Source of the DNA: Nostoc sp. NMS4
GTDB taxonomy: Bacteria > Cyanobacteriota > Cyanobacteriia > Cyanobacteriales > Nostocaceae
Assembly: GCF_017115095.1 (NCBI RefSeq)
Contig: NZ_JABXKI010000158.1
Span: 1 to 37,971 of the forward strand
Length of the DNA: 37,971 bases
Reading direction: 5' to 3'
The notes beneath the pieces were generated by a model. That model was not told the origin of the DNA. It saw only the letters and a program-made list of their open reading frames with translations, and did no database searches. Below are positions 1 to 37,971 of this stretch, piece after piece; the stretch's first letter is position 1, and each line of letters starts with the position of its first letter. The position numbers and the translations under genes were made by a program.

Positions 1-56
1 ACAAATAAAGCGAAGGCAAGGAAAAATATTACCTCAGCTTCAGTTCTCCGTTTTGC

Positions 57-845
57 TCAAGTGGTATCAAAATGGACATCCCCTTCTTTGTCGTATAAAA
101 CAGCACGCTGCTGAATAGATTCTTCTGCCACTGCTAGGGGAATATGAATAACACCTGTAGTATCGGGGGGTGTAGTTTCTACAGCTAGTTGCAAAGCATT
201 CAATAATGAACGAGCATCACCGTTAGCAACATTAACTAGATGAGCTAAAGCATCTGCGTCAATTTGTACTGTTAAGTTCCCATAACCGCGTTCAGAATCA
301 GCTAGTGTTTGCTCAACAATTTTGTATAAATCTTTATCAGTTAATTGCTGAAGTTGAAAAATCCGCGAACGGCTGACAAGTGCTTTGTTGACCTCAAAAA
401 AAGGATTTTCGGTGGTAGCACCAACGAGAATAATTGTACCATTCTCTACCCAAGGCAATAATGCATCCTGCTGAGACTTATTAAAACGATGGACTTCATC
501 GACAAAAAGAATAGTTCGTTGATTATGGAACTTACGCTCTTGTTGGGCTATTTCAATTGCCGCTCGAATTTCTTTGACTCCTGAAAGTACGGCATTAATA
601 GCGATGAAGTGAGCGCGGGTGGTGTTGGCAATAACACGGGCTAAAGTAGTTTTGCCAGTCCCTGGTGGACCAGAAAAGATTAAGGAAGACAGTTGATCCA
701 AACTAATAGCACGCCGCAGCAGCCTTCCTTGCCCGATAATATGCTCTTGACCAATAAATTGATCGAGTGTCCGGGGACGCATCCGAGCCGCTAGGGGTGC
801 TGATTCTTCAGTTATTTTTGTAAGATGCTGGTCAAATAAATCCAT
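57..845 (-). CDS. rarA: RarA/MgsA-family AAA+ ATPase, C-terminally truncated
   Basis: Walker A GPPGTGKTT, Walker B ILFVDEVHRFNKSQQDALLP, sensor region GATTENPFFEVN. ORF stops right after DVHFDT, where full-length members normally continue. Confidence 0.85.
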   Translation of the reverse strand: MDLFDQHLTKITEESAPLAARMRPRTLDQFIGQEHIIGQGRLLRRAISLDQLSSLIFSGPPGTGKTTLARVIANTTRAHFIAINAVLSGVKEIRAAIEIAQQERKFHNQRTILFVDEVHRFNKSQQDALLPWVENGTIILVGATTENPFFEVNKALVSRSRIFQLQQLTDKDLYKIVEQTLADSERGYGNLTVQIDADALAHLVNVANGDARSLLNALQLAVETTPPDTTGVIHIPLAVAEESIQQRAVLYDKEGDVHFDTT

Positions 846-899
846 TATTTAATACGTCTTCATTCACTGCCAACTGTGATTTTTAATAAAAATCAACTA

Positions 900-1949
900 C
901 TATCTCATTAATTCTGACAACATCTGCTCAAGAATATCTGACATAATTTCCTCGTCTAGGGAGTGCAGAGTTGGTGGGCCACCAAGAAATTCTTTGATAG
1001 TGATCTTCTGTTGTCTAAAGTCCTTGACAAAATCCCGAATATGAGAAACAACCTTAATTTGATTTTCTATCGTTTCTACCATAATAGCCATAGAGTCAAT
1101 GCCTTTTTTAGCAGCTTTGCGAGAATCAGAAACCATAGTTCCTTCTGGAGTATTTTTTGCTAAACGCAGTTCCCGTTTCAAGTTTTCATATTGAGTGAGA
1201 AGAATTTGGTTTTGCTGTTCTATAGTTCGACATTTTCGAGTTAAATCATCTTCGCTATTATGATCAATAGTTTCTCCCACTTGGTGAAGTCGCTCAATTT
1301 CTAGAAGTCTTGCCAAATCACCTTCTTGGTAGGCTTGATTAATTGATTTCATAATTTCTGTATTGTATGTCTGTGTCTCGCTGTCTTTTACCTTGTCAGG
1401 GTGGAAGATTTCAGCTAACCTCAGAAATGTTTCACGAATTTTTCTTTTATCTTCTGTTCTAGTTACAGACAGAGATTCTACAGATTCTTGTGCTTGCCAA
1501 TGTTGATAGCGACTTTCAGCAGTTTCCCTGGAAAAATCTGATTCGGGTTCGGAGTTGTCAAACGATTCGTCTAGCTCGGTTGAAAATTGTTTGCTGCTTG
1601 GTTTGAGACTAATGATTCCTGTCAACTGGAGTTGAAGGTAAACTGCTTCTATGTTTTTTAGAGTTTGTTTACCAAACTTTCTAGTAGTAAAGATTTCATC
1701 AAATAGAGCATGAATATCCTGGTCTAACTCAGCCATTTTTTGAAAACTGGGACTAGCTTGATGAAATATCTCTGTGGCGAAAATTCGCGTCTGTTCAACA
1801 AAGTTATTCAGTTCTGTCCGTTTTCTCTTAATCTGCTTGAGTAGTGATTGGTGTGATTTTTCTAGAAACTGTAAGCGGATATGTAGTTGAGAGAGAGCCA
1901 GTGGAGTTGTAACAGTCGAGTGGGATGAAGGTGGGGTTTTTCGAGGCAT
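900..1949 (-). CDS. J-domain-like / coiled-coil protein; likely start MPRKTPPSS at 1949
   Basis: ETFLRLAEIFHPDKVKDSETQ...MKSINQAYQEGD resembles a DnaJ-like HPDK segment; long helical flanks. Upstream part of the raw ORF overlaps the neighbouring gene. Confidence 0.65.
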   Translation of the reverse strand: MPRKTPPSSHSTVTTPLALSQLHIRLQFLEKSHQSLLKQIKRKRTELNNFVEQTRIFATEIFHQASPSFQKMAELDQDIHALFDEIFTTRKFGKQTLKNIEAVYLQLQLTGIISLKPSSKQFSTELDESFDNSEPESDFSRETAESRYQHWQAQESVESLSVTRTEDKRKIRETFLRLAEIFHPDKVKDSETQTYNTEIMKSINQAYQEGDLARLLEIERLHQVGETIDHNSEDDLTRKCRTIEQQNQILLTQYENLKRELRLAKNTPEGTMVSDSRKAAKKGIDSMAIMVETIENQIKVVSHIRDFVKDFRQQKITIKEFLGGPPTLHSLDEEIMSDILEQMLSELMR

Positions 1950-2029
1950 AGAAGATTTAAGATTATCAAGGGAAAAAAACTCTAACGACAATTGACACCT
2001 CAATGATGATACACGAATGTCTACTGAGA

Positions 2030-2881
2030 TTAATTTCCTGGAGATAGTTGTGCTTGTAACTGCTGTACTTGTTCTACACTTAAACCCGTGATTTGTGCAA
2101 TTTCCGGCACAATCATTCCTCTTTGTAGTAAGTTCAATGCAATCTCTTCTCTTGTCTTTTGGGCAGCTTTTTGTTCCCAACTAGTAACAATTTCCATGAT
2201 TTCCTCCCGCTCAGTTAATCCCATTGTATCGATAGCCGCTTGAAAAACTTGCTCTTCGGTCGTATCTAACCGCAAATACGTATCTACAAACCCTGAAATC
2301 AATTGCATCCGCGCTGGGTCTAATTTTAACGTCGCCAACAGCCGCAAACATTCTGCCTTAACCTGTGGACGTTCCTCTGTTGGAATATTCATCTTTGACA
2401 TCAATGCTGCTGCGACCGGATTTGGCTGTGTGAGAAAATCTCGCCAACTTAAACGATTCAACTGAATTGCTGCAAACTGAAATTCCACCACCTTGAAGTC
2501 GCCAAATATGACTCGATAATTTTGAGGTTCGGCGCGTTTGGGTTCGTCAAACGAAAAAACTACAACTGGGTAAATGGGTAAATCATACTTTTCATGTAGA
2601 CGTGCAAAATACTTAAACATCCGCTTTGCAAATGCTGTTTCAGTATAAGACTGGTTTTCAACGTGAATGAAAAAACAAGTATCTTGCTGCTCGAAGCGGC
2701 ATTGAGCCAGTAAATCAATTTCCTTCTTTTCCCCAGAGGTAACATCAGTAAACACTTCTTGGGGTAAAAACTGGATGGGATCGCGGTCTATTTGGCTGAC
2801 TACTTGAGGTAGAAATAAATCAAGAAACTCAATAAAAAACGTAGAGAGTAATTCCTTGAAAAGACGATCGTGGTCAATCAT
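2030..2881 (-). CDS. Rpn / PD-(D/E)XK nuclease-transposase family protein
   Basis: MIDHDRLFKELLSTFFIEFLDLFLP...EIDLLAQCRF...FFIHVENQSY pattern typical of cyanobacterial Rpn-like proteins. Confidence 0.75.
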   Translation of the reverse strand: MIDHDRLFKELLSTFFIEFLDLFLPQVVSQIDRDPIQFLPQEVFTDVTSGEKKEIDLLAQCRFEQQDTCFFIHVENQSYTETAFAKRMFKYFARLHEKYDLPIYPVVVFSFDEPKRAEPQNYRVIFGDFKVVEFQFAAIQLNRLSWRDFLTQPNPVAAALMSKMNIPTEERPQVKAECLRLLATLKLDPARMQLISGFVDTYLRLDTTEEQVFQAAIDTMGLTEREEIMEIVTSWEQKAAQKTREEIALNLLQRGMIVPEIAQITGLSVEQVQQLQAQLSPGN

Positions 2882-3022
2882 GCTTTTTGTCTTCCCCTCG
2901 GATTATAATAATGATTATATAGAAATAGGCATGATTTTCGGCTATTAATTGAATATACTTATGGCAATTGATGCCGAATACCAGATGTTAATCATGAAAA
3001 TTTATTAACTGTAGTAAAAACT

Positions 3023-3403
3023 ATGAAAATTTCCGAAATATCGACAGAAACTCTGGAAAAAATCAAGTCAGTTAGGTGGGATAGAATTATTGAGAAACAT
3101 GAAGGACCAGAAAGTTGGTCATCGGTTTTCAGATATGAAGAACCAGAATTTTTGTCAGTGGAAGAATGCTCAATATTATTACCTGTAGATAAATCACATC
3201 ATCCTAATATTACTATAATACGTTGTATCTGGAGCGCGGATAAGAATTCTGTAACAGTTTTTTTATCAGATACTACCTATGAAGATGATCCATTCTTTTC
3301 GGGATTTATGGCAGTATGCGATCGCCTGAAGAATGAAGAATTTTTCTTAGCAATCTTGTACCATGAATGGTTTATTATTGAAAGAGCCGCAGTTTTTGAA
3401 TAA
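3023..3403 (+). CDS. hypothetical protein, 126 aa
   Basis: Complete ORF, globular composition, isolated on + strand. Confidence 0.5.
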   Translation: MKISEISTETLEKIKSVRWDRIIEKHEGPESWSSVFRYEEPEFLSVEECSILLPVDKSHHPNITIIRCIWSADKNSVTVFLSDTTYEDDPFFSGFMAVCDRLKNEEFFLAILYHEWFIIERAAVFE

Positions 3404-3460
3404 AGATATCCATTCCATAGAGCATGGTAGTATTTTGGGGTGTAAATCGAGGCATTTAAA

Positions 3461-3580
3461 ATGGCAATAGAAGTGTTTCCATCATCATTTTATTGCGACT
3501 ATGGACAGAAATCATATTTCTTTGAGAATACTGTAGAACTGACCAGCGCTGTCCAAACCTTGCTGCAATTTCAGCTTTAG
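3461..3580 (+). pseudogene. remnant of small protein family, copy 1 (MAIEVFPSSFYCDYGQKSYFFENTVEL...)
   Basis: Closely similar to the N-terminus encoded at 4299 (MAVELFPSSFRCDCGHQSF); sequences diverge downstream in both. Confidence 0.5.
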
Positions 3581-3712
3581 CCCCTTCCAACCAAGGGTTG
3601 CAGGACTTTCAATCTGATTTAACAAAATTCGGTGGGTTTAAGTCCCCGGCAACAATCGCGCCGCAAGTTTTGGGTCGGGGTCTAAATCCCCGTCACAAAA
3701 CTTACTTGCGAC

Positions 3713-3950
3713 TTGCGACTTGGTTTAATGTTTGGGGAATGCCCTGTAATGTTGTGTCAGTTACTTGTGTTGGGAATTCTATATTATTAATGACTGACAC
3801 CGACTCACTAAGAAACAGTTCGTCCCGATTTAACCACTGCCCGAAAATTGAATCACGCTGATCATCAGTGGCAACAAATTGATAAACACACTCCCGATTT
3901 TCACGCTTACCCTTTGCTATCGCATCTATAAGTTGCGGGAAAATGAGAAG
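3713..3950 (-). pseudogene. minus-strand gene remnant (LLIFPQLIDAIAKGKRENRECVYQFVATDDQRDSIFGQWLNRDELFLSESVSVINNIEFPTQVTD)
   Basis: Open, protein-like reading on the reverse strand without a usable start; its 3' part recurs at about 4384-4440. Confidence 0.45.
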
Positions 3951-4030
3951 TTGGAAGATGCCATACCCATCTGTTCTTTTATGACCACTTCATAAGCCAT
4001 CCTCAGTTGGTAGCCAATTTTCTGATAGTT

Positions 4031-4258
4031 ATGGATAAATCACGAATTAAGACCTGCGATGAATGTAGTAGCTTGTATTACCAAGAAACCTCAAAAATGA
4101 GTTCCTTGTGTCCACAATGCTCTCATGTACTATATGGTTACGAATTATGCACACATGAATTCATAAATGGCAGATGTGTAAAATGTTATTGGGATGGTTC
4201 AGTATCAGATTATTTGCAAAGACTGTTACAGAATAATGACCCAGGTTCCGTTCTATAG
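4031..4258 (+). CDS. small zinc-ribbon-like hypothetical protein
   Basis: CDECSSLYY...LCPQCSHVLYGYELCTHEFINGRCVKCYWDG: paired CxxC motifs. Confidence 0.45.
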   Translation: MDKSRIKTCDECSSLYYQETSKMSSLCPQCSHVLYGYELCTHEFINGRCVKCYWDGSVSDYLQRLLQNNDPGSVL

Positions 4259-4298
4259 AGTGTGGTAGCATTTGGTGGGGTTTATCCTGGTGTGTAAG

Positions 4299-4385
4299 AT
4301 GGCAGTAGAACTGTTTCCGTCATCCTTTCGTTGCGACTGTGGACATCAATCTTTTGCCCTTCCACGCCTGAACAGCCTCATCTAA
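4299..4385 (+). pseudogene. remnant of small protein family, copy 2 (MAVELFPSSFRCDCGHQSFALPRLNSLI*)
   Basis: Near-duplicate of the segment at 3416-3527 including upstream sequence (agag.atggtag.attt.ggggt). Confidence 0.5.
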
Positions 4386-4451
4386 TGTTTGGGGAATATC
4401 GTGTGTGTCAGTAACTGGTGTAGTTAACTCTATATTATTGCTGCCTTCATC

Positions 4452-5831
4452 TCAATTTGAGTATTCTTTGAGACGCGGTAACAATCCGAAGAAACTCAGA
4501 AGCACAACTGTAGTTGCTGCGATCGCCATTTTAATCTCAAAACCATCTAGATTGCTGAAACCTTGGTGAATTGAGCGATCAAAAACTGCTTGGTTGATAT
4601 CAAATGTCTTTCCATTAGCTGTTTTGAACTCTTCAAGCAGCCAGTTGGACTGTCCAGACTTATTTCCGACGCATAGAGCGATCGCCTCTTGATGCTTGCC
4701 ACTGCGCTCTAACTGGCGAATTTGTTGGTCAATGGCAAGGTATTTACCCAAACTTACGAGACTGGCAAGGGTGGCTTCTTTTTCACCTGGGAAGGTGATA
4801 TTATTCAGTTCATCAGCGATGTAACCTTTAAAACCATCTATCTTTTTACCCTGAGAATTATAGGCAGATGCTATGGTTTCAGCAGTTTGGCCTTGAGGAA
4901 TTTGGGCAATTTGAGCTATATTGCTGAAAAAAGCTCGTTCGTAGTTCGTAGCAAAAGCTGGGTCAAGTAAATAGCGGCTTTCAGCAGCATTAGCGATGTA
5001 GGCATTAGCACGAGCTTGTCGCAAGGCGTGCATAGAACTAAACGCATCTTCTTTAGCCGTCCTAAGATTTTCCGCAGAGGCTAGCAACGTTGCTGTGGTA
5101 TAAGTTAATAAAGCCAAGGCGATCGCTGTGGCAACCAACAGCATAGGATTGAGGGTGCGGCGCATCCTTTGACTCAGAAATATCTGAATCCCTACTAACA
5201 CAATTATCAGTGCTGCACCAGAAATAAAAATTAACGTTAAAGAATTAGTAGCAGCAACCTTTTGTTCGGTATAAGTTTCTTCTAAAACTTGTATATTTAC
5301 TTTATCTAACTCGTCGGCTGCTGGCAGTAAGGTTTTATCCATAAGTTCCGCAGCTGCACGGTAAGCAACCAGCATCGCGTTAGTATCATCGCGTGCGTGA
5401 AAATCCCGTGCTTGCTGAATTTGGGCTATATAGTTACCTAAGCCGAGTTGCATCGTCTGAATGGGTTTTCGCTCTTTATCTGCGTAGGTGATATTCTCAG
5501 CAGCAGCAACTAATCTTTCAGCAGCTTTTTGGTATCGCTCTTCGTAACCTTTGACTGCATCTTGGTTTTGTCCTGCTGGTACTAAAAGTTCATTAGCGAC
5601 ATTGGCATCCATACCGGCAAATGCATCCTTGAGGCGTTGAGCAGTGACGATGCTGGGTGTGGAATCTTCACCAACGGTTTTGATCGCGTGTCTTTGCCCT
5701 TGAACTGCGCTAATAATCGCAATCAGTAATAGTAAACTGGTTGCTCCAGTTAAGTATAATCCTACCTTGAGTCGTTCTGGAGTCGTGAATTTATAATTTG
5801 TCTTACTTAAAAGAGCGATGATTTTACTCAT
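4452..5831 (-). CDS. membrane protein with four predicted TM segments and two helical loops; GlnX-like topology
   Basis: TM1 GLYLTGATSLLLLIAIISAV, TM2 LTLIFISGAALIIVLVGIQIFL, TM3 MLLVATAIALALLTYTTATLL, TM4 MAIAATTVVLLSFFGLL. Start MSKIIALLSK at 5831 preferred. Confidence 0.75.
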   Translation of the reverse strand: MSKIIALLSKTNYKFTTPERLKVGLYLTGATSLLLLIAIISAVQGQRHAIKTVGEDSTPSIVTAQRLKDAFAGMDANVANELLVPAGQNQDAVKGYEERYQKAAERLVAAAENITYADKERKPIQTMQLGLGNYIAQIQQARDFHARDDTNAMLVAYRAAAELMDKTLLPAADELDKVNIQVLEETYTEQKVAATNSLTLIFISGAALIIVLVGIQIFLSQRMRRTLNPMLLVATAIALALLTYTTATLLASAENLRTAKEDAFSSMHALRQARANAYIANAAESRYLLDPAFATNYERAFFSNIAQIAQIPQGQTAETIASAYNSQGKKIDGFKGYIADELNNITFPGEKEATLASLVSLGKYLAIDQQIRQLERSGKHQEAIALCVGNKSGQSNWLLEEFKTANGKTFDINQAVFDRSIHQGFSNLDGFEIKMAIAATTVVLLSFFGLLPRLKEYSN

Positions 5832-5848
5832 ATATTTTATTTGCAGGT

Positions 5849-6562
5849 TTATCCTAATTTCCGAACAGCTTTCACCGCGATCCGAGTCCAATGTCCAAGG
5901 GTAAATTCGTCTCCATCCTGAAGTTTTATGTCTACCATCGGCTTCAATTCCACAGCTTTTAATTGTGTACCATTAGCAGAACCAATATCACGAAGAGTCA
6001 ATGTATTGTCTGTCTCTAGCGTCAGCAAAGCATGGCGGTGTGAGACAGCATCATCAAAATCTAAAGCAATTTCTGGGTGAATTGCTCTAACTTCGCTATT
6101 GCGACCAATTAAGTTAATTGCCTTATCGAGGTGAAATGTAATCGGTGGTTGTATAGGTGGTTCTGGACTTTCGGGATGGCGTAAAGATGGGTCAATATAG
6201 ACAACTACATCCCAACCCATAACTAACAATTGAGAATCTATTAATCCAGACCAAGAACTATTAGTATTTGTCTGTCGCATTGTTCCCATTTCTTCTTCTT
6301 GGGTGCGTTTGGCAATGGGTACTTCACCATGCGCCCCAGTAACGAAGTTGTAACCACAAATTTCACAAAAATTGCCAGTGTTTGATTCATGGGCGGTGCT
6401 ACAATCTGGGCAAAATTCTGTAGCTTTGGTTGGCGTTACTGTTGAGTCAATTGTTTTTTGGACGATTGGAAGTTCAGGTACACCGAGAATCTTAGTACCG
6501 CACTCTGAACAAAAATCTAATTCAGTTGATTCATGTCCTTTAGGACATTTATAGGTTGACAT
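5849..6562 (-). CDS. zinc-ribbon + FHA domain protein
   Basis: Two CxxC ribbons (FCSECG, FCPDC...FCEICG) then FHA signatures LIGRNSEVRAIHPEIALDFDDAVSHRHALL...RDIGSANGT. Confidence 0.9.
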   Translation of the reverse strand: MSTYKCPKGHESTELDFCSECGTKILGVPELPIVQKTIDSTVTPTKATEFCPDCSTAHESNTGNFCEICGYNFVTGAHGEVPIAKRTQEEEMGTMRQTNTNSSWSGLIDSQLLVMGWDVVVYIDPSLRHPESPEPPIQPPITFHLDKAINLIGRNSEVRAIHPEIALDFDDAVSHRHALLTLETDNTLTLRDIGSANGTQLKAVELKPMVDIKLQDGDEFTLGHWTRIAVKAVRKLG

Positions 6563-6618
6563 AGTTACTGAAGTAATTTTTTAAATCGGTATAAGTCGTT
6601 TGTATTTACCAATAACAA

Positions 6619-7902
6619 CTAATTGGGAGATTTAGGAATTCGAGTAGTTTTTGTAGAACGTGTTTCTAATGCCATTGCATCTTCTTTGGCTACTTCTCGC
6701 TTTAACCGGACTGTCCCTGTTGGTGCATCCTCTATCTCAACTACGGTTTTCAGTAGTTTGGCTGTGGCTTCATTCCCTGATTCATGGGCTAGTTTTACTG
6801 CCTTGCCTAATTTGGCAGTAGCAAGCTCAATATCATTTCTAGCACGAGCTTCCAATCCTTCTTGAATTGACTGAGCTAGTTCTGCTTGTCCCGTATAGTG
6901 GGCAACTCGCCGATCGATTTTGGTAGATTTGGCTTCGTCATCAGTCCAGGTTGCCAAAATGCGTGCTTCTGCAACTTTAGTTTCTGTGCCGTTGAGGGTG
7001 TATACTAAACTGGCTCGACCTGCTAACATTTCATCGCCGATATTACCTGGATTGACTTCAATACAGAAGTGGTAATCACGAGACTCGTTACTTCCCCAAG
7101 CTCCAGTGGGGTAATCAACCATCTGAGGCTTGACAGGTTTATGGCGGTGGGTAAGGTCAACAATATCGGGACTAACTTGTTTACAAAACAAGACTTTGGC
7201 TCCTTGTGGTGTCCATAAACGTAAAGCGACATCGCTAACATTTTTACTCATGGCTTTTTCCAAAATGGCACGAAAGTCACTTTCAATCATTGCGGCGTTA
7301 GGAATAATATCGGTTGTCCCTAAAAGTTTGCCGGCAATTTCTTGAAGTTGAGCAACTCGCCAATCAGTTCCGACACCACGACAGTCGCACTGAAATACAC
7401 CTTCACATTCAAGTAAAACTTTCTTCAAGGATTTCTCATCAGAGTCATCATTTTGCCCATCGGTGAGTAGTAGTGCTTGACGAACTGCACTAGGCATCTT
7501 TTTGAATTGGGTTAAGGCTTGAGTTAACCAAGTGGACATGAGAGTACCACCATTAGCTAAAGTACTCTTAATAGCTGCGATCGCTTCTTGCTTTTTTTCT
7601 GTCGTGGCTGGAGAAACAGGAAAAACTACATTAGCTTTACCAGCACCGGTGACGATGAAGAAATGGGCATCCTCTGGGAGCAATTTCACAATTTTGGTCA
7701 TTGCATCTTTGGCTGCATGTATCTTGTCACCTCCCATTGAGCCTGATGTGTCGCAGATGATGCCAAAAAGTCTGCCATTGTGTCCAGTTGCGATCGCACT
7801 ATCGCCTTTTTCGACGGTAATGGTCATAATGGCATCAACTTCTCTGGCTCCTTGGGGTAGATATTGGTTTTGAAAAACTTCGGCTTTAAATTGATGAGAC
7901 AT
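6619..7902 (-). CDS. von Willebrand factor type A domain protein
   Basis: MIDAS motif GIICDTSGSMGGDK; TLMSTWL; LLLTDGQNDD. Confidence 0.9.
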   Translation of the reverse strand: MSHQFKAEVFQNQYLPQGAREVDAIMTITVEKGDSAIATGHNGRLFGIICDTSGSMGGDKIHAAKDAMTKIVKLLPEDAHFFIVTGAGKANVVFPVSPATTEKKQEAIAAIKSTLANGGTLMSTWLTQALTQFKKMPSAVRQALLLTDGQNDDSDEKSLKKVLLECEGVFQCDCRGVGTDWRVAQLQEIAGKLLGTTDIIPNAAMIESDFRAILEKAMSKNVSDVALRLWTPQGAKVLFCKQVSPDIVDLTHRHKPVKPQMVDYPTGAWGSNESRDYHFCIEVNPGNIGDEMLAGRASLVYTLNGTETKVAEARILATWTDDEAKSTKIDRRVAHYTGQAELAQSIQEGLEARARNDIELATAKLGKAVKLAHESGNEATAKLLKTVVEIEDAPTGTVRLKREVAKEDAMALETRSTKTTRIPKSPN

Positions 7903-8017
7903 AGTTTTTGTTTGTTTGAATAGGTTTTTTTAACGTAGACGCTTCGGCTTCCCGCAGGGTACCGCAGAGACGCAGAGGACACAGAGAGAAGGAAGAGAAT
8001 GAGTATGAGAGTTTAAT

Positions 8018-8965
8018 TCATAAACAGAGGACAGCAACAGTAATATTGTCATGTCCACCACAATTACGGGCAAATTCTACAAGGGTGCGAGATATGCCGA
8101 TCGCATCTCCATCGGGCGATCGCTGCACTAGGTTAGCTAAATGTGCTGCATCTAAGGTATAGTTCCACAATCCATCACTGCACAAAATCAAATATCCAGA
8201 ACCAGGAATAGTAAATTTCACAATTGAGGGAACAGCATCCTCAACGGCATCTGCTCCCAGCCAGCGCGTAATTGCATGAGATTTGGGAGATAGTCTAGCT
8301 TCTGCTTCGCTGATTTTTCCGGCTGCGACTACTTCAGTTAACCAGGAATCATCCTGAGTCAATTGTTGGTAATTGCGAGCAGAAATCCAGTAAGCGCGAC
8401 TATCACCTAACCAGCCAATAGTAGCGATACCTTCTTGAACAATTGCAGCCACAATAGTTGTAGATGGTGGTTCCAAATCTCCACTATTTCTATAAGAAAT
8501 ATTACATACATTAGCTAAAGCAGTAGCAAAAGCTGATTTAATTGCCGAAGCGGAATTTTCCCCTGTTTCCCACGCATTCGCTAGAGCCAGACAAGTACTT
8601 TCAGCAGCAGTTTTAGCAGCTAAATCAGGTTTTTCGGAACTAGAAACTCCATCACAAACTACGAGAATATTTGGCTGACTGCCATTGAGTTGTTGTAAAG
8701 CGAGGAAATCTTCATTGCGGCTGTGTTTGAGTCCGCGATCGCTAACTCCGGCTAGCTGTGAATTAATTATTATTTCTAACCAATCATGCACTGGTGGTTC
8801 TTGGCGAAATCCACATTGACAACAGTAGCCTTCAGAATCGATTCCTGCACCACATTTTTCACATTTATCGATCGCAGTTGGCGGTTTACTAGCCGTTAAG
8901 GGTGTACCGCATTCTTCACAAAATTTATCATCAGCTAAAATGGATGCACCACATATACACTGCAT
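8018..8965 (-). CDS. PP2C-family Ser/Thr phosphatase with N-terminal zinc ribbons
   Basis: FCEECG and CEKCG...CCQCG ribbons; PP2C motifs SDRGLKHSRNEDF, VVCDGVSSS, WLGDSRAYW, LILCSDGLWNY, GGHDNITVAV. Confidence 0.92.
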   Translation of the reverse strand: MQCICGASILADDKFCEECGTPLTASKPPTAIDKCEKCGAGIDSEGYCCQCGFRQEPPVHDWLEIIINSQLAGVSDRGLKHSRNEDFLALQQLNGSQPNILVVCDGVSSSEKPDLAAKTAAESTCLALANAWETGENSASAIKSAFATALANVCNISYRNSGDLEPPSTTIVAAIVQEGIATIGWLGDSRAYWISARNYQQLTQDDSWLTEVVAAGKISEAEARLSPKSHAITRWLGADAVEDAVPSIVKFTIPGSGYLILCSDGLWNYTLDAAHLANLVQRSPDGDAIGISRTLVEFARNCGGHDNITVAVLCL

Positions 8966-9139
8966 AATTTGCCCTCATTAGTGGTCTGTCAAATACAGAT
9001 GAATAAAGGAACGAACCGCATTCGCGTTAGCGTCTCCCCTTGGGAGAAGGACGCGAAGGAAGAAGGAAAGAAGAAAAATTTAATTACGAATTACGAATTA
9101 CGAACTTGTGCCGAGCGAAGTCGAGGTATTACGAATTAT

Positions 9140-11317
9140 TTAAATTAGGGTTCTGGGACGTACCCGATTAGCTTCATCAACTAAAGAGATTTTTTCGTCT
9201 TTAGTTGCGAGGTGCGCCATGTCGCGTAAGGCTTTTTCCAATCCCTTTCTCAGATGCACTTCTTGTAAAGGCTGTCCCAAAATTGTTAAATCAGCAGCAG
9301 CTTGGAGTTGGCGCGAGGTGATTAAATTGAGAGCAGTTTCTAATACTTGTTTAGTCAGGCGATAGCGATCGCTACCTTCTAAAGTCAGTGCTTCAATGGC
9401 CACAGAAGCGGCTTTCAGTTCTTGAGTACCTGGAGCCGAGCGATCGCCATTGATTAAAGTCCGGGCAATTTCGACTCGCGCTCGTGTATATAAATTAGAA
9501 GTTTGCGGAATATTTTCCAAAGCTGCTACAGCACCGTTGCGATTCCCAGTGGCACAAAAGCAACGTGCTAACCCAAAAGCTGCTGATACATAACTCGGAT
9601 CGGTGCGGGACACTAAATTATACATCTTAATTGCTAATTGGTAATTTTCGGCAAGTTCTGCGGCTAACCCCAACGCCAGTTTCGGAGCTAATTCTCCTGG
9701 TAAATCAAAATAAACTTGGTCAAATGCTTTCTGCGCCTCTGTGGGTTTATTTTGCGCCATCAGCGATCGCCCACGATACCAAAAGCTCCGCCAATCCCAA
9801 GGATCTTTGGCTACGACTTGGGCTATAGCTTGTTCTGCTTCTTCGTAATCATTGGTATCAATTAAGGCATTTGCCAAGCGCAACAAGGCTTCACTTGATT
9901 TCGGGAATTGTTTGACAACAACATCTAAACCGACGGCTCGCTGGACTGGATCGGCGATCGCGCTGGCATTTAGGACTGCATTAAAGCCCGGATCGGTAGC
10001 ATCCAATATTGGTATCGGTAATTGCTGATATTCTGGCTTAATTGGTTCAAAACTTCCACTGTGGGTAATAGCTAACATATCGCCGCCAAACAGGTTACTG
10101 GTGGCGGGACGGGGAATATTGGTAGAAATGGCGACAACTTCCCGCAGTACACCCAATAACTGATCTGCCATTTCATCGGCTGACTGAAATCGATCATCAG
10201 GATTTTCGGCGGTGGCTTTAATCAGAAAGCGATACAGTGATTCTTGTTGGGCAAATAAAGGTTCTTCTTGGGGGCTGGGAAGTGTGTATAAATGTTCCTT
10301 ACTAAAACCTTTAATCTCGGTGAGCAACACCGCCAAAGTTCTGCCAATGGTAAATAAATCGGAAACGATTGTGGGTCCTTCGCCGGCTTCGGGAGCGCTA
10401 TAGCCGACTGTACCGTAAATATCACCATCGGGATCATCAACGCGACGGACACCACCCAAGTCGATTAATTTCACGTCGTTGTCTTCGATCATGATGTTAT
10501 CTGGCTTGAAGTCGCAGTATACCAACCCCAAGGAATGTAAATAGGCAAAAGCTCCCAAGATACGGTGAATATATGCGATCGCTTCTGCGACGGGTAACGC
10601 CCCACGAGTTTTGCGGATTTCTTTCAGGGTTTTACCGCCCACATACTCCATGATGATAAAACCCTCAGTACCCTGGTTGACGAAATTATAAATTCCCACG
10701 ATATTAGAGTGTTTTACTACTGCTAGGAATTGTCTTTCTGCCACGGCGACGGCTGCGCTAGATGCGTCTTCGCTGTTGAGCAATCCTTTCAGTACTACAT
10801 AGCGAGATAAAGTTTTATCAAAGCCTAAATAAATCCATCCTAAACCACCATAGGCGATCGCTCCTTTAACTTCGTATTGCCCGATAACTACATCACCAGG
10901 CTTCAGAGTCGGAATAAAAGAATACTTCTGCCCACACTTGCTGCAAAATCCGTTTTCTCGTCGCAAAGAATGATTGCAACTACTACAAAAGCGTTTATTC
11001 TCTGGCACCATTGGGTTAAGAAGAATCGCTTTTTCTGGTTCCGTTGAGGGTAGTTCTGGTACAGAAGTTAATCCCGCTCCTAGTTGTCTGCGGCTACTAC
11101 GGGCAGAAGTGCTACTGGTACGCCGCGAACCCTTGGAACGATTGGTTAATGGAGACGAGCCTGTGGCTGTGGTAATTGGTGAACTTCTGAGTGTTTGTGA
11201 CGCATTTTGTTTCTGGCTGACATCAAGAGATTTTAATGCTGCTAACCCACAGACATTACAGTAGTCATCTTCAATAGTGCCAGTACATCCATTCCGCACA
11301 CAGCGAAGACTGTTCAT
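9140..11317 (-). CDS. pknG-like: PknG-like serine/threonine protein kinase (zinc ribbon - kinase - TPR)
   Basis: FCSSCNHSLRRENGFCSKCGQKYSFIPTLKPGDVVIGQYEVKGAIAYGGLGWIYLGFDK...LVYCDFKPDNIM...LIDLG...GTVGYSAPE, TPR region LPGELAPKLALGLAAEL and end VDEANRVRPRTLI agree with remembered mycobacterial PknG along its length. Confidence 0.93.
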   Translation of the reverse strand: MNSLRCVRNGCTGTIEDDYCNVCGLAALKSLDVSQKQNASQTLRSSPITTATGSSPLTNRSKGSRRTSSTSARSSRRQLGAGLTSVPELPSTEPEKAILLNPMVPENKRFCSSCNHSLRRENGFCSKCGQKYSFIPTLKPGDVVIGQYEVKGAIAYGGLGWIYLGFDKTLSRYVVLKGLLNSEDASSAAVAVAERQFLAVVKHSNIVGIYNFVNQGTEGFIIMEYVGGKTLKEIRKTRGALPVAEAIAYIHRILGAFAYLHSLGLVYCDFKPDNIMIEDNDVKLIDLGGVRRVDDPDGDIYGTVGYSAPEAGEGPTIVSDLFTIGRTLAVLLTEIKGFSKEHLYTLPSPQEEPLFAQQESLYRFLIKATAENPDDRFQSADEMADQLLGVLREVVAISTNIPRPATSNLFGGDMLAITHSGSFEPIKPEYQQLPIPILDATDPGFNAVLNASAIADPVQRAVGLDVVVKQFPKSSEALLRLANALIDTNDYEEAEQAIAQVVAKDPWDWRSFWYRGRSLMAQNKPTEAQKAFDQVYFDLPGELAPKLALGLAAELAENYQLAIKMYNLVSRTDPSYVSAAFGLARCFCATGNRNGAVAALENIPQTSNLYTRARVEIARTLINGDRSAPGTQELKAASVAIEALTLEGSDRYRLTKQVLETALNLITSRQLQAAADLTILGQPLQEVHLRKGLEKALRDMAHLATKDEKISLVDEANRVRPRTLI

Positions 11318-11395
11318 TGAAGTCTCCTCAATCTATAGTCATAAATCATTGTCTATTCTTCTCCCGATCTTTTTCACCAGATATCTGCTTTATTG

Positions 11396-11531
11396 CAATA
11401 CGGTTCAGTTAAGGAGAATTGTAGGTTGGGTTGAGGAACGAAACCCAACATTTTCGGTGGTTTGTTGGGTTTCACTTCGTTCAACCCAACCTACACAGTT
11501 TATGGTTTTTGACGCTAACTGAACCGTATTG
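11396..11531. mobile_element. MITE-like palindromic element, 136 bp, with 10-bp target-site duplication
   Basis: Perfect 16-bp TIR CAATACGGTTCAGTTA...TAACTGAACCGTATTG; flanking direct repeats TGCTTTATTG at 11386-11395 and 11532-11541; inner complementary arms TGTAGGTTGGGTTGA...TTCAACCCAACCTACA. Confidence 0.88.
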
Positions 11532-11546
11532 TGCTTTATTGTTCCC

Positions 11547-12755
11547 TTAAAATTGGCTGTTTAAACGTTTTTCATATTGGGAAACTAATTCCGATGCCTT
11601 GTCTAATGGAGTTGGGCGCATATAGAGGAGTTGTGTTGCTTTTTGGGCTAAATCAACCAAGGTAATATCTTCAATCAATCCCCGCGCTAAGGCTTTCGCT
11701 TTGAGGGCATCCAGTCGTCCCCGTAACTCCCGACGAGTTTGTAATAAAGTACTATTAGCTGTGTATGTCTGTTGCTCTACAGTTATGTATTCTTTAGCTT
11801 TGGCTATCCAATTATCTAAACCGAGCATAACTGGACTAACTAAACCCTCCTCTAGCTTGTTTTGTAAGCGGGTGAGCCATTGGCTAAGGGCATCTATCTG
11901 CTCTTGGGGTAATGGAGTGTGCTGTGTTAGATACAAAACTTTTTCTTGGCTTTCCGTAAAAGTAGTAATAGATTGTGAGTGAAGTCTAATTAATTGTGCT
12001 AATAAATTGTGAGCGATCGCTAGTTTCTCTTGTATCTGAGCCTGTTGTTTCTGGGCTTGCTCTAAGAATAATTTAACTTGTGCCAACAAAGGTTTGATTT
12101 GCTGATCTATCTCTTTGCTCACTCCTAAAGGATCTTGCTCAATCCTTTCTCGTAGAGAAGCGATCGCCTCATGAGCTTCTACCAGTTCCCGACAAGAGGC
12201 TGGATTGAGTGATGCGGCTAAGTTCTGCCCTAAGATAATTTGCGATTCTGCATCTTGGAGTATAAATTCTAGATTTGTCCAAGCGGCATCAACCGCTAGA
12301 ACTGCATCTCTGGCCACAGAAAAAGCCTGAGTCATTACTTCTAATAATTGTGCAGGAGCGATCGCGTTTGCTTGTTGGGTAACAGTCAGCAATTCTCTCT
12401 GTGCTAATGGCCTTTGCACAACAGACAGATGAATCGAAGTGCCTGTTAATAGTTGTTTAATTTCATCAATTTTTTCCTCTGTTCCCAAAAATCGTGGTAG
12501 TTGCTGCCGCAATCTACTGGCTCGATCTATTGTTTGCACCAATAGGTCAAAGTACTGAAATAAATCGTTCATTGCCTCCAACGCCGGAGTCACTTTTTGA
12601 GCAGTAATGCCTGTCAAATGAACTTTCGGAAAACCAGGACTCCCACAAAGGCGTTGATATACTGGGAGTTCTTGTAGATCAAACAGGTTTTGGCTAACTA
12701 CTTTAATTTTATTTTTCCAGTCAGCTAAGAGTTGATCAACAATTTTGGTTGTCAT
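11547..12755 (-). CDS. coiled-coil-rich hypothetical protein
   Basis: 402-aa ORF rich in Gln/Leu/Ala heptads; same strand and next to the kinase cluster. Confidence 0.7.
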   Translation of the reverse strand: MTTKIVDQLLADWKNKIKVVSQNLFDLQELPVYQRLCGSPGFPKVHLTGITAQKVTPALEAMNDLFQYFDLLVQTIDRASRLRQQLPRFLGTEEKIDEIKQLLTGTSIHLSVVQRPLAQRELLTVTQQANAIAPAQLLEVMTQAFSVARDAVLAVDAAWTNLEFILQDAESQIILGQNLAASLNPASCRELVEAHEAIASLRERIEQDPLGVSKEIDQQIKPLLAQVKLFLEQAQKQQAQIQEKLAIAHNLLAQLIRLHSQSITTFTESQEKVLYLTQHTPLPQEQIDALSQWLTRLQNKLEEGLVSPVMLGLDNWIAKAKEYITVEQQTYTANSTLLQTRRELRGRLDALKAKALARGLIEDITLVDLAQKATQLLYMRPTPLDKASELVSQYEKRLNSQF

Positions 12756-12943
12756 AACGAGTACTGCTGTATAAAAGGCTTACTGGCAACATTGCCCTCG
12801 ATTCTATCTTTATTATTGTTAATGGACAGGGCATCATATCAGAATTCGTGATTGCATAGCGCTTTCATGAAGGCAGGTTTGTTCCTCTGACTCATTCTTA
12901 GAGTGGATATTTGCAATAAATCAAGCCATCCATTCAGTCCAAT

Positions 12944-13210
12944 GTGGCGCATCTGCCACCAATTGAGCAAACTTATCAGGGTCAAGATCCTCAAACTCCA
13001 GCATCACCAAAGCTCAAGAGGACGAAAAGATTCGTAATTCTATTGGGGTGGCTGATGGTGAGCCTTACTGGAACGCATACCTGGGGGAGTGGCAGGTTTG
13101 GGTTAACTTTGGAAGTGGCTGTAGGTCTGTGGTGTGCGATTGGTTGGTGGCGGTGTAGGGCAAATCATGTATCCGCAGCTTTCATAAATCTCAATATCTC
13201 AAGTAACTAG
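12944..13210 (+). CDS. possible small membrane protein (GTG start)
   Basis: 88-aa ORF with one hydrophobic stretch RFVILLGWLMVSLTG; overlaps the end of the convergent gene. Confidence 0.25.
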   Translation: MAHLPPIEQTYQGQDPQTPASPKLKRTKRFVILLGWLMVSLTGTHTWGSGRFGLTLEVAVGLWCAIGWWRCRANHVSAAFINLNISSN

Positions 13211-16104
13211 CCCATTTGCCGAGCCATTAACTGGGCAAATAGACCTTCAACAGTAGCTAGTTCGTCAAAAGTTCCCTGTTGGACAACTCTACCTGCTTGG
13301 AGTACATAGATGCGGTGAGCGTTACGGATGGTACTAAGTCGATGTGCGATCGCTATTCTGGTAACTTGTAATTTATTTAAGCTTTCACTCACAATGGCTT
13401 GAGTTTTATTATCAAGGGCACTGGTGGCTTCATCAAAAAATAAAATCCGGGGTTTTAATGCCAAAGCACGAGCAATCAACAATCTTTGGCGTTGTCCTCC
13501 AGAAAGATTACTACCCCCTTCGCTCACCACAGTATGCATTTGCATGGGCATGGTGGTGATATCATCAGCAAATCCAGACATCCGCGCTGCTTCCCAAGCT
13601 TCATCTAAGGTCATCTGTGCGCCACCTGCGATATTCTCAAAAATGGAAGCGGAATTTAGTTGGCCATTTTGTAAAACTACGCCCAATTGTCGGCGCACTG
13701 CATCCACATCTAACCCAGATAAATCTTGACCATCGTAGTAAACACTACCTGCTTGGGGAGTTTCAAATCCCAGTAGTAATCGCAGTAACGTCGATTTACC
13801 ACTACCAGAACCGCCTACCAGAGCAATAAATTCTCCTGGTTCGGCAGAGATACTCACGTCATCTAATGTTAGTGCGCCATCACTGCGATAGCAAAAGGTA
13901 ACATGGTCTACAGTAATTTTCCCTATGAGCTTACCAGGATCGGCTTTGCACATATCCACCTCTGGGATAGTTGCCAAAATTGGCTGTGTGCGCTGCCATT
14001 GGGGGATGACTTGCAAAATTTCTGTAATTGTATTGCTCAGATTTGTGGTGCCTCTGGTAAAGTTACCAAAAGCTGTGTTAAAAGCCAGGAAGGTGCCAAG
14101 AGATAATTCAACTGTTCCTGAAGTTTGCGGAGCTTCCAGCAGTTTAATCGTAAACCAAAAAAGTACTCCAGAAGTCAGTATGGGCATGACTGTATTGAAC
14201 AGGACAACGGCATCTTCTATGCGTTGCGTACTCAGTTCCAGCTTAATTTGGCGAGTGTAGTTTTTACTCCAAGCAGCAAAGGCGCGTTCTTGGGCACCAG
14301 CAATATGTAGTTTAGAAATGCCATTGATTAGCTGTACTGTCTGCCCAAAAATATTACCCTGGACTTCCAGTAGCGGACGCACCTTGGCTAACAGCAGTAT
14401 ACCAGAGAGGGTGGTGAAAGCGATCGCAACTACTGCAACTCCAACGGCGATAAAAGCTAATTTGTAGTTGTAATAAAATAACTGTGCCAAATAAAACAGT
14501 GCAAACGAACTCGTAATTAGATTAATCAGACTTGTTCCACTGAGTTTGCGGCGAATTGTACTCACCGATGTGATGCGGGATAGTAGATCCCCGGTTGTGT
14601 ATTGTCGGAAAAAAGACACTGGTAAGTTGAGCAACCGATCCCATACCCCCGCTTGGGTGGAAGCATCGCCAGTCGATTCCATCCGCAACAGAGCAAAACC
14701 CTGTGCTAACTGAAATAAAGCTGTACCCAAAGCTGCAACCAGCAAACCTAAGCCGATTTGCAGTAATAAACCGCGATCGCTATCGGGAATTGCATTATCT
14801 ATAATAATTGATGTGGCATAAGGTGTAATCATCCCCAGCAACGTTACCGCAATGCCACTAAATACAATTGCCAACAGGCCTTGATTCTGTCCTTGGAGTG
14901 TGAACTTGAATATATCAATAGCTTTGAGTGCTTTATCGGGCAAAGAACGATAAAACATATAAGCAACAGGAGCCAATGTTGCAGCTATCTGTTCATCTAC
15001 TTTGACACGGGTACGTTCAACCGGGTCAAAAATTTCATAACGAGTTGGAGAAATCGGTAGTAGGGCGACTGGGCGGTTATCTTGGGTATAGGCAATTAAA
15101 GCGCCAGAATCCTTTTCCCACCAATTATCTCGCAATAGCACCCGCCGCATCCGAATCCGGGAAGCCCGAACAATTGCTTCTAAAGGTTCCTTGAGCCGCT
15201 TCAGGTTTTCCGAACGAGACGGGGGACGAATTTTGATCCCCATCGCTCTACCTACAGCACCAGCCGCCACCAGCAAAGGTGTACCTTCTAAAAAAAAGTC
15301 GCTATCTTGGGAATTTAGCGTTGATGCTAGTTCGCCTAAAGCCTCCATTGTGACTTGACGATTTAGGCGTTGGCGATCGCGCAACCGGATTATTTCTGTT
15401 TGTGCTTCTTGCTCATCTATAATATTGATGCATTGCAAGAGTTGAGTATGGAAGTGAGATAACCCAGCCAGCAGTGTATCTGGATTTGAGAATTCGCTGG
15501 TAGTGTGAGTTGTCAATTGAACTCCTTCCACAGCTGACAACCACATTTTATCAGTCAGGGGAAAAGTCGCAGTGGTTGGTGTTAAGGTGATTTCCTCAAA
15601 CCCCAGAAAGCGGACATTTCCTTGGTGAAGTTGTACCCAACAGATGACACCCGCTTCTGGCTGGAAAGTCTGAGCATTATTTAAGGAAAATCGTACTTCT
15701 TCCTTAGCCTTCACCTGAATTTTCGGCATAGTAACTTGGGAGAATACACCAGCGAGTTGTAAAAGCCAAGTTTCTATCCAAGTTAAAACTTTTGTATCTG
15801 CATTGGCTACTAACTCCCGCAAACATTCTTGATGTACTTGGAGTAATTCAGTTTCGCCAATGGGAACTGCTAAAATCTGATGTTGTTGATTAGCAGTTCC
15901 AAAAAGTGCTTCACCTTGATTAATACTGCATAGATAACGGCGCGTTCCTTCGATAACACCATCTTTGAGTGTGACAGCAAACAAAGCCATAGAGCCAGAC
16001 TGAACTACCCAAACTCTAGAAGGGTCATTCAGTAGAATTGGTTCATTGCCATTAATTATGTAAACCTGACCGTGTATTAGCATTTGGGAATGGGGAGAAA
16101 TCAA
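13207..16104 (-). CDS. NHLM bacteriocin-system-type ABC transporter, permease/ATP-binding (second ABC type)
   Basis: 965 aa; long N-terminal non-transport region; ABC TMD; Walker A GGSGSGKSTLL, signature LSGGQRQRLLIARAL, Walker B ILFFDEATSALD. Confidence 0.88.
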   Translation of the reverse strand: MISPHSQMLIHGQVYIINGNEPILLNDPSRVWVVQSGSMALFAVTLKDGVIEGTRRYLCSINQGEALFGTANQQHQILAVPIGETELLQVHQECLRELVANADTKVLTWIETWLLQLAGVFSQVTMPKIQVKAKEEVRFSLNNAQTFQPEAGVICWVQLHQGNVRFLGFEEITLTPTTATFPLTDKMWLSAVEGVQLTTHTTSEFSNPDTLLAGLSHFHTQLLQCINIIDEQEAQTEIIRLRDRQRLNRQVTMEALGELASTLNSQDSDFFLEGTPLLVAAGAVGRAMGIKIRPPSRSENLKRLKEPLEAIVRASRIRMRRVLLRDNWWEKDSGALIAYTQDNRPVALLPISPTRYEIFDPVERTRVKVDEQIAATLAPVAYMFYRSLPDKALKAIDIFKFTLQGQNQGLLAIVFSGIAVTLLGMITPYATSIIIDNAIPDSDRGLLLQIGLGLLVAALGTALFQLAQGFALLRMESTGDASTQAGVWDRLLNLPVSFFRQYTTGDLLSRITSVSTIRRKLSGTSLINLITSSFALFYLAQLFYYNYKLAFIAVGVAVVAIAFTTLSGILLLAKVRPLLEVQGNIFGQTVQLINGISKLHIAGAQERAFAAWSKNYTRQIKLELSTQRIEDAVVLFNTVMPILTSGVLFWFTIKLLEAPQTSGTVELSLGTFLAFNTAFGNFTRGTTNLSNTITEILQVIPQWQRTQPILATIPEVDMCKADPGKLIGKITVDHVTFCYRSDGALTLDDVSISAEPGEFIALVGGSGSGKSTLLRLLLGFETPQAGSVYYDGQDLSGLDVDAVRRQLGVVLQNGQLNSASIFENIAGGAQMTLDEAWEAARMSGFADDITTMPMQMHTVVSEGGSNLSGGQRQRLLIARALALKPRILFFDEATSALDNKTQAIVSESLNKLQVTRIAIAHRLSTIRNAHRIYVLQAGRVVQQGTFDELATVEGLFAQLMARQMG

Positions 16105-16126
16105 TTAAAACTACAGGGGGGTATTA

Positions 16127-16272
16127 TGGTGGTTCTCGAATGGATGCAACACACTTTGACCTCTCTCCAAACCTCTCTCCTAAAAGCAGAGAGGCTTTGA
16201 ATCTTACTCCCCTTCCCTACAAGGGAAGGGGCTGGGGGTTAGGTCTGTATTCGACTCAACCGAGAACCGCTA
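16127..16272. mobile_element. candidate MITE, 146 bp
   Basis: Ends TGGTGGTTCTCG and CGAGAACCGCTA (10/12 complementary), direct repeats TATTA at 16122-16126 and 16273-16277, two inner hairpins (CCTCTCTCCTAAAAGCAGAGAGG; CCCCTTCCCTACAAGGGAAGGGG). Confidence 0.6.
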
Positions 16273-16303
16273 TATTATGTGCATCTTCATACAGAATTGG
16301 TAT

Positions 16304-16480
16304 AAGCCTAAACATTGAACCTTTAAGCCTAAACATTAAACCTTTAAGCCTAAACATTGAACCTTTAAGCCTAAACATTGAACCTTTAAGCCTAAACATT
16401 AAACCTTTAAGCCTAAACATTGAACCTTTAAGCCTAAACATTGAACCTTTAAGCCTAAACATTGAACCTTTAAGCCTAAA
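16304..16480. repeat. 21-bp tandem repeat, eight full units plus a partial
   Basis: Unit AAGCCTAAACATTGAACCTTT; G/A variant order across units is G A G G A G G G. Confidence 0.97.
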
Positions 16481-16525
16481 ACTTTAAGTTCTAACTCTCT
16501 TCCTCCTTTCTCATGCTTCCACCGC

Positions 16526-18775
16526 TTACCCTTCAGTGCGAATTAACCGCGAATATACGCCGTCTATTTGCCATAAATCCCTGTGAGTGCCTTGTTGTAC
16601 AACCTTTCCGCGTTCTAGAACAATAATTTGATCGCAATCGCGGATAGTGCTTAACCGGTGAGCGACAATTATGCAGGTGCATCCGCGACGACGGAGATTT
16701 TGGTCAATGATTTGTTCTGTTTCTGCATCGAGGGCGCTGGTGGCTTCATCCATTACAAGTATTGAAGGATTATTCACCAAAGCGCGAGCGATTTCTAAGC
16801 GTTGTCGCTGACCGCCACTTAAATTAGCAGCACCTTCTATGAGTTCAGCATCCAATCCTCCAGACATAGAGAAAATTACATCAGCGATCGCGGCATCTTG
16901 ACATGCCCGTATTAGGTTTTTATCTGGTACAGTAGTATCCCAGAGGGTCAAATTATCTCGAACCGTACCGCCAAACAGCAAAATTTCCTGCTCCACCATT
17001 GCCACAGAGTTAGTAAGCAGTTGTTGGGAAATCTGATTTCTCGGTTTACCATCAAAGCAAACTTCCCCCGCCCAAGATTCATAAAGTCCGCTCACAACTT
17101 TAGCAATAGTAGACTTCCCCGAACCGCTTCCACCGACCAAAGCTACTCGCTGTCCCGGCTTAATTGTCATACTAAAGTTTTCAATTAATGGTGCTTCCAG
17201 ACGGCTATAACCAAAAGTGATATTCCGCAACTCCACATAACCCTGTAATTTGGGAAGAAGATAGGGGGATGAGGGGGATGAGGAAGAATTTACTTCCCCT
17301 GCTCCCCCTGCCTCCCCTGCCTCCCCAATGGGATTATCCAGTACATCATCCAGCCGAATCAAATTCCCTTCCAATTCTTGGAGAGTAGTACCAAAGTTGA
17401 CGAGATTGTTAACAGGTTGCTGGAAACCTAACATTAAACCTTGAAAAGCAATGAGCATTCCAATGCTGAGATGTCCATCCATTACCCGTAAACTACCAAC
17501 TACCAACAAAAACATCGAAGAAAGAGCGGATAAAAGTGTGGGTAATACAGAGAATGTCTGGTTTGTGACTCCTAATTCCTGCTGAGAATTGAGAGCTTTG
17601 GTATAATAACCTGACCACCGGGAAAAGAAATCTGACTCCAACCCGGATGCTTTAAGTGTTTCAATACTTTGAAGTGCAGCAATGGATAACCCAGCCGCCT
17701 TACCATATTCTTGGATTAATCTTTGATTAGCATCTACCCGTTGTCGAGAAATCCACTGCAAAGTTAAGACGTTCACACCAGCAAAGCCGACCACCATCAA
17801 AGTCAGCACCCAGTCATACTGCACCATGACTAAGGCATAAAAAACCACCATCAAAGTATCAATAATTGTAGTTGCCAACTTTCCTGCGAGAACATCAGCA
17901 ACTTGGTCGTTGAGAGTAGTCCGGTTACTGATTTCTCCAGCAAAACGTTGAGCATAAAAACTAACTGGTAGCCGCAGGATATGCCAGAGGAAGCGGCTGG
18001 ACATGCCTACACCCAGTTTGATTTTTAAACGGCGCAGATAGCGCAACCGTAATAATGTTAGCGATCCTTGGAGTATAGCAGCGATCGCCATGCCCACAAG
18101 CAAAGGACGCAGCCATAATTGCCGCCCCTGCACCAAAATGTCATCTACAAACACCTGGCTGAACACAGGTACTACTAACCCAACCACCGTTAAGAAAAAT
18201 CCTGCAACCATAGAGTAAACTAAAGCATCTCCAGCCCCCTGTAGCCGTGACCACAGAGATAAAATCATACTGGGTTTGCGACCACCTTTAGTAAACTCCG
18301 CCCCTGGTTCAATCACCAGCACAACTCCCGTATACCCCTCGTCAAATTCCTGTAAAGAAACATGACGCGGCCCCATACCGGGGTCATTGAGATAAACTCG
18401 CTCATTGCGAAATCCCTCTACCACAACGAAGTGGTTGAAGTTCCAAAAAACAATATAGGGAGGACGCAGTTCTTGCAGTTGCTTGAGTTCTTTTTTAAAC
18501 CCTTTAGCTTCAAGTCCATAACTTCTAGCAGCTTTGAGCATATTAGATGCCTTGCTGCCATCGCGGGAAACTCCGCAATCTCGGCGCAGTTGTGGCAGTG
18601 GTACAATGCGATCGTAGTAACCCAAAATAATTCCCAAAGCCGCAGCACCACATTCCACAGCTTCCATTTGCAAAAGTGTAGGTGTTTTTACCCGAATGCT
18701 TCGGCGTGGCAATAATTTTTGCAAGTACTGCCAAGGATTAAACGGTGTTACTAAAGTAGATTTAATAGATACCAC
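16526..18775 (-). CDS. NHLM bacteriocin-system-type peptidase/ABC transporter with C39 domain
   Basis: C39 motifs QMEAVECGAAALGIILGYY, FNHFVVVEGF, NDPGMG; TMD; Walker A GGSGSGKSTIAK, LSGGQRQRLEIARAL, ILVMDEATSALD. Confidence 0.92.
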   Translation of the reverse strand: MVSIKSTLVTPFNPWQYLQKLLPRRSIRVKTPTLLQMEAVECGAAALGIILGYYDRIVPLPQLRRDCGVSRDGSKASNMLKAARSYGLEAKGFKKELKQLQELRPPYIVFWNFNHFVVVEGFRNERVYLNDPGMGPRHVSLQEFDEGYTGVVLVIEPGAEFTKGGRKPSMILSLWSRLQGAGDALVYSMVAGFFLTVVGLVVPVFSQVFVDDILVQGRQLWLRPLLVGMAIAAILQGSLTLLRLRYLRRLKIKLGVGMSSRFLWHILRLPVSFYAQRFAGEISNRTTLNDQVADVLAGKLATTIIDTLMVVFYALVMVQYDWVLTLMVVGFAGVNVLTLQWISRQRVDANQRLIQEYGKAAGLSIAALQSIETLKASGLESDFFSRWSGYYTKALNSQQELGVTNQTFSVLPTLLSALSSMFLLVVGSLRVMDGHLSIGMLIAFQGLMLGFQQPVNNLVNFGTTLQELEGNLIRLDDVLDNPIGEAGEAGGAGEVNSSSSPSSPYLLPKLQGYVELRNITFGYSRLEAPLIENFSMTIKPGQRVALVGGSGSGKSTIAKVVSGLYESWAGEVCFDGKPRNQISQQLLTNSVAMVEQEILLFGGTVRDNLTLWDTTVPDKNLIRACQDAAIADVIFSMSGGLDAELIEGAANLSGGQRQRLEIARALVNNPSILVMDEATSALDAETEQIIDQNLRRRGCTCIIVAHRLSTIRDCDQIIVLERGKVVQQGTHRDLWQIDGVYSRLIRTEG

Positions 18776-20207
18776 TGACCGACCTCAAGATAGGTAAAAC
18801 GAAAGTGATAGGAGCGCGTTCTTCCACGTTGACTCGCACAACAGTAGTAGTTCCCGAAGAAATTTTCAGGTGTGGACCGATGGAGGAAGACCACTTATAA
18901 CCGCTCGGTGTGTTGGTATCTAAATCGAGGTCAGAGAATACTTGTATCAGTCCTTGTTGTTGAGACACTAAACCTTCTAGCACTTCGGAATTACCCACCT
19001 CATTAGCGGCTGCTTCTTTAGTAATCGGAAAGCGTGAGATGCTAGTAACATTACCCACAATGCCACCAAAGCGTTCCCGCTTCACCGTTTGGGGAGTAAT
19101 TTGTATCTTCATCCCCGGCTGAATTTTCTTACCATCAGCAACAGGAAAATAGGTAACGCCAACCAGTTTGCTTTTAGGATTTTCCGCCTCAATGGTTGCG
19201 AGGCGAGTTCCGGCGCTAACAACTTGTCCTGGTGTCAGCGTGATTTCTAAAACACGTCCGCTATATTGACTAATAATCTGACTATCATTGCCTAATTGCA
19301 CTTCTAATTGGGCAATTTGTCGCTTAACATCTTGAATCTCTTTTCGTCGGGTGGTGACACTTTCGAGGTCTTGTTGAGCCACAGAAGCCTGTTTGCTATC
19401 TAGTTCTTTTAACTGAGCTTGTAAGTCAGAAATGGTACTGAGGTTTTCCCGATAATCTTTTTCTGTTTGCGTCGCTTTTACATCCAGTTCTTTCAACTGA
19501 TTTTGGATATCAACAATTTTTTCCAGGTTTTGCAAATATTCTTGTTCAGCCGTGAGTGCTTCATCACCAGAAATCGCCCCCTCTTTTTTGAATAGCTGTT
19601 TGCGGATTTCCATTCTCTGAAGGAAAACAGGGGTTAGAGCTTGGGCTTGTTTGAGGCGCTGTTCTAAACCTTGGCGTTGCTGTCCAATAGAGGTGTTACC
19701 TTTGGTTTTGAGGAGAGGCGTGATAGCTCGCAGTTCCAGTATACGTTGCTGGAGGTAGTGGCTTTGTTGTTGTTGCGATCGCTTTTCTTGTTCCAGCCTT
19801 TGTCTTTGCAAAGAACCAACTGCTTGGTTTTGTGATTCTAATTCCGTTAGTTTAGCCCGTTGCTGTTGCAGTTGCTTACGGAGTTCAGCTTGGTCAATCG
19901 TCGCCAACACCTGCCCCTTTTTGACGACATCCCCAACTTTGACATTGAGAGCCATCAATTGTCCAGCACTTTTTGATTGCAGTTGTACAACATTGCTGAG
20001 GTAAATCAATACCCCTTGACCCTCAACAGTAATGGGGATGCGTCCGTAAATGCTCCAGATAACAGCTACTCCCACTATCGAACCCAAGGCGACAAGAGGT
20101 AGCCAACTTCTGGGGCTGACTACCTGCATAAGTTGGTCTAGTCTTTCAGGAGAAGAGAGACGCTCTAAGGATTCTTTGCGAAATATACTGCGTTTTTGGT
20201 GGAGCAT
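18762..20207 (-). CDS. HlyD-family secretion protein (NHLM-system membrane fusion protein)
   Basis: One N-terminal TM, lipoyl-like halves (KVGDVVKKGQVLATID; LTPGQVVSAGTRLATIE), long coiled coil; overlaps the next ABC gene by 14 bp. Confidence 0.9.
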   Translation of the reverse strand: MLHQKRSIFRKESLERLSSPERLDQLMQVVSPRSWLPLVALGSIVGVAVIWSIYGRIPITVEGQGVLIYLSNVVQLQSKSAGQLMALNVKVGDVVKKGQVLATIDQAELRKQLQQQRAKLTELESQNQAVGSLQRQRLEQEKRSQQQQSHYLQQRILELRAITPLLKTKGNTSIGQQRQGLEQRLKQAQALTPVFLQRMEIRKQLFKKEGAISGDEALTAEQEYLQNLEKIVDIQNQLKELDVKATQTEKDYRENLSTISDLQAQLKELDSKQASVAQQDLESVTTRRKEIQDVKRQIAQLEVQLGNDSQIISQYSGRVLEITLTPGQVVSAGTRLATIEAENPKSKLVGVTYFPVADGKKIQPGMKIQITPQTVKRERFGGIVGNVTSISRFPITKEAAANEVGNSEVLEGLVSQQQGLIQVFSDLDLDTNTPSGYKWSSSIGPHLKISSGTTTVVRVNVEERAPITFVLPILRSVSGIY

Positions 20208-20273
20208 TTACATTTATGAATATTTTCAATAATTCTTTCTTTAAAATCTTCTGAAGAATGAGAAGCAACACCT

Positions 20274-21038
20274 TTAAATACGTTCAGCAAGAAGATGAAA
20301 ACAACGGGCAACTTGCCGATAAGGATCTTGTTCACCAGCAAGCCATTCTGCTAAGTAGATATCCGAATAATTTTCTACTGTCATTGGCTTAGTGATGTGA
20401 TCGGTGAATATGCCAACTCCGTACCATTTCTTAACCAAAGATCCAGAAGATTCCAAAATTTTAGTGATATGGTTGCGAGAATGATCATAAGTAGGCAAAT
20501 ACTTACTGTCTATTTGTGTCCCACCTTCTAAGCTCATGATTGCCTCTTGCCATTGTCCTTGCAGTCCACACCGCATGGCTATGGCTTCTGTGTTGATGGA
20601 AAGCACCGAAATTAAACCACCTTGACGCACCAGATTTGTTAAACTCAATAGCATCGGAGCAGGATTCTCTTCATACATCAATACACTATGACAACATACC
20701 AAGTCAAAATCGGTACCAACTAGGTTTACTACATCCTCTCCATCACCTTGAACTAGTTCAATCCGTGAGCGAACCACTTCAGATTCAGATGATAACTTAT
20801 GTTTAGCAATAGCAAGCATTCTTGGATCGAGATCCACAATCACTACTGAATGACCTGCTCGAGCTAACATAATTGCTTGCTGACCGAACCCACCACCTAC
20901 ATCGACTACGCGCTGTGGCTTCGGAGTCATGTGAGTCAGCAAAGCACGCGTTACTACCTCAAACCGAATAGTACCAGCAGCGCGGGCGTAAGCTTTAGCA
21001 AGAACCGATGCATTCTCAGTCCAAAGATTTTTCTTCAT
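20274..21038 (-). CDS. class I SAM-dependent methyltransferase
   Basis: Motif I VVDVGGGFGQQAIMLARAGHSVVIVDLDPRML; DLVCCHSVLMY. Confidence 0.85.
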   Translation of the reverse strand: MKKNLWTENASVLAKAYARAAGTIRFEVVTRALLTHMTPKPQRVVDVGGGFGQQAIMLARAGHSVVIVDLDPRMLAIAKHKLSSESEVVRSRIELVQGDGEDVVNLVGTDFDLVCCHSVLMYEENPAPMLLSLTNLVRQGGLISVLSINTEAIAMRCGLQGQWQEAIMSLEGGTQIDSKYLPTYDHSRNHITKILESSGSLVKKWYGVGIFTDHITKPMTVENYSDIYLAEWLAGEQDPYRQVARCFHLLAERI

Positions 21039-21103
21039 ACAATTTTTGATGAAAAGAGAGTCATTTTATTAATACCATTCGGGTCTAAACCAAAGATTAT
21101 TTA

Positions 21104-22222
21104 TCATCTAATTATCCCGCAGCAATCATTTTTTATGTCGCGATCGCTATCAGGTGAAAATACGTCCTCTGCCTGACAGTTTAATGGGTGAGCATTTAAT
21201 GATGGTGTTATATCATCCAAATTCAGCGGTAAAGAGTCTTCATCTACCCAAATGAACCCTCCCTTAGTTATTAAATCTAAATGAATTTTAGATTGGTATA
21301 AACTAGAACCCTGATTATGTTGCCCAAAGCCTAAATGGACTCCTGGACATCGTTCATTTATATGAGAATTTAATGGGATAGCATGTTGTACGCAGTAGTT
21401 TGTACCAAATCCTAGCTCGCCGACGTTCATACCGTTAGGACTATTAAAACACTTTGCGACGACGGACTTCATTTTCATATTTTCACATTCAAAATCTGTA
21501 GCTTTTCCTTTTTCAATAAAAACCTTGATAGGATTATTTTCAAGACGAGTATCGATATATGTAGTAGCATTTAAATTGAATGCAAAATTTGCAACTAGTG
21601 TCCCTTCAATACAATCAGGGTAAGTTGCAACTTCTCCTGCTGGCAGAATAAGAGTATCCCTTTCTCTCCATACTCCGTGATTACTTATCCAGCGAAAACG
21701 CTCTGAATCTAAGTGTACTTTTAAATCAGTCCCTCCTTGACACTTTATTCGTAAAGTTTTTGCTTGCATACATCGTTCTAGAATAGTGGAATTACGCGCT
21801 AATAATTGTTTTGGTTTAGCATGAAGTGCATAAGAAAATAAATCGGAACAAGCACTCATTGCACGAATAATCAAGTAATTTTCTTCATCATATATAGATA
21901 GTGCTTTCATAATTTCATTTGTGTGCGAGAAGGTATCAAGCTCAAATGTCATAATATAAAGCTTCCTATTTCCAGCAAGCTTTTCTTTTTGAGGAAGTAC
22001 ATTCACAAATCTGTCGAAAAACCCTGCATCCTTTAGTGGCTTCATCCAAATTGAATTTACCTCTATATTTCGTAATTCAAGAGCATGGTTTACCCATGCT
22101 GCGGATTCTCGACTGTTTTTTGTATAAGCAATAATGACTTTATCTTCCGCTTTTACCATAGCATAGTCATCAAGTAGATAATTAACACCTTGCCATATTT
22201 TTTCATCAATCATATTATTCAT
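21104..22222 (-). CDS. peptidase M29 (aminopeptidase)-like protein
   Basis: GEVATYPDCIEGTLVAN, GELGFGTN, CPGVHLGFGQHNQ, SLYQSKIHLDLI match the layout of M29 metal-ligand motifs (E, E, H, Y, HxD). Confidence 0.7.
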   Translation of the reverse strand: MNNMIDEKIWQGVNYLLDDYAMVKAEDKVIIAYTKNSRESAAWVNHALELRNIEVNSIWMKPLKDAGFFDRFVNVLPQKEKLAGNRKLYIMTFELDTFSHTNEIMKALSIYDEENYLIIRAMSACSDLFSYALHAKPKQLLARNSTILERCMQAKTLRIKCQGGTDLKVHLDSERFRWISNHGVWRERDTLILPAGEVATYPDCIEGTLVANFAFNLNATTYIDTRLENNPIKVFIEKGKATDFECENMKMKSVVAKCFNSPNGMNVGELGFGTNYCVQHAIPLNSHINERCPGVHLGFGQHNQGSSLYQSKIHLDLITKGGFIWVDEDSLPLNLDDITPSLNAHPLNCQAEDVFSPDSDRDIKNDCCGIIR

Positions 22223-22430
22223 CTCTATCCCAAAACTACGTTTATGGATCGGTCGTGTAACAATACTGCTCGGTTAAGCATTTTTAACTCGGAATTGGGT
22301 TTTGGGTAAAGGTTAAAGGTTTTTTCTTTCCCCTTTTCCCCTTTTCCCCTTTCCCCTTAACCGACAAGTATTGGATCGTGTAAGACTGTATGGTAAAAGT
22401 GTCTTGCCTGAATTGTTTGGCATCTCAAAG

Positions 22431-22551
22431 CAACTGGGGAACATCAGACCGGTCTTCGGACTGGTGTCGGCTACGAAATCTAGATTCTTAATACTAGATT
22501 TTGTAGCCCATACCAGATATCACCTAATAAGTGCGTAGCCCTCCCCAGTTG
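22431..22551 (-). other. structured element directly after the precursor gene (predicted multi-stem RNA/terminator or palindromic repeat)
   Basis: Outer arms CAACTGGGGA (22431-22440) / TCCCCAGTTG (22542-22551) perfectly complementary; inner hairpins CTACGAAATCTAG...CTAGATTTTGTAG and ACCGGTCTTCGGACTGGT. Confidence 0.7.
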
Positions 22552-22553
22552 GG

Positions 22554-22748
22554 TCAGTTCGCGGATACAGTTTTATAAGAAACTTCCCAACCACCGCTCA
22601 CATCTGTTGAGTCAGCAAAATCAATTTCTTGTTCCTCTTCTTCCTGACTCTCTTGATTTTCAGCGTCTACCATATAAGCAATTTTCTTTTCGATTTCTTC
22701 AAATTCAGGTTGGACTTTGTTTCTTGACAGGTTATTTTCTTCAGACAT
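22554..22748 (-). CDS. putative RiPP/peptide precursor, 64 aa, double-glycine-type leader
   Basis: MSEENNLSRNKVQPEFEEIEKKIAYMVDAENQESQEEEEQEIDFADSTDVSGG/WEVSYKTVSAN; RBS-like TTGAGGCG upstream of ATG; next to C39/NHLM exporter genes. Confidence 0.72.
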   Translation of the reverse strand: MSEENNLSRNKVQPEFEEIEKKIAYMVDAENQESQEEEEQEIDFADSTDVSGGWEVSYKTVSAN

Positions 22749-22856
22749 GATATTCGCCTCAATTAAATAAATAAGTAGTGATTGCTAGTGGTTTTTAGCT
22801 AACGGTAAGCAAAACCAGGATTCTATTAAGATTTTGCTGCAAAGTAACTTTTAAAC

Positions 22857-22897
22857 CAATGCACATTTTTTAGGTAAGACTGTCATTTTTTTTGTTA
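22857..22897 (-). promoter_or_regulatory. AT-rich conserved motif, copy A (upstream of precursor gene)
   Basis: CAATGCACATTTTTTAGGTAAGACTGTCATTTTTTTTGTT; similar to copies B, C, D. Confidence 0.5.
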
Positions 22898-22904
22898 GAG
22901 TTCA

Positions 22905-23106
22905 TGAATTCAACTTACTTTTAGCTGTCTCAGCATCTAATCAAACCTTTTACCCAATAGTGCCACACCATCTAAAGTGTTATGTTATTATTCAATTCAT
23001 CTTCATATTCAAAATTTTTACCAAACAGCAGACCTTTGCTATAAACCTGCCTGCTATAATGAAGTTGAGTGATCATTCTTTGTAATTTATGAGAAAGCAA
23101 AGTAGC
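22905..23106 (-). pseudogene. degenerate copy 1 of the 3' end of the cNMP-binding gene
   Basis: Aligns by eye to 24220-24425 (caacttacttttagctgtctcagcatctaatcaaacc... vs taacttacttttaactgccccagcatccaatcaaatc...) with indels. Confidence 0.8.
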
Positions 23107-23125
23107 GTTCAAATGCATTTGAACA

Positions 23126-23165
23126 CAATGCACAATTTTTCGGTGAGACTATGATTTTTTTGGCT
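23126..23165 (-). promoter_or_regulatory. AT-rich conserved motif, copy B
   Basis: CAATGCACAATTTTTCGGTGAGACTATGATTTTTTTGGC. Confidence 0.4.
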
Positions 23166-23206
23166 TTTTGTCACGATGAATTCACTATCTAATAATCTGA
23201 TGCGCT

Positions 23207-23353
23207 CTCTATCCAGGAATTCAACTTACTCTTAACCGTCCCACCATCTAAAACGTTATCATTCAATTCATCTTCATAATATTCCGCCATATTTTCAAGC
23301 AACGGCAAACCTTACTCAGCATTCCTTGTAGTCTATAAGAAAGCAAAATAGCG
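23207..23353 (-). pseudogene. degenerate copy 2 of the 3' end of the cNMP-binding gene
   Basis: atccaggaattcaacttactcttaaccgtcccaccatctaaaacgttatcattcaattcatcttcat... aligns to 24215-24420 with a deletion. Confidence 0.8.
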
Positions 23354-23380
23354 ATCGCACACTAAAAGCGCGATTGAACA

Positions 23381-23420
23381 CAATGCACAATTTTTAGTTA
23401 ATGCTATGATTTTTTTAGTT
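23381..23420 (-). promoter_or_regulatory. AT-rich conserved motif, copy C
   Basis: CAATGCACAATTTTTAGTTAATGCTATGATTTTTTTAGTT. Confidence 0.4.
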
Positions 23421-23491
23421 AAAATTCATCGATTTTATATCTTCACCAGAAAATGGTTATATAATTAGATATCACAAAATGAATTATATAA

Positions 23492-23752
23492 ATGAACATG
23501 GAACGTGAAGCAGTCACAATCCGGTTTCCTATTCCTTTGTTAAACAAAGCAAAACATCTTAAAGATGGCTCAGAGTCATTCAACGAGCTAGTGGTTGAAG
23601 CGGTGGAACGAGAGGTTAAACGACGACAGGCTATTGCTACTCATCAGAGCATCGTAGCCAGACGTGCCAAAATCAAGGCTAGAACTGGCATACACCCAGA
23701 TGTGAATGTTCTCATTCATCGCCTCAGAGAAGGGGATATGCGAAGTGAATAA
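23492..23752 (+). CDS. antitoxin of VapBC-like toxin-antitoxin pair
   Basis: Small ORF with MEREAVTIRFPIPLLNKAKHL RHH-like start; 8-bp overlap with the PIN-domain gene. Confidence 0.75.
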   Translation: MNMEREAVTIRFPIPLLNKAKHLKDGSESFNELVVEAVEREVKRRQAIATHQSIVARRAKIKARTGIHPDVNVLIHRLREGDMRSE

Positions 23753-24173
23753 AGTCTTATGCTTGGACACAAGCGTTCTTATTGCCTATCTTGTGCCTGA
23801 TGAAAATGAACCATTAGCAGATAATCTGGTGCTGGAAGCAGTTGTGGGACATACACGTTTAGTTATTCCCAGCTTTGCTTGGGCGGAAATAGGCTCAGTA
23901 TTACGTAAGAAAGTCAGGATGGGTTTACTGACAATCGAAGAAGCAGAAGGCTGTTATCTAGATTTTTGCAATCTACCCATAGATTACATTAACGAGCAGT
24001 TGCTCAGAGTCAGAGCTTGGGAAATTGCAGAACAATATCAACTACCAACACTCTATGATGCTGCATTTTTAGCTTGTGCTGAGGGCGAACAAGCACAGTT
24101 CTGGACGGCTGACAAGGTGCTATTAAATAAACTATTGCCACTACCAGCTTATGTCAATCAACTAGGACTCTAG
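23745..24173 (+). CDS. PIN-domain (VapC-like) toxin, GTG start
   Basis: VLCLDTSVLIAYLVPDE, PSFAWAEIGSVLRKK, LPTLYDAAFLACAE, FWTADKVL: PIN acidic residues. Confidence 0.88.
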   Translation: MNKVLCLDTSVLIAYLVPDENEPLADNLVLEAVVGHTRLVIPSFAWAEIGSVLRKKVRMGLLTIEEAEGCYLDFCNLPIDYINEQLLRVRAWEIAEQYQLPTLYDAAFLACAEGEQAQFWTADKVLLNKLLPLPAYVNQLGL

Positions 24174-24226
24174 CAAGTACCAATATTGCCAGTGATATCA
24201 AGTAGTGGGCTGCTATACCCAGCAAT

Positions 24227-25321
24227 TTAACTTACTTTTAACTGCCCCAGCATCCAATCAAATCTTTTTGCTGCGATCGCCACACGGTCTAAAACGTTAT
24301 CATTCAATTCATCCTCATATTCTACATCTTTAGCTAACGGTAAACCTTTACTATAAACCCGCCTACCATAACCAAGCTGATTCAGCATTCCTTGCAATCT
24401 TTGAGAAAGCAATGTTGCAATAACTTGATAAAAACGAGATGCAAATCCGATATCTTGCTGTAACTTTGCTGCTAATTGCTGTCGGTCAATTGACAATACA
24501 ATTGAATCTTCAATAGCTTTAACCGTTGCTAAAGGTAGGCGACCATCAATGAAGGGTGTTTCGCCGATGATTTCGCCTTTGGATAATCTGGCTATTTCTC
24601 TACCAGAAGCTTCACTACCTTCTATAGCAGCAAAAGCACGAGCTAAGGGGTTACGCTCATTTTCATCAATAGAAAGACACATTGCTCCATCTAAAAGAAT
24701 ATACAGCCCATCCACAAGCCCTCTTTCACTGATAAGTACGGTATTAGCCAGAATTTTCTGTATCTTACCACAAGTCGTCATCCAATCGATGTCACTATCA
24801 TGTAATCCTCCCAACACAAATAGGACATCTCTCAAAGGTTGACTTTGTGCTAAATTGTTACGTCCCTGTTGATTAATGGTACTTTGGAGTCGATCGGAAA
24901 GGATAATTGCGATCGCTCGATAAAAACGCGCAGCAAAACCAACATCTTGCTGCAATTTTGCTGCCAATTTTTGTTGTGAAATCGACATTACTAGAGATTT
25001 CTCTACAGCTTTCACAGTTGTGGCTGTAACACGAGTCCCTACTAAGGGAAGTTCTCCTACTACCTCACCACGAGATAATCTGGCAATCTCCCGACTGAAG
25101 ACTTCATCTCCTTCGATAGCTGCAAAAGCACGAGTTAAAGGATTATTATCTGGTTGAGAAATGCTAACTGTTAAAATGCCATCTAGCAAAATGTGTAAAC
25201 AATCGGCAGCTTTTCCCTCTTGGATCAGTATAGTGCCAGGAGCTATTTCTCGTTGATGACCTGTGGCAATCATCCAATCAATGTCACTGGTAGTTAATTC
25301 TTTGAGTAAAACTTCTGTCAT
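24227..25321 (-). CDS. protein with two tandem cyclic-nucleotide-binding-like domains
   Basis: Internal duplication: RAFAAIEGDEVFSREIARLSRGEVVGELPLV and RAFAAIEGSEASGREIARLSKGEIIGETPFI; CRP/cNBD style; no HTH recognised. Confidence 0.85.
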   Translation of the reverse strand: MTEVLLKELTTSDIDWMIATGHQREIAPGTILIQEGKAADCLHILLDGILTVSISQPDNNPLTRAFAAIEGDEVFSREIARLSRGEVVGELPLVGTRVTATTVKAVEKSLVMSISQQKLAAKLQQDVGFAARFYRAIAIILSDRLQSTINQQGRNNLAQSQPLRDVLFVLGGLHDSDIDWMTTCGKIQKILANTVLISERGLVDGLYILLDGAMCLSIDENERNPLARAFAAIEGSEASGREIARLSKGEIIGETPFIDGRLPLATVKAIEDSIVLSIDRQQLAAKLQQDIGFASRFYQVIATLLSQRLQGMLNQLGYGRRVYSKGLPLAKDVEYEDELNDNVLDRVAIAAKRFDWMLGQLKVS

Positions 25322-25330
25322 AACTAATAC

Positions 25331-26545
25331 CTATTTTGAATTTGATATTTTTGATTCTTGTAGAGATACAAAATTTTGCGTCTCTACACACGAAGTTTTC
25401 AGCAATGTATCTAAGTGTTGTTGAATAATTGAGTTAGCCTCTTTTGAAGCTAATTCTTCCAATGTTAAATAAGTCAATGCCATTAACATCAACGGTTGAA
25501 TATTAGTATCAGTTAATTTCGTTGCATACTCAGCGTGAAAGCACTGCAAATTTTCGGCGGCTGCTTTCACTAATGCTTGTATAATCTTAAAAGCTCCATC
25601 GGAGAGTGGTGGATTACCCCGATAATTTTGTAGTCTACCTCCCTCGCGGTAATCAGGAAACGACTCTAACCCCAGAAATCGCAAACACCAGTCGGCTCGA
25701 TAATACCCGGTAGCGGCTACAATCCCTCTGTAGTCGGCAATTAGCTCATCAAGGATATTGTTTTGCATCGAGTTAAATAAGCGGCGTGTAAAGTAGTGTG
25801 TACATTCATGTTCCAGCCGAATTGTTAGTGATAGCTGCTGCCATTGGGATTTTTCAAGTCCCATATCGGTGGCTGAAACGTTGCTATAATCGCCATCACT
25901 CAAAATAATGAATTTATCTTGATAAAGTTGTTTCTGTGGTATCAAGCCTTGAAATTCTTTTGCCCAATTAATTTCTGAGTTAGCAAAATTTTCCGCCCCC
26001 CATTTTTGACGATACTGACGAATCCGATCCCAATTATTAAATCCGCTAATTATACAAGCTCCCATAGAGTTAGGGATTGGCTGGGGTTCATTTCGCTTTA
26101 TTAGGGCTTGTACTAAAGAAACAAAGTCTTGTCGGTTTCCAGTTATTAATACTGGTATGATGCCAGCCAAGCTTTGATGCAGTATTAATTGGAGTTTTTC
26201 TGGTTGTTGTAAAACTAAACCAGTCGCTTCAGAGATTCCATCCGTAGCAACGCCCCGACGAGTGGCAGACAGATACGCTTCAGTTTGGCTAATACCTTCT
26301 TTAATGGGGAATCGCAACTGAATCAGTCGTTGTTTGAGTGCTTCAAATACTCCTAAAACTTTGGCTGCAGCGGCGTATTATTCCCAAGCAGCCACAAAAA
26401 ATTCAGGAGTAAGGGGGAACTTGAAAGGATGAGTTAATGTGTTGTGATCAAAAACGTTTTGATTGTATACCAATAATTCTTCCGCCTCTGTAGCAGTGGC
26501 TCCAAAGTAGGTGAGGATATCGGTACGAAATGATTGTTTAATCAT
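25331..26545 (-). pseudogene. hypothetical 404-codon protein interrupted by in-frame TAA at 26378-26380
   Basis: In-frame upstream reading MIKQSFRTDILTYFGATATEAEELLVYNQNVFDHNTLTHPFKFPLTPEFFVAAWE*YAAAAKVLGVFEALKQRLIQLRFPIKEG joins the annotated ORF. Confidence 0.85.
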
Positions 26546-26680
26546 AGGCGATGGGAGAGTGGGGAAGCAGGAATTTTAGATTTTAGACTTCGACTACGCT
26601 CAGTCGAACGATTTTGAATTTTAGATTGAAATTTAATCCAAAATCTAAAATCCAAAATCCAAAATTGAATTGCCCAATAA

Positions 26681-27469
26681 CTAACGAGTAACGACTAAAC
26701 CAGCAATCTGATCGGTAATTCCTGCAATTGTCTGACTGATGGGATGTTCAGGGTGACGTAGGGAGAAAATACCAAGGCTTGCTAGCTGCATCATTTCTTC
26801 GGAAAGGGGCAAAATTCCGGCTACTGGGACGTTGTAGATTTTCTCAACCTGTTGTTGCAAGTCTGCAAAGTTCAAGCTTGGTAACGCCTTGTTAATTACT
26901 AGCAACATTTTTGGCACTCTGAGCTTCCGGGCTACATCCACTGTTACCGCAGTACCTTGAAAGTCTTGATTATCTGGACGTAAGAGAATTATTAGAACAT
27001 TAGAAATACCAATGGAAAGTAAGGTTTCTTCATTCAATCCTGGATGTGTATCTATTAATAAATAGTCTAGTTTCAGGCTGCGAATAAGTTGCTGAAAACC
27101 ATCGTTGAGTCGGATTACATCATATCCTTCACGCAGAATTCTAGCGATTTCACCAGCTTTAATACTAGAAGGTACTAGGTAAAGCCTACCCTTGACTGTA
27201 CCTGCATTTCCTGGTTCTGCAATTAGAGTATCAGTCACGTCATAGGCTGCGTCTTTAATATCACATTGTCCCCATAAATAATCATTGAGTGAGCGTTCTA
27301 TTTTATTCTCGTTGAGTCCGAAAATAACGTGAATTCCTGGTGATTGGATGTCAGTATCAATAATGCCTACACGTTGTCCTTGAAGCGCCATAGTAGCTGC
27401 TATATTGGCAATCAAGTTTGATTTACCAGTACCGCCACGGAATGAATGAACTGCGATAATTTGTGCCAT
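26681..27469 (-). CDS. MinD/ParA-family ATPase
   Basis: Deviant Walker A HSFRGGTGKSN; GIIDTDIQSPG; DYLLIDTHPGL. Confidence 0.9.
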   Translation of the reverse strand: MAQIIAVHSFRGGTGKSNLIANIAATMALQGQRVGIIDTDIQSPGIHVIFGLNENKIERSLNDYLWGQCDIKDAAYDVTDTLIAEPGNAGTVKGRLYLVPSSIKAGEIARILREGYDVIRLNDGFQQLIRSLKLDYLLIDTHPGLNEETLLSIGISNVLIILLRPDNQDFQGTAVTVDVARKLRVPKMLLVINKALPSLNFADLQQQVEKIYNVPVAGILPLSEEMMQLASLGIFSLRHPEHPISQTIAGITDQIAGLVVTR

Positions 27470-27533
27470 ATATTACCTCGTAATTAATTATTTATTGGGC
27501 ATTGGGCATGGGACATTGGGGAAAGAATTCTTA

Positions 27534-27582
27534 TAACTCCTAACTCCTAACTCTTAACTCCTAACTCTTAACTTCTAACTCT
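27534..27582. repeat. heptanucleotide STRR, seven units of TAACTCC/T
   Basis: TAACTCC TAACTCC TAACTCT TAACTCC TAACTCT TAACTTC TAACTCT; overlaps the 3' end of the permease-like CDS. Confidence 0.9.
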
Positions 27583-30158
27583 GGGAAGGTGAATTTTAAC
27601 CAGCAGCGATCGCCCCCCAAGGGTAATAAAACTCGTCCGTTGGATAGCTGCAAGTTAAACTGCATATTCTTGTCTCCACTTTGGACTTCTACAAGTGCTG
27701 GCAAACTTCTGGAGTCAACTTTGGAGTTGCTTGTGTGCGCCCACACTCTGAGTTCTTTTTCTTGCTTGTTTGGTAACTGAAAGGTGGCATAGCGCAGGGA
27801 TGAGAGTGATGGAATCTCAATTGTGGCTGCTTGGTGATGTTGCTCACCATCGGCATATCCGAGCAGCACTTGGGCGATTTTTGGTTGTCCACCTGCTGTG
27901 ATTGTGAATACGGAACTACCTCCCAGGTGTTGATCTTCTCGTAGTTCTACAACTACACGAGAAGCAAAGGCTCCATAGTTTTTCATGACTAGAGTTGCTC
28001 CTAAAGATAGTGCAGCAACGGACAATGCAGTAATCCGCGCCACGGAATTTTCCCAGATAAATAAGCCGTGGATCAGCAGGATGCCTAAGAATAAACTGTA
28101 TACACCCACGCTGAACAACGGATGGTTGAGAATCTTCAAGACTACTCCGGGTATAAGTTCGCCTTTGCGCCGACTAGAAACTAATAATAAAACTGGGAAA
28201 ATACCACCAACAAGGGAGTTGCCAAGGATGCCGGCGAAGGCGAGTATATTGGTAAAGGATTGGACACCGGCTAAGAAAAGCCACTCTGTCAACAGGAAGA
28301 CTAGCAGTAAGGGGCTGATGGATAAGAAAAAGCGACGTTGGTTTAGTAAGGTTGTCCAAAACTTTCTGGTTTGACTCTGATGCTCAAAAGCAAAATTTCC
28401 GGTATCAGCTTTCAAGCCTCCTTCATAAATTAAGAGCATGGGTGAAATGATTTGTAGACAAGCTCTATCCTGGTTAGCTGATTTTACCTCTAGAGCCAAG
28501 CGGGTATCCCACTTGCGTAAGTCGGGAAATTGATTAAATAGCTCTTTAATATCCCAATGTTCAGCGATGAAAATTTCTACAGAGTCAACTTTGCCGCTTA
28601 ACTGAATATCTACACGAAACTTAGATTGAGTGTCTGATTGTCCCAAGTAGGTTAAACCAATATGGGGAATCTGGCTGGATTCTCCAGAGGGATGTAATAT
28701 TAACATTCCTTGTTGGCGAGGCAAGCTTAATACAGATTTCGGTCGGATAGGCAACCACTCTTTAGCTAAGTTTACTAATAGACTGGAACTACGTAGCCAA
28801 GCCATTCCCAAAAGTAGGGTGACTAAAACTGCACCCAAAACTGTGACGATGGAACCTACTTCTCGTGCTAGTGGTGCTAAAGCGGTGCCTGATTGTCCTG
28901 CTAGTAATTGGGGGGCGATCGCTCCATTAACTGCTAATACCCAAATGCAAAACAATATAGTCAAAAAAGCTGTGCCGGCGACGCTACCCCAAATCAAGGA
29001 GGTGGCGCTAGAGTCACGCGGAAGTATGAGTTTGCCACATTCCCCGACATACACATGGCCAAAGTAAAGCATCAGGCTGACACCGAAAATCCTCTGTAGT
29101 ATCCCCGGTTGGAAATGACCATCAAGAAAGGGCAATTTTACATATAATAAATTTTCTAATTGAACATGACCGAATGCCAGCAGGGAAAGGATCAGCAGCA
29201 AACTCACGTTGATTACTGCCAAAAATACCATTAAGGCGACGGTGAAGTTCAAAGATTTACGCGATCGCAAATATAACCCTCCACCAAAAAGCAATGCTGC
29301 CCACAATGCTGCCGGTATGGGTGTGAAGCTGGCCATTGTCACCGACAAACCAATATAACAAGCTAATGCAATCAGAAAAACCCGGATACCAACTGCAATA
29401 GAAAGTATAAATGAACCTGCATTTCCTAAATAATTAGATACTAATTGTTTAATGAAAGAATTCCCATAACGGAAGTCACCACTACGCCCTACGGCTTCTG
29501 CCATACAAGCCATCGTCAGGATGTTGATGGTACCGATAATCAGCAAAAAGGCAATGGTAGCTAATGGGCCAACATCGGCCACAGCAATGGGCAAGGCTAA
29601 GAAGGCTTGGGGAAGCCCTAACGCAACGGTGAGTATGGAAGCTAACCAGAAGGGTGGCAGAGATTCGAGACTTTGAGCGATCGCGGCACTCATCCAACGC
29701 CACTGTTCAATCAGTGGCAATTGGGATGCAAAAATAGTCAACAGTTGTTTTCTATAAAAGCGGGAATAAGCCACCTGTACCGTTTTCTCATCCAAACCTA
29801 AAGCGGCGCGGATGTGAGGTACTGTTTTCTCAGTGAAAGTGTATTTTTGTCCCAAAGCATGGGCGATCGCTGCTTTCAGTTTGGGGTTTTCTGGTACTAG
29901 AGATGCCCACTGACTGGCGTAGCGTTCCAAGTGCTGAATCGTGGGGTGGATTGGTGGGGCATTTCCTAAAGCAAAGGCTTCTAAAAAAGCTAAATCACGC
30001 TCATTGGTAGATTGTTCTGTTAAGGAAAATTCCACTAGCGATCGCGCCACTATTTGCGCCGTCCGACTCTCGATCAAAAACAGTAGCATATTCGCTCGTC
30101 TCGCAGGTAAACCCGCCAGCACTTCCTCTCGTGATATCAGTTCGTCGTCGAATGACAT
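27561..30158 (-). CDS. large APC-superfamily amino-acid-permease-like membrane protein with soluble extensions
   Basis: 865 aa, about ten hydrophobic segments (LTVALGLPQAFLALPIAVADVGPLATIAFLLIIGTINILTMACMAEAVG...), N-terminal about 160-aa soluble region and soluble C-terminal domain. Confidence 0.7.
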   Translation of the reverse strand: MSFDDELISREEVLAGLPARRANMLLFLIESRTAQIVARSLVEFSLTEQSTNERDLAFLEAFALGNAPPIHPTIQHLERYASQWASLVPENPKLKAAIAHALGQKYTFTEKTVPHIRAALGLDEKTVQVAYSRFYRKQLLTIFASQLPLIEQWRWMSAAIAQSLESLPPFWLASILTVALGLPQAFLALPIAVADVGPLATIAFLLIIGTINILTMACMAEAVGRSGDFRYGNSFIKQLVSNYLGNAGSFILSIAVGIRVFLIALACYIGLSVTMASFTPIPAALWAALLFGGGLYLRSRKSLNFTVALMVFLAVINVSLLLILSLLAFGHVQLENLLYVKLPFLDGHFQPGILQRIFGVSLMLYFGHVYVGECGKLILPRDSSATSLIWGSVAGTAFLTILFCIWVLAVNGAIAPQLLAGQSGTALAPLAREVGSIVTVLGAVLVTLLLGMAWLRSSSLLVNLAKEWLPIRPKSVLSLPRQQGMLILHPSGESSQIPHIGLTYLGQSDTQSKFRVDIQLSGKVDSVEIFIAEHWDIKELFNQFPDLRKWDTRLALEVKSANQDRACLQIISPMLLIYEGGLKADTGNFAFEHQSQTRKFWTTLLNQRRFFLSISPLLLVFLLTEWLFLAGVQSFTNILAFAGILGNSLVGGIFPVLLLVSSRRKGELIPGVVLKILNHPLFSVGVYSLFLGILLIHGLFIWENSVARITALSVAALSLGATLVMKNYGAFASRVVVELREDQHLGGSSVFTITAGGQPKIAQVLLGYADGEQHHQAATIEIPSLSSLRYATFQLPNKQEKELRVWAHTSNSKVDSRSLPALVEVQSGDKNMQFNLQLSNGRVLLPLGGDRCWLKFTFPELEVKS

Positions 30159-30161
30159 GAT

Positions 30162-31607
30162 TTATACCTCAGTTTTTAGCGATCGCTCTTTCAACGATTG
30201 GACTTTACTCTGCAATCTCTGGTAGTACTCTGTCTCAGTTTCGCTAACAGTTACCGTCTGTTCTCTCAGCTTTTGGATTTTCATTTGTAACTGCTGAAAG
30301 TGTTCATTTTCCGTAATTTCCGCAACATTGTTAGCTCTTTTGGTTTCGTCAATTTCAATGCGAAGTTCTTGGACTTGCATTTTCAATTTCTGGTCTCGCA
30401 TTTTGACTTTTTCAGCCATCTTTAAGAAAACACACACTAATTGACCGATGTCATCTTGGCTATGAGTTGATTTCGCCAAACTCTGACGCAATTCCAATAC
30501 ATGAGAATCAAAATCATCATGTTCTATCGCTTGAGCCGCTTCTGTGAGGGCGTGAATCGGTCGAGAAATTCTTCTGGCTAAGAGTAGCGCCATGATCGCT
30601 GTGATACCGCCTACAACTACCACACTGCTGCTGTGCAGCCAAATTAGCCGATTCAAAGGTGCAGCAAACTGTGCCTTGGGTTGGCTGATTCCCAAAACCC
30701 AGGATTGTTCTGCCAAAGGTGCAAAACCAACTATGCGGGGCATCTGCTGGGGTGGAAAGCGATAGATTGCATGACCTACAAGTTTTGCTTTCACCATCAC
30801 TTTTAACTCGGCAATGTTCAAGCTCTGAATCTGCTCTAAGCCATAACGTCTATCGGCGGCAATCTGCTTTAAAATATCAGGGGGCAAAGGGATGAGGCTA
30901 TGGTAAAGCAGAGATTGATCGGCATGACTGATGATTACCCCCTGTTGGTCAATGAGAAATGCGTAGCTTTGAGAACCTACTTGCAATGTATTGACAATCG
31001 CTCTGATATCTGCGCCCCTAATTTTGAGTACTAAGACTCCGACGATTTCACCACTAGGCGATCGCACTGGGTGAGAGAGAAACATTCCGGGTCGTTTCGT
31101 CGTTTTCCCCACCAGAATACTAGATATATAGGAGTTACCCTGAATGCTAGAACGGAAATATTCACGGAAAGCGTAATTTTGACCAACAAATGTGGGATCA
31201 GTCGCCGCAACAGCACGTCCCTCTTTATCCATGATAAAAATAGCATCAAAGTCTGGATTAGAGCGGAAGACATTTTCTAGAGCTTGTTGCATATCATTAC
31301 GCAAGTCTGCTCGTTCTCCAGAAGAGGTTGCAGCGAGAAAATTTACCACATTGCGATCGCTGCTAACTTGAACCACAATCCGCTGAATATCAATAATTAA
31401 TTGGTCAAGCCGACTAGCAACACTAGTAGCTAATAGTTCTAACTTGCGGTATTCTCCAGCCTCGACACTATCTAAACTCTGTCGCAGATTGTAATAGGAA
31501 ATGAAGCTCATCGGTATCAGCGCCGCCGCAACCAATGCCGCCGAAATCTTCGCAGCGATCGGCCAAGCTGGAGGGTAAAAAAAACGATGAAAATGCTTCA
31601 TTTTCAA
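30162..31607 (-). CDS. Cache + HAMP sensor protein lacking a kinase domain, C-terminal coiled coil
   Basis: N-terminal TM, Cache-like FDAIFIMDKEGRAVAATDPTFVGQNYAFREYFRSSIQG, second TM, HAMP ARRISRPIHALTEAAQAIEHDDFD, then coiled coil to the end. Confidence 0.85.
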   Translation of the reverse strand: MKMKHFHRFFYPPAWPIAAKISAALVAAALIPMSFISYYNLRQSLDSVEAGEYRKLELLATSVASRLDQLIIDIQRIVVQVSSDRNVVNFLAATSSGERADLRNDMQQALENVFRSNPDFDAIFIMDKEGRAVAATDPTFVGQNYAFREYFRSSIQGNSYISSILVGKTTKRPGMFLSHPVRSPSGEIVGVLVLKIRGADIRAIVNTLQVGSQSYAFLIDQQGVIISHADQSLLYHSLIPLPPDILKQIAADRRYGLEQIQSLNIAELKVMVKAKLVGHAIYRFPPQQMPRIVGFAPLAEQSWVLGISQPKAQFAAPLNRLIWLHSSSVVVVGGITAIMALLLARRISRPIHALTEAAQAIEHDDFDSHVLELRQSLAKSTHSQDDIGQLVCVFLKMAEKVKMRDQKLKMQVQELRIEIDETKRANNVAEITENEHFQQLQMKIQKLREQTVTVSETETEYYQRLQSKVQSLKERSLKTEV

Positions 31608-31727
31608 AATGCAATACCTGTTGAGGTCTAAAAATTTTTACATAAACGTATAAATAGGAAGCTTCAATTCTAAAATTCTTTTACTGCTTCTTATCTTTAG
31701 CAGCTTAGGAAAGGTAACTCATTACTT

Positions 31728-31767
31728 CAATGCACAATCTTTGTATAAGACTCACATTTTTTTAGTT
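31728..31767 (-). promoter_or_regulatory. AT-rich conserved motif, copy D (upstream of the sensor operon)
   Basis: CAATGCACAATCTTTGTATAAGACTCACATTTTTTTAGTT; about 120 bp upstream of the ATG at 31607. Confidence 0.5.
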
Positions 31768-31791
31768 TTTACTGTTCTAACTTATATAGTC

Positions 31792-31825
31792 AGATCCCCG
31801 ACTTCTTTTAAGAAGTCGGGGATCT
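31792..31825. terminator. hairpin terminator / repeated palindrome
   Basis: AGATCCCCGACTTCTTTTAAGAAGTCGGGGATCT, near-perfect inverted repeat after the response regulator gene. Confidence 0.7.
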
Positions 31826-31875
31826 CTTATCTACGAGATGCTGCGCGTAGCTTGCTTCCCTGTAAGGGTACAATT

Positions 31876-32670
31876 TTAAGTTGTTAATAATTGTGCCTTC
31901 CTCCAAGCTTGGGGAGTAGTCTTGTGATACTGACGAAACTGGCGGAAAAAATGGCCTTCATGCTGATAACCTACCGTTTCAGCAATCTGATTCACGCACA
32001 AGTTACTTTCAAGCAACAAGGTCTGTGCTGCTACCATTCGACGTTCCAGAATCCAATGATTGACTGTTTGTCCCGTATGACGGCGTACTAAGTCGGTTAA
32101 GTAAGCAGGACAGTAACCAACAGCAAGAGCCACATCTTGTAAACTAATTGGTTGATGATAATTTGCTTCAATGTACTCGAAGACTTGGCTTAGATGAGAG
32201 TCAGAAGGAAATATCGATTGCGAATTTACTGATTTTGTCGTTTCAGATAAAGGTGAAACTAGAGTTTGGGGAAAATGTGCTGCGTAATACTCTTTCATTG
32301 CTGCTTGTTTTTGCAGTCGAGTTGCGATCGCTGCCAATAATTCCTCTACCGTCGAGGGTTTGGTAAGATAGTCATCAGCTCCCAAATCCATGCCTTGACG
32401 AAGTTCAGCCTTCGTAGCTTTAGCAGTCAGAAAAATAAAGGGGATCATAGCTGTAGTAGGATCTTGGCGCAGAGTCGAGAGAACACCGTAACCATCAAGT
32501 TCTGGCATCATAATGTCACAAAGCACCAAATCTGGTAAGTTTTCTAGCGCCTTCTGCACACCAACAAGACCATTGTTTGCACCGATGGCTTCAAAACCTT
32601 CTGCCTCTAAGCTATCTACAAAGATATCTCTGGTTTCGGACTGATCTTCAATCACCAAAACTTTTGTCAT
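31876..32670 (-). CDS. response regulator with REC and AraC-type HTH
   Basis: REC LCDIMMPELDGYG...LTAKATKAELRQGMDLGADDYLTKP; AraC HTH VALAVGYCPAYLTDLVRRHTGQTVNHWILERRM...AETVGYQHEGHFFRQFRQYHKTTPQAWR. Confidence 0.93.
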   Translation of the reverse strand: MTKVLVIEDQSETRDIFVDSLEAEGFEAIGANNGLVGVQKALENLPDLVLCDIMMPELDGYGVLSTLRQDPTTAMIPFIFLTAKATKAELRQGMDLGADDYLTKPSTVEELLAAIATRLQKQAAMKEYYAAHFPQTLVSPLSETTKSVNSQSIFPSDSHLSQVFEYIEANYHQPISLQDVALAVGYCPAYLTDLVRRHTGQTVNHWILERRMVAAQTLLLESNLCVNQIAETVGYQHEGHFFRQFRQYHKTTPQAWRKAQLLTT

Positions 32671-32738
32671 AGTTGGCTCTGATGTTAACTGATGAATTAT
32701 TAGTCAATCAAAAGCACAAAAATTATGCAAAAATTATT

Positions 32739-33134
32739 TCATAGATCATATTGATTTGACCACCTACTTAGTTTACAAACTTTAGCGATCGCTGCTAGTA
32801 AACTCTCGACTGTACAAGGTTTAGTTACATAGGCATTTGCTCCTAGATCCATACCATAGTACCGTTCCACATCGCTAGTCTTAGCAGTCAAAAAAATTAA
32901 CGGAATCTTTGCTGTCAAAAAGTTCTGACGCAGCGTAGTCAGAACACCGTAACCATCAAGTTCTGGCATTATAATGTCGCAAATTACTAAGTCAGGCAAG
33001 TACTCTTGTGCTTTATTGACACCAACACGACCATTTTCTGCATAAATGGTATCAAAACCTTCTGCTTGCAAGCTTTCTACTAATATGTCTCGCGTTTGCG
33101 CCTCATCTTCAATTACTAATATTTTTTTCATCAT
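32739..33134 (-). CDS. single-domain response regulator (REC)
   Basis: VIEDEAQTRDIL, VICDIIMPELDGYG, FLTAKTSDVERYYGMDLGANAYVTKP. Confidence 0.92.
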   Translation of the reverse strand: MMKKILVIEDEAQTRDILVESLQAEGFDTIYAENGRVGVNKAQEYLPDLVICDIIMPELDGYGVLTTLRQNFLTAKIPLIFLTAKTSDVERYYGMDLGANAYVTKPCTVESLLAAIAKVCKLSRWSNQYDL

Positions 33135-33296
33135 TTACCAGTTCATCGGTCTTTTTACATTAGCGGATGCCAAACTCAATGACAATGCTTTTTCTTTAAA
33201 CGAGACTAGCGCTTTTTTAGCTTCCTTAGCATAAGTCTCCTACTGTAGTCATTGCTCTTTTCAGCTTTTTACTCTCTCACAAATGATTTAGGATTG

Positions 33297-34949
33297 CTAT
33301 AGTGGTTGTTTTAAGAGTAATGTAACTGTAAAAATAGTACCTTTCCCAACTTCACTCACCACGTCAATTTGACTATGATGCAAGTCTACAAGCTTTTTGA
33401 CAATTGCCAGCCCTAATCCATTACCTGGTATGTCACCTACATTCCTACCTCGATAAAATGGCTTAAACAAGTGTTGTTGATCTTCTAGCGAAATACCAAT
33501 TCCCTTATCCTTAATTTTAAAAATAACTTTTTCATCTTGGTAAGACAATATCAAATCAACCTTAGTACTTATTGGAGAATATTTAATAGCATTTGAAAGT
33601 AAATTTATGAGAATTGGTTGTAGCAATTTTTTATCTACCCACACTGGTTTACAATTACCTCTGCTAACAAAGTTAACTGCATTTAGGCTATTTGTTTGCA
33701 GGTTTATTTCTGCTAATATCTCACGGCAGAATAAGTTTAAATCAAGCGGTTTTAGCTCACACTGTAGCTTTCCGGCTTCCGCACTCCCAATTAGAAGAAC
33801 TTCATCCATTAAGTGACTAATCTGTTCCGTTGCTGTTTGAAGACGCTGCAAATACTGGAGTTTTTTCTCATCAGTCCAGTGGTGACTATGACGTTTCAAT
33901 AAACTAGTCGAATACGAAATTATATTCAGGGGGCTGCGGAATTCATGAGAAACCATAGAGACAAACTGCGCTCTATCTTCAGCAAGTTGTTTTTCTTGTT
34001 CTAGAATTCGGCGATTTTCTGATTCTGCTTGTTGACGTTCAGTGATGTCTCGAAAACTCCATACTATCCCAATAATTTGTTCACTGAGCCGTAGAGGTTT
34101 ACTACATCGCTCGAAAAACCTACCATCTTTGAATTCCAGAATATCATAGCTTTCAAAATGCTTTTGGCTATTGAGTTTTTGGATATCTCTACACAATATT
34201 TCTGGATTGTTAATTTGGCTTATGTAAAAAGTTAGATATTGCTGGTAGTTACATGAACTAATAATAGAATCTGGAACCTGCCACATCTGAGCAAACTTCC
34301 GATTTGAGCTAATAATATCTCCCTCACATCCAATAGCAATAACACCGCAATCGATAGATTCTAGAGTTGCTTGAAGTAAGGAAAGGGAATTCTCCAGTTT
34401 TGCTTTTACCCACTTGCACTCAGCCATTTCATGAGATAATTGCTGATCGACGTATTTTTTTTCGGTTAAAAGCTCCTGTACTCTGTACTCTAGTACCTGA
34501 TTAGCATTAGATAAGGTGAATGAAACATGCTTGCGCTTGCTGATATCTCGGATTAAGATACAACCATACTCTCTGCTTTCATATTCCATATAGCTAGCAG
34601 TGATTTCCACTGTTAAGCACTGGTCTTCTTGAGTCTGATGTATAGATTCAAAGTATAAGGAACCCTGTTGTTTAATAGTTTTCCAGCAGTTTGTCCATAC
34701 TTCTAGTGAAAAGTCTAGTATTACATCATGTATAGTCATAGAAAGTAATTCCTCATAGGAATCACCTACAAAATTACAAGCTGCCTGATTGACATATATA
34801 ATCCGTGCATCTGAACTTATCCAGAAAACTGGATCTATTAAACGTTCCATTAAAAACTTGCTAAACTGCAACTCTTCTTCTAATTGCAATGTATCGCCTT
34901 GAGAATTGTGTAGCTCAGAAAACTTGTTTGTGGAAATCATAAGTTTCAA
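33297..34949 (-). CDS. PAS-domain sensor histidine kinase
   Basis: Two PAS-like regions, H-box FVSMVSHEFRSPLNIISY, N/G boxes NLLSNAIKYSP, DKGIGISLEDQ, GNGLGLAIVKKLVDLH. Confidence 0.95.
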   Translation of the reverse strand: MKLMISTNKFSELHNSQGDTLQLEEELQFSKFLMERLIDPVFWISSDARIIYVNQAACNFVGDSYEELLSMTIHDVILDFSLEVWTNCWKTIKQQGSLYFESIHQTQEDQCLTVEITASYMEYESREYGCILIRDISKRKHVSFTLSNANQVLEYRVQELLTEKKYVDQQLSHEMAECKWVKAKLENSLSLLQATLESIDCGVIAIGCEGDIISSNRKFAQMWQVPDSIISSCNYQQYLTFYISQINNPEILCRDIQKLNSQKHFESYDILEFKDGRFFERCSKPLRLSEQIIGIVWSFRDITERQQAESENRRILEQEKQLAEDRAQFVSMVSHEFRSPLNIISYSTSLLKRHSHHWTDEKKLQYLQRLQTATEQISHLMDEVLLIGSAEAGKLQCELKPLDLNLFCREILAEINLQTNSLNAVNFVSRGNCKPVWVDKKLLQPILINLLSNAIKYSPISTKVDLILSYQDEKVIFKIKDKGIGISLEDQQHLFKPFYRGRNVGDIPGNGLGLAIVKKLVDLHHSQIDVVSEVGKGTIFTVTLLLKQPL

Positions 34950-35525
34950 TGCTAATCATTTATAATTAACCGAATTTATTTGATGACACAAAAAACTTCT
35001 TGGCACTCTAACTACTCAATGCATTCCTTAATTCAGTTTATGTGATAGAGAGGTATTTTCCAAAACTTAGAAATACTCAAAATATAGAGTTTGGAGGTTT
35101 AAAAGTACGAGCATCATGATGAAAACATTAATTTTTATTGACTATAGATTTAAATTTTGAAAAAACTAACTTGTTTTTTGATAATCTTTAGCTGTTTTAT
35201 GCTAACTAAGATAAAATCTGTTAAAACTATATATTTAGTAACAGGATACAAAAAACTACCGCCAATTAATAATAGGCTTTGGCACACTCAAATTTAGTTG
35301 CTTTAAATCAGAAAATAATCATATCGCTCTGCCAAGTTAGTTCGACAGAACAATACTTTTTTCAATACACTAAAAATTTGTTTGACTTGAGCTTTCTACA
35401 AAATTCAATTCTAACCATACAGCTATTCGATTGTTAACGCAATACTATTACAGTAATATTACACTTTGCAAACAATAAATATATTACTTTTTCGGAAAAT
35501 ACTTAACCTCAACCCACCCGTGCAA

Positions 35526-36197
35526 ATGTACTAAACAGCCCTTAATCCGCTTTTCGTCAAAGATGGAACCGCTCTGCTGGTAGTCCTTAGAAATGAAGTA
35601 ATAGTTCGAGAAAAATTAGGGTTAGTATAAGCACCTGAAACACTAACACCGGTAGAAATCAGCTTTTACGATCATGAATATTACGCCGATGACAAATTGA
35701 TAGCCAGCATTACCTACGACGACGACTTAACCCAACCTTGGGTAGTGATGGTGAACAACAAGGAAGTCCATCGTACTGCTACAGTCATGCTTTGCCATCG
35801 TTACATCTCTACACATTACAAAGACGGCTCTTTACGAGTGCAAGAGCAAAACGCTACAGAAACACCTTGCACCACTGGTAACGAAATCATGGCGCAGATT
35901 TTCAACGAATGCCAGAAGTACGGCTTTGAAATCCTTGATGATGGGATTTACCGCAACGATATGAAACTGGGCGAAGTGGGATGCAGTTGCGGTACTTGGT
36001 GGGTTATGCGTAGTGGGGAGTCTCAACAACAGCCGTGTAACTCGGCAATGGATGCAGTTTGGTGGTTGTCGATGGTGGACGTGTCTACTGATGGGAAATC
36101 GATTTTTGATGAATATTTTTTAGATCAGCCGTTAGAACAGCTAACTGGTGATAAATTGCAACGGCTGCTGGAGAGGGCGGAGTTAGTGGCAGCATAA
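35526..36197 (+). pseudogene. hypothetical protein gene with two in-frame TAA codons (35532-35534, 35628-35630)
   Basis: Continuous protein-like frame MY*TALNPLFVKDGTALLVVLRNEVIVREKLGLV*APETLTPVEISFYDHEYYADDKLIASITYDDDLTQPWVV... Confidence 0.75.
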
Positions 36198-36273
36198 TTA
36201 TTCTCATTCCAGGCGATCGCAGTTGTCAAGCGATCGCCCTTCACCACATTCTCAACAATCCCCAATTAAACCT

Positions 36274-36600
36274 ATGCAACCAACAATTTCGATACCCCAA
36301 CACTGGGACTATCCCCGCTTTGCTTTGGATCAGCGTACTAAAGAGGGCATCATTTTGGGGTTTCATTATTACCCAAATGGTACAGAATTGGCCGAACAAT
36401 TTGGTCATGGTTGGCGTTATGCGCTGATGCCTAAGAAAAATTCTGATGAACTGTTTCACTTTGAAGAGAATCAAATTAAACCACTCTCTCCACAGGAATT
36501 ATTCTTACAAATCACGGCAGAGATTGAGCTTTATCAACAACAGATAGCAACTCTGCAACAACAGTTAGTCGTAATAACTGGAGGTGCAAACAATGGCTAA
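36274..36600 (+). CDS. hypothetical protein (MQPTISIPQHWDYPRFALDQRTKEGIILGF...)
   Basis: ORF with start before a protein-like N-terminus; overlaps next ORF. Confidence 0.6.
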   Translation: MQPTISIPQHWDYPRFALDQRTKEGIILGFHYYPNGTELAEQFGHGWRYALMPKKNSDELFHFEENQIKPLSPQELFLQITAEIELYQQQIATLQQQLVVITGGANNG

Positions 36601-37435
36601 TTCTACAGAGAACTTCGAGGGGAGAGCCAAACATTTGCTGCGTTTGATTCGACTTTGTGGTGGTTGTGTTCCGTTACATCGCCTTCAGTTTCAATTCTCT
36701 AATTCAGTGATTCAAACCCTGCTTGATAAAGAACTCGTGCAAGTACAGAACACGGGACGCGGCTTTTTGTTGGAGATTATGGAAACCATCAAAATCAACA
36801 ACAGCGTCTTTCTCATTCCTCCCACCCAACCAAAACTACAAGCCAATTGCGCTAAAGAGTACGGGCAATTTCTTCTCGATTGTCCTCCAAAACTGACAAT
36901 TCTAGAAGCACAAGTAGGGGGTTATCTCAAGGGGAATAAGGCTGACTTTGCGATCGCCATTTCTCGCCTGGACCGCGCCTTGACCATCAACGAAAACTTC
37001 ACCAACGAACCATTCACCGAGTTATGGGTGATTCCTGTTGCTGGCGGACTAAAAGATCAGTTTAAGGGACCGGCTTCGATGCTGCTTTGCTTTCTGATGC
37101 ACCGCCGCAGTAAAGACAATTTCGCCGGACTCTACAATCACTTCGCCCATCGCGCTTTCCAGCAATGGTGTGAAGAAGGAATGCCGGGAGATCCGAAGGA
37201 GTTTTGTTATCAGGCGATCGCTAGTGTGCTGAAAAACTACATCTTCTGCGCCGAATTTCAGAAAGTGGAAGGAGCGCTAGGAACATACTGGTTCATTCAG
37301 TGGAGCTATCGCAATCCTCAATATTCGTCAAAAGAGCAATTCGATTCATTTTCAGTAATTAAAAGTAATTCACAAGGAGTCAAAGATCATGGGAGAAGCA
37401 AAACGTCGTCGTCAATTAGATGCCAACTACGGTAA
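36593..37435 (+). CDS. hypothetical protein (MANSTENFEGRAKHLLRLIRLCGGCVP...)
   Basis: Long ORF, same strand, 8-bp overlap with preceding ORF. Confidence 0.65.
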   Translation: MANSTENFEGRAKHLLRLIRLCGGCVPLHRLQFQFSNSVIQTLLDKELVQVQNTGRGFLLEIMETIKINNSVFLIPPTQPKLQANCAKEYGQFLLDCPPKLTILEAQVGGYLKGNKADFAIAISRLDRALTINENFTNEPFTELWVIPVAGGLKDQFKGPASMLLCFLMHRRSKDNFAGLYNHFAHRAFQQWCEEGMPGDPKEFCYQAIASVLKNYIFCAEFQKVEGALGTYWFIQWSYRNPQYSSKEQFDSFSVIKSNSQGVKDHGRSKTSSSIRCQLR

Positions 37436-37934
37436 AACTCAACTTCCTGATGAATTCGCTCAGATTTTTGATGATTTTGTCAACAAACAAACTGACATTG
37501 CAATCATCTCCAAACAAGATTTAACTCAGCCTTGGTCAGAAAGATTTGCCTATCTTAAGCCAAAAGGCACAACATTGATGAAACTTGACCCCCTGAACGA
37601 ATACGCCCTGATGATGTGGGGCTGTTTCAAACCTGACCACCCCCGAAGAGATCGCCAAAAGATTCACAAGTTCATCAAATACGAACACCCATTCAGAGAA
37701 GAGACACGCGCTTTCTTCCTCTTAGTCCCGAATCGCATCTGGGTGAAAGTCTCTAATCGTAGCGGCATCCCCATTACTGAAGAAGATTTGCAGCACCCTG
37801 GTGGTTTCTGGCATTGGGTTTGGCGGCACAACGTACCAGTGACAATCGTGGAAGGTGTCAAAAAAGCGGGGGCGTTATTGACTGCTGGTTATGCTGCGAT
37901 CGCTTTCACCGTAATCATAAGAACTCTTGCATAA
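37389..37934 (+). CDS. hypothetical protein with MGEAKRRR N-terminus
   Basis: ORF preceded by RBS-like AAGGAG (about 37373-37378). Confidence 0.7.
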   Translation: MGEAKRRRQLDANYGKTQLPDEFAQIFDDFVNKQTDIAIISKQDLTQPWSERFAYLKPKGTTLMKLDPLNEYALMMWGCFKPDHPRRDRQKIHKFIKYEHPFREETRAFFLLVPNRIWVKVSNRSGIPITEEDLQHPGGFWHWVWRHNVPVTIVEGVKKAGALLTAGYAAIAFTVIIRTLA

Positions 37935-37971
37935 ATATTTTGTGGTATGATTGGAGGTTATTTTAATTTCA

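Follow-up and report, generated by a model that had tools for sequence, protein, structure and literature searches.

The window, by which we mean the whole 37,971-nucleotide stretch of Nostoc sp. NMS4 DNA that was analyzed, carries six genes on the minus strand, which encode a GlnX-family membrane protein, an FHA protein, a VWA protein, a PP2C phosphatase, the kinase PknG, and a helical protein designated COIL (Table 1). An earlier note on this DNA had described a cluster of the first five genes, all of which are present, but it had overlooked COIL, a sixth and co-conserved member. NHLM-type exporter genes at positions 13207 to 20207 were considered as part of the module and discarded, since relatives do not have them linked to the cassette. 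Scans for promoters and terminators yielded fewer sites than shuffled sequences did and were uninformative.

Table 1. Genes of the Nostoc sp. NMS4 cassette and the candidate phosphoacceptor tail
Feature	Position	Strand	Basis or comment
GlnX-family membrane signal transducer, 459 aa	4452..5831	-	NF058618, AlphaFold, hydropathy
FHA protein, 237 aa: two N-terminal zinc ribbons, C-terminal FHA domain	5849..6562	-	PF00498 (5.9e-12)
VWA protein, 427 aa, VWA_3 + VWA_3_C	6619..7902	-	Pfam; profile match to 4FX5
VWA C-terminal tail, residues 412-427, LETRSTKTTRIPKSPN	6622..6669	-	Candidate phosphoacceptor and FHA docking site
PP2C phosphatase, 315 aa, N-terminal zinc ribbons	8018..8965	-	PF13672/PF00481, NF033484
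PknG kinase, 725 aa: N-terminal zinc cluster, rubredoxin-like, kinase, and TPR domains	9140..11317	-	Pfam, 2PZI, alignment
COIL, helical/coiled-coil protein, 402 aa	11547..12755	-	Co-conservation

PknG is studied for its regulation of nitrogen metabolism and for its part in the virulence of Mycobacterium tuberculosis. In the Nostoc protein, the PknG_rubred, kinase, and PknG_TPR domains lie in one chain (PF16918, 8.1e-69; PF16919, 4.9e-18; PF00069, 1.5e-33), and the match to M. tuberculosis PknG (PDB 2PZI) extends across residues 77 to 723 (2.5e-138). The catalytic residues K177, E194, D269, N274, and D286 are invariant in the alignment. On the basis of sequence, we assign this product as a full-length PknG, in line with the PknG-like kinase of the earlier note, and as truly homologous to the GarA kinase. 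The phosphatase scored 145 bits against NF033484, and its metal-binding aspartates (D76, D105, D264, and D306) are invariant. COIL, which sits beside pknG in most cassettes, matched no Pfam or NCBIfam family. Its predicted structure is helical (pLDDT of 89) and matched no fold in the PDB; scattered matches to coiled coils and viral spikes were set aside as low-complexity noise.

The membrane protein scored above the cut-off of the GlnX family profile NF058618 (299.3 bits versus 250; 5.1e-89) but far below that of the equivalog NF041460, which describes the protein kinase G-activating GlnX (45.9 bits versus 780). These scores place it in the GlnX family as a member distinct from the corynebacterial and mycobacterial equivalog. 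Hydropathy delineated four hydrophobic segments (residues 21 to 45, about 199 to 223, 229 to 251, and 430 to 454), and the AlphaFold model (pLDDT of 91.5, pTM of 0.85) is all-helical with two long periplasmic bundles, in agreement with the four-TM, two-loop protein claimed previously. The predicted fold fits a tandem 4HB topology, and the fold matches in the PDB were weak: a 160-residue bundle resembled the 4HB ligand-binding domain of Vc1313 with TMt values of 0.74 to 0.78 and a probability of 1.00 but an E value of 0.25. From such matches, GlnX may sense a ligand directly. The sequence itself had no useful match among PDB sequences, and the Foldseek matches to TTYH, PepT, and MATE proteins, with TM-scores near 0.15 to 0.2, were rejected as generic helical similarity.

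The VWA protein matched PDB 4FX5 over its full length (3e-130). Its sequence marks it as an ortholog of that protein, in which a beta-sandwich is split by the vWA domain and followed by C-terminal helices. PDB 4FX5 is the structure of a VWA family member from Catenulispora, and no function for it was found in the literature searched. Conservation identified D51, S53, S55, T120, and D148 as the MIDAS residues. The outstanding conserved threonine of the protein, T419 in the motif STKT, lies within the short terminal tail and is 99% conserved among 67 homologues. The tail motif is kept in 82 of the 86 cassettes tabulated, and the threonine is retained even at divergent kinase-VWA loci. The motif is lost in three actinomycete paralog cassettes that lack PP2C (L176, L195, and L197), which fits a model linking PknG, the VWA tail, and PP2C. 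However, loci L095 and L096 have the tail without a cassette-type PP2C, so the tail is not strictly dependent on the phosphatase, and a strict coupling of PP2C loss to tail loss is weakened. The conservation of the tail threonine could also have another cause. The VWA and FHA genes lie within 600 bp of each other in all 50 loci measured. The FHA protein, which bears the zinc ribbons announced by the earlier note, retains its phosphothreonine-binding residues in 62 homologues, in which G153, R154, S174, H177, N197, G198, and T199 are conserved.

The cassette COIL-PknG-PP2C-VWA-FHA-GlnX is conserved in 47 cyanobacterial loci. Of 386 cyanobacterial genomes, the 6 that have PknG are precisely the 6 that have GlnX and the 6 that have VWA, so the co-conservation asked for by the earlier note holds. 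Contrary to the reading in that note, the module is not specific to cyanobacteria: the cassette is also found in Acidobacteriota, Armatimonadota, Sericytochromatia, Polyangia, and one betaproteobacterium. Among 198 actinomycete genomes, PknG is present in 35 of the 36 that have the VWA protein. Where PknG is apart from VWA-FHA-GlnX, a single full-length copy is encoded elsewhere in the genome, usually adjoining COIL. The gene set is far beyond chance, since dozens of genomes have all six genes together while their flanks are unrelated. The flanks of the window are not shared. Carriage by plasmids did not stand as a general explanation, since the only full-length VWA match in PLSDB was a chromosome-sized Nonomuraea record of 11.85 Mb. 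The distribution is sporadic, often in filamentous bacteria.

Frankia, Pseudofrankia, Nonomuraea, and other actinomycetes hold GlnX-GlnH-COIL-PknG-PP2C-VWA-FHA in a single run of seven genes. Like the Nostoc cassette, these operons encode each of the six proteins, with the threonine in the tail of VWA, but they differ in having GlnH beside GlnX and, in most cases, in gene order. Thus, PP2C and VWA are not parts added in cyanobacteria, as the earlier note had it. In a tree of PknG, the textbook GlnX-GlnH-PknG operon forms one clade among the seven-gene actinomycete types. Given that the cassette is found in several phyla, the mycobacterial version, with three genes, appears to be a trimmed relative. 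Neither the six-gene nor the seven-gene cassette was described in the literature searched, mostly outside subscription journals, and that literature gave no biochemistry on cassette proteins beyond the short actinobacterial pathway.

Together, these data suggest that the cassette encodes a portable six-gene membrane-to-cytoplasm phosphoswitch, a reading that we hold to be somewhat probable. GlnX would sense a periplasmic state, and possibly a ligand, through its two four-helix-bundle domains and without a cassette-encoded binding protein, and the signal would pass from GlnX to the TPR domain of soluble PknG, with COIL as the probable tether or adaptor in this transfer. PknG would then phosphorylate one or more threonines of the exposed C-terminal tail of VWA (LETRSTKTTR). 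The zinc-ribbon FHA protein is expected to bind phospho-VWA tightly via the FHA domain, in the way that ArnA of Sulfolobus binds phospho-ArnB, and PP2C would strip the phosphate and reset the switch.

The archaeal precedent for the FHA/VWA pair, the likely output of the cassette, matches better than GarA/OdhI. ArnA, composed of a zinc finger and an FHA domain, binds ArnB when the C-terminal helix bundle of ArnB is phosphorylated, and the phosphosites in vivo read ..ET*T*RR (PMC6509490, PMC12852372). The VWA protein matched ArnB itself (8S05) in the vWA domain only (5e-11); the wider link comes from the published comparison of 4FX5, which has the same tripartite fold as the ArnB paralog vWA2 (PMC6509490). 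The cassette and the Sulfolobus ArnA/ArnB module, which represses motility, have in common a zinc-finger/FHA protein encoded next to a tripartite VWA protein with C-terminal threonines, together with kinase and phosphatase partners, the kinase ArnC also having a TPR-like region. In contrast, the ArnA/ArnB system is archaeal, employs PP2A in place of PP2C and a kinase of another build, functions without GlnX, and has repression of the archaellum as its established output.

The earlier note had drawn its analogy for the output from actinobacteria. In Corynebacterium and Mycobacterium, PknG phosphorylates the FHA protein GarA/OdhI, which alternates between the binding of metabolic enzymes and autoinhibition. 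The Nostoc cassette shares with this GlnH-GlnX-PknG-OdhI/GarA pathway a PknG that has a TPR and usually also a rubredoxin domain and is truly homologous to the GarA kinase, a GlnX-family protein, an FHA protein, and the clustering of the kinase and membrane genes, but it has no linked GlnH and contains COIL, PP2C, and VWA. The nearest NCBIfam models of the FHA domain are OdhI, GarA, and FhaB, with the phosphothreonine-binding residues kept, yet the resemblance is weak, and the OdhI equivalog scored 25.6 bits versus a cut-off of 200. Unlike OdhI/GarA, the Nostoc protein has two zinc ribbons, and the linker between these ribbons and the FHA domain has no conserved serine or threonine in 62 homologues and thus no ETTS-like motif. 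The neighbor of the FHA gene is VWA rather than a metabolic gene. Furthermore, the E1 component of 2-oxoglutarate dehydrogenase (PF16870) was not detected in the 98.7% complete genome, whereas the Corynebacterium glutamicum control was positive. With neither an E1 gene nor a conserved linker phosphoacceptor, OdhI/GarA-type control of this enzyme is unlikely, as is the enzyme's being the target downstream of the VWA-FHA complex, and we regard a GarA/OdhI-type metabolic switch as improbable overall.

A variant of the phosphoswitch in which an unlinked solute-binding protein takes the place of GlnH, the input still being aspartate or glutamate, is rather unlikely but somewhat less so. Actinobacterial cassettes almost always pair GlnH with GlnX, and the Nostoc genome encodes six SBP_bac_3 proteins that could substitute, and some of these are stand-alone. 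However, a linked GlnH occurs only in actinobacteria, and none of the 56 non-actinobacterial loci has a solute-binding protein linked to the cassette. In agreement with the absence of GlnH claimed previously, none of the six lies in the contig of the window, and in a genome search of the kind proposed by the earlier note they scored only 60 to 122 bits against the GlnH profile, on a scale where the GlnHs used to build it, or near relatives, scored 430 to 575. The resemblance to TerY triads, also raised in that note, stands for the gene list and not beyond it. TerY-type and GAP1-N2-associated triads share the three protein classes kinase, PP2C, and VWA side by side (PMC7159879), and the patchy distribution would also suit a regulated conflict or stress module in which VWA presents an effector with peptides or metal-dependent ligands. 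Against this, the gene content is fixed, neither a GTPase nor a variable effector gene was seen traveling with the cassette, and the window proteins that were scanned with Pfam included no Ter genes or GAP1-N2 GTPases. The kinase and membrane protein belong to the PknG and GlnX families, and FHA, COIL, and GlnX are additional to the triads, so we consider such a module very improbable. The earlier observation of the locus is therefore confirmed, and its interpretation is right only in part; that the cassette senses nutrients may still be proposed.

More tentatively, PknG-GlnX may at root have been an ArnA/ArnB-like switch, now spread over many bacterial phyla, with the VWA tail as the original substrate of PknG and FHA as reader, of which GlnH-GlnX-PknG-GarA/OdhI control of 2-oxoglutarate dehydrogenase would be a trimmed and rewired descendant within a single actinobacterial lineage, GlnX sensing its ligand directly outside actinobacteria; we see this as possible but doubtful. 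The literature searched treats GlnX-GlnH-PknG as an actinobacterial system with a single output, a view that the wider cassette extends. The hypotheses that it raises are a new substrate and site for PknG, a phosphatase dedicated to the switch, an adaptor protein that had been missing, and sensing by GlnX in the absence of GlnH. In addition, PDB 4FX5 gains a likely pathway, and the ArnA/ArnB nutrient switch of archaea is tied to a bacterial kinase pathway.

Six genes on the minus strand form a PknG-GlnX signalling set, and we consider both their identities and the conservation of the cassette practically certain. The five genes of the signalling module described in the earlier note are all present, but it had left out a sixth, COIL, which encodes a 402-aa helical/coiled-coil protein. 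The genes are separated by 17 to 229 bp, and for GlnX an ATG at 5831 fits homologues better than a TTG upstream at 5891. The alignment with Mycobacterium tuberculosis PknG (2PZI) spans residues 77 to 723 of the window PknG (2.5e-138), with the catalytic residues retained.

Cassette genes in the window, in order of transcription
Gene	Position	Strand	Order	Matches
COIL	11547-12755	-	first	
PknG	9140-11317	-	second	PknG_rubred, Pkinase, PknG_TPR (Pfam/NCBIfam)
PP2C	8018-8965	-	third	PP2C domain plus zinc ribbons (Pfam/NCBIfam)
VWA	6619-7902	-	fourth	VWA_3 and VWA_3_C (Pfam/NCBIfam)
FHA	5849-6562	-	fifth	FHA domain plus zinc ribbons (Pfam/NCBIfam)
GlnX	4452-5831	-	sixth, last	NF058618 family

The same genes, including COIL, were found in wider regions around five other cyanobacterial matches. 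A VWA-alignment scan over 85,000 species genomes returned at least 70 loci, at least 47 of them cyanobacterial, every count being a lower bound since the scan relies on two VWA peptide patterns. All six genes lay within the fetched stretch at 32 of the 47 cyanobacterial loci, and the remainder were mostly split cassettes or contig ends. The set also occurred in Granulicella and Bryobacterales (Acidobacteriota), one Armatimonadota MAG, Solimicrobium (Betaproteobacteria), and Sericytochromatia, and a Polyangiaceae contig carried PP2C–VWA–FHA–COIL, with PknG at another place in the same genome. One Sericytochromatia genome held two copies (L104 and L112) in the order VWA-FHA-GlnX-COIL-PknG-PP2C, one of them truncated where its contig ends. 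PknG_rubred, GlnX (full-length matches), and VWA were each detected in the identical 6 of 386 cyanobacterial genomes, a sporadic distribution that carries no formal probability because the genomes are kin. The kinase and FHA-module genes are thus co-conserved in other cyanobacteria, a point on which the earlier note had made its module depend. None of the three was found in five sampled same-genus genomes. The window's flanking genes were not common to cassette relatives, so the cassette acts like a unit that either is mobile or has been lost repeatedly.

Upstream of the cassette lie NHLM-type peptide export genes (13207-20207), encoding a TIGR03797 permease/ATPase (1056 bits), a C39-peptidase ABC transporter, and an HlyD-like fusion protein; we rejected them as part of the cassette, as they are unlinked to it in relatives. 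Two of them are separated by a 21-bp tandem repeat (16303-16480; 8.5 copies, 97% match) that, translated on the plus strand, gives SLNIEPL/SLNIKPL repeats. The minus strand also encodes a multi-TM protein of 865 aa (27561-30158) for which Pfam gave no match; its neighbours, likewise on that strand, are a MinD/ParA-like ATPase (26681-27469), a DUF7005 protein, and a tandem cNMP-binding protein.

No pknG adjoined VWA–FHA–GlnX in Pseudanabaena or in several further cyanobacteria. Each such genome tested contained one full-length PknG elsewhere, usually adjoining COIL, which indicates that the cassette parts are retained together genome-wide even when unlinked. In one genome (G388), a cassette-type PP2C occupied a third site. 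In Desmonostoc (L040/L058), only a decayed remnant of PP2C is left between pknG and vwa; the sole fragment surviving at L040 (6288-6575) lies near the C-terminal motif.

The proposal that PP2C and VWA were cyanobacterial additions did not hold, as both are common to Frankia-type operons: Frankia and related genomes carry GlnX–GlnH–COIL–PknG–PP2C–VWA–FHA. Across an even sample of 198 actinomycetes, VWA was present in 36 and PknG in 55, and 35 of the 36 VWA genomes also had PknG. GlnH adjoined GlnX in 18 of 20 fetched regions of VWA genomes, in two gene orders. A short GlnX–GlnH–PknG operon, the familiar form in Mycobacterium and Corynebacterium, was found in 12 of 14 fetched PknG-bearing genomes without VWA. 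This three-gene operon has been described as the conserved one (PMC6069109). When 57 PknG proteins were placed in an unrooted tree, kinases of the short operon formed one clade (100/100) among full-operon kinases, and the GlnH-less non-actinobacterial kinases another (100/100). The short operon would be ancestral only if the root fell on its own branch, so that its derivation through loss of COIL, PP2C, VWA, and FHA appears the simpler reading of the tree.

Linked GlnH was seen in actinobacteria only, at none of the 47 cyanobacterial and none of 9 other non-actinobacterial loci. Six SBP_bac_3 solute-binding proteins are encoded in the window's genome, none linked to the cassette and at least two adjoining ABC genes, which bears out the reported lack of a linked GlnH. 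Elsewhere in this genome (L192, contig C65, 2968-7705), genes for a zinc-ribbon PP2C and an FHA-zinc-ribbon-kinase fusion come after that for a stand-alone solute-binding lipoprotein. This second, different kinase/phosphatase locus with a solute-binding protein is a possible unlinked input.

The window membrane protein scored 299 bits against NF058618 (cut-off 250), a broad GlnX-family model already in NCBIfam, and 45.9 against the equivalog model NF041460, below its threshold of 780, which places it in the GlnX family yet outside the corynebacterial/mycobacterial equivalog. Its AlphaFold model (with 37 relatives) was all-helical and confident (pLDDT 91.5, pTM 0.85), with four TM segments and two long extramembrane bundles. 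This topology agrees with that shown for Corynebacterium glutamicum GlnX (PMC9769921), in support of the GlnX-like fold initially proposed. A PDB fold search with the whole chain gave no significant match; a 160-residue part resembled the D-amino acid-bound ligand-binding domain of Vc1313 (prob 1.00, TMt 0.74-0.78), but with an E of 0.25. That GlnX periplasmic domains might themselves bind ligands has already been suggested (PMC9769921).

In actinobacteria, 2-oxoglutarate dehydrogenase is inhibited by the unphosphorylated FHA protein OdhI/GarA (PMC9769921). The C-terminal family of its E1 subunit, PF16870, was absent from the window's 98.7% complete genome (C. glutamicum control positive), and the window FHA protein scored 25.6 against the OdhI model (cut-off 200), so from these sequence comparisons control of the OdhI/GarA type is unlikely in this genome. 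Across 62 homologues, the FHA linker had no conserved Ser/Thr; such residues lay in the FHA core, or inside or right beside the zinc ribbons. The window VWA is an ortholog of a Catenulispora acidiphila protein (PDB 4FX5; full-length profile E 3e-130), which reportedly shares a tripartite fold with the Sulfolobus ArnB paralog vWA2 (PMC6509490). Like the window FHA protein, the ArnB partner ArnA combines an N-terminal zinc finger with a C-terminal FHA domain, and we are fairly confident that VWA and FHA pair in the manner of ArnB and ArnA. ArnA and ArnB interact loosely via the zinc finger and tightly once ArnC phosphorylates C-terminal threonines of ArnB; the phosphatase of that system is PP2A (PMC12852372). 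The in vivo sites of ArnB are ..ET*T*RR (PMC6509490). The window VWA tail reads LETRSTKTTRIPK; among 67 homologues, 99% share T419. The tail motif was present in 82 of 86 tabulated cassettes, while two others had a variant of it and one was truncated. Its likeness to the ArnB motif is short, a lead and not proof.

We propose, with moderate confidence in the chain as a whole, that a signal would pass from GlnX to PknG, that PknG would phosphorylate the VWA tail, that the FHA protein would then bind the phosphorylated tail, and that PP2C would reset the switch; our inferences here concern the ligand and the downstream target as well as the phosphorylation and binding steps. From gene position and a helical model, our guess is that COIL may tether GlnX to PknG. 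In the open-access literature that we searched, we found neither the six/seven-gene cassette nor GlnX outside actinobacteria described, and no paper that connected PknG with 4FX5-type VWA proteins.

Three divergent actinomycete kinase–VWA loci (L193, L194, and L196) combine a zinc-ribbon PknG-like kinase with a divergent VWA that has a DST[KR]T tail, and also carry a gene for a putative trypsin-like protease. They retain the tail motif, followed by a zinc ribbon, and are possibly a sister system to the cassette. The motif was also kept at L095/L096, though these lack a cassette-type PP2C. It was gone from three PP2C-less actinomycete paralog PknG-VWA cassettes (L176, L195, and L197), which offer a naturally occurring comparison for the phosphoswitch model.
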